Positions 1 to 47,318 of a stretch of 47,318 bases of DNA are shown in pieces. The notes under the pieces are model-generated. The model made no database searches, was not told the DNA's origin, and was given only the letters and a program-made list of their open reading frames with translations. The number at the start of each line of letters is the position of its first letter. Position 1 is the first letter of the stretch. Source of the stretch: an uncultured Schlesneria sp. (GTDB taxonomy: Bacteria > Planctomycetota > Planctomycetia > Planctomycetales > Planctomycetaceae); contig CAIULL010000003.1 of NCBI GenBank assembly GCA_903899985.1, positions 1 to 47,318 on the forward strand. Reading direction: 5' to 3'. The position numbers and the translations under genes were made by a program.

Positions 1-330
1 CTGGAAGAAATCGGCTGAACGCCGATTCGCCTGCGCCGCTGGCTGCGGGTTAAACAATGCAGAAGTCATCGTTTCACCGCGCCTCGCAGAGACGCGGGAA
101 CTGAGCGGAGAAAATGCCGGCAGCCGCGGCGTCATTTCTCATTGGGGCGTTGCGAAACGTCGTGGCTGTGGCGAGGCCTGGAAGAAATCGGCTGAACGCC
201 GATCCGCCTGCGCCGCTGGCTGCGGGTTAAACAATGCAGAAGTCATCGTTTCACCGCGCCTCGCAGAGAAGCGAGTCCCACGGCGATCCTGACGAAAACC
301 GAGGCGTCATTGCCCATGGAGCGATTGCAA
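1..330. repeat. Degenerate tandem repeat, unit about 177 bp
   Basis: Bases 1-92 recur at 178-269 with one substitution seen (position 27 t against 204 c). Similarity continues weakly afterwards: a gcgtcatt-tc-catgg-gcg stretch near 127-150 has a counterpart near 302-327. This is therefore a two-copy tandem duplication with an offset of 177 bp whose second half has decayed. The first copy starts at the window edge, so more copies may lie outside. No convincing gene is seen in 1-459. Confidence 0.85.
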
Positions 331-459
331 TCGTTCGCACAGTGAAATCCACGAATGTGCCAGCGGTTATCGCGTTAACAGTGACCGACGCATATTAAGC
401 TCAGAGGGTGGCGTTCGTGAGTTCTTCGTGAACGATTGGAATTCAGAAGGGCCGATTCG

Positions 460-1197
460 TTACCGGATCTCTCGTTTCAGGCGGATGTTGGTCTCTTCGA
501 TATCAAACGCCGGCGGGACGAAATCCAGACCGAACCGCGATAAGGCCTCATCCAGGTCGGGTTCGGGAAATATTTCTTCGTCTGTGTCTTCGACGAGTTT
601 CAATAATCGTGTCCAGCGGTCGATTCCACCGATATCTTCCAGCGGGCAGGCACCCTTTCCATTGATACACCTGGGATAACTTGTGAACGACTCTGCAGGG
701 AGCGTTTTTTCGATCGCGATCGTGTGTTTCCACGCGTCGCCAAAGTCGTAGGTGTACGTGAATGTTTTGATCTTTGCTGCGAATAACTGAGCGATGGAGA
801 TCGAACGCTCGTCAATTGCTGCTCCGTCACCCGCGTAAGGAACTCGGATTTTACGAATGTCAAAGCCATGCAGGTGCAAATCGCCCCAGCCCATGGCTAC
901 CTGAACGACCTGATGCAGAACATCCAGGCTGAGCGATTTGACCAGTACCCGACGCCAGATCAGCGGTTTTGAATCATCTAGCGAGATTCGTAAGCAATAG
1001 GCCAGCGAATCGTCGTGAGGTACTTTGGGCAACCTCATCAGGCGGTCGAGTGACTGTGGCTCGTCGTCCTCCGATTCCGGAAAAGCGAACGCCAGCATCG
1101 GTGGTGGCTGTTTAAATCGATCCCAGAACTTCATCGATGCAATGGGCGGCAAGGAATTTTCGCCGTCAATTTGCGGGGGCTTGGGTTTTCGAGCCAC
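460..1197 (-). CDS. pRiA4b ORF-3-like domain protein
   Basis: A 245-residue protein with a GTG start. The core (about residues 65-190) has the signature of the plasmid pRiA4b ORF-3-like family: YCLRISLDDSKPLIWRR, then a helix reading LDVLHQVVQVAMGW, then LHGFDIRKIRYP-type and YTYDFGDAWKHTI strands. Family members occur on plasmids, next to transposons and on chromosomes, and have no firmly established function. The gene starts 9 bp after the stop of the HEAT-repeat gene on the same strand, so the two are probably cotranscribed. The proline-rich N-terminus (residues 1-60) looks unstructured. The family assignment is confident; the function is unknown. Confidence 0.8.
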   Translation of the reverse strand: MARKPKPPQIDGENSLPPIASMKFWDRFKQPPPMLAFAFPESEDDEPQSLDRLMRLPKVPHDDSLAYCLRISLDDSKPLIWRRVLVKSLSLDVLHQVVQVAMGWGDLHLHGFDIRKIRVPYAGDGAAIDERSISIAQLFAAKIKTFTYTYDFGDAWKHTIAIEKTLPAESFTSYPRCINGKGACPLEDIGGIDRWTRLLKLVEDTDEEIFPEPDLDEALSRFGLDFVPPAFDIEETNIRLKREIR

Positions 1198-1206
1198 GAT
1201 GAATTC

Positions 1207-2235
1207 TCACGGCGATGGTTGTGCCTCGACAGCCGATTTTAAAGCATTCAGCGCGGCCTCGGCATCAACCCGAATACGAATCTCAGGATGATTTGACGAT
1301 AACTGTTCCACGAGAGGAATCAACTGCAGTTTTTGACTGGCATCAAATTTCGGTGCGAGATCCGTAACGGCCTTGAGGACGTTTTTGACGATCCGGAATT
1401 GTTCGCCGGAAGCGTCAGGCTTCTGAGAGTCACTGGCGACCGGCGGTTGTGACAGTGCGTCGATCAGGATTGCGAACCCCTTTGGGTTGCCTTGTCGCGC
1501 CAAACCGAGAGCGGCGTTAATCCCTGTCAATTTATCGCCACTCTCCAGCAGCACTTCCAACTGGTGCGTTGCTTCGGGTGATTTGAACAGCCCCAGTGCG
1601 AATGCCGCCGTCTGTTGTAAAATCGGAGCGGAATCACCCGACATCACAATCAAGTCTGAGACGATATCCGGATCGGATAATGGTTGACCTCGCTCACTGG
1701 CCCGGCCAGCCACAAACGAGAGCGACACAACCGCGCTTTTGCGAATTTCCACGTCCCTTTGCGGATCAAGCGCCATCTTGATCGCGGGAGAGATCGCTTC
1801 GAAAGAATCCATCATCCCCAGAGCACGTGTCAGGTATTCTTGAATCGCGACACCTTCTCGTGATGTCGAGTTTCTTTTGAGTTCAAGCACCAGTTGATCT
1901 GCCAGACCCTGAGCGATTTCGCGGTTTGCCCGCAGATTTTGACCCTGTTCGCCGCGGCGCGAGTCCTGGTCGAGCACTTGAGCCAGCCCGTACATCGCTC
2001 GATTCCGAACGTGCAGATTTTGACTTTGAAGATCCTGAAGCAGCTTTCTCCAGTCTTGTTCTCCCACCGCAATCAGGCCGAACATCCACCAGATGGCCAC
2101 GACCCCCATGACAATCAATGCGGGAAAAAGGAACAACTGGACGATGAATCCGGCGGACGGAGGCTGCACGGGGGGCAGGTCGTTCATCGGAGGACGTCGG
2201 GGGATTGAAGCAGATTCCAGGTCAGATTCGGTCAT
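1207..2235 (-). CDS. HEAT-repeat protein with one N-terminal membrane segment
   Basis: A 342-residue protein. A short proline-rich cytoplasmic N-terminus is followed by one hydrophobic segment at about residues 30-52 (LFLFPALIVMGVVAIWWMFG). The rest is a run of helical HEAT/PBS-type repeats, for example VRNRAMYGLAQVL, IRKSAVVSLSFVA, LQQTAAFALGLF and GINAALGLARQG. It is probably a membrane-anchored scaffold with repeats on one side of the membrane. Anchored HEAT proteins are common in planctomycetes, usually without known partners. It lies directly upstream of the pRiA4b-like gene and is divergent from the exoribonuclease gene. No catalytic motif is visible. Confidence 0.75.
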   Translation of the reverse strand: MTESDLESASIPRRPPMNDLPPVQPPSAGFIVQLFLFPALIVMGVVAIWWMFGLIAVGEQDWRKLLQDLQSQNLHVRNRAMYGLAQVLDQDSRRGEQGQNLRANREIAQGLADQLVLELKRNSTSREGVAIQEYLTRALGMMDSFEAISPAIKMALDPQRDVEIRKSAVVSLSFVAGRASERGQPLSDPDIVSDLIVMSGDSAPILQQTAAFALGLFKSPEATHQLEVLLESGDKLTGINAALGLARQGNPKGFAILIDALSQPPVASDSQKPDASGEQFRIVKNVLKAVTDLAPKFDASQKLQLIPLVEQLSSNHPEIRIRVDAEAALNALKSAVEAQPSP

Positions 2236-2648
2236 GACATTTCCGGTTGTCGAAGAGATCGCGGTCGCCGATCACAGTCTGCGCCCGGCCTTTCCCAGAT
2301 TATAGGCCGTATCACCTCAACTGTCAGGCTTCAAATTCTTTCGATCCCCGTGGCACGGTCTCGGCAAAAAATTCTGTGCCACTGCTTGAACGTCATCGTT
2401 CAAGCAGTGCTCTTCGATTAAAGCCTGAAACGTCCCAGGGTTTCAGCCGCCGAAGTGTCAAACTCGTCCAGTCATAACTTAAAAATTGAAAATGTTGACC
2501 ACGAATCCGCCTGCAAAAATGCCAGATTTTGTGTCTATTTGCGGGACATCCCCACTGAGTGACAGACAGTTCCTTGTTCAGTCAGGCAATGCGTCCTAGA
2601 ATTCACCCCCCAATCCTTAAGATGCTCGCCTAGAATGGATTTTTGCTT
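2236..2648. other. Divergent intergenic region with one REP-like hairpin
   Basis: 413 bp between the HEAT gene (minus) and the exoribonuclease gene (plus). It must hold both promoters, but I see no clear -35/-10 pair. Its only distinct structure is the palindrome at 2380-2409. Confidence 0.5.
2380..2409. repeat. REP-like palindrome, CACTGCTT family
   Basis: A perfect 13-bp inverted repeat (CACTGCTTGAACG and its complement) around the spacer tcat. A second member with the same outer bases (CTGTGCCACTGCTT ... AAGCAGTG) lies at 47253-47282. The pair suggests a dispersed palindromic repeat family rather than a terminator, since this copy lies between two divergent genes. Confidence 0.65.
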
Positions 2649-3620
2649 ATGTCTCGCCGGTTTGTGACTGACCTTAAGGATGGAGAGATCGTCGACGACG
2701 TGTTTCTCGTTTCTGACAAACAACTTCGGGCAAATCGAAACGCCGCACTTTACCTGTCGGTCGACTTGCGCGACAAGACCGGCATGATTAATGGTCGCAT
2801 GTGGAATGTCTCGGAAGACTCATGCTCTGAAATTCAAAGCGGCGGATTTGTTCGTGCCCGAGGAAAAGTACAGCTTTTCCAGGGAACGCTGCAACTGATT
2901 CTGACGCATTGCGATCCCGTCTCTGCCAATGGAGTTGATCCGGTCGACTTCGAAAAAATGTCGTCCGTGAAAATCGACCAGCTTCTCGAACAACTGCGAA
3001 CGATTCTGTTAGGGTTCGAAAATTCGCATTTACGAACGCTGATGGAATTTTTCCTGGTTGACGAAGTTTTGCTGCAGGCCCTGGCAGAAACCCCCGCAGG
3101 TGTAAAAGCTCACCATGCTTATCCGGGCGGCCTGGTTGAACACATCGTCACGCTGCTGAAGTCTGCCGAGAAAATCTGCGAAGTCTACACCGATATTGAC
3201 GTGGAATTGCTACAGGCTGGGGTCTTTCTGCATGACATCGGCAAGACACGAGAGCTCTCGTGTACTTCCGGGTTCAATTATACAGACGAGGGCCAGCTTC
3301 TTGGGCACCTGATGATCGGTGTCGAAATGTTGACGGAAAAGATTCACCGCGTGACCGAACTCACGAAAGAACCGTTTCCGCAAGAGCTGGAGTGGCGACT
3401 GAAGCATATGATCCTCAGCCACCACGGCAGTTATGAATTCGGCAGCCCACGACTTCCAATGACTCCCGAAGCGATCATTCTGCACATGATTGACAATCTG
3501 GACGCCAAACTTCACGAGTTTACGCGGGCAATTGAGGATGACCCGAACGGCGCTTCGCATTGGACTTTGTTTATTCCACGCCTGGACCGCAAGATTTTTA
3601 AAGGAATTCGGCAAGCATAA
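2649..3620 (+). CDS. yhaM: 3'-5' exoribonuclease, YhaM/HD family
   Basis: 323 residues from ATG 2649; a TTG two codons upstream would also be in frame, but ATG is preferred. The N-terminal 100 residues form an OB-fold-like nucleic-acid-binding domain (AALYLSVDLRDKTGMINGRMW). An HD-type phosphohydrolase domain follows, with HHAYPGGLVEHIV, LLQAGVFLHDIGK and LKHMILSHHG supplying the metal-binding His/Asp residues. This OB-HD order and length match the YhaM family, which degrades RNA (and single-stranded DNA in vitro) from the 3' end. The gene stands alone between divergent and unrelated neighbours. Family assignment is confident; the exact substrate is inferred. Confidence 0.85.
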   Translation: MSRRFVTDLKDGEIVDDVFLVSDKQLRANRNAALYLSVDLRDKTGMINGRMWNVSEDSCSEIQSGGFVRARGKVQLFQGTLQLILTHCDPVSANGVDPVDFEKMSSVKIDQLLEQLRTILLGFENSHLRTLMEFFLVDEVLLQALAETPAGVKAHHAYPGGLVEHIVTLLKSAEKICEVYTDIDVELLQAGVFLHDIGKTRELSCTSGFNYTDEGQLLGHLMIGVEMLTEKIHRVTELTKEPFPQELEWRLKHMILSHHGSYEFGSPRLPMTPEAIILHMIDNLDAKLHEFTRAIEDDPNGASHWTLFIPRLDRKIFKGIRQA

Positions 3621-3826
3621 TCGGCGATTTAGATCTATTAAAACTTTATCTTGACGAGATTTCCGTCGATATTCGCAAGCATGGATCTGTTCATGATTCC
3701 GAACTTGGCGCAACAGGGCTTTCATCAACCTCAGACTCTGCTATATAGTTAATGATTGGCTTGGATGAGCCGCCAGAATAACGACGGAATGATCGTTGAG
3801 TTCCTTAAGACGATTCGACAAAAACA

Positions 3827-4213
3827 ATGCCGCTAACGAAGTCACCTCGTTCAAAATTACTGTTCCATCCGCAAGCGTACCTGTTCATCAACGATGCGCT
3901 TTCGGTCGCTCAGGATGTCTATGGTCGCGACAAGCTCAGTGAGACGGGCGGGCACATTCTTCCGCGCGAGTTGCTCGACGGTTTCCGCCAACTCGGGCAG
4001 CGCCGTTACGGGATGCTGGCACCGGTCGTCTTCCGGAATTGGGGCATTTCAACAACTGCCGACGTCGGGCGAATCGTGTTCGAACTGATCGAACTTGGCG
4101 AAATGAAAAAGACCGACAGCGATCAGTTCAGTGACTTCGTCGATGTTTATTCGTTCGACGACGCGTTTAATGCAGACTATTCGATCGATGTTTCAAAGGC
4201 GTTTAAGAGCTAG
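3827..4213 (+). CDS. Minf_1886 family protein
   Basis: A 128-residue protein typical of a family restricted mainly to Planctomycetes and Verrucomicrobia. Diagnostic stretches are FHPQAYLFINDALSVAQ, GGHILPRELLDGFRQLGQ, NWGISTTADVGRIVFELIEL and DFVDVYSFDDAF. Its function is unknown and no catalytic residues are obvious. It ends 8 bp before flhB, so the two may be translated from one transcript. Confidence 0.85.
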   Translation: MPLTKSPRSKLLFHPQAYLFINDALSVAQDVYGRDKLSETGGHILPRELLDGFRQLGQRRYGMLAPVVFRNWGISTTADVGRIVFELIELGEMKKTDSDQFSDFVDVYSFDDAFNADYSIDVSKAFKS

Positions 4214-4221
4214 CCGCACTT

Positions 4222-4959
4222 ATGTTCGACCAGGACGCCGATCGCACGCTTCCACCAACCGAGCGACGTCGGCGCGAGGCACGGTCTCGGGGCGAGGTCG
4301 CTCGCAGTCCTGAACTGACCTCTGCGGTCACATTGCTGGCAGCGAGCGCCGTGATCTGGTGGCTTGCACCAGGCTGGGCCAACTCGCTCGCGAAACTCAT
4401 GCGAGATTCGCTACGAACGCCTCAAACCTCCATCGTGAACGTCCCTTTTGTTACGGTTTTGACTCAACAAATCGGACAACTTTTGGCCACGATTCTTCTC
4501 ACGGCCGGACTGGTTGTCTGCGTCACTGCGCTCGCCACAAACATCGTTCAGACCGGCTGGATCTGGATGCCATCGGCGATCTTACCACGATGGCGATTTC
4601 GTGGACTTCTTTCCTGGGAGCGATGCCTGGAATCGACAGTCTGGATTTTGCGCCTGTCCCTGCTGGCCAGCGTGGTCTGGTTCTTTACCAGCAGCCGCCA
4701 ATCTCAGTTTCTGGCATTATCGCTGGGTGACCCCGCAGTGATGTTGATCCAATCTGCTCAATTGATTGGTGAGCTTTGCATTCAGCTGGCGGGATGCCTG
4801 CTGTTGCTCGCCGTGATGGATTATGGAATCAGATTCTGGCGACACGAACAGGGTCTGAAAATGACCGTTGAAGAGCGACGCCGAGAACAACAGGAAGACC
4901 AGATCGATCCAAGAATCAAACAGCGCCGAGCCGAAGCCATTAACCGAATTGAAGCTTGA
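4222..4959 (+). CDS. flhB: Flagellar export protein FlhB, lacking the autocleavage domain
   Basis: 245 residues. The N-terminus (LPPTERRRREARSRGEVARS) is the classic FlhB/YscU opening. Four hydrophobic segments follow at about residues 35-55, 75-105, 135-155 and 170-200, then the cytoplasmic linker MTVEERRREQQEDQIDPRIK. Normal FlhB is about 350-380 residues and continues through an autocleaving NPTH loop that acts as the export substrate-specificity switch. Here the protein stops roughly 20 residues before that motif should appear, and a REP-like palindrome begins 6 bp after the stop codon. I see no NPTH-coding remnant in the next kilobase. fliP, fliQ and fliR lie 29 kb away. Whether this is a pseudogene or a domain encoded elsewhere cannot be decided here. 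Confidence 0.85.
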   Translation: MFDQDADRTLPPTERRRREARSRGEVARSPELTSAVTLLAASAVIWWLAPGWANSLAKLMRDSLRTPQTSIVNVPFVTVLTQQIGQLLATILLTAGLVVCVTALATNIVQTGWIWMPSAILPRWRFRGLLSWERCLESTVWILRLSLLASVVWFFTSSRQSQFLALSLGDPAVMLIQSAQLIGELCIQLAGCLLLLAVMDYGIRFWRHEQGLKMTVEERRREQQEDQIDPRIKQRRAEAINRIEA

Positions 4960-4965
4960 TACTCC

Positions 4966-5009
4966 GAAAAAGGGGACTGGCTCCGTCTGCGGTGCCTGTC
5001 CCCTTTTTC
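4966..5009. repeat. REP-like palindrome (GGGGAC family), inverted orientation
   Basis: A near-perfect inverted repeat: GAAAAAGGGGACTGGCTCC, six-base loop, GGTGCCTGTCCCCTTTTTC. The same palindrome in the opposite orientation occurs at 22124-22167 and 22725-22768, beside the RAYT transposase. It starts 6 bp after the premature end of flhB. Confidence 0.85.
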
Positions 5010-5040
5010 CTTCGCAATTAAAGCAATCAGAACTCGCAGA

Positions 5041-5063
5041 AAAGTAGAATGTCCCCTTTTTCC
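5041..5063. repeat. RAYT-leader-type repeat, left copy
   Basis: AAAGTAGAATGTCCCC plus a T-run is the reverse complement of the sequence just upstream of the intact RAYT gene (21320-21342) and resembles the leader of the RAYT relic at 5952-5976. With the latter it forms an inverted pair around the tacA-tacT genes. Confidence 0.65.
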
Positions 5064-5098
5064 GTCAAATTGACTCACAACATTCGGGAGAGTAACCT

Positions 5099-5117
5099 GT
5101 GTGGCAATTGGCCACAC
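5099..5117. promoter_or_regulatory. Palindrome upstream of tacA, candidate operator
   Basis: GTGTGGC-aattg-GCCACAC is a perfect 7-bp inverted repeat ending 29 bp before the chosen tacA start. DUF1778/TacA antitoxins are ribbon-helix-helix proteins that repress their own operon by binding such palindromes. The operator role is inferred from position and symmetry. Confidence 0.5.
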
Positions 5118-5146
5118 GAGGATACCTCTCTGGTAAGGCGGAGTTC

Positions 5147-5428
5147 ATGTCAACCATCTCCCGAAATGATGCACGAATCAACGTCCGACTTCCCATTGAA
5201 TTGAAGCAGACCATCGAGGAGGCGGCTTCAGTCTTGGGGCAGACCGTCAGTGAGTTTGCGATTTCCACGGTCGTTCGAGAAGCCCGGCAGGTGCTCCAGA
5301 ACGCTCAGATCACGCGTCTTTCGAATCGAGATCGTGACCGGTTCCTCGAGGCACTGGACGCCGCCGATGTGAAGCCCAACGCGGCACTCAAAGCAGCAGC
5401 CCGTCGTTACGGAAAACTCCGTGGATAA
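5147..5428 (+). CDS. tacA: TacA-type antitoxin (DUF1778, ribbon-helix-helix)
   Basis: 93 residues from ATG 5147. An upstream in-frame GTG at 5099 would place the palindromic operator inside the gene, so the internal ATG is preferred. The N-terminal half (ARINVRLPIELKQTIEEAAS, then LGQTVSEFAISTVV) is a DUF1778 ribbon-helix-helix domain. The C-terminal tail (about 55-93) should wrap and neutralise the acetyltransferase toxin encoded next. It overlaps tacT by 8 bp, as usual for this module. Regulation is probably autorepression. Confidence 0.9.
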   Translation: MSTISRNDARINVRLPIELKQTIEEAASVLGQTVSEFAISTVVREARQVLQNAQITRLSNRDRDRFLEALDAADVKPNAALKAAARRYGKLRG

Positions 5429-5951
5429 ATTACCGGCCGCGACCTGGATCATCGAACCATTCGACCGGCTGAGGCACGATCGGTCTGGATTTGATTGTGG
5501 TATTTCCATTCTGAACGACTGGCTCACAACAAAAGTGAGTCAGTTCGAGAAGAAGGATCTGGCCCGGACCTACGTCCTCGTTGAAGCCGGCAGCACTCTG
5601 GTCAAAGGATACTACGCCCTTTCCAATCACACCGTGATCTATGAATCCTTGCCGACAGATCAGGCGAAGGGGATGCCTCAGATTGACATGCCTGTCGTGT
5701 TGATCGGACGACTGGCAGTAGATCGATCCGTGCAAGGTCAAAAGCTGGGAGAGTTCCTGCTGATCGATGCACTCCGCCGAGCAGAATATCTCGCGGGGAA
5801 GATCGGTATCAGGGCCGTGGAAGTGGATGCCATCAATCAGGCCGCAAAACTCTTCTACGAGCGATACGGATTCCTCGCTCTGACCGATGACCCTCACCAC
5901 CTCTTTCTACCGATGCACATTATTCGCAAGCTTCAGTTGCCGCCACTTTAG
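5421..5951 (+). CDS. tacT: TacT-type GNAT acetyltransferase toxin
   Basis: 176 residues, GTG start overlapping the end of tacA. The TacT signature runs in order: FDCGISILNDWL, ARTYVLV, VKGYYALSNH, VVLIGRLAVDRSVQGQKLGE (acetyl-CoA-binding motif A) and AAKLFYERYGF. Known family members acetylate the amino group of aminoacyl-tRNAs and so halt translation; they are held inactive by the DUF1778 partner. The gene looks complete. The module sits in a zone of RAYT remnants between a truncated flhB and a transposase, suggesting horizontal arrival. Confidence 0.9.
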   Translation: MDKLPAATWIIEPFDRLRHDRSGFDCGISILNDWLTTKVSQFEKKDLARTYVLVEAGSTLVKGYYALSNHTVIYESLPTDQAKGMPQIDMPVVLIGRLAVDRSVQGQKLGEFLLIDALRRAEYLAGKIGIRAVEVDAINQAAKLFYERYGFLALTDDPHHLFLPMHIIRKLQLPPL

Positions 5952-6068
5952 CCAAAAAAAGGGGGCATTTTACTTTCTTTTTTTAAGTCAGTTCGACTAT
6001 CCAAACTTGATGCCAGGAACATCACGTGCGTCACGGGGCGGATACGTTCATCACCCTTCGGTTCCGTA
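5952..6068 (+). pseudogene. RAYT transposase relic: leader and first 16-19 codons
   Basis: The leader at 5952-5976 (AAAGGGGGCATTTTACTTT) matches the RAYT upstream motif. From 6009 the translation MPGTSRASRGGYVHH parallels the start of the intact RAYT at 21376 (MPRTSRASQGGYVYH). Similarity stops near 6055. The following 16-17 bases (ccttcggttccgtag) also occur in the anticodon arm of tRNA-Arg at 22799-22813, suggesting a rearranged RAYT/tRNA junction. The rest of this gene-free stretch, to 6436, shows nothing recognisable. Confidence 0.7.
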
Positions 6069-6436
6069 GGCCAACGCCAAACTGAACGGGCTAAAAGCCG
6101 CCGAAAGTCGCAAGAAGAGAGCCCATCAAGGTTTCTGACGAGCTGAGAAAGCGAATCTTAATCGCCTCACAGTCCATATTTTCCAAGAATTACAAGGATT
6201 TACAAGAGTTTTCGGACACTTCTCGTACAGATCGAGAATTTGCGAGCCCGTCACGGAGCGACAAAGTTGAAGAAAAACGGCGTCCGAATCGGCACGTTGT
6301 ATGGCTTGTGATGCCGCCGCGAGCACGTTCACAATTCGAGTAAAAAATCATCGCGAAAAGGACGTTTTTCCGTGCCTAAAGCGCGGTACAACGAATGTGA
6401 AACACCCTCCAGAATAGAGAATCACACAATACCGAG

Positions 6437-7498
6437 ATGGCCAAACTTTTCCACCCACTCTTGACGCTAATTGCATCCGCCACGGACCGAGAACTTGCGA
6501 AGCACGTCCAATATTTGAAAGAAGAGAACAAGATTCTTCGAAGTCGACTTGGAGTCGCGGTTCACACTCGTCCTGAGGAGCGGCAACGGCTGATTGAGTT
6601 TGGCAAGGTGCTCGGCCGGGCAATCGAAGAACTGATCACGATCGTCTCGGCATCGACGTTCTATCGTTGGTGTCGAGAAGAGAAGTGCGGCAAGAAAAAG
6701 CCGAATCCCAAAGGTGGGCAACGCAAGCCACGGGAGATTCGTGAGTTGGTATTGGAAATCGCCAAGATCACCGGCTTTGGATACACGCGGATCATCGGGG
6801 AGTTGCGAAAACTGGGGATCAAAGGCATCAGCCGCCAGACGGTTCGGAACATCCTCAAGGAAGAAGGGATTACGCCAGCACCGGATCGGACCTCGGACAA
6901 ATGGGAGAACTTCCTGGAACGCCACCAGAACACACTGTGGGCAGTTGATTTCTTCTCAGTGAAGTCGATAACGGCTCGCGGCATCCAGGAACTCTACGTC
7001 CTCGTCTTCTTGTGCATGCATAGTCGCGAAGTGATCGTTTCATCCTCGACGAAGCATCCGAATTCTGCCTGGGTCACGAAGCAAACAGAGATGTTCATCG
7101 AGAAGACGGCAGATCGAAAGGAGAAACCCTCCATCGTGTTGCACGACCGCGATACGAAATTCACGAAGGAGTTCGTCGCGACGCTGAAAGCAAAGGATAT
7201 TCGGACGAATGCATTGCCGATTGCTTCTCCGAACCTGAACGGCCGGGTGGAGAGGTTCATTCAGACCATCAAATATGAGTGCCTCTTCAAGTTCATCCTG
7301 TTCGGCCAACGGCACATGGATCACATCGTGTCGGAGTGGGTGGCCTATTACAATCGCACGCGTTCGCACATGGAACGTGGAAATCTGCCTCCAATCCAAG
7401 AGACGCCTGAGGAAGTGTTGAAACCCGACCGTGACCAGATCACCGTCCGATCGTACGTCGGCGGTCTGGTCAAGTCCTTCGAGCGGAAAGCGGCGTAG
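6437..7498 (+). CDS. DDE integrase-core transposase
   Basis: 353 residues. A helix-turn-helix stretch around residues 100-145 (GYTRIIGELRKLGI, SRQTVRNIL) precedes a retroviral-type integrase core. Its acidic residues are in WAVDFFSV, VLHDRDTKF and SPNLNGRVERFIQTIKYE. The C-terminus contains YNRTRSHM and the usual P-rich tail. This is the IS3/IS481-like single-ORF type common in planctomycetes. The reading frame is intact. I could not identify terminal inverted repeats or a target duplication with confidence, so the limits of the element are unknown. Confidence 0.85.
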   Translation: MAKLFHPLLTLIASATDRELAKHVQYLKEENKILRSRLGVAVHTRPEERQRLIEFGKVLGRAIEELITIVSASTFYRWCREEKCGKKKPNPKGGQRKPREIRELVLEIAKITGFGYTRIIGELRKLGIKGISRQTVRNILKEEGITPAPDRTSDKWENFLERHQNTLWAVDFFSVKSITARGIQELYVLVFLCMHSREVIVSSSTKHPNSAWVTKQTEMFIEKTADRKEKPSIVLHDRDTKFTKEFVATLKAKDIRTNALPIASPNLNGRVERFIQTIKYECLFKFILFGQRHMDHIVSEWVAYYNRTRSHMERGNLPPIQETPEEVLKPDRDQITVRSYVGGLVKSFERKAA

Positions 7499-7799
7499 AA
7501 CCTGGCCGACTTCGATTCACGCATAACAACTCCCAGGATTTCGAGTTATCGAAAATCGTCGTACGGTAGTCCATCGTGAATCACTTCCGCCCGATTACAC
7601 ACTTCTTGTAACTGCGGCCGACCAACAAGCCTAACACAAGAGTGAAGAGGTGACCTCGTTGTGCGGGGGGCTCGTGACGCCGCGAGACCCCCGCACAACA
7701 GTGGATTACTCGTCATCGGCTGAGCGAGCTTACCGTTGCCGATCGCTTCGTTGGCGCATCGCGTCTTTGTATTCGTGTCTATATCTACCCTTCGGTGCG
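7499..7799. other. Gene-free stretch with a strong hairpin
   Basis: No supported gene. It holds the 42-base hairpin described separately and no other clear signal. It lies between the transposase and the methyltransferase fragment. Confidence 0.5.
7658..7699. repeat. Long hairpin, GTTGTGCGGGGG arms
   Basis: An 18-bp arm (GTTGTGCGGGGGGCTCG plus t) pairs with its downstream complement with one mismatch around a 6-base loop. There is no U-tract, so it is more likely a palindromic repeat or element end than a Rho-independent terminator. Confidence 0.6.
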
Positions 7800-7972
7800 A
7801 TGATGACATCCACACCTGATCCGATTTCGAATTCTCAGCTCGCTGCGAAGCTGACTTCGCCACCGAGTCGAGTTCGTCATCTCGAATCGCTCGTTGATGA
7901 CGGCATGCGTTTCCCCACGATTTACGCCGATCCGCCTTGGGACTATGCCAACCGGGCGGCACCGGGACATGT
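7800..7972 (+). pseudogene. MT-A70-type adenine methyltransferase, N-terminal fragment
   Basis: From ATG 7800 the frame reads about 57 residues ending RFPTIYADPPWDYANRAAPG. The motif FPTIYADPPW-Y is the catalytic DPPW segment of MT-A70-family N6-adenine DNA methyltransferases, which should continue for another 130-150 residues. Homology stops abruptly near 7970, where the 3' end of the minus-strand HsdR-N-like gene begins. The fragment lacks most of the methyltransferase fold and should be inactive. Confidence 0.65.
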
Positions 7973-7984
7973 AAAGCGTTAGGC

Positions 7985-8597
7985 AATTGGTCTGCTCAAT
8001 CAGTTTGCTGTTCGTGAGCGAGAAGAGAATTTCGAGGTCGCCCCATTCGCCGGTTAGGCGATCGATTTGTTCCTGTGAGAATGACCGGACAAGCGGCGTC
8101 CAACATTTGTTGCTTGACCCGAGCAAAGTTTCAACCGCATTTGTCAGATCAGACCTCGCCAGCGTGGCTGACGATGTGAACAGATGAGACAGAGCAGTTT
8201 CATCTCGGTTTTGCGGCGTCCATTCCTTGCCGCTGAAGGTTTCATAAATTCGTGTCTCGCTTTCATTGCTGACGATGACCAACGGTGGCCAAGGCTCCAT
8301 CAATCGCGCATACGACAGACCTTGGCCGCGGTCGTCCTCAGTCAGTTCAATACCAGGACGTTTCAATTCTAAGATCGCTAGGTGCGCACCGTCTTTGGTG
8401 ATGAGCAGATCGCAACGACCGGCGGCCCAGTCGTCAGCAGTGCTTTTAATGTTGTGCATCGTACGCCCAATACGTATGCGGAACGTCAATTGATGTTGAA
8501 TGTTGTTGGTCGAGAGTGCTGGAAACGCCTGTTGAAGGACTGCAGAGATGGCCGCTTCAAAATCCGCTTCAGTTGGGCGATGTTTCGAGGATTTCAT
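7985..8597 (-). pseudogene. HsdR N-terminal-like nuclease, 3' truncated
   Basis: From ATG 8597 about 204 residues resemble the N-terminal nuclease domain of type I restriction HsdR subunits. PD-(D/E)XK residues are D63, E77-L-K79 (AILELKRP) and the QGLSY motif at 92-96. Downstream of about 7985 the frame runs on as low-quality sequence to a stop at 7785, across the antisense of the methyltransferase fragment. The original C-terminus was therefore replaced at a recombination junction. It lies 79 bp downstream of the ImmA gene on the same strand and was probably its cotranscribed effector. A shortened but active nuclease cannot be excluded. Confidence 0.65.
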
Positions 8598-8676
8598 ATT
8601 GATCTTTTTTGGTCGTTGCGATCGATTACACAATAACGGCGATGGCTGACTTCGCACGATTTTCTGACGCTTATCC

Positions 8677-9594
8677 TCAAGGCACAAAGATTTTCGACCG
8701 TGTGAGAGTTGCAACCGAATGGATAAGAATGAATACCTGATGACCTTGGGTAAACGCCTCGGCCATGCAACGATGACGAGTCTGATTTCGGTCGATTAGC
8801 GTTATTGGTCGTGGACGAGACATTTTACGCCCCCCGATTGGAACAATTGCCCCTATCTCATCATCGGGGCCAAATGATTCTGGCCAAGCAAGTTCGCCGA
8901 ACTGCCGTCGAAACTCTTCTGACACCACCATTCGCCGAAAAATTGCAACAAAACCTCGAATGTCGCATGCTACTGGCGGCTCAAGCACGAGGACAGCACA
9001 CGCACGATGATGCTGCGTGACGTATCTCCTTACCGACATATAAATGGACGCACCGTAGCGCTTACTGAGTCGAACAGGAACGAGGATGTTGAAGTCGCAC
9101 TGATGTGCTTCTTCGGAGAAGGAATCAAGCTGAAACAGAACATCGGCGGCAAAAGCGTTTGCCTCCCGTTCAAACTGTTCAGCGATGTCGGGAGCGAGAG
9201 TCTTTTCGCAATCCTCTGTAACCACGAAAATCTTGCGTTGCCATGGAAGGACAGCATGACCGGTTTCGTGAAGCTTTAAGAACGTACGTTTTGCGATGTG
9301 AATTGTCTTATCGAGATAAACAATTCTCGCTGCCACATGCAAAACCCCAAGCACTTTGCTCAGGGCACTCAGAAGAGATTTGCCAGCTTCAGCCGACTTA
9401 CGGCGAAGCTTCGCGAGAAATCCTTCGTCAATCTGGGGAAGCTCAGATACGACAACCTGAGCAGCTTCCATAATTGCTGGTATCGGAGTTGGAAAGCAAC
9501 CGAGCGCGTCTGCGTCCAGCAATGCTTTTTCCGCATGTTTTCGAATTATGGTGCGCTGTTCGTTGGTCAGCGAATAGTCATCAGGTCTTGCCAC
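8677..9594 (-). CDS. ImmA/IrrE-type metallopeptidase
   Basis: About 305 residues from GTG 9594, chosen because it follows a purine-rich GGGGGAAAG and overlaps the XRE stop by 14 bp; an ATG at 9624 is possible. The zinc motif is H109-E110-T-G-H113 in FLKLHETGHAVLPW, followed by the EQFEREANAFAADVLF helix that supplies the third ligand. The family cleaves XRE-type repressors and is typically encoded beside them, which is the case here. The C-terminal half (about 190-305) is less conserved and may sense a signal. It probably relieves repression by the adjacent XRE protein. Confidence 0.85.
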   Translation of the reverse strand: MARPDDYSLTNEQRTIIRKHAEKALLDADALGCFPTPIPAIMEAAQVVVSELPQIDEGFLAKLRRKSAEAGKSLLSALSKVLGVLHVAARIVYLDKTIHIAKRTFLKLHETGHAVLPWQRKIFVVTEDCEKTLAPDIAEQFEREANAFAADVLFQLDSFSEEAHQCDFNILVPVRLSKRYGASIYMSVRRYVTQHHRACAVLVLEPPVACDIRGFVAIFRRMVVSEEFRRQFGELAWPESFGPDDEIGAIVPIGGRKMSRPRPITLIDRNQTRHRCMAEAFTQGHQVFILIHSVATLTRSKIFVP

Positions 9595-10021
9595 CTTTCC
9601 CCCTCTGTGAGCGCAAGAAGGCAAGATACTGAAGTAAGCTTTCTTCTTCGTCTTCTGTCAGATTTGCCTCTGTGAATGTCGCTGCACGTCCGTGACGAAC
9701 AGCCCCTGTCGCACGCAACTTGTCGTGCCCCGAATTCGAAGAAGAAAAGTATCCTGCCTTCTCCATCAGCGTATCGTAAGGAATCGCATAAACGACAGAA
9801 ATCGCATGAAGGATATTTGGAGAGGGGCGCGTGATCTTGTCATTCTCGAGTTGGGAGAGATACGCATTTGAGACTTCGCGTTCAGTAGCCTCTTCAACCT
9901 CACGAAGTGTCATTTGACGAATTCCGCGGATTGCTGCCAAATATTTTCCAAGTGACTGGCCTTCGCCTTGAGTCGCAGACGACTCTGTTTTGTCGTTTAC
10001 CGCTGTCTTTTTCTTGGGCAT
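9581..10021 (-). CDS. XRE-family helix-turn-helix regulator 1
   Basis: 146 residues. The HTH occupies about residues 25-85 (YLAAIRGIRQMTLREVEEAT, YLSQLENDKI, PSPNILHAISVVY). A basic N-terminal tail precedes it and an acidic/hydrophobic tail follows (EEESLLQYLAFLRSQRG). The C-terminus and the LEND/KAGY motifs closely parallel XRE regulator 2 at 13033, so the two may bind similar operators. GGAG lies just upstream of the ATG. It is translationally coupled to ImmA and divergent from the ubiquitin-like module, the usual position for a repressor controlling both directions. Confidence 0.88.
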   Translation of the reverse strand: MPKKKTAVNDKTESSATQGEGQSLGKYLAAIRGIRQMTLREVEEATEREVSNAYLSQLENDKITRPSPNILHAISVVYAIPYDTLMEKAGYFSSSNSGHDKLRATGAVRHGRAATFTEANLTEDEEESLLQYLAFLRSQRGKGGKT

Positions 10022-10050
10022 TTTCCATCTCCGAAAGTTTTATCTCTTGA

Positions 10051-10078
10051 ATTGTACCACAGTTGCAAAGGATAGCAA
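10051..10078 (-). promoter_or_regulatory. Promoter for the XRE1-ImmA operon
   Basis: On the minus strand a TACAAT -10 box (10051-10056) is preceded by TTGCTA (10073-10078) at 16-bp spacing. The transcript would begin about 23 nt before the XRE1 start codon. Confidence 0.5.
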
Positions 10079-10098
10079 GCAATCTGCTCACTGTATGC

Positions 10099-10127
10099 TT
10101 GACAAACTTAGCACTGCTGCATATCAT
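10099..10127 (+). promoter_or_regulatory. Promoter and operator for the ubiquitin-like module
   Basis: TTGACA (10099-10104), 17-bp spacer, TATCAT (10122-10127). Inside the spacer lies AGCA-c-TGCT (10110-10118). Both the promoter and this palindrome recur at the same spacing upstream of XRE2 (12987-13015); 22 of 28 positions are identical over the shared block. I infer an XRE operator that blocks RNA polymerase. Confidence 0.7.
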
Positions 10128-10201
10128 GAGCACAAGAGCATGATGCTCTGTGAGCAATGGGGCTCGCAGGCAATGACTCGGGCCTTTAGGAGCTTAAAAT
10201 T

Positions 10202-11308
10202 ATGGGTATTCCAGAGCAGAATCTGTGCCATGAAGGTCCTCAGCCTTCGGCAAAATGGGCGTGTGTAGTGGAGGACGTTGTTGTTGCGGTGCCGCACAAG
10301 GTCGTCCTGGTCTCGGTGATCAAGGCGCAGGCATCAATCGGAGGTGATTTCGTTTTGGTGAGGGATCACAACTCACCCAACGATGTTGTTCTCCATGACG
10401 ACGCCGAAGTGGATCTCTCGCGAGGCAACGTTTTTTACAGTTTGTTGCGATGTGAGGTGCAAGAGCGAAGCGATTGTATGGATACCCCCAAACTTGCCTT
10501 CATTGTCGACGATCGAGCCGAGATCACAACGAGAGGCGAACAAAACGGAAATATGCTTCGTGAACTGTTTGGGTTGGCTCATCATGCTCGTCTTGAGCGA
10601 GATTTGGAGGGGCCGAATGACGAATATATTTCGCTTGAGGCGGTCGTTCGTTTTGTCGATGGCCCAGTTTTCTACTCACGAACTGAAGAAGCGACTCTGA
10701 AGATAACTGTCAATTCCAGGGTCTACACGGAGCATCAAGGCGTGATGGCCACGATGACCGGATTACAAATCGCGACGTTGGCGTTTCCTGACAGGCCATC
10801 TGAGACACGAGTCTGGTTTGTTTCGGAAGTACGTCGCGAAGTGACGCTGACGGAAACGGTACACATTCACGGCTGCGAGGTTTTCGAAGTTGTTCGAAGA
10901 GAAGTGACTGGCGGATATGAGATGTCACGGATGGATCGCGAAATATCTGAATTAAGGGACGGAGGGCAACAAATTACCCTGGTTCCGGCGCCAGTAAATG
11001 CTGTCGTTTATCACAATCTTGTCACTCGCAACGGTCAGAACGTCTCAGTCACGGACGTGTTGGTTCCAATTCCGGGCGGCTATCCAGCGCAATTCATCGA
11101 TCTCGCATTCTTGCCTGACGATTCACCGCTTATTGGCAAAGTGAAAGGAGAGCCTCAGGGGCCCCGGGTTGTTGCCTTGGGCCGCACATGGCGACAAATC
11201 AGTTATCACCCGCATCAGGGTGGGGGCGCACCGACGTGGAATCCAACAGTTCACGGCTTTCACACTTATCTTGGAGAGTTGCTCTCATGGCTCAGCAATT
11301 GGAAATAA
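10202..11308 (+). CDS. Multi-ubiquitin-like/E2-fold fusion protein
   Basis: 368 residues, with AGGAG 9 nt before the ATG. About three beta-grasp ubiquitin-like units can be seen: roughly 25-85 (VSVIKAQASIGGDFVLV...GNVFYSL), 95-160 (PKLAFIVDDRAEITTR... GPVFYSR) and 165-240 (LKITVNSRVYTEHQG...TGLQIATLAF... GCEVFEVV). The last unit fits the bacterial multi-ubiquitin pattern well. Residues 245-368 resemble the Prok-E2_E domain (VLVPIPGGYPAQFIDL, GRTWRQISYH, GFHTYLGELLSWL). No cysteine occurs after about residue 222, so a canonical E2 catalytic cysteine is missing. Its stop overlaps the JAB-E1 gene by 22 bp. The domain assignment is my reading; the exact number of ubiquitin-like units is uncertain. 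Confidence 0.75.
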   Translation: MGIPEQNLCHEGPQPSAKWACVVEDVVVAVPHKVVLVSVIKAQASIGGDFVLVRDHNSPNDVVLHDDAEVDLSRGNVFYSLLRCEVQERSDCMDTPKLAFIVDDRAEITTRGEQNGNMLRELFGLAHHARLERDLEGPNDEYISLEAVVRFVDGPVFYSRTEEATLKITVNSRVYTEHQGVMATMTGLQIATLAFPDRPSETRVWFVSEVRREVTLTETVHIHGCEVFEVVRREVTGGYEMSRMDREISELRDGGQQITLVPAPVNAVVYHNLVTRNGQNVSVTDVLVPIPGGYPAQFIDLAFLPDDSPLIGKVKGEPQGPRVVALGRTWRQISYHPHQGGGAPTWNPTVHGFHTYLGELLSWLSNWK

Positions 11309-12825
11309 AGTCTGTCCGCCTCAAGAATGATTCAGCGTCGCTGGTGAGGATTCGTGGGAGTGATCGCCAAGAACTGGAAAAGCATCTCTTCCAACGCTAT
11401 CCGAACCGAGAGTGGGGAACTTTTTTCCGCTACGGCTGGCGGCGAACTCCCTGGGGAGTGGCCATTTTTTATGTAGATGGATTGTGGCCTGAATCAGGTG
11501 ATCTCGAGCGGCAAACCCCACTAACAACATTTCGCGAACAATACAGCCGAAGAGCGTTCCAAGTTGCTCGCGAATCGAACGGCCTAGGACTCGGAGTCAT
11601 TCATTCCCATCCGGCTGGATACGGCACGGTCCCAAGTGCACTCGATGATGACATGGACCTCTACTTCGGCAGGGAGTTCAGCACATTTTCGGGCGGCTCG
11701 CCGTATTGCAGTCTGATTTTTCAACGAAGTGAAAAACGAGGATTCACGTTTTCTGGTCGAGTTTATGATCGAGGAGCTTGGTTACCAGTCACGGATCTGA
11801 TCACGGTTGGTCAAACCATCGAGAGGACGCGAAGCGAACTTGTCCAAATTCCTCCAGTGAGCGAACTTACACTTTTGAAGGGAAAAGGCCTGGCTGCAGA
11901 AAGGTTAGCCAGCGTTATGGGAATGCCGTCATTGCGGCGGCTGCAAAGTGCAGTCGTTGGCGTTGTCGGATGCAGTGGGACGGGCTCCCCAGCAATTGAA
12001 GTGCTGGCCCGAGCACAAGTCGGTGAATTTGTCCTGGTGGACCCTCAACGATTCGGAACATCAAACCTCGAGCGGATTCACGGCTCGGTCTTCAAAGATT
12101 CAGAGGGACCGGAATTTCCATACAAAGTCGACCTGATGCGAAAAATGATTTTAGAGATCAACCCAGATGCCCGCGTTACAACTTTCGTTGGGAATATTCT
12201 GCACGAGAACGTTATCGATGAATTGGTTCGTTGCGATATCGCACTCGGCTGCGTTGACTCCCATCACGGGCGGCTTGCCCAGAGCGATTACTCAAAACAC
12301 TTTCTTCTCCCGTCGCTGGACATCGGTGTGAGAATGTTCGGTTCGGATAGTAAAGTGAGCGAACAAACGATTGATATCACGAAATTCGGTCCAGAGTACC
12401 CGTGTGCATTCTGTGGAGGGCGAATCAACTCATCCGAACTGGCCATTGAGCTGATGACTGAGGAAGAGCGACAATTTCGTCAAGCAGCAGCAGAAGATGC
12501 CGTTGCCAGAGGTGACGACCCCGATCATTACTGGAAACAACAGACTCGACAGCTGCATACGGTCGGATATTTAACGACAGCAGCCGGCGCGCTCGGTGCA
12601 GGATACGCCGAGGGTTGGTTGACCGGTGCTTTCTCAAATCCGCATTCCAGTCTTCAATTTGATCCGAGCAAGGATCATTTTGCATGTGTTGCGCCGCCAC
12701 GAGAGCAAGCCGAGAACTGCACCTGTGGTCGTCATATTGGCTGGGGAGAACAAGCACGATCGTTTCGAAATATCTTCGTGCCTTCCCATTGGTCTAAAAA
12801 AGCTGTTCTGCGGAATCGTCCATAG
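11287..12825 (+). CDS. JAB deubiquitinase-E1 (ThiF) fusion protein
   Basis: 512 residues from ATG 11287 (GGAGAG just upstream); the longer in-frame start at 11188 lies deep inside the previous gene. Residues 1-170 are a JAB/MPN metallopeptidase domain with a JAMM-like motif: E42, H106-S-H108-P, S117-x-x-D120. Residues 220-420 are a ThiF/E1 adenylation domain (VVGVVGCSGTGSP, then VDPQ). Paired cysteines C373/C376 (CAFCGG) and C478/C480 may bind zinc. Such a fusion could process and activate the ubiquitin-like units of the preceding protein: JAB trims, E1 adenylates. Bacterial operons of JAB, E1, E2 and multi-ubiquitin proteins are known from comparative genomics. The link to Argonaute next door is the unusual feature. 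Confidence 0.88.
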   Translation: MAQQLEIKSVRLKNDSASLVRIRGSDRQELEKHLFQRYPNREWGTFFRYGWRRTPWGVAIFYVDGLWPESGDLERQTPLTTFREQYSRRAFQVARESNGLGLGVIHSHPAGYGTVPSALDDDMDLYFGREFSTFSGGSPYCSLIFQRSEKRGFTFSGRVYDRGAWLPVTDLITVGQTIERTRSELVQIPPVSELTLLKGKGLAAERLASVMGMPSLRRLQSAVVGVVGCSGTGSPAIEVLARAQVGEFVLVDPQRFGTSNLERIHGSVFKDSEGPEFPYKVDLMRKMILEINPDARVTTFVGNILHENVIDELVRCDIALGCVDSHHGRLAQSDYSKHFLLPSLDIGVRMFGSDSKVSEQTIDITKFGPEYPCAFCGGRINSSELAIELMTEEERQFRQAAAEDAVARGDDPDHYWKQQTRQLHTVGYLTTAAGALGAGYAEGWLTGAFSNPHSSLQFDPSKDHFACVAPPREQAENCTCGRHIGWGEQARSFRNIFVPSHWSKKAVLRNRP

Positions 12826-12986
12826 GCCACCTCGCACCTGGAACGATTGTGTATTGCTTTTACTGGCTGGGGTTAAAGTGCTTTTCCTGGACCGCATCCA
12901 ACGACACTGAAGCAAACGTAGACCAGAGCACCGCTTCACGCTTGAACATTTTCACGACAGTTTATGGAGACTCCTCCGTCGAGTGC

Positions 12987-13015
12987 TTGACATCTTTAGC
13001 AATGCTTGATATGCT
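12987..13015 (+). promoter_or_regulatory. Promoter and operator for the Argonaute operon
   Basis: TTGACA (12987-12992), 17-bp spacer, TATGCT (13010-13015). AGCA-a-TGCT (12998-13006) lies in the spacer at exactly the position it has in the promoter at 10099. The start codon of XRE2 is only 17 nt beyond the -10 box, so the leader would be about 10 nt and has no clear ribosome binding site. Confidence 0.7.
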
Positions 13016-13032
13016 TGGCGGCGAAAATTTAA

Positions 13033-13380
13033 ATGGAAAACTCATTGGGATCGTTTCTGTCACGGATACGAAACAGCAAGGGATGGTCTCTTCGTCACGT
13101 TGAGTCACAGACCGGCATTTCCAACTCGTATTTATGCCAAATTGAGAATGATCAAATACGTGAGCCGTCGCTACAGAAACTGTTGAAACTGAGTGAACTT
13201 TACGAGATATCTTACCCGGAGCTTCTCAAACAGGCGGGATATCCAATTCGAGAACCAAATGCTCACACCGATGTCGCGAGCCGGTCTATACCCCAGCTTG
13301 AAAATCTTTCTAGCGAAGAACAAGAAGCGCTCGTCGACTATTTAACGTTCTTGCGCTCAAGAGGACGAAGGAGGCGCTGA
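13033..13380 (+). CDS. XRE-family helix-turn-helix regulator 2
   Basis: 115 residues. The HTH covers about residues 3-62 (SFLSRIRNSKGWSLRHVES, NSYLCQIENDQIREPS). The tail LSSEEQEALVDYLTFLRSRG mirrors the end of XRE regulator 1, indicating common descent. It is the first gene of the Argonaute operon; its stop TGA shares a base with the ATG of the nuclease gene. Position and the palindrome in its promoter point to an autorepressor, with the XRE1/ImmA pair perhaps providing signal-dependent relief. That regulatory link is inference. Confidence 0.88.
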   Translation: MENSLGSFLSRIRNSKGWSLRHVESQTGISNSYLCQIENDQIREPSLQKLLKLSELYEISYPELLKQAGYPIREPNAHTDVASRSIPQLENLSSEEQEALVDYLTFLRSRGRRRR

Positions 13381-14312
13381 TGGTTTGGTCGATATCTGAA
13401 AGCCGCACTTTTAAGAGGTGCCAACGTCAATGGTATTTTAAGAATTTTGTCGCGAATGCCCTCGCAAAAGATCCATTGCGGCACGAAGCATATCTTCTTT
13501 CCAAATTGCAAAGCGTCAGTGCGTGGCGCGGAAATGTGGTTGACTCAGTCATCAGCGAATTCGTTTTGCCATCATTACGCAAAAAGCAACTTCCGAAATT
13601 GCCTGAAGCGATTCGCAATGCCAAAAGTCTTTACGATCAACAAGTGGCTTTCGCACTCCGCCATCCGTTGCACGATCCGCAAATGAGTCCTTCAAAGGCA
13701 GGAACAAAATTCGCCGCATTTTATTGCATGGAATACGGCGGATCGGTGGCGCAGTCAGAATTGGATCAGGCGTGGGATGATATCCAAGCTGCTTTAACGA
13801 ATTTCTACGAGATGACGGAGGTTCATAGCGAATTGCTGTCAGCTACGTATGTGATTGCTCAACGTGCTCTTTCGTTTTCGCACTCCGGGAGCAGCGTTCG
13901 GGCTGTGCCCGATGCTATCGCGTTTTTTCGTCAGGGCCCGCCACTTATTCTGGATTGGAAAGTTCATTCTTTCGGTCTGCAGGAGGCATGGACCCAATTG
14001 GCAACCTACGCGATCGCGCTGACTCGGTGTACGCCCCACAAAGATTTTCCAAGTAATTTCAGCCAGCTTAACCCGCACGACGTTCGACTCGCAGAAGTGC
14101 AGCTACTTAAGAAGCAAGTGAGGCGATACGAACTTTCGGAAGACGACATTGATCGAGCAGATGCGTACATTGCCGAAAGTGTCACCCTCATGGAATGGGC
14201 GACTGAGGGAAAGACAGGAAAAGAGTTGCAGCCTACCGATTTGCCGCCAGCGGTATCACCAGATGTGTGCCAGCGCTGCAGCTTTAGAAAGCTCTGTTGG
14301 AGTGCAGAATGA
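13380..14312 (+). CDS. Cas4/RecB-like PD-(D/E)XK nuclease with Fe-S cysteines
   Basis: 310 residues. The N-terminus (SISESRTFKRCQRQWYF) is the standard opening of RecB/AddB/Cas4-type nucleases. Active-site candidates are D178 (VPDAIAF), D192-W-K194 (LILDWKVH) and Q206/Y210 (QLATYAIAL). One N-terminal cysteine (C14) and three C-terminal cysteines (C297, C300, C306 in CQRCSFRKLC) match the 4Fe-4S arrangement of the family. The family degrades or trims DNA ends, often with a helicase; none is encoded here. It shares an ATGA overlap with the Argonaute gene, so it probably acts in the same pathway, for instance by producing or destroying DNA that Argonaute uses. Confidence 0.88.
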   Translation: MVWSISESRTFKRCQRQWYFKNFVANALAKDPLRHEAYLLSKLQSVSAWRGNVVDSVISEFVLPSLRKKQLPKLPEAIRNAKSLYDQQVAFALRHPLHDPQMSPSKAGTKFAAFYCMEYGGSVAQSELDQAWDDIQAALTNFYEMTEVHSELLSATYVIAQRALSFSHSGSSVRAVPDAIAFFRQGPPLILDWKVHSFGLQEAWTQLATYAIALTRCTPHKDFPSNFSQLNPHDVRLAEVQLLKKQVRRYELSEDDIDRADAYIAESVTLMEWATEGKTGKELQPTDLPPAVSPDVCQRCSFRKLCWSAE

Positions 14313-16669
14313 CCGTGAAACTTGAAACGAATATTTTTGCAATCACGAATTTAGCGGAACTTTCGTCCCGCTATCGCCTCTATCGCATCCGTGGCCTCCA
14401 CAAGGATCAGGCTGAATTTCATCAAAACAAGAACATCATCACGCGAAAGATTAGTTTTGCGCTGCGAACACCGGCGGCCGTCATTTCGCATCAAGGCGAA
14501 CCCCATTTAGTTGTCCGCGAGGACGCTCCGGAGCCACCCTCTCCGTATCAACTTGTTCGAACTACGGTTTACTTTGACGTTGTTCCAGGGAACTTGAATC
14601 TCGATTATTCAGTGAGAACTCCGGAAAACGACGAAATCTGTCTGCGGTTCTTACAGTTCATGCTCCAAGCCCCGCTTTCCAATAATCAGCTGCTTTGGCA
14701 GCCCGGCGCTGGACAGCCGTTTTTCCGGAAGGAACCTCGAAATATTCGTGGCGATCTGAGTCTCTACGGCGGATGCGCAGTGCGTGCGGTGGCAACTCCT
14801 GACGGAGGGTTAGGGCTCTGCGTCGATGTGTGCCACAAATTAGTGAGTCGTAACCCACTGCCAATCAAAATGACGCGAACTCAATTTCGGCCGTGGCGGG
14901 GACGGCATTGCATCTATAGATTCGGACATCGGTGGTACGACATTCAACTGCACGAGTTCTCGGATTTGAATGTCACAGAAACGCTACTCCCATTGACTGG
15001 AGGCAATCCCACACTTCTGCAATACATCGTCGCCGAATGTAGAAAGCCAATACCGGAGGAACTTTCGGCTCTTCCTCATGACGCTTCCGTAGTCCATTAT
15101 CTGACGAATCGGAGCGAAACACGCTCGGCCCCAGCGGGCCTGTGTTTCCCAGTGCACGATACTCAGGGTGAAGGCGGAAACGGCCATCGGGAATCAATTT
15201 TGCGTCCACATGAGCGAAGAGAAATGATCCGAAGGTTCGTCGCACAGTTTCTTGTCAATCTAAAATTCGGAGATGCCAAGCTCAACGTCGCGACAGAAGC
15301 ATGCGCAATCCCACACAAATTGTTTCAGATTCCTGATTATGAATTCGGTAACGGCCGAATTCTTTCCGTCCGCGGCACCCCTGGTGCTCAGCAGGTGTCT
15401 TTGGATTCAATCGGAAGAACTCGAGCTGGATTGCTTCGAGATCACGATGCAGGGTTTTACTCTAACGATCGCCTTGATCGGCAGTATTTGTTTCTTCCTC
15501 AAAGTGTGGAAGATGGCTTTGGATCGCAATTCCGAACTGACTTGAAACGAACCGTTGAAGAATTGTATCCCAAGGGCGGAGGCTATAACCCAATTCTCGT
15601 TCCTTATGATGACAGAAGGCCGCGCACTTTTGTCGAACAAGGCAAAGCAATTCTGGAGGCCGCCGAGCGGCAAAATATGAAGGATGGATTTGCATTGGTG
15701 ATGATTCATCACACGAGCGATAAACAAATCCGTCAGCATGACCATCTGGCAGCGATGGTTATCCGAAAGTTCAGAGAGTTCGACGTTTTCGCTGCAGTGA
15801 ATCATTCTGCAATGGGACAAGAATGCTACCGGATGGCAACTGGACGCGATGGCCGTCCTTATTACGAAGTTGCGAATGACAAACGCGGGAAGTTCTCCGG
15901 CTACCTGAGAAATGTTGCGCTCAACAAGATCTTGTTGACTAACGAGAAATGGCCGTTCGTTCTTGCATCACAACTTCATGCTGATGTCACCGTAGGAATC
16001 GACGTCAAACAAAACACAGCCGGCTTCACAGTTATTGCTCGAGGTGGCAGCATCGTGAGAACGGTTTGTCACCAATCGAACCAAAAGGAACGACTTTTGA
16101 GTGATCAGGTACGAAGGTACTTCTGTGATATCCTGAGGAAAGAAGCCGATTGTGGCACAACAATAAAAACCATTGTGGTCCATAGAGACGGGCGAGTCTG
16201 GCAATCAGAGATTGATGGAATGAAAAAAGGTCTCGAGATTCTTCGCAAAGAAGGAGTGGTGCAGTCAGATGCAACGCTCACCATTGTAGAGATCTCAAAA
16301 TCATCTCCGGCACCTCTGCGATTATTTGATACTTCCGTAAATGGCCAAACGAAAGTTGAGAATCCTCAGGTCGGGCAGTATTACATCGGCGCCGGCGGCG
16401 ATGGATATTTGTGTGCAACAGGTCGTGCTTTTGCTAGGGCTGGGACCGCAAAGCCGCTGCATGTGCGATTCGTTGAGGGGAGTCTGCCTTTTGAAGCATG
16501 CTTGGAAGATCTTTACAGTTTGACGGCTCTCACTTGGACGAGGCCAGAAGATTGCGCCCGTGATCCAATCACGATCAAGTTAACCGATCGAAGGTTGGGA
16601 GAGGATGCTTCCGAATACGACGCTGACGCGCTGGAGTTTGAGCCAGATGAAGAGGAGGCGCATGTATGA
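14309..16669 (+). CDS. Long prokaryotic Argonaute (pAgo), apparently catalytic
   Basis: 786 residues from ATG 14309 (ATGA overlap with the nuclease stop). The C-terminal PIWI domain is clear: VTVGIDVKQNTAGF with D565, a candidate glutamate finger E594 (NQKERLL), TIVVHRDGRVW with D627, and PITIKLTDRRLGE with D760. This gives a complete DEDD-type tetrad, so target cleavage is plausible. The MID region (about 455-555) contains DGFALVMIHH and a NKILLTNEKWPF segment preceding PIWI, as in other pAgos. The N-terminal half (1-330) should hold the N and PAZ domains but is poorly recognisable. pAgos use short guide nucleic acids to recognise invading plasmid or phage DNA. The role in this operon is inferred. 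Confidence 0.88.
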   Translation: MTVKLETNIFAITNLAELSSRYRLYRIRGLHKDQAEFHQNKNIITRKISFALRTPAAVISHQGEPHLVVREDAPEPPSPYQLVRTTVYFDVVPGNLNLDYSVRTPENDEICLRFLQFMLQAPLSNNQLLWQPGAGQPFFRKEPRNIRGDLSLYGGCAVRAVATPDGGLGLCVDVCHKLVSRNPLPIKMTRTQFRPWRGRHCIYRFGHRWYDIQLHEFSDLNVTETLLPLTGGNPTLLQYIVAECRKPIPEELSALPHDASVVHYLTNRSETRSAPAGLCFPVHDTQGEGGNGHRESILRPHERREMIRRFVAQFLVNLKFGDAKLNVATEACAIPHKLFQIPDYEFGNGRILSVRGTPGAQQVSLDSIGRTRAGLLRDHDAGFYSNDRLDRQYLFLPQSVEDGFGSQFRTDLKRTVEELYPKGGGYNPILVPYDDRRPRTFVEQGKAILEAAERQNMKDGFALVMIHHTSDKQIRQHDHLAAMVIRKFREFDVFAAVNHSAMGQECYRMATGRDGRPYYEVANDKRGKFSGYLRNVALNKILLTNEKWPFVLASQLHADVTVGIDVKQNTAGFTVIARGGSIVRTVCHQSNQKERLLSDQVRRYFCDILRKEADCGTTIKTIVVHRDGRVWQSEIDGMKKGLEILRKEGVVQSDATLTIVEISKSSPAPLRLFDTSVNGQTKVENPQVGQYYIGAGGDGYLCATGRAFARAGTAKPLHVRFVEGSLPFEACLEDLYSLTALTWTRPEDCARDPITIKLTDRRLGEDASEYDADALEFEPDEEEAHV

Positions 16670-17031
16670 GCAGTACTGGTCTTTACTCTGGCCTTTATTC
16701 CAAAGTTCGAGAGTATGCAGAACTTCTTGATGGCGTGCTGATTCGACTTAAAGACGGGCAGAATAGAGCAGATGACGCCGCAAGTCGGCGTCTTGCAGAA
16801 TTGCTCGTTGCAATCGACAAAACGCCGTTCAAGGACTTATCGACGCAATTATTGGCCGTGTTGATTCGAGATCCACATCGTGATCGTTCAACCGGTTTGT
16901 CTGAAGTAGGAGAGGCCCTGCTGCGCGGCGACGTGTCGCCGGCAATCATCGAACGCTTGGAGGAACTTGCAACGCAACTCGAACGTGAACGTTCCAGTAT
17001 GGTTGGATTTATGCGAGGCCGAAGCGAGTGA
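16666..17031 (+). CDS. Unrecognised 121-residue helical protein in the Argonaute operon
   Basis: I do not recognise this family. The sequence looks mainly helical and charged, with possible coiled-coil stretches at about 10-30 (YSKVREYAELLDGVLIRL) and 92-115 (IIERLEELATQLERERS). There is no signal peptide, membrane segment, cysteine or catalytic motif. It starts inside the Argonaute stop (ATGA) and ends inside the start of the next gene (GTGA), so its expression is stoichiometrically coupled to both. A small accessory or adaptor subunit of the Argonaute or of the putative peptidase is the simplest reading. Confidence 0.75.
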   Translation: MSSTGLYSGLYSKVREYAELLDGVLIRLKDGQNRADDAASRRLAELLVAIDKTPFKDLSTQLLAVLIRDPHRDRSTGLSEVGEALLRGDVSPAIIERLEELATQLERERSSMVGFMRGRSE

Positions 17032-18152
17032 ACGAATACTTGGAAGGTTCAGTTCGACAGCTCATCGAACGTGGGCGGCAATTGACCGCCACAATTCCTC
17101 GCAATCTGCCTCGGGACTACGACACGCTCGCCCGAACCTGCCGGGAGAAGTTGATTCAACTCAACGAGCAACTTCGTTCACTGCTGGACGATCCCAGATT
17201 CAGCTATTTAAAACATCAGCCAGAACGACTGCGCTCGTTTAAAAGATTGGTTGCCGAACTTGATCTCATCGAAACGATGGGCATAGCCGCTCTCGATCGC
17301 GCAAACGACGAAGATCATAAACTCAATTCCTTGCTTGAAACAATCACGCGTGAAATTGCCTATCCTTTCGAGACCCCGGTTGTGACAACGTTGTCGCAAC
17401 AGTACTTTTGCATCGTCACGGATTTGAATTTGTTGTGCGTGCCGTTGGCCGAAGGGCGTTTTTTACTCCATTTGCCAGATTTATATCACGAGTTGGCTCA
17501 CCCACTTTTGACGCTTCTTGATGATCCCATCGTCGAACCATTTCAAAATGCAATGCTGTTTGCATTGCAAGAAACAATTGAATACTTGGACGCGGAGTCA
17601 ATCAAGCAAGATCGACGGCGTGGTCCAGAGCGACCGACAATTACGTTGCAGCGTTGGAAGATTTGCTGGGTGAAGTACTGGATGGTCGAGTTTTTTTGTG
17701 ATTTGTTTGCGGTCCTGGTACTTGGTCCAGCGTTCGCATGGTCGCATTTTCATCTATGCGCAAAAAGAGGGCAAAATCCATTCGACGTGCCATTGTTCGG
17801 AACTTCTTCTCATCCAGCGGATGATGCTCGAATGCGCGTGATGATCGTTGCGTTAAAAAACGCGGGCTTCGCTTCTGCTGCTGACAATATCGCGAAACGA
17901 TGGTCTGATTTAGTCGGTCTTAGCGGATACATTTTAGAGCCGGAATACCATCAATGTTTTCCAGACAGTGTGCTCGAGTCAATCAGTCGGCACGCGCTTT
18001 CTGGGGTATCAAACATAGGTTGCCGAATCGCCAGCCCATCAACCGCCGATCAAGTTCATTCGGCACTCAATTCAGCATGGGAACAATTCTGGCTTAGGCC
18101 AACAGAATATGTAGAGTGGGAACGGGCAGAGGTCACTCGAATGATCTCGTAA
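17028..18152 (+). CDS. Putative zinc metallopeptidase (HELAH...ExxxD) in the Argonaute operon
   Basis: 374 residues with a GTG start overlapping the preceding stop. The motif LPDLYHELAHPLL gives H154-E155-L-A-H158. About 62 residues later YWMVEFFCDLFAVLV gives E221-x-x-x-D225. HExxH followed by a helix with E and D is the layout of gluzincin-like peptidases, so zinc binding by H154, H158 and E221 is likely. The first 120 residues are helical with charged heptads. Segments around 215-240 are hydrophobic but read as an amphipathic core rather than clear membrane spans. I do not know a named family. In this operon it could be a protease effector or a processor of a partner protein; that is inference. 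Confidence 0.72.
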   Translation: MNEYLEGSVRQLIERGRQLTATIPRNLPRDYDTLARTCREKLIQLNEQLRSLLDDPRFSYLKHQPERLRSFKRLVAELDLIETMGIAALDRANDEDHKLNSLLETITREIAYPFETPVVTTLSQQYFCIVTDLNLLCVPLAEGRFLLHLPDLYHELAHPLLTLLDDPIVEPFQNAMLFALQETIEYLDAESIKQDRRRGPERPTITLQRWKICWVKYWMVEFFCDLFAVLVLGPAFAWSHFHLCAKRGQNPFDVPLFGTSSHPADDARMRVMIVALKNAGFASAADNIAKRWSDLVGLSGYILEPEYHQCFPDSVLESISRHALSGVSNIGCRIASPSTADQVHSALNSAWEQFWLRPTEYVEWERAEVTRMIS

Positions 18153-18390
18153 TAATTGATGATGCGATTGGTTCGCACAAACCATGGAAGCCCAACGAAA
18201 ACGCTTTGCATCCAGTTCTACGCCGAAACCCAAAGCGTAAAGCGTGCGCTAATTCTCCCAGATCACATGTGCTATGGTTACTCGTCGTCCAGGTCTCCGG
18301 CTGATAAAATACTTCACTCCGAAGCTCGTTTTGTGCTGCAGAAGAGTCTCTTCAACAGTCATTAACGATAAGATTTCCAGCAAATAAGAG

Positions 18391-19890
18391 ATGTGCATGC
18401 TTCCTTTGAATGAACTGGCAGAGCAGTTATATCAACGCCAGTGGACCGTTGATTGCCCTGAAATGAGGCTTGATCAACCGAGCGTTGCTGGACTATCCCA
18501 ACTTTCTGGCCCTGGATACCTTCGGCAGGAAGACGACGGAGTCATAAGATTCAAGCTTTACGCGTCACAGAACGCAATTGATCTGCAATCGATTCATCCG
18601 AGGACCGGCGTTCCTGGTCGTCTTTTAGGAGACAGCTCTTTCCATCGTCTTGAGGCGATGGATATGCGTGGTAATGTCTGGAATGTGGAACGCGCATTAC
18701 CTGTTCCCGATACAAGCTTGATCGGTAGCAAGCAATTTCGGGTGGTGCGAGGTGATGCGCATGGTCTGGTCACGACGATGGACCAACCCAACAATGTATC
18801 GACTCTGAAAATGTTCTTTTTCACCGAGGAACGCGTGCCAGGGAATGCTTCCACCACGGTCACTACCATCACACCCGATGGCAGTGAGCATAGCTCTTCG
18901 AAACTAGATACTGCACAGTTCGAGACAGCTTTTGGCGTTTTTCACATCTATAATCGAAGTGGAATGTTGGTTGTTGATGTTGTAACTCAAACTGCGTTTC
19001 CAACAGGTTTTAGCACGCGGATCGTCGAGTCTTTGGGGTTCGTCTTGGCAAAACCACTTATGTGGAACGTGCTGGAATTGATTGTGGATGGCAAACGAAC
19101 CATCCGTTTGCGTGGTGACCGACAAACTGTTGATGCAAAGATTCAACCACCGGTAGTTAGCGGGACCATTGACATGAGCGGTGGTGATGTATGGCGGCTC
19201 TTCGACAAATACCTGGCAATGGTCTGCAGCCGGACTGAACAAGACTTTCATCCCGCTTCACGGCACGTCTTTTCTGCCTTGGAGGCCAGCGCGGGTGTCA
19301 TTGGCGCACGCGCTCTTGCGCTTGGTGTTGCTGTCGAGGGATTGGTTAAGGACCTTTTCCCAAATGCAGGAGCGCTTCCAACTACGCTCAAACCAGTCGT
19401 AAAGCGCTTGAGGAAGCATTGTCTTGCTTGGTCGGAATTTTCAGATGAAGAGACGAGAAAGCAACTGCACGGCAGGATCGAAGCGATGCTCGGCCGCATC
19501 CTTGAGGTAAGCGCAAAATCAAAACTCTACTCTCTCGCGAATCAAAAAGGGGTTCGTGAAACCCACATAGCGGCGTGGGGAGATTTACGTCACGCTGCTG
19601 CCCACGGTGTGACGCCAGGTTCCGACGATTTGCAAAAACTCGTCGATCTCTGTGACACGGTAAGTGTGCTAATGTACCAGATCATTTTTTGCGCAGTCGG
19701 TTACGAGGGCAGGTACCGGGACTATTCGGTTCGTGGTTGGCCGAAAAAATATTATCGAGGCCGATCTCCGACCGAAGAAGAAATCTCAGTTGCGGCCTAT
19801 TACATTTGGAAAAAGAATGGCGAAATACTCGGGTCAGACGTTGAGAATTGGTTAGTCGCAAAAGATGAACTGGAGAAGGAGCTCTACTGA
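18391..19890 (+). CDS. HEPN-like protein with a DUF2934 C-terminal domain
   Basis: 499 residues; ATG 18391 (MCMLPLN) is used. Residues 1-260 are beta-rich and of unknown family, with an arrangement reminiscent of ApeA-type N-terminal domains. A helical part from about 270 to 430 contains WGDLRHAAAHG, with R400 and H405 forming an RX4H motif typical of HEPN ribonucleases (also LALGVAVEGLVKDLF). The C-terminus (about 462-499: ISVAAYYIWKKNGEILG, ENWLVAKDELE) matches the small DUF2934 domain. ApeA and other HEPN proteins act as abortive-infection RNases. It lies 238 bp beyond the Argonaute operon, on the same strand; that gap holds no gene or clear promoter. It may be a separate defence gene. Confidence 0.68.
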   Translation: MCMLPLNELAEQLYQRQWTVDCPEMRLDQPSVAGLSQLSGPGYLRQEDDGVIRFKLYASQNAIDLQSIHPRTGVPGRLLGDSSFHRLEAMDMRGNVWNVERALPVPDTSLIGSKQFRVVRGDAHGLVTTMDQPNNVSTLKMFFFTEERVPGNASTTVTTITPDGSEHSSSKLDTAQFETAFGVFHIYNRSGMLVVDVVTQTAFPTGFSTRIVESLGFVLAKPLMWNVLELIVDGKRTIRLRGDRQTVDAKIQPPVVSGTIDMSGGDVWRLFDKYLAMVCSRTEQDFHPASRHVFSALEASAGVIGARALALGVAVEGLVKDLFPNAGALPTTLKPVVKRLRKHCLAWSEFSDEETRKQLHGRIEAMLGRILEVSAKSKLYSLANQKGVRETHIAAWGDLRHAAAHGVTPGSDDLQKLVDLCDTVSVLMYQIIFCAVGYEGRYRDYSVRGWPKKYYRGRSPTEEEISVAAYYIWKKNGEILGSDVENWLVAKDELEKELY

Positions 19891-19940
19891 TCACGAACGT
19901 CTCGCGAAGCCGCAGATACGTTCCGTGGACCGAAGTTCTT

Positions 19941-20548
19941 TCAGCGATGTTTCAGCAACAGCTGCGCTAGTTGCGACCGTACATGCGAATTGCTCTCCGG
20001 TCTGCGTGGCCAGGACATACTCAAGCCTGCGCGACTCAGGTCAGCCCAGTATGAGGTCTCGAACAGAATCCGGTACAGCTTGTCTATCTGGTGGGTGATG
20101 CCCGAATGTCGGTAAAGCAGTCCTTCGCGGACTCGCGGCGGCAGTTTCCGCATCGAATCGGTCAGAAGCCGCTCAATCCGTGCCTCGAAGTAGCTCCAGA
20201 ATTGAATAACGATGGACGCACGCGGGGAAGACGAAGAAGAGTTGCCGAAGCTGCGAACCCGGTCGGCATCAGTCACAGGACGCTTCCATTCCCGCTCCAG
20301 CATGTCGAGGTACATGTAAGAGAGGTAATTCCCCCAGCCCACATCTGGATTTTCATCGGGAGCGCGACCTCGGTTCCATGAGCCTTCTTGACGAGCATAG
20401 GCTGCTGTACTGACAACGGCTTGCCACACGCAGGGCAGTCTCCGCCCGTCCGTCGAATTCCGCTGCAGTCGCAAATGATGTAGTCATACCAGAGGCTTGA
20501 CCACGAGTAGCCAGGCGTAAGCGAATCGAACCACATTGCTTTATCCAT
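19941..20548 (-). pseudogene. Zinc-ribbon protein gene with a frameshift
   Basis: Two minus-strand frames together make one protein of about 200 residues. The first (from ATG 20548) contains a zinc ribbon, CDCSGIRRTGGDCPACGKPL. It must switch frame near 20355-20375 to continue as DENPDVGWGNYLSYMYLDML and a helical C-terminal part (IQFWSYFEARIERLLTDSM). I do not recognise the family; the helical part vaguely resembles HEPN/MAE-type proteins of defence islands. The frameshift implies inactivation unless it is a sequencing error. Confidence 0.55.
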
Positions 20549-20861
20549 GAGAGAGCTTTTTACAGATTATTGACGCAGAAACGGAGTCGTTGGTTCGGTA
20601 TTGTCCCTCAACAGGGACGGAAGCGGCAAGGAAGAAGGTTCAAGGATTATCAGACGTCTCTCCGCTTTTTTGCGGTTTGTGACTTGAGTCGTTTCAGAGG
20701 CTCAAACGCGCGGCGTGGCGTCTGCCAAGGCCCGTGGCCCGAGGCGTCCGATGGTACGGTCGATTGCCGGGCGGTATCCTTCCGCCATCGACTGGCAACC
20801 ATGAAAACGCAGCGAAGGCAATTTGACGCAGCCAGTGCTCAATACCAGGAGATGAACCCCC
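20549..20861. other. Gene-free stretch with one CRISPR-repeat-like sequence
   Basis: No credible gene; the open frame 20570-20878 has no family resemblance. The only structure is a 36-base sequence at 20589-20624 containing the inverted repeat GTCCCT-caac-AGGGAC and ending GGAAGC. It occurs once, so it is not an array. Confidence 0.45.
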
Positions 20862-21467
20862 ATGGATTATGTGTGTGATACAAACGTTTGGTACGACATT
20901 GCCGCCGGCAGACTCGATCCAGCAAAGCTCAAGGATGGCGGCAACAGGCTTCTTGCGCCGGCAATAAATGGGCTTGAAATCTCGTCGAACTTGTCGGCCA
21001 ATACGTTTAAAGATCGCAAGGCAGCATCTCAGGCCGTTATTGATCATGCCGATGATTATCTGGAAGACCCTGAGCGCACAATGGGGACGATTTGGGGTCT
21101 GAACCTTCCGCCTTTGGGATTCGACTGGCGGAACGTTTACCGAACGATTGCGGCCTCGAATGACCTGGCGGAAATCGTGAATGGAACACAGAACATCATG
21201 AAGGTGAATGCGGTCGCTGCCCAAGCGTGGCGTAAGGGCTTCACCGATAAGTTCGTCGCGGACGTTGAGACAGCCATACGCAAATACGCACCAAATTACG
21301 CTCTGAACAGGTTTCAGGGAAAACAAAGGGGACATTCTACTTTAATTTGCCAATGGGTTCGGTTACGCTTCCACCATGCCAAGAACATCGCGCGCGTCAC
21401 AGGGTGGATATGTTTACCATGTCCTCAATCGAGGAAATGGTCGAGCCGATGTTTTCCACAAAGATGA
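20862..21467 (+). pseudogene. PIN-domain-like gene, 3' end replaced by RAYT leader
   Basis: From ATG 20862 (AGGAG at 20848-20852) the N-terminus MDYVCDTNVWYDIAAGRL has the first acidic PIN-domain motif (DTNVWYDIA). Convincing protein sequence runs to about YALNRFQG (near 21318). From there the frame reads through the RAYT leader and the antisense-like start of the RAYT gene, ending at 21467. The native C-terminus was therefore cut off by the RAYT insertion. PIN proteins are Mg-dependent RNases, often toxins. About 150 of the probable native residues remain, so residual function is possible. Confidence 0.6.
21320..21342. repeat. RAYT leader repeat
   Basis: AAAGGGGACATTCTACTTT lies 34 bp before the RAYT start. 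It recurs inverted at 5041-5063 and, changed, at 5952-5976. Confidence 0.6.
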
Positions 21468-22047
21468 TGACTTTGCCGCCTTTGTCAGATTGATGCGTGA
21501 GGCGCATGATAAGATCCCCATGAGGCTGGTTGGTTATTGTTTGATGACCAATCACTTTCATCTGATGCTGTGGCCTTTCGGCGATGGCGCCTTGAGCCGA
21601 TGGATGCAATGGCTCATGACCTCACACGTGCGGAGGTATCATCGGCATTACAAAGGAAGCGGGCATGTGTGGCAGGGGCGTTTTAAAGCGTTTCCTGTCC
21701 AGGACGACGAACATTATTTGACGGTCTTGAGGTACGTCGAGCGGAATCCTCTGCGTGCAAACCTTGTCCAACGGAGTCAGGATTGGGAGTGGTCAAGTTT
21801 GAAGCCGACCGATCGCAGTGGACCGCCTGGATTGCTCGTTGATGGACCTGTGGCGAAGCCTGACTCGTGGACACGGTTCGTTAATGGTGTCGAGACCGAG
21901 GCGGAATTGAAGTCGGTGCGACACAGCCTTGAGCGGGGAACGCCGTTTGGCGACGAAGCCTGGCAGCAGGCGACTGCGGATCAGTTGGGGTTGGAATCTT
22001 CGCTGCGCCCGCGTGGACGACCGCGGTTGGGTGGGGAAGCGGGGTGA
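21376..22047 (+). CDS. REP-associated tyrosine transposase (RAYT)
   Basis: 223 residues of the Y1/HUH transposase superfamily. Visible motifs are GGYVYHVLNRGN, CLMTNHFHLMLW (the HUH pair H-F-H), SGHVWQGRFKA and YVERNPLRANLV with the candidate nucleophilic tyrosine. RAYTs are single-copy transposases thought to mobilise REP palindromes. Here the gene is followed within 80 bp by such a palindrome and by a tandem of shorter REP-like units. The reading frame is intact. Relics of the same gene lie at 5952-6068 and 22617-22710. Confidence 0.92.
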   Translation: MPRTSRASQGGYVYHVLNRGNGRADVFHKDDDFAAFVRLMREAHDKIPMRLVGYCLMTNHFHLMLWPFGDGALSRWMQWLMTSHVRRYHRHYKGSGHVWQGRFKAFPVQDDEHYLTVLRYVERNPLRANLVQRSQDWEWSSLKPTDRSGPPGLLVDGPVAKPDSWTRFVNGVETEAELKSVRHSLERGTPFGDEAWQQATADQLGLESSLRPRGRPRLGGEAG

Positions 22048-22060
22048 GGGTGACGCAGAA

Positions 22061-22140
22061 GACGAAAAAGGGGACACGAAGACGAAAAAGGGAACACGAA
22101 GACGAAAAAGGGAACACGAAGACGAAAAAGGGGACAGGCA
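22061..22140 (+). repeat. Four tandem 20-bp units, gacgaaaaaggg(g/a)acacgaa
   Basis: Exact 20-bp periodicity: units at 22061, 22081, 22101 and 22121. Units 2 and 3 are identical; the last merges into the full REP palindrome. They start 14 bp after the RAYT stop. This looks like amplification of the left arm of the REP. Confidence 0.9.
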
Positions 22141-22167
22141 CCCAAGGCGGAGCCAGTCCCCTTTTTC
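22124..22167. repeat. REP palindrome downstream of RAYT
   Basis: GAAAAAGGGGACAGGCACC, short loop, GGAGCCAGTCCCCTTTTTC. It is directly followed by a copy of the tRNA-Arg 3' end. Confidence 0.88.
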
Positions 22168-22169
22168 GA

Positions 22170-22205
22170 ATACACCCCGCTGGGCTCGAACCAGCAACCT
22201 TCGGT
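22170..22205 (-). pseudogene. Partial tRNA-Arg 3' end (duplicate)
   Basis: Identical to bases 22771-22806, the T-arm, acceptor strand and part of the anticodon arm of tRNA-Arg(ACG). The shared block also includes the right arm of the REP. Identity stops at 22206, where the truncated nucleotidyltransferase begins. Confidence 0.85.
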
Positions 22206-22281
22206 ACGTGACGGAGTGCCGCTCGAAGAATGTTGCCGCTTTTTGCATGAGCTCGTATGGTTGCAAGTCATGGAGAGACAC
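22206..22281 (-). pseudogene. Nucleotidyltransferase, N-terminal 25 codons only
   Basis: From GTG 22281 the frame reads MSLHDLQPYELMQKAATFFE and then RHSVTYR. This resembles the start of MNT/DUF1814-type nucleotidyltransferase proteins, which normally continue with a GS...D-x-D motif. Here the frame passes into the tRNA-Arg fragment at 22205 and loses the catalytic part. It overlaps the upstream small gene by 14 bp, so the two once formed an operon. Assignment from so short a piece is tentative. Confidence 0.45.
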
Positions 22282-22498
22282 GTTCGGTCATCCCATGGCT
22301 CAGTCGTTTTGCAGCCTCCTTCAAAACCTGCTCGTCGCTCCAGTTGGGGTACTGTTGCCGAACGGACGATCGAGTCATCAGTCGGGCGGTCTCCCACATG
22401 CGAAAGGCCTGAGCGAGTCGCTCGGCGAGGGTTTTCCGGCGAAGAATTTCCACGACGACAGGATCGAGAATCTCAACGACAGGTGTTCTCGCTGTCAT
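22268..22498 (-). CDS. Small conserved-looking protein upstream of the nucleotidyltransferase remnant
   Basis: 76 residues from ATG 22498. The sequence (PVVVEILRRKTLAERLAQAF, RMWETARLMTRSSVRQQYP, SDEQVLKEAAKRLSHG) has the look of a small helical protein family frequent in planctomycetes beside nucleotidyltransferase genes, possibly the antitoxin-like partner. Its partner gene is truncated 50 bp downstream. Function unknown. Confidence 0.6.
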   Translation of the reverse strand: MTARTPVVEILDPVVVEILRRKTLAERLAQAFRMWETARLMTRSSVRQQYPNWSDEQVLKEAAKRLSHGMTERVSP

Positions 22499-22616
22499 TT
22501 TGATGCCATTCGAATTGAACAAGTCGAAAGTCTTCGGTTCCGAAGAGCAACGATACATTTCCGGTGGCGTGAGTATACCCTTCGAATCCCTGAAAAAAAG
22601 CACAAAACACAGCGGG

Positions 22617-22710
22617 TGGCTCATGACCTCGCGCATGCGATGACGCGATCGACATGACTAGGGGAAAAGGCCATGTTTGACAGGGCCGCTTTGAAGCGTT
22701 TCCAATTCAG
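22617..22710 (+). pseudogene. RAYT internal fragment
   Basis: Aligns with RAYT bases 21610-21702 (tggctcatgacctc at one end, aagcgtttcc at the other) but with many substitutions and in-frame stops. It is followed by a REP and the tRNA-Arg 3' end, in the same order as the intact RAYT copy. Confidence 0.8.
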
Positions 22711-22724
22711 AAGACGCAGAAGAC

Positions 22725-22768
22725 GAAAATGGGGACAGGCACCGTGGACGGAGCCAGTCCCCTTTTTC
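22725..22768. repeat. REP palindrome beside tRNA-Arg
   Basis: GAAAATGGGGACAGGCACC ... GGAGCCAGTCCCCTTTTTC. Same orientation as the copy at 22124, one base changed in the left arm. It ends 3 bp from the tRNA 3' end. Confidence 0.88.
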
Positions 22769-22771
22769 GAA

Positions 22772-22845
<74 letters not shown>

Positions 22846-23199
22846 CCGGCCCAAAAGTCTAACGATTACAAGGTTTTAAACAAGCGACCATTCCCCGTTT
22901 GCCACTTTTTTGTGCCGTTCCGCACCGGTTCGACCGCTTTTTTCCGGTTGGAAACCGCTTCCGTGTCGTATCAATCGAGCGGAGTTTCCCGGCTATGACT
23001 TTTCTGCCGTGCTAATCGTCTTCGGGTGCCGGAAAACGCGGATTTCGACGCAGACTGACATTGCTCGCCATTTGCCGATCGGGAACAAACGTGAGTTGAG
23101 AAAACCCTGACTCAGTTGTGACCGGAAGATCGTCTCGGGTATCGTGATGGATTGGAAATATCCGGCGGTTGAATTGGATTTGTAATCTGGGAGCGGTTC
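22846..23199. other. Gene-free stretch between tRNA-Arg and the epimerase gene
   Basis: 354 bp must include the tRNA promoter (minus) and the epimerase promoter (plus). I see no clear boxes and no gene. Confidence 0.4.
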
Positions 23200-24186
23200 A
23201 TGCAACGTTGTCTGGTGACGGGTGGGTCGGGATTTATCGGCAGCCACCTGTCTGAGCGCCTGTTAGAGATGGGAAACGAGGTCACAATCCTCGACGATCT
23301 CTCGACCGGCCGACGGGAAAACCTCGCTCCGATTGAAAACCATCCCCGGCTGAAGATTCGCATGGGTTCGATTACCGATCCTGTGATCCTGGCGGAAGTC
23401 ATGGCCCACGCTGACGTGGTTTACCACATGGCGGCAGCGGTCGGCGTAAAGCTGGTTGCCGATGATCCGGTTCGAACGATTCAGACAAATATCTACCCGA
23501 CAGAAGAATTACTGCGACTGGCGGTCCAGCGAAATCAACGCGTGTTTATCGCGTCAACCAGCGAAGTCTACGGAAAGAATCCGAAAGAACGCTGGACGGA
23601 AGAAGATGACCTGGTTTTCGGTCCGACCTCCCGGCCCCGTTGGGCCTACGGGTGTTCGAAAGCGATTGATGAATTTCTGGCGCTGGCTTATCACCGCAAA
23701 CATGGCTTGCCGGTCGTGTTGGGACGTTTCTTTAACGTCGTCGGCCCGAGACAGGTCGGGCATTACGGGATGGTGATTCCTCGATTCGTTGATGCGGCAC
23801 TGAAGGGTGGTCCGATCGTCGTTTATGATGACGGGCAGCAGGTCCGCTGTTTCGGGCATGTGCGGGAAGTTGTCGACGCGGTGATCAGTCTTGTCGAAAC
23901 ACCGGCAGCACATGGTTCCGTTTACAATATCGGCAGCGATTTTCCGGTCACGATCCGGCAATTGGCAGAAGAAATCATTCAGCGAGTGAACCCGGCAGTG
24001 AAGATCGAATACCTCCCCTACCGTGAGGCCTATGGAGACGATTTCGAAGATGTTCGACGACGAGTTCCCGATGTCTCACGGTTGGAATCGATTCTGGGAA
24101 AAAAACCATCCATGTCGCTCGGAGCCATTCTGGATGACATCATCCGCTGGAAACGAGAACAAATTGCTGCCCATTCCACTCGCTGA
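23200..24186 (+). CDS. NAD-dependent sugar-nucleotide epimerase/dehydratase
   Basis: 328 residues of the extended short-chain dehydrogenase superfamily. The Rossmann glycine motif is [11 protein letters not shown] (residues 7-17). The catalytic motifs are STSEVYGK (Ser/Thr) and YGCSKAIDE (Tyr-xxx-Lys). [11 protein letters not shown] and the C-terminal [13 protein letters not shown] are typical of UDP-glucuronate decarboxylase/UDP-glucose 4-epimerase-like members that modify nucleotide sugars. The exact substrate cannot be read from sequence. The next gene is a glycosyltransferase-like membrane protein, in keeping with a surface-polysaccharide or glycosylation role. Confidence 0.9.
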
Positions 24187-24318
24187 ATTTCCGTTTCAGG
24201 CGACGCGGCCAGCGTTACAAGGCGATCAAAGAACGGCCGGAACACGAGGGACAGTACCCGGCGGCATTCCGGCCGTGGCGAAACCATTGACGTCTGATGT
24301 TGTGAGGTGGGGTACGAT

Positions 24319-26154
24319 ATGACACCCGTCATGCCGAATCCGGCGCTGCTGAATGACGCGGACCTGCTGCGATCTGTCGTGGCTCCTCGCGCTCCGTTGT
24401 TTACGACCCTGAACCGGGTTTCGGCATTCGCTCCCTTGATTGTCGTCTGTTGTATCCTGCCTGCATTCCAGCTGCTGACCAATCCGGGGCTGAACGAACT
24501 GGCGTCCCTGTGGGGCTTGCGAAGCCTGGCTGTTGCTAATTCAACGTCGATCAAATCGATCCTGGAGCCGGGGATTAATGAAACAGGCCAGCCCCTGATA
24601 TTTCAGCCACCAGCCGCCGGCTGGTTGAACGGATTTGTTGTCCGGCTGATCGGCTCATCCCGCGCGTTATCTACGTCGCTCGTCTCGTTGATTGCCGCGG
24701 GGGCCGCGATCTGGCTTGTGACTCGTTGTGCGTGGCGACTTGGGGGTGCGAATACGGCACTGATCTCGGCACTGCTCATGTGCAGCCATCCTCAGCTGCT
24801 CGAATCGGCGATCGTTCCGACGAATTGTGCCGTCGGGCTGTGCCTGATGCTGGCTTCCATGTTCAGTTTTCAGCGATATCTGGAACAGGGTCAGTCACTG
24901 CTTTCCTGGAATCTTTTCGGCAGCGGAGTCCTGTTTGGTTTTTCTTTGCTGGCAATTGGTCCGATTGCGTTCAGCGTTCCCGCGATTTTTTTTCTGTTGG
25001 GTTTGATCTCCCCTCCGAGAACCAGGTCGATCAGCGAAATCACCAATAATACACGGGTTCTGGGGTCGCCGGCATTACGTTCGATTCTCGTGCTTGTCGT
25101 CGTCGGTCTTCTGGTTGGTGGTTGGTGGGAATTGATGATGTTCAATCAACATGGCTGGTCATTCTGGCGCTCGTGGTGGACCTGTCTTCCCAAAGAGTGT
25201 CTGGAACCGGGTGAATCCGATTGGCGGACCGACGTCTGTCCCCTTCTTCAGCAGTCCTGGACCGATTGGCTGACTCAATCGGCCATGTTGATCGGTTGGC
25301 TGTTCGTTGGTTTGTATCGATGCTGGCTGGAATCCCGTAATCCGGCAGGTGGATTATCTCGAAGAAGTTACGAGTACTTGTTGTTGTGGTGGTCGTTCCT
25401 TTTCGCTGGTCGAATGATTGCCGAGATCGCGGGGTCGATGTCCGTCACCAATACATTAGTCTGGAATATTGCGCTGCTGACACCAACGATTTTACTGGCA
25501 GCGCTGGGGATTGGATCTCTGATCGAACGGAAGGTCTCTCCAGCGGTCGAATGTGCATTGTTTGTTCTCGTTGCAGGTCTGGTTGTTTCGCGACTGACGA
25601 TGTCTTACACGTCGGGGCTGCTGGCTGCCGTTCTCACGACAATCATGTTGGCGTTTGGTCCGCAGCTGGCATCCGCGGTCAGCTTCAGTAATACAGGATG
25701 GACCGAAGCGGGATGGCGTCAACTGTTGCGTTTCACCGTTTCTTTTTCATTATTGGGCTGCTTGACCGCCGGTCTTGATACGCGGGATAGTGTCTCTGAA
25801 GACATGCATCGAATCGCCCTTTTGAAGTCGCGACTCGAAACGCTGCCTGAGGTCCAGCGGATTTCACTGATTGCGAGTCGAGATCCCATCCCCGTGGCAC
25901 TGAGGTATATCTTGCGAAGTCGCTGGCCTCAGGCGGAACTGGTGACCACAGAAGGCTGGGATGCCGGACTGACGAAAGCGATGGATAATGAACGTCAGCA
26001 GCCTCGATCACGATTCCTCGTCCTTGAGTGGACAAGACGCGACATTCGTGTCTCGGCAGATACAGGTCAGGCCTGGCAGATCGCAGCCGTGGGAGATCCC
26101 CTGTGGTTTTACGGGCGACGGCTTTCACTGGTCCTGATCGGCCCGCGAACATAA
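24319..26154 (+). CDS. Polytopic membrane protein, GT39/ArnT-like
   Basis: 611 residues from ATG 24319, preceded by GAGGTGGGG; a GTG at 24307 is possible. I count about 10-12 hydrophobic segments between residues 40 and 490. The loop IFQPPAAGWLNGFVVRLIG after the first membrane segment is the topology of dolichyl-phosphate-mannose/ArnT-type glycosyltransferases (PMT_2), which act on lipid-linked sugars. The acidic catalytic pair of that family is not obvious. The C-terminal 120 residues (from RDSVSEDMHRIALL) look periplasmic. Cotranscription with the epimerase gene is plausible (132 bp apart, same strand). Confidence 0.65.
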   Translation: MTPVMPNPALLNDADLLRSVVAPRAPLFTTLNRVSAFAPLIVVCCILPAFQLLTNPGLNELASLWGLRSLAVANSTSIKSILEPGINETGQPLIFQPPAAGWLNGFVVRLIGSSRALSTSLVSLIAAGAAIWLVTRCAWRLGGANTALISALLMCSHPQLLESAIVPTNCAVGLCLMLASMFSFQRYLEQGQSLLSWNLFGSGVLFGFSLLAIGPIAFSVPAIFFLLGLISPPRTRSISEITNNTRVLGSPALRSILVLVVVGLLVGGWWELMMFNQHGWSFWRSWWTCLPKECLEPGESDWRTDVCPLLQQSWTDWLTQSAMLIGWLFVGLYRCWLESRNPAGGLSRRSYEYLLLWWSFLFAGRMIAEIAGSMSVTNTLVWNIALLTPTILLAALGIGSLIERKVSPAVECALFVLVAGLVVSRLTMSYTSGLLAAVLTTIMLAFGPQLASAVSFSNTGWTEAGWRQLLRFTVSFSLLGCLTAGLDTRDSVSEDMHRIALLKSRLETLPEVQRISLIASRDPIPVALRYILRSRWPQAELVTTEGWDAGLTKAMDNERQQPRSRFLVLEWTRRDIRVSADTGQAWQIAAVGDPLWFYGRRLSLVLIGPRT

Positions 26155-26175
26155 GTCTGTTTCGGCCCGATTCGA

Positions 26176-27579
26176 TTAAAAAACCAGACGCCCGTTGGAA
26201 TCTCCGAACTTGTCGGTTTCGACTCCGAACTGGTTCAGCATCGTGACGAACAGGTTCGACATCGGCTGCTTGGGAGCTTTGAAAAAGCGATTGGTGGTCA
26301 ATGCGCCCCCTGCGTGTCCCGCCAGGATCACAGGAAGGTTATCGTGGGAATGACGATTACCGTCTGCGATCGCTCCGCCATAGACGATCATCGAGTTATG
26401 CAATAACGAGTTTCCGTCGACATCCTCGATCTTCGACATCTTTTCGAGGAATTTTGCGAAGCAACTGAGATGGTACTTGTCGATTTCGGCCACCTTTTTT
26501 ACCAGCTCGGGGTTCCGCTGATTATGGGTCAGGTAGTGATGTCCTTCCGGAATTCCAATCTGAGGATAAGTCTTATTACTTCCATCATACGCCAATAGCA
26601 GCGTCCCGATTCGAGTTGAATCGGTCTGAAAGGCCAGGATCAGCATGTCATACATGAATTGCATGTACTCAGCGAAATCGGAAGGAATGCCCGTCGGCGT
26701 TTGCACATCGGGTTCCGGACGGTCTTTGAATCGTTCTGCCGCTTTGAGTCGCTGTTCCATTTCCCTGACAACGGTCAGGTATTCGTCAAACTTACGCAGA
26801 TCTTGACGACCAAGGCGTCGTCGTGCGTCACCTGTTTCCTCCAGAACAAAGTCTAAAATGCTCTTCTCCGTCTCTTGCCGAATCGCAAAGTTCTTCTGAC
26901 GGTCGGCTTTGTCTCCGGCACCAAACAGCCGTTCAAAGACCAGTCTCGGATTCGGTTCCGGACTGACGGGAGTCGTGGGTGAACTCCACGCCAGATTGTA
27001 CTGATACGCACACGCATAGCCGGAATCGCAACTGCCCGAATTGCGTACGACATCGGACGAAAGTTCGAGCGACGGAAACCGGGTGAGATGCCCGAGCTTC
27101 TGGGCTGCGACCTGATCAACCGAGACACCAACATAGATGTCGCTGCCAGCCGTCTTGCGCGCACGTGCCCCGGTCAGAAATGTGGCACTGGCGCGGGCAT
27201 GATCACCCGCTCCGTCACGTCCTGCCGTTGCGTGCTGGTGATCAAGTCCGCCGATTACCTGAAAGTGTTGCTTCAGTCCTTCGAGGGGTGCCATGCTGTC
27301 GTTGAGCGTGAAGTCATCACTGGGAAACCAGTGATCCTGCTGAACGCCGTTCGGAATTGACATGAACGCCATGCGAAGTGGTGCACCGGTCGCAGTGGAG
27401 GCCAGGCCGGCGACGGGCTTGGGAAGTTCTTCAGCAAAACCCCGCCTTGGCATGAGCGAAGGCAACATCGGCAGAGCGACCGACACACCAACGCCGCGCA
27501 AAAACTGGCGGCGGCTGATCGCCGATGAACGCTGTTGCGCATTAATCGCATTTTGCGAGATCTGATTTGGCCTGGTCAT
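26176..27579 (-). CDS. DUF1552 protein with Tat signal
   Basis: 467 residues. The N-terminus contains ISRRQFLRGVGVSVALP, a twin-arginine export signal. The body has DUF1552 features (FMSIPNGVQQDHWFP, GAGDHARASATFLTG, DHQHATAGRDGAGDHA, TRIGTLLLAYDGSNK) and ends with NQFGVETDKFGDSNGRL. DUF1552 proteins are secreted planctomycete proteins resembling the sulfatase/alkaline phosphatase fold, of unknown substrate. The gene follows the DUF1592 gene by 61 bp on the same strand, the standard two-gene arrangement in the phylum. Confidence 0.92.
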   Translation of the reverse strand: MTRPNQISQNAINAQQRSSAISRRQFLRGVGVSVALPMLPSLMPRRGFAEELPKPVAGLASTATGAPLRMAFMSIPNGVQQDHWFPSDDFTLNDSMAPLEGLKQHFQVIGGLDHQHATAGRDGAGDHARASATFLTGARARKTAGSDIYVGVSVDQVAAQKLGHLTRFPSLELSSDVVRNSGSCDSGYACAYQYNLAWSSPTTPVSPEPNPRLVFERLFGAGDKADRQKNFAIRQETEKSILDFVLEETGDARRRLGRQDLRKFDEYLTVVREMEQRLKAAERFKDRPEPDVQTPTGIPSDFAEYMQFMYDMLILAFQTDSTRIGTLLLAYDGSNKTYPQIGIPEGHHYLTHNQRNPELVKKVAEIDKYHLSCFAKFLEKMSKIEDVDGNSLLHNSMIVYGGAIADGNRHSHDNLPVILAGHAGGALTTNRFFKAPKQPMSNLFVTMLNQFGVETDKFGDSNGRLVF

Positions 27580-27640
27580 CGATCTGTCCTGTCTATCGTT
27601 GTACTTGTCGAAAGCGAAGCTTTAACGATCTGATTGGATG

Positions 27641-30175
27641 TCAATCTGCGTCAGGCTTTGACGACGCGACGCTGGGGACATTCCGTTGCTTCTGGAACGG
27701 AGCCGATTCTATTACTCCCTGAATCAATGCACTGAATCGTCCGTCGTTTTCAATCAGTCGCTGCACAATCAGATCCAAAGTCTGCTCGTCGGTTTCTTCC
27801 ATTCCCCGCCCCAGAGCGTACGTTAACATTCTCTCGGTCACGCATCGGTAAAAATCGGTCGCATGTCGGTCTCGCAAGATCTTTTTCAGATCGCGTATGT
27901 CCTGAAATGTTTCTCCCGTAATCAGTTTGCCTGATGCATCGATCGGCTGATCTTTTTCCTGGTCCCGCCACATTCCCAGGGCGTTGAAGTTTTCCAGCGC
28001 AATTCCCAGCGGGTCCATGCGGGAATGACAGGAAGAGCACAATGCAGACTCGCGATGTGCTGCGAGCAGCTCGCGAAGCGGCGGTTCGCGCCCTGCAAAC
28101 TTCTTGGCTGATTCTTCCAGGTCGGGGACCCCTCCTGGTGCCGGTGGAGCGGGTGTGCCGAGAATGTTGTCCAGAATGAACAGCCCCCGTTTGACTGGCG
28201 ACGTACGTGTCGGATTGGATGTCACCAAGAGCATCGATGCGTGCGTTAACACGCCGCCACGCGGGCTTCCTTCGGGAAGTTTCACACGGCGAAGTTCATT
28301 TCCGCGAACATCAGGAACCCCATACAACGAAGCAAGCCGCTCATTCAGGAATGTGTAATCACAATCCAACAGATCCAGCAGGCTGCGATCTTCTTTCACA
28401 ATGTATTCAAAGCACATTTCCGTTTCCCGTCGCATCGACCGTTTCATATCGTCGTTGAATCGATCTGACATCTGACGGAATTCTTCAAATCGTTTGCGGA
28501 TTTTGTTGTCTTCAGGAGTCAGTTCGCGGCTGAGTGGTTGACGTCGACGACCGCGAAATTGCTCCCGCAGTTTTTCGTATTCTTCCTGATGTCCCAGGAC
28601 AACGATCGGATCGATTGAGACCTGAGTCACGTCACGCGTCCTCAGCCATTGCCCGACGAAATTGCGGGCAAATTCGTCAGCCCGTTCGTCAGCCATCATC
28701 CGCTGGACTTGCTTCGAAAGTTGAGTTCGAAGTTGTCCTGCTTCGGCCAATCGAAACAGTTCTTCATCGGGCATGGTCGACCAGAGGAAATAAGAAAGTC
28801 GCGACGCCAGCGAAAACTCATCGACGACCGAATATCGGCCGCGATCGGCGGGCGTTTCAATTCCTTCCAGTCGAAACAGGAACCGAGGAGAGCTCATCAC
28901 GGCGACCATCGCGTGCGCCACGCCTGCTTCGAATGTTTTATCGGGCTGCCGGTAAACGATTTCAGCCAGCTTGACCAGACGGTCAACCGTCGTCTGATCG
29001 ACGTGGCCACGAAATGCTCGGGTTGCGAACGTTCGAAGAATTTCCGCTGCGTAAGCGTTTCGTTCGGCGAGCGAATCTGGTGGTGCTTCGCGGGGGAAAA
29101 ACCTTGAGTAGTGACGCGGGTGAACGAGTTTTGTCGTTCCTTGTGGTCCGGCGATCTGCACCGAGTTGATTTCGAAACTCGCACTGGTGGACTCGCGGCC
29201 AACGCCCGCTTTGTTTTCGTCTTCCGACACAGACGGAACAGGAGTGAGCTCAAACGTGAGTTCGTGGTCGCCCGTCTTCCATTCCTCAAGGAAATGATAG
29301 CGGAGCAGTTTATTCTCATCCCAACCGTATTCGTGAGTCGTACGCATCTGTCCGTCAACGCTGAAGACAACGTGATAGCGCGAAGGATCGAAATCGAACG
29401 TGCCGCGCAGCTTCACCGCGACGTGCAAATCATACTTTCCGTCATCCGTGATGCGGACGATGTTCCTGACGGTAGCAGCCTTCTTTGACGAAAGGTGGTC
29501 CCCTCGGTCCTTACCGTCATCACCGCGAAAATCTCGACCATGGAATTCCTGCTGGGGAATCATCCAGGTCACCTTGGGAACCGCCTGGTCGACGATGGCC
29601 TGAGCCGCTCGCAGATATTTTTCCATCAATAGCGGGGAAAAGCTGAGTGCATCGCCGACGTTGTCAAACCCATATCCCGAGTCATCTGCTGGCAAGATCA
29701 ATGAGGCATCGAATTTGATACCCATCAGGTCATCAACCGTATTGTCGTATTCGCGTCGATTCAACCGCCGCACTCCGATGCGACCGGGGTCAACATCCCT
29801 GGGATCGATTCCAAAAACTTGAAACTTAATCCAGCGGGCGATCGTTTCAATTTCTTCACTGCCAGGCCGATCTTCGCCCGTCGGAGGCATGACCCCCGAT
29901 CGAAGATTTTTCAGAACCTTCCACCATAACTTCCGGTCAGTGACCGCATCTTCGGTTGAAGCAAATTGATCGAGAGACAGATTGCCGTGCTTCGATTCCT
30001 GGCGATGACATTCGAAACAGTATTTCGCCAGTAACGGTCGTACTGTTTTGTCATATGCCGGTTCATCAGCGATAACGCTCAAGTCAATCGGGCTGAACAA
30101 GAAACAGGCGGCGAGTACCACCAATCGGTTGACGACGACGCCACGACGGAAGAATCCAACACGTGACAATTCCAT
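27641..30175 (-). CDS. DUF1587/DUF1592/DUF1588/DUF1585 secreted protein with cytochrome c box
   Basis: 844 residues. A signal peptide (VVNRLVVLAACFLFS) precedes a planctomycete cytochrome c domain with haem motif YCFECHRQ at about residue 55. Then come DUF1587 (RRLNRREYDNTVDDLMG), a beta-rich insert resembling a carbohydrate-binding module (residues 225-355), DUF1595 (TFATRAFRGHVDQTTVDRLV), DUF1592 (MSSPRFLFRLE, ASRLSYFLWSTMPDEEL), DUF1588 (VKRGLFILDNILGTPAPP, CSSCHSRMDPLG) and DUF1585 at the end. The CSSCH box may bind a second haem. Paired with DUF1552 downstream. The family is thought to be involved in polymer breakdown or electron transfer at the cell surface, without experimental proof I can cite. 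Confidence 0.92.
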   Translation of the reverse strand: MELSRVGFFRRGVVVNRLVVLAACFLFSPIDLSVIADEPAYDKTVRPLLAKYCFECHRQESKHGNLSLDQFASTEDAVTDRKLWWKVLKNLRSGVMPPTGEDRPGSEEIETIARWIKFQVFGIDPRDVDPGRIGVRRLNRREYDNTVDDLMGIKFDASLILPADDSGYGFDNVGDALSFSPLLMEKYLRAAQAIVDQAVPKVTWMIPQQEFHGRDFRGDDGKDRGDHLSSKKAATVRNIVRITDDGKYDLHVAVKLRGTFDFDPSRYHVVFSVDGQMRTTHEYGWDENKLLRYHFLEEWKTGDHELTFELTPVPSVSEDENKAGVGRESTSASFEINSVQIAGPQGTTKLVHPRHYSRFFPREAPPDSLAERNAYAAEILRTFATRAFRGHVDQTTVDRLVKLAEIVYRQPDKTFEAGVAHAMVAVMSSPRFLFRLEGIETPADRGRYSVVDEFSLASRLSYFLWSTMPDEELFRLAEAGQLRTQLSKQVQRMMADERADEFARNFVGQWLRTRDVTQVSIDPIVVLGHQEEYEKLREQFRGRRRQPLSRELTPEDNKIRKRFEEFRQMSDRFNDDMKRSMRRETEMCFEYIVKEDRSLLDLLDCDYTFLNERLASLYGVPDVRGNELRRVKLPEGSPRGGVLTHASMLLVTSNPTRTSPVKRGLFILDNILGTPAPPAPGGVPDLEESAKKFAGREPPLRELLAAHRESALCSSCHSRMDPLGIALENFNALGMWRDQEKDQPIDASGKLITGETFQDIRDLKKILRDRHATDFYRCVTERMLTYALGRGMEETDEQTLDLIVQRLIENDGRFSALIQGVIESAPFQKQRNVPSVASSKPDAD

Positions 30176-30349
30176 GAGGCATCGCTCTCAATCGTTGAGC
30201 ATCTTTATGACATAATTTGGGAGAAAGTCTCTGGCAGGATACGGTCGAGGGAGCGGCAGCGTCAAGAAACGATGCGGTCCATGCAGAACGCGGCCTGACG
30301 AATTGCAAGGAGCCGACGTGATTGACATCGTCGTTGGACGACACGCGTT

Positions 30350-30694
30350 TCAATGTTTCGACGTGGGGACGAACTGTTCGTAGCCCATCTCTCGCAAACG
30401 ATCAGCAAGCAATTGGATCCGTTCAGGCTCCCGCATTCCATTCAAGACGCCGTAAAGAACGCATCCCATCACGATACTGGTGACACGAACAACGCTCATG
30501 GGAAGTCGAAACGGGGTCAGATCGGCAAAGATTTCATCGACGCTGCAATACTCGCCAAACTTCTGGCCGTCATAGAGCATTTCAACACCGCAGAAGTCCG
30601 ACGTCCATTCGTAGTCAAAAGGGCCGTACACTCTTCTTCGGTGTTTCACCCAGAAGCGACTTCCCTCAAGCTGGACGCCATGACTGCCGGACAC
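30350..30694 (-). CDS. Conserved-looking hypothetical protein
   Basis: 114 residues. Features: RFWVKHRRRVYGPFDYEW near the N-terminus, GVEMLYDGQKFGEYCS in the middle, and helical C-terminus MREPERIQLLADRLREMGY. I associate this pattern with small conserved planctomycete proteins, but no function is known. A hydrophobic stretch around 66-84 (VVRVTSIVMGCVLYGVLNG) could be a membrane segment or a core helix. It is divergent from the aldolase-cupin gene. Confidence 0.6.
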   Translation of the reverse strand: MSGSHGVQLEGSRFWVKHRRRVYGPFDYEWTSDFCGVEMLYDGQKFGEYCSVDEIFADLTPFRLPMSVVRVTSIVMGCVLYGVLNGMREPERIQLLADRLREMGYEQFVPTSKH

Positions 30695-31023
30695 GATGAA
30701 TTCTCACCTGGACTTCGTTTCGCAGGAGGGTTTCCCTCTCTCAGGGAAGCCGTCTCTTCGGTTGATTTTAACGCTCTTCAGTTCACGGCGACTGACAAAA
30801 GCGGAAGAACGTTATTTGATCCATCCGCTTCTGGAGTTCCGTAAGATGAATTACCTCCTGTTGATTATGGAGATCGTGGCGTTTTCAGCAAGATGGGTTG
30901 GTTCAATCTGTTGAGCGGCAGACTGCGTGGCCGATACGATCACCAAGAACTTTGTTTGAGCCGTGGGGGGCATTCGGCAATTCGTGCCGGTGTTCGCCTT
31001 GTCTTTGCAGTGGCGAGTAAACG
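30695..31023. other. Divergent intergenic region
   Basis: 329 bp with promoters for both flanking genes expected. No clear promoter boxes, repeats or gene seen. Confidence 0.4.
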
Positions 31024-32682
31024 ATGAAAACGGCAGCATTGCAAAAACTTCGCCGCAAACTGGCTGAAGATTCTCCCGTGTACGGCCTCTGGGTCACTTT
31101 GGAATCCCCAAGCGTCACCGAGATCGCTGTCGGCCTGGGACTCGATTGGGTTGTGATCGACGCGGAACATGGACACCTCGACTGGAAAGAGATCCTCGAA
31201 CACATTCGTGCGACGGTCCGCAGCGATACGGTGGCTCTCGTGCGGATCACAGAATTGAATGGCGGTCTGATCAAACGAGCACTCGACATCGGTGCCGACG
31301 GAATTGTCATCCCCTGGATCGAGACTGCTGACCAGTTAAGACAGGCGGTCAGTTACGCTCAGTATCCCGTGGATGGACTCAGGGGGATCGGAGGCGAACG
31401 AGCGACATGCTGGGGACAGTGTCTGGTTGAACATACCGCCGAGGCCAACGAGAACGTGCTGGTCGTGCCAATTGTCGAAACGGTTCGAGCGATTCGGCAG
31501 GTACCGATGATGTGCCAGGTTGAGGGTGTCGAACTGATGTGGTTCGGACCAGCGGACCTGTCATCGAGTGCCGGTTTTCGCGGGCAATGGGAAGGACCTG
31601 GTGTTGCCGAACAAATCCTTCAAGCCAAAGACATCATCCGTCGTTCAGGCCGGCACTGCGGCGTGCTGGCCACGAGTAACGACGATATCAAGGAACGGCA
31701 GAAGCAAGGGTTTCGCGCGATCGGCCTGGGGATGGATGCTGGTTTGCTCACCAGATCGATTCGATCATCTCTGTCGGTGCTTGGTCGTGATCGGGCCATT
31801 CAATCTTCGTTCGTCCCGACCGCTGCCTCCATTGCCGCTGCACCCTTGGTACGACCACCTGAATCGATGCGTCCCGACCGCGACGAAGTCATGAATTCGG
31901 TTGGTACAGGTCCGCGAGCCGAGATTGCCCGTGGCGTCAATTTCGAATGTCTGGTGGGTCGGCACAATCAGGCTCGCAACTTAACGACGGGGATTGTGAC
32001 CTTCGCACCCGGTGCCGTCTTGCCGTATCACTCCCACATTTTTACGGAATCAATCACGCTACTCAGTGGTTCGGTCGTGATCGACGTTGAAGGACGTTCG
32101 TACGGATTAAAGAAACTTGATAATGCGGTCATTCCAGCAGAACTGGCTCATGCTGCTCGCAATGGCTCCAACTCGGAACCAGCGGTCTTACACATTGCCA
32201 TGGCGACCGACACCCCAAGCCGGACGCTTGTCGATAAATTCTTTTCTCGGCGATCGATGCTGGAGACGTCAACGGGGGTTCCTGGTGCCGAACGAATCAA
32301 CCGCTTTGCCACAGCCAAACGAGGTGCCGCCGGTCCCAATACCGAGTTTATTGATTGCTTCAATCAGACATTGCTGCCGGGAATCGAGATGAGTGGTGGT
32401 TACGGACTGTTTCAACCGGGGGGCCGTCTTCCCGCTCATGTCCATGATTTCGACGAATCGATCTGCATCATTTCGGGAACCGCGACATGTGTGGTGGAAG
32501 GTCGTCGCTATTCGATGAGCGATTGCCAGACCGCTCTTCAACCACGAGGCCGGGTTCATTACTTTATCAATGAATCGAACGGCCCGATGGAAATGCTTTG
32601 GGTCTATGCGGGGCCGGTCCCCGAACGAATTATTGTCGATGAACGATGCGCCACGGTCAAAGGGAATCCCTGGCGGACTTGA
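31024..32682 (+). CDS. HpcH/HpaI aldolase fused to two cupin domains
   Basis: 552 residues. Residues 1-260 are an HpcH/HpaI-type class II aldolase barrel (YGLWVTLESPSVTEIA, DWVVIDAEHGHLDWKEI, DGIVIPWIETADQLRQAV, GPADLSSSAGFRG), which cleaves or forms 2-keto-3-deoxy acids with a divalent metal. Two cupin modules follow: about 300-400 (GAVLPYHSHIFTESITLLSG) and 440-545 (PGGRLPAHVHDFDESICIIS), each with the His-x-His...E metal-binding signature. The triple fusion is unusual. Coupling an aldolase to metal cupins suggests an isomerase/lyase for an unusual sugar acid or a sensor function; no partner genes nearby identify the pathway. Confidence 0.85.
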   Translation: MKTAALQKLRRKLAEDSPVYGLWVTLESPSVTEIAVGLGLDWVVIDAEHGHLDWKEILEHIRATVRSDTVALVRITELNGGLIKRALDIGADGIVIPWIETADQLRQAVSYAQYPVDGLRGIGGERATCWGQCLVEHTAEANENVLVVPIVETVRAIRQVPMMCQVEGVELMWFGPADLSSSAGFRGQWEGPGVAEQILQAKDIIRRSGRHCGVLATSNDDIKERQKQGFRAIGLGMDAGLLTRSIRSSLSVLGRDRAIQSSFVPTAASIAAAPLVRPPESMRPDRDEVMNSVGTGPRAEIARGVNFECLVGRHNQARNLTTGIVTFAPGAVLPYHSHIFTESITLLSGSVVIDVEGRSYGLKKLDNAVIPAELAHAARNGSNSEPAVLHIAMATDTPSRTLVDKFFSRRSMLETSTGVPGAERINRFATAKRGAAGPNTEFIDCFNQTLLPGIEMSGGYGLFQPGGRLPAHVHDFDESICIISGTATCVVEGRRYSMSDCQTALQPRGRVHYFINESNGPMEMLWVYAGPVPERIIVDERCATVKGNPWRT

Positions 32683-32717
32683 AATGAAATCGTCCCGCGA
32701 CTCGAAATAAGCCAATC

Positions 32718-33500
32718 ATGAAGAAGCCTGATTCCTCTGGTGACAGCGAACGAGTCTCAGAACTCATCATGGCGGCAGAGCGTTCTTCGATGATTCATGA
32801 CTGGCAGCGAGCCGACGAATTGTTTCGACAGGCGATTGCCGAGGACTCATCGCCAGCAAGCCGGATTGCCTACGGCGTCTGCCTGTCCCGGCAAGAACGA
32901 TATTTTGAGGCGATTTCCATTTTCACTCCAATCCTGGATGGGGAAAACCAGCAGGCGATTGGCGTGGTGTGTCACAATCTAGCGGCCATTTACCGCGAGA
33001 TCGGTGACTTCGATCTGGCTCGCCGATTCCAATGGCGCGCCACTCTGCTTCTCGACGACGCGGGTCCGGAAGAACTGCTGGCGATGGCGAACGACGCGTT
33101 GGCGAACGAGTCCTATCAAACATCCGAATCTCTCCTGATGGCCGCCATAGAAATGAGCGGCGATGTCGCCGACGAAGTCCAGGACGGCGACTTAATCGCC
33201 ACACTAGGACTGGTTCAAGCGGAACTGACGTCGCCTCAAGAAGGGGTGGTGACACTCTTCTCCGCCTATCGTCGACATCAGGAGACCCAGGATTTTCGGG
33301 GGATGGGAAACGATCTGTTGAACATGTCTGTCTTATTTGGCCGGTTGCAACGCCGTCGAGCCGAACGTGCCTGCTTGAAGCGAGCGATTCGTTGTTTTGA
33401 GAAGGCGACGGCAAGCTGTTCAATCAAACGGACAAATGATCTCGTTGACCGACACGACCGTGTCGAGTTCTTTCGACAATTCGACGGACGCCGAAACTGA
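32718..33500 (+). CDS. Tetratricopeptide-repeat protein
   Basis: 260 residues. Helix pairs of TPR type: HDWQRADELFRQAIAEDS, SRIAYGVCLSRQERYFEA, VCHNLAAIYREIGDFDLA, QTSESLLMAAIEMSG. The remainder is helical too. It acts probably as a protein-interaction scaffold. The gene lies 36 bp after the aldolase gene (possible operon) and converges on fliR. No signal peptide. Confidence 0.75.
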   Translation: MKKPDSSGDSERVSELIMAAERSSMIHDWQRADELFRQAIAEDSSPASRIAYGVCLSRQERYFEAISIFTPILDGENQQAIGVVCHNLAAIYREIGDFDLARRFQWRATLLLDDAGPEELLAMANDALANESYQTSESLLMAAIEMSGDVADEVQDGDLIATLGLVQAELTSPQEGVVTLFSAYRRHQETQDFRGMGNDLLNMSVLFGRLQRRRAERACLKRAIRCFEKATASCSIKRTNDLVDRHDRVEFFRQFDGRRN

Positions 33501-33518
33501 TCTGTCGTTAAGATCCGG

Positions 33519-34373
33519 TCAGGAGAATAGCGAGAGCATGGTCGCTGCGATCACTTCAGGAATCGCCGTCAGCGTTAAAGCGAGCGCAGCAATTCCGGCT
33601 CCCGTTCGAATGATCGTTGACAGCGAGTTCATCGCGACGGATGTGTTGCGATTGGCAAATGCCAGAGTGATGTCGAGCATCAGCATGGTTACGACAAGCG
33701 GTAAGGCGATGCGAATTCCGAGAATCATTGAATGCTGGACAAGGCCGTTCAGCAAATCCACGGATGTCGACCACGACACCGCACCGACAGGAATTGAAAC
33801 AAACGATTCGACCAGCGATCGCAGCAGCAGCCATTGACCGCTCAGTGGTTCGATTAACAAGAAAACGGTCATCGCCAGCAGTGACGTCAATCGGCCGCAT
33901 GCCGGATCACCCTCCGCCCAGTCTGGGTTCATCACTCGTCCAAGACCCAGCCCGCTTGATCGGTCGAGCCATTCTCCTCCCAGCATGAGTCCACTGAATA
34001 CGGCAATGACGCCGATCCCAAGCAGGGCACCGAGACCGATTTCACTGGCGACCAGGCATGCGAGGTCTGTTACCGTTTCGGGTAAGAGAGGAATGTCGGT
34101 CGAGGTGTGCTTCGCATAAGTTACTGCGGTATCATGTTCAGAAGTGTTAAGCAGCGTCGGTGCAATGATCAGCGAAAGCAGAATCACCAGCGCAACGCGC
34201 AGCGAGAATGGGACGGGAATTCGAAGTCCGCCAGGTGCCACGATGAATACCCCTGCCAGTCGGGCCGCCACCAGCATGAACACAAAACAACTTCGAATTC
34301 CACCGCTCGCCAGGTGCTGAAGCACCAGCCGTCCCCAGGGGTCAGCAGTCAGTTGTTCAAGCAGTTCATTCAT
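33519..34373 (-). CDS. fliR: Flagellar export protein FliR
   Basis: 284 residues with about six hydrophobic segments. Family marks: LVAARLAGVFIVAP, VASEIGLGALLGIG, GEWLDRSSGLGLGRVMNP (the conserved loop normally GxxID...G) and a hydrophobic C-terminus. FliR is a core subunit of the inner-membrane export gate with FliP and FliQ. Its start overlaps the fliQ stop by ATGA. The gene is about 29 kb from flhB. Confidence 0.9.
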   Translation of the reverse strand: MNELLEQLTADPWGRLVLQHLASGGIRSCFVFMLVAARLAGVFIVAPGGLRIPVPFSLRVALVILLSLIIAPTLLNTSEHDTAVTYAKHTSTDIPLLPETVTDLACLVASEIGLGALLGIGVIAVFSGLMLGGEWLDRSSGLGLGRVMNPDWAEGDPACGRLTSLLAMTVFLLIEPLSGQWLLLRSLVESFVSIPVGAVSWSTSVDLLNGLVQHSMILGIRIALPLVVTMLMLDITLAFANRNTSVAMNSLSTIIRTGAGIAALALTLTAIPEVIAATMLSLFS

Positions 34374-34636
34374 AATTGATGGGGGATCTCTCGAATTAAG
34401 TCTGAGGCATATTCCGCCATTCGACTAAGCCCCCATGGGAGCAGATAGAGGACCACAAGCGAAATTCCAATCATCTTCGGAACGAACGCGAGAGTCTGGT
34501 CATGCAACTGGGTCATGGCCTGAATCAGGCCGATGACTAATCCGATCGCCAACGCGGCCAGAAGCACCGGGCCACCGATAGTCAGCGCCAGCAGAACTGC
34601 TGATCGACAAAGTTCTACAGCCATGTCTGCCGTCAT
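34370..34636 (-). CDS. fliQ: Flagellar export protein FliQ
   Basis: 88 residues, the usual size, with two membrane helices (LALTIGGPVLLAALAIGLVI and LVVLYLLPWGL). The loop IGLIQAMTQLHDQTLAFVPK is diagnostic (IQAxTQ...TLxFxPK). It forms the export gate with FliP and FliR, and is tightly coupled to fliR. Confidence 0.93.
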   Translation of the reverse strand: MTADMAVELCRSAVLLALTIGGPVLLAALAIGLVIGLIQAMTQLHDQTLAFVPKMIGISLVVLYLLPWGLSRMAEYASDLIREIPHQL

Positions 34637-34674
34637 GCCGCCATCCTTACACTTTCAACACACCCGGCGCCGGC

Positions 34675-36138
34675 CTAGGCCATCCGGACGCTTTCAAGCA
34701 ACATTCCCACCGTAAGAAACCATCCATCGATCAGAACAAACAACAACAGCTTGAAGGGGAGCGAAACCATCGAAGGGGGCATCATCGTCAAGCCCAGGCT
34801 GGTCAGGATCATGGCCACCACCAGATCAATGACAAGAAACGGCAGAAACAATTGAAAACCGATCAGAAATCCGACTTTCAATTCGCTGAGCACGTAAGCA
34901 GGCGCAAGGACCGTGAACGGCACTTCATCGTAACTTTGCGGTTCTTGCCATGAACTGGCTGACTTTGATCCGGTCGCTGGCCGTTGAATATCGAGCAGCA
35001 TCCAGACCGCGTCACCATTGTTTGCCTTATCGATTTGTTCACTCATGAAGTTTCGAACCGGGCCAAGCGTTTTTGCCAGCGCCGTGGCTTCATCGATCGC
35101 AGGTTCTCCCGCTGCCGGATTGGAATAGGGGCGAATCCCTTCGTCGTAACTTTTCTGCCAGACAGGTGACATGATCAGAAAAGTGAGAAACATACAAACC
35201 GCGGTCAAAACCTGATTGGGTGGTCCCTGCTGCGTTCCCAATGCCTGACGAAGTAAGCCAAGAGCCACGGTGAACCGGACGAAACAGGTCGTCATCATGA
35301 GAATCGACGGAGCCAGACTGAAAATGGTCATCATGGCCAGCATCTTCAGGCCCAGGCCCAACTGTTGAGGCGACCCAATCTTTTGCGGATCAAATGTTTG
35401 AGGGATTCCACGTTCGATTTCACCCGCTGGAATTTCATGCAGACGTTCTTCAGCAACGGCAGGACGGACCTGATTCGCCTCTTGAGAACGCTTGACCGAT
35501 GGTGTAACGCGATTCGTTTGAGCGTCAGCCGGCGAAGCGGACGCCAGACAAAGCCCCACGGCCGCAATCGCCGCGAAAACCCGTTCCACTTTTGAAGGTG
35601 AAGTCATTTTCTGAGCCGACGTCGTTGGCAATGAATTTCGAGTTGTGCGGGCCTCATCCTTTGAAGGACTACGGCACGCGTTCGTCAATCGTTCAACTTC
35701 CTCGGGATCATCAATCTCAGAGAGCGTGCGAACTCCGTCGGAACCGACTCCCAAGACAAGAATTCGAGAACCGCACCTGACAAGATGGACAGCCACTTTC
35801 GGTTCAATCGTTCGACGACCAAGCACTTCCAATGCATCGATCGGAAGTGCTTGTGCCCCTTGAATTCCATACCGCTTCAGGCCTCGCCCGACAAGAACGA
35901 TGGTCCCGACGATTAGTCCGAGCGAAATGAATGTCGTCCAGAGATTATTTGAGGAGGAAATGGTTTTCCCACGATTGGCACCGTTTGGTTCCACACCACT
36001 CGTCCGGGTGGGAAGCGGCAGGCCGCGAGATGTCTCACGCGACCGTGATGGAAATCCCTCTTCGGCTCGCCCTGCGGAATCTCCAATCAGAAAGATCGCA
36101 ACGACCATCGCCAGTATGGAGAAACGTCTACTTTTCAT
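34675..36138 (-). CDS. fliP: FliO-FliP in one reading frame
   Basis: 487 residues from ATG 36138, chosen because it begins a signal-peptide-like segment (SILAMVVAIFLIGDSAGRA); the longest frame starts at 36234. Residues about 65-155 resemble FliO: one membrane helix (WTTFISLGLIVGTIVLVG), then a soluble domain (IDALEVLGRRTIEPKVAVHL). Residue 178 is Met (base 35607) followed by a second signal-peptide-like stretch (VFAAIAAVGLCLASASPADA), then a complete FliP (MLAMMTIFSLAPSILMMTTC, FLTFLIMSPVW, LSELKVGFLIGFQLFLPFLV, LTSLGLTMMPPSMVSLPFK). The frame contains no stop between the two. Either a real fusion, or two genes sharing a frame with an internal start at 35607; no strong ribosome binding site decides it. 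Confidence 0.88.
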   Translation of the reverse strand: MKSRRFSILAMVVAIFLIGDSAGRAEEGFPSRSRETSRGLPLPTRTSGVEPNGANRGKTISSSNNLWTTFISLGLIVGTIVLVGRGLKRYGIQGAQALPIDALEVLGRRTIEPKVAVHLVRCGSRILVLGVGSDGVRTLSEIDDPEEVERLTNACRSPSKDEARTTRNSLPTTSAQKMTSPSKVERVFAAIAAVGLCLASASPADAQTNRVTPSVKRSQEANQVRPAVAEERLHEIPAGEIERGIPQTFDPQKIGSPQQLGLGLKMLAMMTIFSLAPSILMMTTCFVRFTVALGLLRQALGTQQGPPNQVLTAVCMFLTFLIMSPVWQKSYDEGIRPYSNPAAGEPAIDEATALAKTLGPVRNFMSEQIDKANNGDAVWMLLDIQRPATGSKSASSWQEPQSYDEVPFTVLAPAYVLSELKVGFLIGFQLFLPFLVIDLVVAMILTSLGLTMMPPSMVSLPFKLLLFVLIDGWFLTVGMLLESVRMA

Positions 36139-36519
36139 GGGATTTATGACAACGAAACCCGTGGAACGGAACTGAAAAATATCGGTGTAATCTGGCCGCC
36201 GCCCAACATTGAGGTCTTGTTTTTGCGACAACATTTCATCGTTTGAGTCGGTTTCGGCAAAAACTGCCGCACGGAATCGATGGTGGAATACCCTCGATCG
36301 AGAAATTGGACAAGATCAGGATCGCGGACTTTCCCGCCTGATTTGGGTATATTGCCCAGACAGACACTTCGAGGTGATCGGTCAACGGCGAGCGACGATC
36401 CGATGAATCGACTTCCTGTCGACGCGCGAATTCAATGTGTGCGTGCCGACACGAAGGCTCACTTCCAAGCGTCTGTCAGCGGAAGACTTAACAGGAAACT
36501 GATTTGATCGTTGTATGAC
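36139..36519. other. Divergent intergenic region
   Basis: 381 bp between the fliO/fliP gene (minus) and the acetyltransferase gene (plus). No clear promoter boxes, repeats or gene seen. Confidence 0.4.
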
Positions 36520-37086
36520 ATGGCGGAACAGCAGTTTTTCAAACGATATCGAATGGAGATCCGGCTGGACGAAACGCCCGTTGCGTCCCCCGTACTGCCC
36601 GACGGCTACATTTGGCGAGCATGGGATGAGGCGGATGCCGAGCGACACGCACTGACCAAATATCGCAGTTTCCGCGATGAACTGGATTCCGAAGTCTTTT
36701 CGTGTCTCGGTGAATATTACGGTTGCCTGAGACTGATGTCCGATATCGCCAGCCAGGAGACTTTTCTCGGCCCCGCAACATGGCTCGTCTGTCGGGTCGG
36801 ACAAGGGGAACTTCCCCAGGATTGCGGAACGATTCAAGGGATCGGTGCGCCGAATCAATTCGGATCGATTCAGAACATCGGGGTTGTTCCCGAACATCGA
36901 GGATTGGGTCTCGGACGTGCACTCGTGATGAAATCACTGGAAGGATTTTTAAGTGCCGGAGTGAACCGAGTTGTTCTCGAAGTGACAGCCTCAAACGTCA
37001 CCGCAGTGGAACTCTATCGCAGCCTGGGTTTTCGAATCACACGCACCATGTACCGCGTCGCGCCGATCGAAGAATCCGCTCTTTGA
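36520..37086 (+). CDS. GNAT-family N-acetyltransferase
   Basis: 188 residues from ATG 36520 (a TTG three codons upstream is also possible). The acetyl-CoA-binding motif is IQNIGVVPEHRGLGLGRALV, and the C-terminal motif B is TASNVTAVELYRSLGF. The N-terminal 100 residues are divergent and may determine the substrate, which is unknown. Stands alone. Fold assignment is confident. Confidence 0.88.
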   Translation: MAEQQFFKRYRMEIRLDETPVASPVLPDGYIWRAWDEADAERHALTKYRSFRDELDSEVFSCLGEYYGCLRLMSDIASQETFLGPATWLVCRVGQGELPQDCGTIQGIGAPNQFGSIQNIGVVPEHRGLGLGRALVMKSLEGFLSAGVNRVVLEVTASNVTAVELYRSLGFRITRTMYRVAPIEESAL

Positions 37087-37310
37087 ATCCGGTCACTCAA
37101 CCAGGCCGTCCCCCTTTGTCGTTCGGGTATTGAGCTGAACGATCTCTCCGCTGTCATACCGTCAGTTCGCCAAAAACATCTCTGAAATTATTTGAATTTT
37201 CATGCGAACCTGATTCTGTGCCTGCGGGTCATATACGCAACGGCGATGATGCTCATCGTCAAGGACCTCACAAGTTTCAGGAAGAGTCAACTTCAAAGGC
37301 TTCGCGGATC

Positions 37311-37520
37311 ATGATCTTTTCACAGCCGATATCCGATCGTGGACAGAGCGATACGAAATCGTTGGCCATACCGGCGAACGTTGCCGCAGCACAACCCGTG
37401 CGCCCCCGGATTCAGCAGGCGATTGTCGGACTGTCTTCAGTGATTCAGACGGTAAGCCCGCAGTATTTGGGGAACATCGGCTTCAAACGCGTACAACCCT
37501 CGTATCCCCTGCGCTCGTGA
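37311..37520 (+). CDS. Possible small protein before a strong terminator
   Basis: 69 residues from ATG 37311 (MIFSQPISDRGQSDTKSL...), no known family. The reason to list it is the strong terminator 29 bp after its stop. The ribosome binding site is weak and the sequence may instead be a non-coding transcript. The upstream stretch 37087-37310 holds nothing else. Confidence 0.3.
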   Translation: MIFSQPISDRGQSDTKSLAIPANVAAAQPVRPRIQQAIVGLSSVIQTVSPQYLGNIGFKRVQPSYPLRS

Positions 37521-37548
37521 CATCGGCTTTATGCCTCCGCAAGCTTTC

Positions 37549-37584
37549 AAAAGCCCGGTGTCACACGAATGACACCGGGCTTTT
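37549..37584 (+). terminator. Rho-independent terminator
   Basis: Perfect 15-bp stem (AAAAGCCCGGTGTCA and complement) around cacgaa, followed by a T-rich tract (ttttccttt). It ends a plus-strand transcript just before the tRNA array and could also work on the minus strand. Confidence 0.88.
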
Positions 37585-37704
37585 CCTTTGGCGAAGTCGA
37601 AGAATTTGAAACAGCGTCAACGACATATCACCGTGAGCGTTGACGAACGGGACGCGTTCGAGCCCGCAGAGCAATGGCATTCGTGGAACCGTATCAACAA
37701 TTAT

Positions 37705-37776
37705 CGGGGTGAGGGGCACCGGTCGCCCGCGTGTCTTGGGCACACGAGAAAGTCAGTTCGATTCTGACCATCCCGA
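37705..37776 (+). tRNA. tRNA-Pro (anticodon TGG)
   Basis: Acceptor CGGGGTG/CATCCCG (C1-G72 as usual for proline), D-stem GGGC/GCCC, anticodon loop CTTGGGC, T-arm GTCAG-TTCGATT-CTGAC. First gene of the array. Confidence 0.8.
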
Positions 37777-37780
37777 CTCC

Positions 37781-37849
37781 GCTTGGTGGTGTAACGGAAG
37801 CACGTCGTTCTGATAAGGCGACAGCGGTGGTTCAACTCCACCCCAAGCG
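37781..37849 (+). tRNA. tRNA-like, anticodon GAT (Ile)
   Basis: Acceptor GCTTGG/CCAAGC with a mismatch at position 7; anticodon loop CTGATAA in a weak stem with two G-U pairs; T-arm GGTGG-TTCAACT-CCACC. Only about 69 nt and divergent from chromosomal tRNA-Ile, so the function is uncertain. Confidence 0.6.
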
Positions 37850-38040
37850 ATCATCAGTCTTCGTCACGAAGGATACATTCCACCTCGCCTGTTAAGTATC
37901 CGCCGCAGACGAAAGCTGCCGCTGCTGAAACTTTTCGTTGCCCTTTATTAATTCAAGAAATCCTGCACTCCCTCCCGCAATTTAAAACGGAGAAAACCGT
38001 GGAACAAGAAGAATCTGACAAACGGAACCACGTCCTCATC

Positions 38041-38114
38041 TGGGGTCGTGGTGTAACGGCAGCACAGCAGATTTTTAATCTGCCCGGCGGGGGTTCGAAT
38101 CCCCCCGACCCCAC
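38041..38114 (+). tRNA. tRNA-Lys (anticodon TTT)
   Basis: Acceptor TGGGGTC/GACCCCA (T1-A72, more typical of tRNA-Gln), anticodon stem GCAGA/TCTGC with loop TTTTTAA, T-arm CGGGGG-TTCGAAT-CCCCCC. The body is Gln-like while the anticodon is Lys. Confidence 0.85.
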
Positions 38115-38149
38115 TGTGGCTTCGCCGCAGAGAAAGTAGATAAGAGACA

Positions 38150-38239
38150 GTAGAAAGCCGCTGCAAGCGGTTTGCACGGAGCTATCGCTCCATAAATGAG
38201 AGGAACTTTGGCGACGCTTCGAACGTCAAGTTCCTCAAG
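38150..38239. repeat. tRNA-array spacer repeat, copy A
   Basis: gtagaaagccgctgcaagcgg (38150-38170) and gaacgtcaagttcctcaag (38221-38239) recur in the same order after the last tRNA at 39538-39603. This shows that spacers were duplicated along with tRNAs. Confidence 0.75.
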
Positions 38240-38345
38240 AATAGACGGAGGGAATGTTCCTTAGGTCCATGGTGCGGAAGCTCCTCGCGGACCGGCGGCG
38301 TCCGGCTTCTACTCATCTAATACGATTCTGTCGCGATCCGCTGCA

Positions 38346-38415
38346 GGCCTGTCGCTCAACGGTTAGAGCAGGCTCCTTATAAGGGTCAGATGGCGGTTCA
38401 ACTCCGCCCGGGCCG
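38346..38415 (+). tRNA. tRNA-like, anticodon TAT (Ile, AUA codon)
   Basis: Acceptor GGCCTGT against CCGGGCC (one mismatch), anticodon loop CTTATAA, T-arm GCGG-TTCAACT-CCGC. TAT anticodons are rare in bacteria, which normally read AUA with a modified CAT tRNA. Weak stems make function uncertain. Confidence 0.65.
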
Positions 38416-38506
38416 ACTTAAAGAAGAAGTCCGGATCAAATTATTGAAGGTGGCACACTCCGTCATTACCTGAGATAGCAACGGTTCATTTGCATCTGGT
38501 CTCATT

Positions 38507-38719
38507 TCAAAACCCGAACCAACAGAGAACACCTGAAACAGCACCAATAATGAGCAGCAGGCAGGCCAGCAACGACCCCCACATAGCAATATCTTGAGTG
38601 CCGCCACCCATTCCGTACCGCTTCTCGCGATGCCGATGAACGATGGAGCGGACAACTTCGATTGCTATCAACACGAACAGGAAAGCACCAATCGAAATGT
38701 AATTAATCATTCGCCACAT
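38507..38719 (-). CDS. Small two-helix membrane protein
   Basis: 70 residues. Two hydrophobic segments (YISIGAFLFVLIAIEVVRSI and WGSLLACLLLIIGAVSGVL) flank a basic loop (HRHREKRYG), so the loop should face the cytoplasm. I do not recognise a family. It lies inside the tRNA array on the opposite strand; such arrays often carry small cargo genes. Confidence 0.55.
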   Translation of the reverse strand: MWRMINYISIGAFLFVLIAIEVVRSIVHRHREKRYGMGGGTQDIAMWGSLLACLLLIIGAVSGVLCWFGF

Positions 38720-38828
38720 GTGAGAACGTCCTTCACTCCTTAATGATATCGCACGAATAGTTTAGCAACGAAATCAGCGCACCCCTAAGTCGGCAATGCG
38801 GGTTTGAGCCCCATAGTCCTTCTCCCTT

Positions 38829-38903
38829 TGCGGGGTAGTTTCTGCTGGTAGAAATCCGTGGCTTTGAACCACGAGTTCGCAGGTTCGATTCCTGCCCCCG
38901 CAT
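38829..38903 (+). tRNA. tRNA-Gln (anticodon TTG)
   Basis: Acceptor TGCGGGG/CCCCGCA (T1-A72 as in bacterial Gln), anticodon stem CGTGG/CCACG with loop CTTTGAA, T-arm GCAGG-TTCGATT-CCTGC. Confidence 0.85.
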
Positions 38904-39055
38904 TTCATGACGATTTAACAAAGGATCTGCCAATCAACTCATAAGCGATGCGGCATCGTTCGTGCCGGTCATGACGCCGTACCCTGTACCTGCCGGGACA
39001 AAGTCAACGGCTCGGTATTTGGTTCGGTGCCCACTCCTATAGTTTTAAAAGTTAC

Positions 39056-39141
39056 GGAAGTCATCCGGCTGGATGAGGAACCTGTCTTGAAAACAGGCGG
39101 CGGGAACATCCCGTTTGTGGGTTCGAGTCCCACGGCTTCCG
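39056..39141 (+). tRNA. tRNA-Ser (anticodon TGA)
   Basis: Class II tRNA: anticodon stem CCTGT/ACAGG with loop CTTGAAA, long variable arm (CGGGAACATCCCG), T-arm GTGGG-TTCGAGT-CCCAC, acceptor GGAAGTC/GGCTTCC, discriminator G. Confidence 0.85.
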
Positions 39142-39269
39142 CTCGATATCGAAAAACTTCGTGGCTTATGTGCCAGTAAAACGAGATCGGTCCCGCAAAC
39201 GGATCCCGGTCAGGTTTGATCAAACACAGGGAGATGCAATTTCCAATGCGATATTTTTGACTTGATTCG

Positions 39270-39340
39270 GTCCTGTGGCCTAGCGGCGAAGGCAGCTTCC
39301 TCACAAGAAGAAGAGCGGTGGTTCGAGTCCACCCAGGACC
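39270..39340 (+). tRNA. tRNA-Val (anticodon CAC)
   Basis: Acceptor GTCCTG/CAGGAC, anticodon loop CTCACAA in stem GCTTC/GAAGA with one mismatch at its base, T-arm GGTGG-TTCGAGT-CCACC. Confidence 0.75.
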
Positions 39341-39425
39341 ACTTTGACCTCGCGAGGATCACTTGATCACGTACATCGCGCGAGCGACATCCGTTTTCGA
39401 GAGAAGCATCATCGCGAATGAAAAT

Positions 39426-39506
39426 GCGTCGGCTGGGCATTGGCGTGCCCAAGTGGCTGTAACCCACCCGCCTCGTGCAATGCAGGTTCGACTCCTGCCC
39501 GACGCA
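39426..39506 (+). tRNA. tRNA-Tyr (anticodon GTA)
   Basis: Acceptor GCGTCGG/CCGACGC, anticodon stem GTGG/CCAC with loop CTGTAAC, extended variable arm as expected for bacterial Tyr, T-arm GCAGG-TTCGACT-CCTGC. Last gene of the array. Confidence 0.82.
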
Positions 39507-39979
39507 CTGCGCTTCGCAAGAAATCAAATCGTCGAACGTAGAAAGCCGCAGCAGGCGGTTCTCAAAGAGCTCCCGTAACACTTAGAGCGTCAAGTTCCTC
39601 AAGCGTAGTACGACGAATTCTTCACGACTTTCTCACGTTAACTTGATCTCTCAAGGTGTATCACGGGTTTTCATCAGACTGGGAATACCCGGGTCTATTA
39701 ACTGCAAACGATTATCGCCGGTGGGCCAGTGCTCAGCGGAGTTTCATAAGCTCTGACTGCCAAGTGCGACACTTGGACCGGCTATTTCAACTTAATTGGG
39801 GATCGGAGCCCAAAAGGGGACGACTTGAGACCGATCTACTGGACGTTATGGCTCAATGCTCGAGAGGCTTGACTATGTCAGTGTCGCCAACACGCTTGCG
39901 GGTCATGAAGAGCAAGCTGCCAGCGAACCGATTATGATCAGCTCCCTCTCCGCGACTTTGCCCAAAAAGGAGATTTATC
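39507..39979. other. Post-array spacer with repeat copy B
   Basis: Bases 39538-39603 repeat the array spacer (copy B). The rest has an open frame at 39656-39937 without recognisable features; I do not call it a gene. Confidence 0.5.
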
Positions 39980-40554
39980 GTGAATCGTGTGGCGACGGAA
40001 ACGTTGATTCGGATTCGGCGTTACGATCCAAACGATGTCGATGCCGTTTATGAGGCGGTCATGGAATCCAAAGCAGAACTGTCGTTCTGGATGCCCTGGT
40101 GTCATCATGCGTACTCGCGAAAGGATGCGGCTGCATGGGTCGAAAGCCGTCCGAATGCCTGGGAAACCAATCAGGAGTGGAGCTTCGTTGTGGTGAACGC
40201 TCAGGGAAAGTTGCTTGGCGCTTGCGGAATCCATCGCATCGATCGACTCAATGGGGTCGGTGAACTCGGTTATTGGGTGCGGACTTCTGCGACGAGTAAC
40301 GGCGTCGCGACATCGGCCACGACGCTGTTATCTCAATGGGCGTTTCAGGAAATGGGATTACATCGCATTGAAATCGTCGCCTCTGTAGAAAACAAAGCGA
40401 GTCTGCGGGTGGCTGAAGGGTCGGTGCGATTCGGGAAGGTGTCCTACACGAACGAATTCTACTGCATGGCCGGCGGCACAATTGCGAGTTGTGGGCGATA
40501 CTAAAGCACGCAACCCGCGAACCCACCGGATCGGAAAAGGAGTCACCTGCGTGA
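39980..40554 (+). pseudogene. RimJ/RimL-type GNAT acetyltransferase with a C-terminal frameshift
   Basis: The first frame gives 174 residues, good GNAT sequence up to SVENKASLRVAE (near 40422), then changes to unrelated residues and stops at 40504. In the +1-shifted frame the family C-terminus continues: VGAIREGVLHERILLHGRRH and then NCELWAILK, ending at 40552-40554. One base is missing between gaa and gtcggtgcg around 40420-40425. Motifs in the first frame include WMPWCHHAYSRKDAAAWV and LGACGIHRIDR. It may be a recent inactivation or a sequencing error. Confidence 0.8.
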
Positions 40555-40605
40555 GACTCGCAAAATCAACGCGAGAAGTTTAAGGTTTCATGCGGAGGTC
40601 ATCGC

Positions 40606-41529
40606 ATGGAACAGGCAATCGAAATCTCAGAATTGAATCACCGATTCGGAATCCCCGGGATCGTCAAAATCGTCGCGGGTCACGGTGGACTTACCAAGGT
40701 GGAAGTCACGTCGTCGGCTGCGCAGGGTGAGATGTACCTGCACGGTGCGCACGTGACATCCTGGAAACCGTCGGAGGCAGAAGAAGTCCTCTTCGTCAGC
40801 TCACAATCCCATTGGAACGACAGTCGTCCTATTCGCGGCGGCGTTCCTGTCTGTTTTCCGTGGTTTTCCAACAAAGCAGACGACCCCAATGCGCCGATGC
40901 ACGGATTCGCAAGGACAAAAGCCTGGCAACTGGAGTCGATCGTACAGACTGGTGACGCGGTGACCGTCAGCATGTTCATTGAAAGCGATGACACCACGAA
41001 GAAATGGTGGCCGGCTGACTTTCGTGCGGTCTACCGAGCTACATTCGGTCCCGAACTAATCCTGGAACTCGACGTCGTGAACACAGGAAAGATGTCGTTC
41101 CAATTCGAGGAAGCGCTTCATACCTATTTCCGAGTTGGAAACATTGAAACAGTGCAGGTAAGCGGCTTGGACGGAGTCGACTACCTCGACAAGACCGACG
41201 AGAAGCGAAAGAAGACTCAAAAAGGTGCGATCGCGATCGTCTCAGAGACTGACAGAGTTTATCTCAATACGGGCGCAGTCGTTGATCTGGAAGATCCCGC
41301 TTCAGGCCGCAAGATCGCGATTGCAAAAGAAAACTCCATGTCGACGGTTGTCTGGAATCCATGGATTCAAAAGGCGAAAGCGATGTCTGACTTCGGTGAT
41401 GACGAATGGCCGCAAATGATCTGCATCGAAACCTGCAACGTCGGTAATTCCGAGGTTGAACTGACACCCGGCCATCACCACCAGATGAAAGCTCTCGTGC
41501 GCGTTTCGAATTTAAAGCCAACCGTCTAA
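40606..41529 (+). CDS. D-hexose-6-phosphate mutarotase
   Basis: 307 residues of the YeaD-like aldose epimerase family. Landmarks are GEMYLHGAHVTSWKP, SHWNDSRPIRGGVPVCFPWF, HGFARTKAW (catalytic His), FEEALHTYFRVG and WNPWIQKAKAMSDFGDDEWP. The family interconverts alpha and beta anomers of glucose-6-phosphate and related sugars in the cytoplasm. Length and motifs are complete. GGAGG lies 10 bp before the ATG. Confidence 0.93.
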   Translation: MEQAIEISELNHRFGIPGIVKIVAGHGGLTKVEVTSSAAQGEMYLHGAHVTSWKPSEAEEVLFVSSQSHWNDSRPIRGGVPVCFPWFSNKADDPNAPMHGFARTKAWQLESIVQTGDAVTVSMFIESDDTTKKWWPADFRAVYRATFGPELILELDVVNTGKMSFQFEEALHTYFRVGNIETVQVSGLDGVDYLDKTDEKRKKTQKGAIAIVSETDRVYLNTGAVVDLEDPASGRKIAIAKENSMSTVVWNPWIQKAKAMSDFGDDEWPQMICIETCNVGNSEVELTPGHHHQMKALVRVSNLKPTV

Positions 41530-41727
41530 TACTCTATTCAACATCTCACGGACAAACGCCTGTTTCCGAGTGAAGTACCGGACACAATGACCAAGTACAT
41601 CCCTTCATCCGGTCGTACGAATCCCGCATCGGTACGCAGCAAGTTCATAGACCCGACGAATTCAACGTGGTGCAGGCATGCTTGATGCGACCTTGACGTC
41701 AGTTTGGGAACGACTGGGAATTATTTG

Positions 41728-42630
41728 ATGAGCACTTCTGAATCTCCAGACAGGGATCACCCTTTGGCTCCGTTCTACCGAGCCTTCGGTCACAATGTCT
41801 GGTCGCGGCATGGTGTAATCTGGACCGATGCAGGGCGATTTTCTCTGATAACCGTCCCATGCAATCAGAAACTAACACTGACAAAGAAAGAAATTCAGGA
41901 TTTATTACGTGTTTCCGGCAGAATGATTGCTGTATTTCCGACAACGGAAAACACGGGAGTCACCGTCACGAATTTCTGGGTAAGAGACAAAGGCTATTCT
42001 CTCTCGTTTCTCCAGCGGCAATTTCGCCAGCATGTGATAAAAAACGAGAAAACTTGTGATGTCAGATTGATATCATGGGAAGAACTTTCTCAGATTGGAT
42101 TAAATATCAACCGAAACACGATGGAACGTCGAGGTTTGAAAATGCATAAGTGTATTCAGCCCGAAAACTGGAAACACATCTGTTCTGTTGCTGACACGAT
42201 AAAGGAATTGGAAGTTTTCGGGTGCTTTTACAATGGTGAACTGACAAGCTATTTAGTCTCCTGGTGCTTTAATAATATCTGTCAAGGAATCATGCTTCAC
42301 CGCGACAGTAAATATAATTATCTGGGTGTTGGAAACAGTCTGGTTTATGGCTTTACAAGTCAGATGATTCATCGACCAGAAATTAATTCCATTTCGATGG
42401 GAAGGGGATGGTTTCCCAAATTCGAAAGCCTTAACCGGTTCAAGCGACATGCAGGTTACGTCGACGAAACACTCAGGCTTGCGGTGGTGCTCCATCCGCG
42501 CTGGGAAACAATCCTCGGCTCCAACTTGACCCATAACGTCATGGAACAAATTACCGCATGGACACGAGGCCGATTGAATTTAAAAGATGATTTAGAGCTT
42601 CTTCAGGCGGCCGCTATGACGCAACTCTAA
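41728..42630 (+). CDS. FemAB/GNAT-like protein, function unknown
   Basis: 300 residues from ATG 41728; a TTG at 41704 is in frame but less likely. Segments such as VFGCFYNGELTSYLVSWCF, GIMLHRDSKYNYLGVGNSLV and SMGRGWFPKFESLNRFKRHAG resemble the second GNAT-like domain of FemAB/peptidoglycan-bridge-type acyltransferases, with LNRFKRHAG the most typical stretch. Base composition is more A/T-rich than neighbours, suggesting transfer. The substrate is unknown. Confidence 0.55.
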   Translation: MSTSESPDRDHPLAPFYRAFGHNVWSRHGVIWTDAGRFSLITVPCNQKLTLTKKEIQDLLRVSGRMIAVFPTTENTGVTVTNFWVRDKGYSLSFLQRQFRQHVIKNEKTCDVRLISWEELSQIGLNINRNTMERRGLKMHKCIQPENWKHICSVADTIKELEVFGCFYNGELTSYLVSWCFNNICQGIMLHRDSKYNYLGVGNSLVYGFTSQMIHRPEINSISMGRGWFPKFESLNRFKRHAGYVDETLRLAVVLHPRWETILGSNLTHNVMEQITAWTRGRLNLKDDLELLQAAAMTQL

Positions 42631-44142
42631 ACCCTGAAAAGGTCTTTCTTCAGGATATCAGCCGCTTTTTCAGCAATTACGATCGCGGTAGCAGCGGTAT
42701 GTGCTGCTGGAATGGCTGGAATGATCGAATTGTCAACGACCCAGAGATTGTTCAATCCTCGCACTTTTAATCGAGGATCAACAACGGACAAATCGTCTGA
42801 ACCCATGCGACATGTGCCAACGGGATGGTGGTATGTGCTGGCATGATCTCGAAGGAATTCGCCCCCTTCCATGGAACCCGGAAGGATTTCCGAAGTCAGC
42901 CCGAATCGACGCAGAGCCGGCCGATTAACAATCGAACGGATTCGCTCAACCCCCGTCAAAAGCAGGTCTGCATCTCCGGGAGCCGTCAAATATTGTGGGT
43001 CTATTAACGGTGGGCCTGAAGGATTATGAGGATTGATCGTCACCGTTCCTTTGCTCTCCGGGTGCATGAGGATCGATGCCAATTCAACAGCATGAGGATG
43101 CCGGTTGGTTTGAAACAGAGTTAATATCTCAAGATCCGGGGAGTTATGCTGGCCACTGAGAAAACATCCTGCTTCGCAGCAATTAGACGACATGACGCCA
43201 TTGCCAAGAAACAGGTATCGAAGTGCTGCGGCAATCCATTGGGATTTCCGTCCTGGCGACAAGGTTGTCGATTGAACGACGACGGGAGCTCCGATGTGGT
43301 CTTGAAGATTCAAGCCCACTCCAGGCAAATCAACGTGGACTTTCAATTGAGCTGAGGAAAGGAGCCCGGCCGGTCCAATTCCAGAGCGTTGTAGAATCTG
43401 GGGTGAAAAAAAAAGTCCCTGCAGAAATCACGACGCCATGCAACGAGCGAATGATCGTTTTGGATCGGCTTTCACCTACCTCAACTCCGACAGCGTTTTC
43501 ACCATCAAGCAGAATTCGCAAAACCTCCTTGCCTGTCCTGATTTCAAAACGATCACTTAATCGAAGCTGTTTGAGGGCGTGGGCTGTGCTTATCCGTTTG
43601 CCGCTTTGCTGAAACAAATCAAACAGTCCACAAGTTTCTGATCGTGATCCAGTCAGACGATCCACTTTGTGAAGACCGTCCTGCTGGCAGCCTTCAAGAA
43701 AAGCGTGAGAAAAATCAGAAACAAATGCCGGCGGGTTGACTGGCATCATCTTCTGGTCTTTTGAAAGCGTGGCCCGTTCCCAAAACGGCCGAAGTTCTTC
43801 CCATCCCCATCCGGTGCATCCCGCCAACTCCCATGCGTCAAAGTCAGCGGGCGGGCCGATTGCTGCGATCATGGCGTTGACTGCCGATGTTCCGCCTGCC
43901 AGTCGCCCCATGGGAATCGGTATGGTTCTTCCCCCGAGTCTGTCTTGTGGTACCGTTTGAGTGGCCCAGGACCAGGCTTTTCGCAATCTTAAACCTGCGA
44001 GAGGCGCATCCAGTGCCCAGTGTGGATACTGTGGCCCGGTTTCTAAAACAAGAACTTTTGCGGATGTCTCCTGGATGAGTCGACTTGCCAGCACAAGTCC
44101 CGCCGTTCCGGCCCCAACAATGATGACATCTGCGTCCCGCAT
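42627..44142 (-). pseudogene. GMC oxidoreductase split by a poly-A slip
   Basis: Two overlapping frames form one glucose-methanol-choline-family flavoprotein of about 505 residues. The N-terminal frame (from 44142) has the FAD motif VIIVGAGTAGLVLASRL and MGRLAGGTSAVNAMI. The C-terminal frame has LPGVGLNLQDHIGAPVVV and HHPVGTCRMGSDDLSVVDPR. The switch is at nine A's (43406-43414, T's on the coding strand); eight would restore SAGTFFSPQILQRSGIGPAG. A sequencing or assembly error in the homopolymer, transcriptional slippage, or real inactivation are all possible. Family members oxidise alcohols or sugars. Confidence 0.85.
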
Positions 44143-44173
44143 GATTAAAACGGCCTAATTAATCGGGAAAAAC

Positions 44174-44218
44174 AAAGGTGTCAGGAACCGAATCGAGCAT
44201 TCGATCTCTGACACCTTT
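44174..44218 (-). terminator. Terminator of the Gfo/Idh/MocA gene
   Basis: Stem AAAGGTGTCAG/CTGACACCTTT with an inner gaatcgagcattcgat hairpin. Read on the minus strand it is followed by TTTGTTTTTCCC. It lies 48 bp beyond the stop codon of the oxidoreductase gene and just before the GMC gene. Confidence 0.7.
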
Positions 44219-44266
44219 ACGTCACTCAAAACAGGAAGATTCGCCGTTTTAAAGCGCATCCTCGTG

Positions 44267-45637
44267 CTACATATTGATTTCGAAGCCCTTGCGGTTTTCT
44301 CGGGAGAGGAATGAATTTGCTTGAGCATCACCGATAATTTCTCGCTTGATCGGGTCCCATTTGATTTCGCGGCCCAGACGCATGGCGATGTTTGAAATAT
44401 GACAGATTTCGAGCATGCGGTTATGTGACCAGACGTCCGAAATCGGTTGCTTGCGGGCTTTCATCCCTTCGATGAAGTTGGCGGTGTGGTTCGCGCTGAC
44501 TGTGCCACCGTAAATCTTTTCGATGGCTCCTTCCGGCAGCGGTTTGTCCTTCAGGTCTTCGACCGGCTTACCGGTGAGTTTTCCACGGTTGACGAAGATC
44601 CGACCTTCCGTTCCTTCGAACAGGATGCCGTTGTCACCTTCACTGGTGATAATCATCTCGACACCGTTCGGCATGTCGACATTAATGGTAAATCGGGTCG
44701 CTGCATTGTACTGATCGCTGACGGTCGGATTTCCGTCTTTGTATTCGACCGGCAGCGTGTATTCGCCCGGAGCGACTCGACTGGGTCCCGTTTCGGTGGC
44801 ACCGAGAGCCCAGCAGGCAATATCGACGTGATGAGCACCCCAGTCGGTGAGCTTTCCTCCGGAATATTCATGCCAGTTACGGAAAGAGTAGTGGCAATTG
44901 CTGTAGAGGGGGACTCCGCCGCCGTAACCTTGTCTAAGTTCCGGGAGCGCCCGGTAGGGAACGCTGGGGGCTGGGCCCAGCCAGAAGTCCCAGTCGAGCT
45001 GTTCAGGGACCGCAACTGTCGGAATCACGGGCGATCCTTCCATCCGGTCGATACCGCACGTCACCTTTTTCACTGTGCCGATGCGACCGTCTTTGATCAG
45101 AGCGATTGCTTTCAGGAACCGCTGGTCAATTTCGGTTCGCTGCATGGTGCCGACTTGAAAGACTCGGCCCGTCTTTTTGACCATCTTTTCAATCAGCTTT
45201 CCTTCGTCGATCGTTAAGGTAAGCGGCTTTTCACAGTAGACGTCTGTCCCGGCCAGCATCGCTTCGACAGCGATCTTGGTGTGCCAGTGGTCGGGAGTCG
45301 CAATCATGACCGCATCAATGTCTTTTCGATCCAGGATTTTACGGTAATCTTTGTAGCCATCAGGCTTCTTTCCCTGATGCTTTTCAACTTTTTCAATGTT
45401 GTCCGCCAGCACATTGGCGTCGACGTCCGCCAGAGCGGCAAAATCCGCGTGGCCGAAGGACTTGCTGGTGATTGTCCAGCCTTGATTTCGCAGGCCGATG
45501 GTGGCAAACACGGGCCGCTCACTCAAGGCGTGAAATCCGTAAGCTCGGTTGGCGGAAGGGAGCAGAATGCTGGCAGATCCTGCGGCTGCGATCCCTTTGA
45601 GAAACTGACGACGAGTTGTCTGTCGAGACGTTGACAT
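44267..45637 (-). CDS. Gfo/Idh/MocA-family oxidoreductase with Tat signal
   Basis: 456 residues from ATG 45637; the longer open frame upstream reads through non-coding sequence. The N-terminus TTRRQFLKGIAAAGSASILL is a twin-arginine signal, so the enzyme is exported. The Rossmann domain contains AALADVDANVLADNIEKVEK and AVMIATPDHWHTKIAVEAML with the CEKPL strand (VYCEKPLTLTIDEG). The C-terminal domain has WHEYSGGKLTDWGAHHVDI. Exported Gfo/Idh/MocA proteins are expanded in planctomycetes and act on unusual sugars with NAD(P) or a bound cofactor. Substrate unknown. Confidence 0.92.
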   Translation of the reverse strand: MSTSRQTTRRQFLKGIAAAGSASILLPSANRAYGFHALSERPVFATIGLRNQGWTITSKSFGHADFAALADVDANVLADNIEKVEKHQGKKPDGYKDYRKILDRKDIDAVMIATPDHWHTKIAVEAMLAGTDVYCEKPLTLTIDEGKLIEKMVKKTGRVFQVGTMQRTEIDQRFLKAIALIKDGRIGTVKKVTCGIDRMEGSPVIPTVAVPEQLDWDFWLGPAPSVPYRALPELRQGYGGGVPLYSNCHYSFRNWHEYSGGKLTDWGAHHVDIACWALGATETGPSRVAPGEYTLPVEYKDGNPTVSDQYNAATRFTINVDMPNGVEMIITSEGDNGILFEGTEGRIFVNRGKLTGKPVEDLKDKPLPEGAIEKIYGGTVSANHTANFIEGMKARKQPISDVWSHNRMLEICHISNIAMRLGREIKWDPIKREIIGDAQANSFLSRENRKGFEINM

Positions 45638-45911
45638 GTGTCGAAATCCTTCTGGAGAAAATGACGGTGACTGCTTGCAGGCAGGCATTAGATTGAAATG
45701 GGATGAGCCGATTAGCGTATCCGGAAGCCGGTCTTTCGTGAAGGATACGAACAGCAAATTCCGTCGCCGTTTGACGGCCTGCGTTTTCGCGGGCAAATTG
45801 AGCAAACCGAGCGGAATCTGCTCCCCTGTTTCACGAATATTGATACCCGACTTTGTATACTGAACTTTTCGTAGAATCCCCGGCAAATAAGTTTTAAGGA
45901 GTATAACAGCG

Positions 45912-47201
45912 ATGCTCAAAACACGTCTGATTCCCGTCGCTTGCCTGATTTTCTTCGCAACCCAAACGGTATTTGCGGCAGAGCTTCTCGATTGGCGTTC
46001 ATGGCGCGGTCCGCTGGGGAACGGGAGTGTTGAGCAGGGAAATTTCCCCGTAAAATTCGGTGCAAACGAATACCTGTGGCGCACGGAATTGCCCGGTAAG
46101 GGTTGTTCGACACCTGTACTTCTTAACGGGACGATTTTCGTGACGTCCTCCGCCGACGGGAATGACGCTTTGCTGTGCTATGACCTTGCGGGGAGAGAGC
46201 AATGGCGGGCTCCCTTTGGTAAAGAGAATCCCGGAAAACATCGTAATGGTTCTGGAAGTAATGCGTCACCGGTCACGGACGGGTCGGCGGTGTATGTCTT
46301 CTTCAAAAGTGGAACATTCGCGGCAGTCAATCTCGACGGCAAGGTACGGTGGAAGACCAATCTTGTCGAACGGTTCGGACCCGATACGTTGTACTGGGAT
46401 CATGGCATTTCACCCGTTCTGACCGAAAAGTACGTGATAATGGCTCGCATGCATGAAGGTGAGTCGTGGCTGGCGGCATTCGACAAACAGTCTGGTGAAA
46501 TCGTCTGGAAGGTCGCTCGAAATTATTCGACCCCGCAGGAATGCGATCACGGCTATGCGACTCCTGTGGTGATCACGTATCAAGGGAAGGAATCGATCCT
46601 GGTCTGGGGCGCCGAACATCTGACGATTCATAATACGACTGACGGACAGGTGACGTGGTCGTGTGGCAATTTCAATCCTGCGGCGAACAAGTTATGGCCT
46701 TCGATTGCCACTCCTGTCATCGTTGGTGACATCGCGGTGATTGCCTACGGTCGTAACGATCGAGGTATTCCACGCACGTTCGGGATTCGACTGACGGGAA
46801 GCGGCGATGTGACAAAGACGAATCACGTCTGGGAGCGAACTGATATCGGGACATTCGTGCCAACACCCGCCGCATACAAAGGTCGAGTGATCCTCGTGCG
46901 AGACCGGGGCGAAGTGGTGAGCATTGACCCGGCCACAGGTAAAACCGTCTGGGAGGGAGCTTTTCCCAAGCATCGTTCAAACTATTATGCGTCACCTCTG
47001 ATTGCGGGGGACAAGTTGTTTGCTCCCCGTGAGGATGGTGTCGTATTTGTTGCCAGTATCGCTGACGACAAATTCGAACTGCTGTCGGAAAACGATATGG
47101 GAGAATCGGTGATCGGTTCGCCGATCCCCGTCTCGAACCGCATTCTCATCCGTGGTGAAAAGCACCTGTTCTGCATCGACGCAGCGCAAGCGGCGAAGTG
47201 A
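45912..47201 (+). CDS. PQQ-like beta-propeller protein, secreted
   Basis: 429 residues. A signal peptide (PVACLIFFATQTVFAAE) precedes LLDWRSWRGPLGNGS, the standard opening of planctomycete outer-membrane BamB-like/PQQ propellers. Repeats with W-x-x motifs follow (REQWRAPFG, GKVRWKTNL, GEIVWKVAR, GKTVWEGAF), about seven blades. No quinoprotein catalytic residues are evident, so it is more likely a scaffold or substrate-binding protein. Divergent from the Gfo/Idh/MocA gene; the 274-bp gap between them must hold both promoters. Confidence 0.9.
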   Translation: MLKTRLIPVACLIFFATQTVFAAELLDWRSWRGPLGNGSVEQGNFPVKFGANEYLWRTELPGKGCSTPVLLNGTIFVTSSADGNDALLCYDLAGREQWRAPFGKENPGKHRNGSGSNASPVTDGSAVYVFFKSGTFAAVNLDGKVRWKTNLVERFGPDTLYWDHGISPVLTEKYVIMARMHEGESWLAAFDKQSGEIVWKVARNYSTPQECDHGYATPVVITYQGKESILVWGAEHLTIHNTTDGQVTWSCGNFNPAANKLWPSIATPVIVGDIAVIAYGRNDRGIPRTFGIRLTGSGDVTKTNHVWERTDIGTFVPTPAAYKGRVILVRDRGEVVSIDPATGKTVWEGAFPKHRSNYYASPLIAGDKLFAPREDGVVFVASIADDKFELLSENDMGESVIGSPIPVSNRILIRGEKHLFCIDAAQAAK

Positions 47202-47252
47202 TTCGTTTCAGGATTTTTTGATTTGGCGAACGTCGAAATCAGCACTCTGTGC

Positions 47253-47282
47253 CACTGCTTCGGAGTCTTCGGAGAAGCAGTG
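47253..47282. repeat. REP-like palindrome, CACTGCTT family
   Basis: CACTGCTTC ... GAAGCAGTG, preceded by CTGTGC as in the copy at 2380-2409. It follows the PQQ-propeller gene and could double as its terminator stem. Confidence 0.6.
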
Positions 47283-47318
47283 TCTTCTGCATGTTTTGTT
47301 GGCGCAAAGAGCACTGCA

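Follow-up and report, generated by a model that had tools for sequence, protein, structure and literature searches.

A ubiquitin-like module and a D-R type Argonaute operon with a common operator in an uncultured Schlesneria sp.

A ubiquitin-like (Ubl) module and an Argonaute operon adjoin one another on the same strand of a 47,318-nucleotide stretch of DNA from an uncultured Schlesneria sp. (the window). The locus raises the question of whether these genes form one defence system, as the initial annotation considered probable, two modules under one switch, or independent cargo of the same mobile island. The open reading frames of that annotation were confirmed. From the ORF list and profile searches, the gene order over 10202-18152 was multi-Ubl/E2-fold protein, JAB-E1 fusion, HTH, PD-(D/E)XK nuclease, Argonaute, small helical protein and HExxH protein. 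The features were as follows.

7785..8714, minus strand: HSDR_N-type PD-(D/E)XK protein, possible last gene of the divergent HTH-M78 unit, where it overlaps the M78 gene (HSDR_N 5.1e-6)
8677..9624, minus strand: M78/CapP-like zinc peptidase that may cleave the repressor when activated by ssDNA (Peptidase_M78 1.7e-5; PADLOC capP 2.8e-14)
9581..10021, minus strand: XRE HTH repressor of the Ubl module, CapH-like (HTH_19 5.4e-6, below cut-off; HTH_3 1e-5, above; capH 2.2e-5)
10097..10113, plus strand: operator GCTTGACAAACTTAGCA at the Ubl promoter (overlaps the -35 at 10099-10104; -10 at 10122-10127)
10202..11308, plus strand: polyUbl protein with fused cysteine-less E2/RWD-like domain (Prok-E2_E 7.7e-6; Multi_ubiq 1.1e-4)
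About 11281..12825, plus strand: JAB-E1 fusion, DUB-like and adenylating domains (ThiF 2.3e-20; Prok-JAB 0.0016)
12985..13001, plus strand: operator GCTTGACATCTTTAGCA at the promoter of the Argonaute operon (overlaps the -35 at 12987-12992; -10 at 13010-13015)
13033..13380, plus strand: XRE HTH regulator of the Argonaute operon, CapH-like (HTH_19 5.8e-12; PADLOC capH 3.5e-7)
13380..14312, plus strand: PD-(D/E)XK nuclease, Cas4-like (PDDEXK_1 1.7e-12; PADLOC Aga_Cas4-like_Nuc 4e-119)
14297..16669 (start probably 14309), plus strand: D-R type long Argonaute (PADLOC pAgo_II 2.3e-298; Pfam Piwi 1.4e-5, below cut-off)
16666..17031, plus strand: small all-helical protein, core gene (39/41 loci)
17028..18152, plus strand: HExxH zinc-protease-like protein (H154-E155-H158, E221), core gene (40/41 loci)

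Transposase-type genes were seen at 6437-7498 and 21376-22047, and a tRNA-Arg gene is partly duplicated (22772-22845 / 22118-22205).

The Argonaute operon and its core partners

The 41 Argonaute loci compared comprised 38 that were found, less L047, which is the L035 record again, and two fragments (L076, L077), plus the window and L035-L039. L025, a copy of L045, was excluded; near-copies stayed in the set (L053/L054 and L060/L063, for example). A control set of 20 other PIWI loci, one of them below the family cut-off, was taken from 222 genomes of the taxonomic order that includes Runella aurantiaca (18 loci) and 226 Planctomycetota genomes (two loci); five of its stretches were shorter than 15 kb. 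PF02171 undercounts over the Planctomycetota, because it missed the window's own Argonaute. A single-sequence scan of viral contigs gave no Argonaute match.

The catalytic D, E, D and D of Argonaute are invariant in all 41 aligned loci, and the nuclease residues D...DWK, E and Cys are near-invariant (37-39 of 39). A family profile of seven Argonaute sequences, that of the window included, matches structure 7r8k, which we take to be PliAgo, at 2.9e-207, and the window Argonaute is 37% identical to that of Runella. Long-B Argonaute systems, which reportedly have a catalytically inactive PIWI and effectors including the BPAN nuclease, likewise join a long Argonaute to an associated nuclease, but because the D-E-D-D tetrad of the window's group is intact (41/41), assignment to Long-B was ruled out.

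In the window the Argonaute gene is preceded by genes for an HTH regulator and a PD-(D/E)XK nuclease distantly related to Cas4, the arrangement described, with a catalytically intact long Argonaute, for the D-R pAgos PliAgo and RslAgo (Nat Commun 2022, PMC9360449). By sequence, the window Argonaute belongs to this published RNA-targeting group. RslAgo comes from Runella slithyformis, as does the L036 record (tblastn). Since the characterised relatives cut RNA with DNA guides (PMC9360449), the guided DNA recognition proposed at first is probably wrong and was dropped as the default. The intact Argonaute would load short DNA guides, of which the Cas4-like nuclease is a possible source, and cut complementary invader RNA; the activity has been published for its relatives.

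The HExxH protein was found in 40/41 Argonaute loci (the remaining locus ends too early to tell) and the small helical protein in 39/41; neither gene occurred in the 20 other Argonaute loci. Both are near-obligate Argonaute partners and core genes. The HExxH motif is invariant in 29 aligned members, in keeping with the putative protease noted earlier in the cluster. Searches of Pfam, PADLOC and NCBIfam with the limits applied assigned neither protein (16666-17031, 17028-18152) to a family. In a fold search, neither model (HExxH protein, pLDDT 94.6; small protein, 83.8) matched a PDB entry at E<=0.001, and for the small protein no match was usable. A local resemblance of the HExxH model to minigluzincin 4jiu (probability 0.60, rank 17) is a hint only. 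Elsewhere among the neighbours, a cluster present at 16 loci turned out to consist largely of PIF1-like helicase (13 loci match).

The main text of PMC9360449 does not use the word 'protease', and no mention of the two downstream core genes was found there; in the literature surveyed, the in vitro chemistry of D-R Argonautes is known, and partners beyond nuclease and regulator, and a cellular role, are not established. The HExxH protease-like protein would probably serve as the effector, or as a processing step, of the Argonaute complex. A possible analogy is Craspase, reportedly the type III-E CRISPR RNA-guided protease of gRAMP and the caspase-like TPR-CHAT, in which a guide-directed RNA-recognising nuclease has a dedicated protease partner; here an Argonaute with predicted DNA guides and an HExxH-type putative protease would take their places.

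The ubiquitin-like module

One Multi_ubiq stretch was detected in the window Ubl protein at 22.8 bits, just below the curated 24.5, with further repeats visible by eye only; the Runella and Spirosoma Ubl proteins have three each. A VTGG motif precedes the E2-like part of the window protein. That domain (Prok-E2_E 7.7e-6) contains no cysteine, nor does its counterpart in L027, and the single cysteine in L026 is at a position common to neither. The active-site cysteine of canonical E2-thioester conjugation is thus missing, and an ordinary E2 conjugation step was not borne out.

In the window JAB-E1 protein ThiF scored above cut-off and Prok-JAB below it (18.7 bits against 25), and a JAB-type motif (HSHP...S..D) and a nucleotide-binding motif both align. 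The JAB-type motif is present in the window and L043 E1 proteins and partial in L042; no Pfam JAB domain was found in L042 or L043. In Runella and Spirosoma the E1 proteins carry DUF6791 in place of JAB, and no E2 gene was seen beside the E1 genes. The best solved relative of the window JAB-E1 is Citrobacter BubCD (9ea4, phmmer 8e-15, residues 83-352).

The module most resembles row 6e of Iyer 2006 (PMC1779556), where two to three tandem Ubl domains, a fused inactive E2/RWD-like domain and a JAB-E1 fusion are described; in the window, too, the E2/RWD-like domain has no catalytic cysteine and JAB is N-terminal to E1. Likeness to Bub (structures 9ea4/9eav), compared for JAB-E1, is distant. The main texts of PMC1779556 and of the Bub paper (PMC13373217) do not contain the word 'argonaute', and the main text of PMC9360449 does not contain 'ubiquitin', nor was a mention of a ubiquitin-like neighbour found there. 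By analogy with polyUbl/Bub operons, JAB-E1 would adenylate polyUbl, the cysteine-less E2-fold domain may handle or bind it, and JAB may trim or remove it.

Promoters, operator and the CapH/CapP-like switch

The Ubl promoter (TTGACA-17-TATCAT, 10099-10127) and the Argonaute promoter (TTGACA-17-TATGCT, 12987-13015) carry an identical 17-mer, GCTTGACANNNTTAGCA, over the -35 box, so the matching promoters and operator of the initial annotation held, and the operator is common to both window operons. The exact 17-mer has two sites in the whole 8.0-Mb genome, both at these promoters, where a simple base count predicts about 0.06. When up to two mismatches were allowed, 28 sites were found against 92 for the backwards control, and weight was therefore placed on the exact sites only.

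The 9-mer AGCANTGCT was a first guess at the operator and proved too narrow; GCTTG-N7-WAGCA took its place. The looser motif GCTYG-N7-WAGCA gave 47 matches at 42 places (palindromic double matches account for the difference) in 24/26 HTH-type Argonaute operons. The stretches searched were 390 nt around each HTH start, and near-copies within the set of 26 inflate the count. Elsewhere it gave seven matches in 1.07 Mb on both strands, two of them the Ubl promoters of the window and L042. Read backwards, it gave none near HTH starts and two elsewhere. Exact or looser operators lie between the HTH and Ubl genes in L026, L027 and L042, of which L026 and L027 have no Argonaute. A motif scan did not find the operator at the Ubl genes of the Bacteroidota pairs L036, L037 (a member of the sigma-70 group) and L074.

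The two HTH proteins of the window are 38% identical and share a C-terminal motif, which bears out their earlier description as related XRE regulators. Ubl-side and Argonaute-side HTHs are 37-54% identical, with a similar recognition-helix stretch and C-terminal tail, and the window Ubl-side HTH is 61% identical to that of the Ubl module L026 and 56% to that of L027.

Next to the Ubl promoter, an HTH gene and an adjoining M78 peptidase gene are laid out divergently from the immune-type operon, as published for the DNA-damage-responsive pair CapH+CapP and its association with Bub operons (PMC13373217), although the capH scores here are weak. The window has, in addition, another operon 2.9 kb away that begins with its own CapH-like HTH gene and carries the same operator. 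The M78 gene is paired with the Ubl-side HTH in the window, L026 and L042; L027 has operator and HTH and no M78 match in the 20 kb flank fetched. Only 4/41 loci have an M78 match near the Argonaute operon, and since most such operons lack one, their HTHs need not be CapP targets. By analogy with the known pair, the M78 protease would sense ssDNA (phage or plasmid entry, DNA damage) and cleave the CapH-like repressors, perhaps both jointly. As the HTHs are related and the same operator covers each -35 box, both operons would be released together.

A somewhat unlikely alternative is that the same mobile islands carry the modules as independent cargo, each having come with its own related CapH-type repressor, and that the operator identity reflects only the shared repressor family. 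It is favoured by the operator being a trait of HTH-type Argonaute operons (24/26) whether Ubl genes are nearby or not, and by the frequency with which CapW or CapH+CapP accompany Bub operons (219/544, PMC13373217). Related HTHs reading the same operator would, however, cross-regulate in one cell anyway.

Association of the two modules

Ubl-type E1 genes were found beside 6/41 Argonaute loci, in four phyla and three architectures. The pairing noted in the window therefore recurs, and no E1 turned up in the flanking sequence available for 35/41 loci (for 13 of the 41, less than 5 kb on at least one side). The protease gene is still carried by 34 of these 35. In the reverse direction, none of 61 other E1 loci had a D-R Argonaute in the flanks fetched; 14 of the 61 had less than 15 kb of sequence, and several weak Planctomycetota matches (such as L216, L220 and L222) may be housekeeping E1. 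One reverse locus, L186, appears to share its contig with the Argonaute of L059, some 41 kb from it. The initial annotation would have given up the link had almost every relative kept the modules apart and regulation not been in common: they are mostly apart, but the second half fails because the operator is shared in the window and L042. The pairing is facultative.

Separability in both directions fits independent island cargo, as do the transposase-type genes and partly duplicated tRNA-Arg of the window and the occurrence of both modules on plasmids. Against it, E1 is beside none of the 20 other Argonaute loci; the comparison with 6/41 gives a Fisher p of 0.08 only, so that ordinary clustering of defence genes may still account for the difference. 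Matches to one HsdR and to one type IIG protein occurred in 3/41 loci each, fewer than for Ubl E1, these being undercounts because single-sequence queries were used. On the Argonaute tree, 6 changes of Ubl label were needed against a shuffled-label mean of 5.7, no more clustered than shuffled.

In a search of genomes for E1, matches spanning fewer than about 185 positions resemble housekeeping MoeB/ThiF and were disregarded, and the L048 genome was left out. Longer Ubl-type E1 matches, or (G422) a partial match beside Argonaute, were found in 11/37 genomes or records. If 11 E1 loci were placed at random in nine genomes, about 0.05 would be expected within 10 kb; four were seen (Poisson P ~2e-7). 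Among 72,556 plasmid records, E1 is on 115, an Argonaute match of at least 80% coverage on five and both on at least two (P ~2.5e-5); neither P value allows for defence islands, host taxa in common or near-identical plasmids (Acinetobacter accounts for 45 of the 115). Plasmid CP150887 (L039), one of the 11 genomes or records with an E1 match, has its E1 about 20 kb from Argonaute, beyond the adjacency limit.

The Chloroflexota locus L043 also argues against independent cargo. There, an HTH remnant and the Argonaute genes come after the Ubl, E2-like and E1 genes, all on one strand, and the Argonaute operon behind E1 has lost its HTH domain and operator.

Taken together, the locus is rather probably of defence type, with two separable modules under one DNA-damage-type switch. 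The rare repressor site common to both window operons and the recurrence of similar pairs in distant bacteria suggest jointly switched modules that usually also occur apart, with the Ubl module most likely induced alongside as a second, parallel layer. It is unlikely that the genes make up one composite DNA-damage-induced immune system, in which a DNA-guided RNA-cutting Argonaute, a near-obligate zinc protease and a helical adaptor are repeatedly coupled to the Ubl module and bring recognition, marking and proteolysis together; Argonaute and protease would then act as a guided protease with a logic like that of Craspase. Ubl may have a direct chemical connection to the Argonaute complex, and a link of protein tagging to proteolysis is conjecture. 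An integrated system, in which target recognition by Argonaute leads to Ubl being attached to bound or nascent proteins and the zinc protease acts on substrates with or without a tag, is very unlikely: the same-strand order in L043, the recurrence in three Ubl architectures, the near-obligate protease and the JAB-type motifs speak for it, but the E2-like domain lacks a cysteine and its class is described as inactive (PMC1779556), Pfam JAB is weak or absent, Runella and Spirosoma have DUF6791 and no adjoining E2 gene, and most Argonaute loci keep the protease and have no flanking Ubl E1.

For the D-R Argonautes, the zinc-protease-like gene (40/41 loci) and the small helical gene (39/41) are a concrete experimental target. 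The shared operator and the recurrent Ubl pairing make joint induction of guided RNA cleavage and ubiquitin-like chemistry testable, and likewise whether defence genes are stacked by regulation or by location alone.

Gene content of the locus

The initial annotation described a Ubl conjugation module adjoining an Argonaute operon, and both sets of genes were confirmed in that position. The genes are arranged as follows.

10021 down to 7785, minus strand: HTH, M78 peptidase and HSDR_N-type genes (open reading frames and family matches)
10202-11308, plus strand: polyUbl/E2-like gene, divergent from the HTH-M78-HSDR_N genes
About 11281-12825, plus strand: JAB-E1 gene, following the polyUbl/E2-like gene
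Start 13033, plus strand: HTH gene of the Argonaute operon
Start 13380, plus strand: PD-(D/E)XK gene (PADLOC Aga_Cas4-like nuclease, 4e-119)
Start 14297, plus strand: Argonaute gene (PADLOC pAgo_II, 2.3e-298)
Start 16666, plus strand: gene for a 121-aa small protein
17028-18152, plus strand: gene for a 374-aa HExxH protein

Neighbouring genes of the Argonaute operon abut or overlap. At the limits used, Pfam, PADLOC and NCBIfam gave no match for the 121-aa and HExxH proteins. The operon is followed after 240 bp by a same-strand gene for a 499-aa protein (18391-19890); the sole domain match of this protein was DUF2934 near the C-terminus (2.4e-9), and it did not recur in the neighbour clusters of other Argonaute loci. 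A tRNA-Arg gene lies at 22772-22845, and part of it is spanned by an 88-nt repeat (94%) with a copy at 22118-22205. A weaker 29-nt match (83%) was found 16.7 kb away at 6049-6077, and the gene and these repeat copies are possible island boundaries. Purine-rich repeats spaced by 20 bp (22058-22156) adjoin the duplicated tRNA end, and a cluster of eight tRNA genes is located at 37705-39507 on the plus strand.

The Argonaute family and its core partner genes

A single alignment-based scan of genome contigs gave 38 Argonaute loci. One duplicate record and two fragments were removed, and the window and five plasmid loci were added, giving a set of 41. The plasmid search (tblastn, 72,556 plasmid records) returned six matches to the window Argonaute, five of which covered at least 80% of the query. 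These results included a 36% match to the Argonaute of Runella slithyformis, the source of RslAgo; in the text of PMC9360449, RslAgo and three other D-R Argonautes are characterised as cutting RNA with DNA guides. A seven-member family profile matched the Argonaute structure 7r8k at 2.9e-207, and the catalytic D, E, D and D residues were invariant in the alignment of all 41 proteins. In the same text, group I D-R Argonautes are those with an HTH and a PD-(D/E)XK gene and group II those with a sigma-70 factor; the present set includes both, with 26 loci carrying an HTH gene and 11 a sigma gene. The Argonaute was rare in the sample of the window's phylum (2 of 392 genomes).

The HExxH gene was present in 40 of the 41 loci, the exception being L041, whose sequence stops at that point. 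The small gene was present in 39, with none recognisable in L065 and L066. The PD-(D/E)XK gene was also present in 39 and was missing only from two cut contigs (L064 and L074). A search of 20 other PIWI-domain loci found none of the three genes. Residues H154, E155, H158 and E221 (window numbering) were invariant across 29 aligned HExxH proteins. The AlphaFold2 model of the HExxH protein was confident (pLDDT 94.6) and helical for the most part, and had no PDB match at E<=0.001. The word 'protease' occurs nowhere in the main text of PMC9360449. The HExxH and small proteins are core genes for which no description was found.

PIF1-like helicase matches were obtained at 13 Argonaute loci altogether. 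In nine Bacteroidota loci (L048, L049, L051-L054, L056, L062 and L071) the helicase gene lies approximately 400-500 bp upstream of the Argonaute operon on the same strand, and in L049 the helicase carries HTH_40 at its C-terminus. The helicase of the Bacteroidota loci is perhaps an alternative accessory module. Two small uncharacterised genes lie immediately 3' of the operon in eight Bacteroidota loci (e.g. L051, 13978-14283; L056, 14151-14492).

Ubl modules beside Argonaute operons

Custom HMMs placed a Ubl-type E1 in the flanks of 6 of the 41 Argonaute loci: the window, L042 from Acidobacteriota, L043 from Chloroflexota, the Runella and Spirosoma plasmid loci L036 and L037, and L074 from a Cytophagales MAG. 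Three Ubl architectures were found among them. The window combines a polyUbl-E2 fusion with a JAB-E1. L042 and L043 encode a stand-alone single Ubl (Multi_ubiq, 3.1e-10 and 8.4e-10, respectively), an E2-like protein (Prok-E2_E, 2.9e-5, just under the cut-off, in L042 and 2.3e-15 in L043) and an E1 in which a JAB part is visible by alignment only, Pfam finding none. L036 and L037 encode a multiubiquitin protein of three repeats, an E1 that has DUF6791 in place of JAB, and DUF6527. L074 has DUF6527 and a partial E1 before its contig ends. After the E1 gene of the L042 Ubl operon, a second HExxH-type protein was identified by eye (2-727); it had no PADLOC match. In L043, a sigma-70 region 2 protein (4819-5457, 5.6e-8) is encoded upstream of the Ubl genes.

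The window module fits class 6e of the 2006 classification, described in the text of PMC1779556 as polyUbl, a cysteine-less E2/RWD-like domain and either JAB-E1 or an E1 carrying a different domain at its N-terminus; DUF6791 may fill that role. Among solved structures, those of Citrobacter BubCD are most closely related to the window JAB-E1. No cysteine is present in the E2-like domain encoded in the window, so a standard thioester relay is not supported and a different chemistry is possible. In the window and in two Ubl loci, L026 and L027, a VTGG motif separates the last Ubl from the E2-like part, and JAB could cut there.

Nine chromosomal or MAG genomes contained 11 Ubl E1 loci, for which random placement predicted approximately 0.05 E1 within 10 kb of an Argonaute operon versus four seen (P ~2e-7), and among the 72,556 plasmid records E1 was found on 115, Argonaute on five and both on at least two (P ~2.5e-5); neither P value allows for defence islands, taxon bias or near-copies (Acinetobacter accounts for 45 of the 115 E1 plasmids). 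Of the Mub-ThiF E1 plasmids, 83/115 were predicted to be mobilizable or conjugative. No Ubl E1 was found at the 20 other PIWI-domain loci, a difference from 6/41 with a Fisher p=0.08, and specificity of the pairing over general clustering is therefore not established. As comparison neighbours, one HsdR and one type IIG enzyme were each matched in the flanks of 3/41 loci.

In the reverse direction, a D-R Argonaute was found at 0 of 61 Ubl-type E1 loci not adjoining a seed Argonaute. By source, they divide into 16 from the order of Runella aurantiaca (291 genomes), 11 from the phylum to which L042 belongs (199 genomes), 13 from that of L043 (201 genomes) and 21 from that of the window (392 genomes). 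Flanks of up to ~10 kb per side, shorter at contig ends, were covered (L026-L034, L175-L226). In Rhodocytophaga aerolata, an Argonaute (L059) and a multiubiquitin-ThiF-DUF6527 locus (L186) lie ~41 kb apart, apparently on one contig (136,788 bases). The Argonaute tree, made by a quick method and with some open forks, required six changes of the Ubl label. Shuffled labels required a mean of 5.7, so the real label shows no extra clustering; this points to scattered gains or losses. The two modules are separable and their pairing is facultative. A literature search returned no publication whose listing describes an Argonaute and ubiquitin-like pairing, which is weak evidence of absence as it covered no bioRxiv and few subscription papers.

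A shared operator and related regulators

The shared regulation proposed in the initial annotation was borne out, and more strongly than its reader could know. The 17-mer GCTTGACANNNTTAGCA has exactly two exact occurrences in the 8.0-Mb genome, at 10097 and 12985, spanning the -35 boxes of the Ubl and Argonaute operons, respectively; two further genomic sites have one mismatch. The looser operator GCTYG-N7-WAGCA matched 47 times, at 42 places, in the stretches surrounding the HTH start of 24 of the 26 HTH-type Argonaute operons, many of the Bacteroidota operons having two copies 32 bp apart. Elsewhere it matched seven times in 1.07 Mb (both strands counted), and two of these seven lie at Ubl promoters, one in the window and one in L042. 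Reading the pattern backwards as a control gave no match around HTH starts and two elsewhere.

The two HTH-type operons lacking the operator are L046, which has a near variant, and L043, which has lost the HTH. In L043 the E1 is followed by a same-strand reading frame retaining just the tail of the HTH protein (8845-9099), DNA similarity to its close relative L045 starts within this tail, and the Argonaute operon has no operator left. Ubl genes thus seem to have taken the regulator's place.

The operator also lies between the HTH and Ubl genes in L042, L026 and L027, no Argonaute having been found near the last two, and is therefore present in each of the four Ubl modules that have a closely related HTH (these three and the window). 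In the 58 loci L175-L232, eight had one loose match each, none resembling the operator core. Ubl-side and Argonaute-side HTH proteins are 37-54% identical and have a C-terminal motif in common. Next to the HTH on the Ubl side, the M78 gene has a capP match in both the window (2.8e-14) and L042 (6.2e-15). In the text of PMC13373217, CapP is an ssDNA-activated protease of CapH, and 219/544 Bub operons are linked to CapW or to CapH and CapP. From the common operator, the related HTH proteins, the capP-like M78 gene and the published action of CapP on CapH, the natural inference is that the Ubl and Argonaute operons would be released jointly. That tagging, guided recognition and proteolysis are joined in one function is a conjecture that can now be tested.
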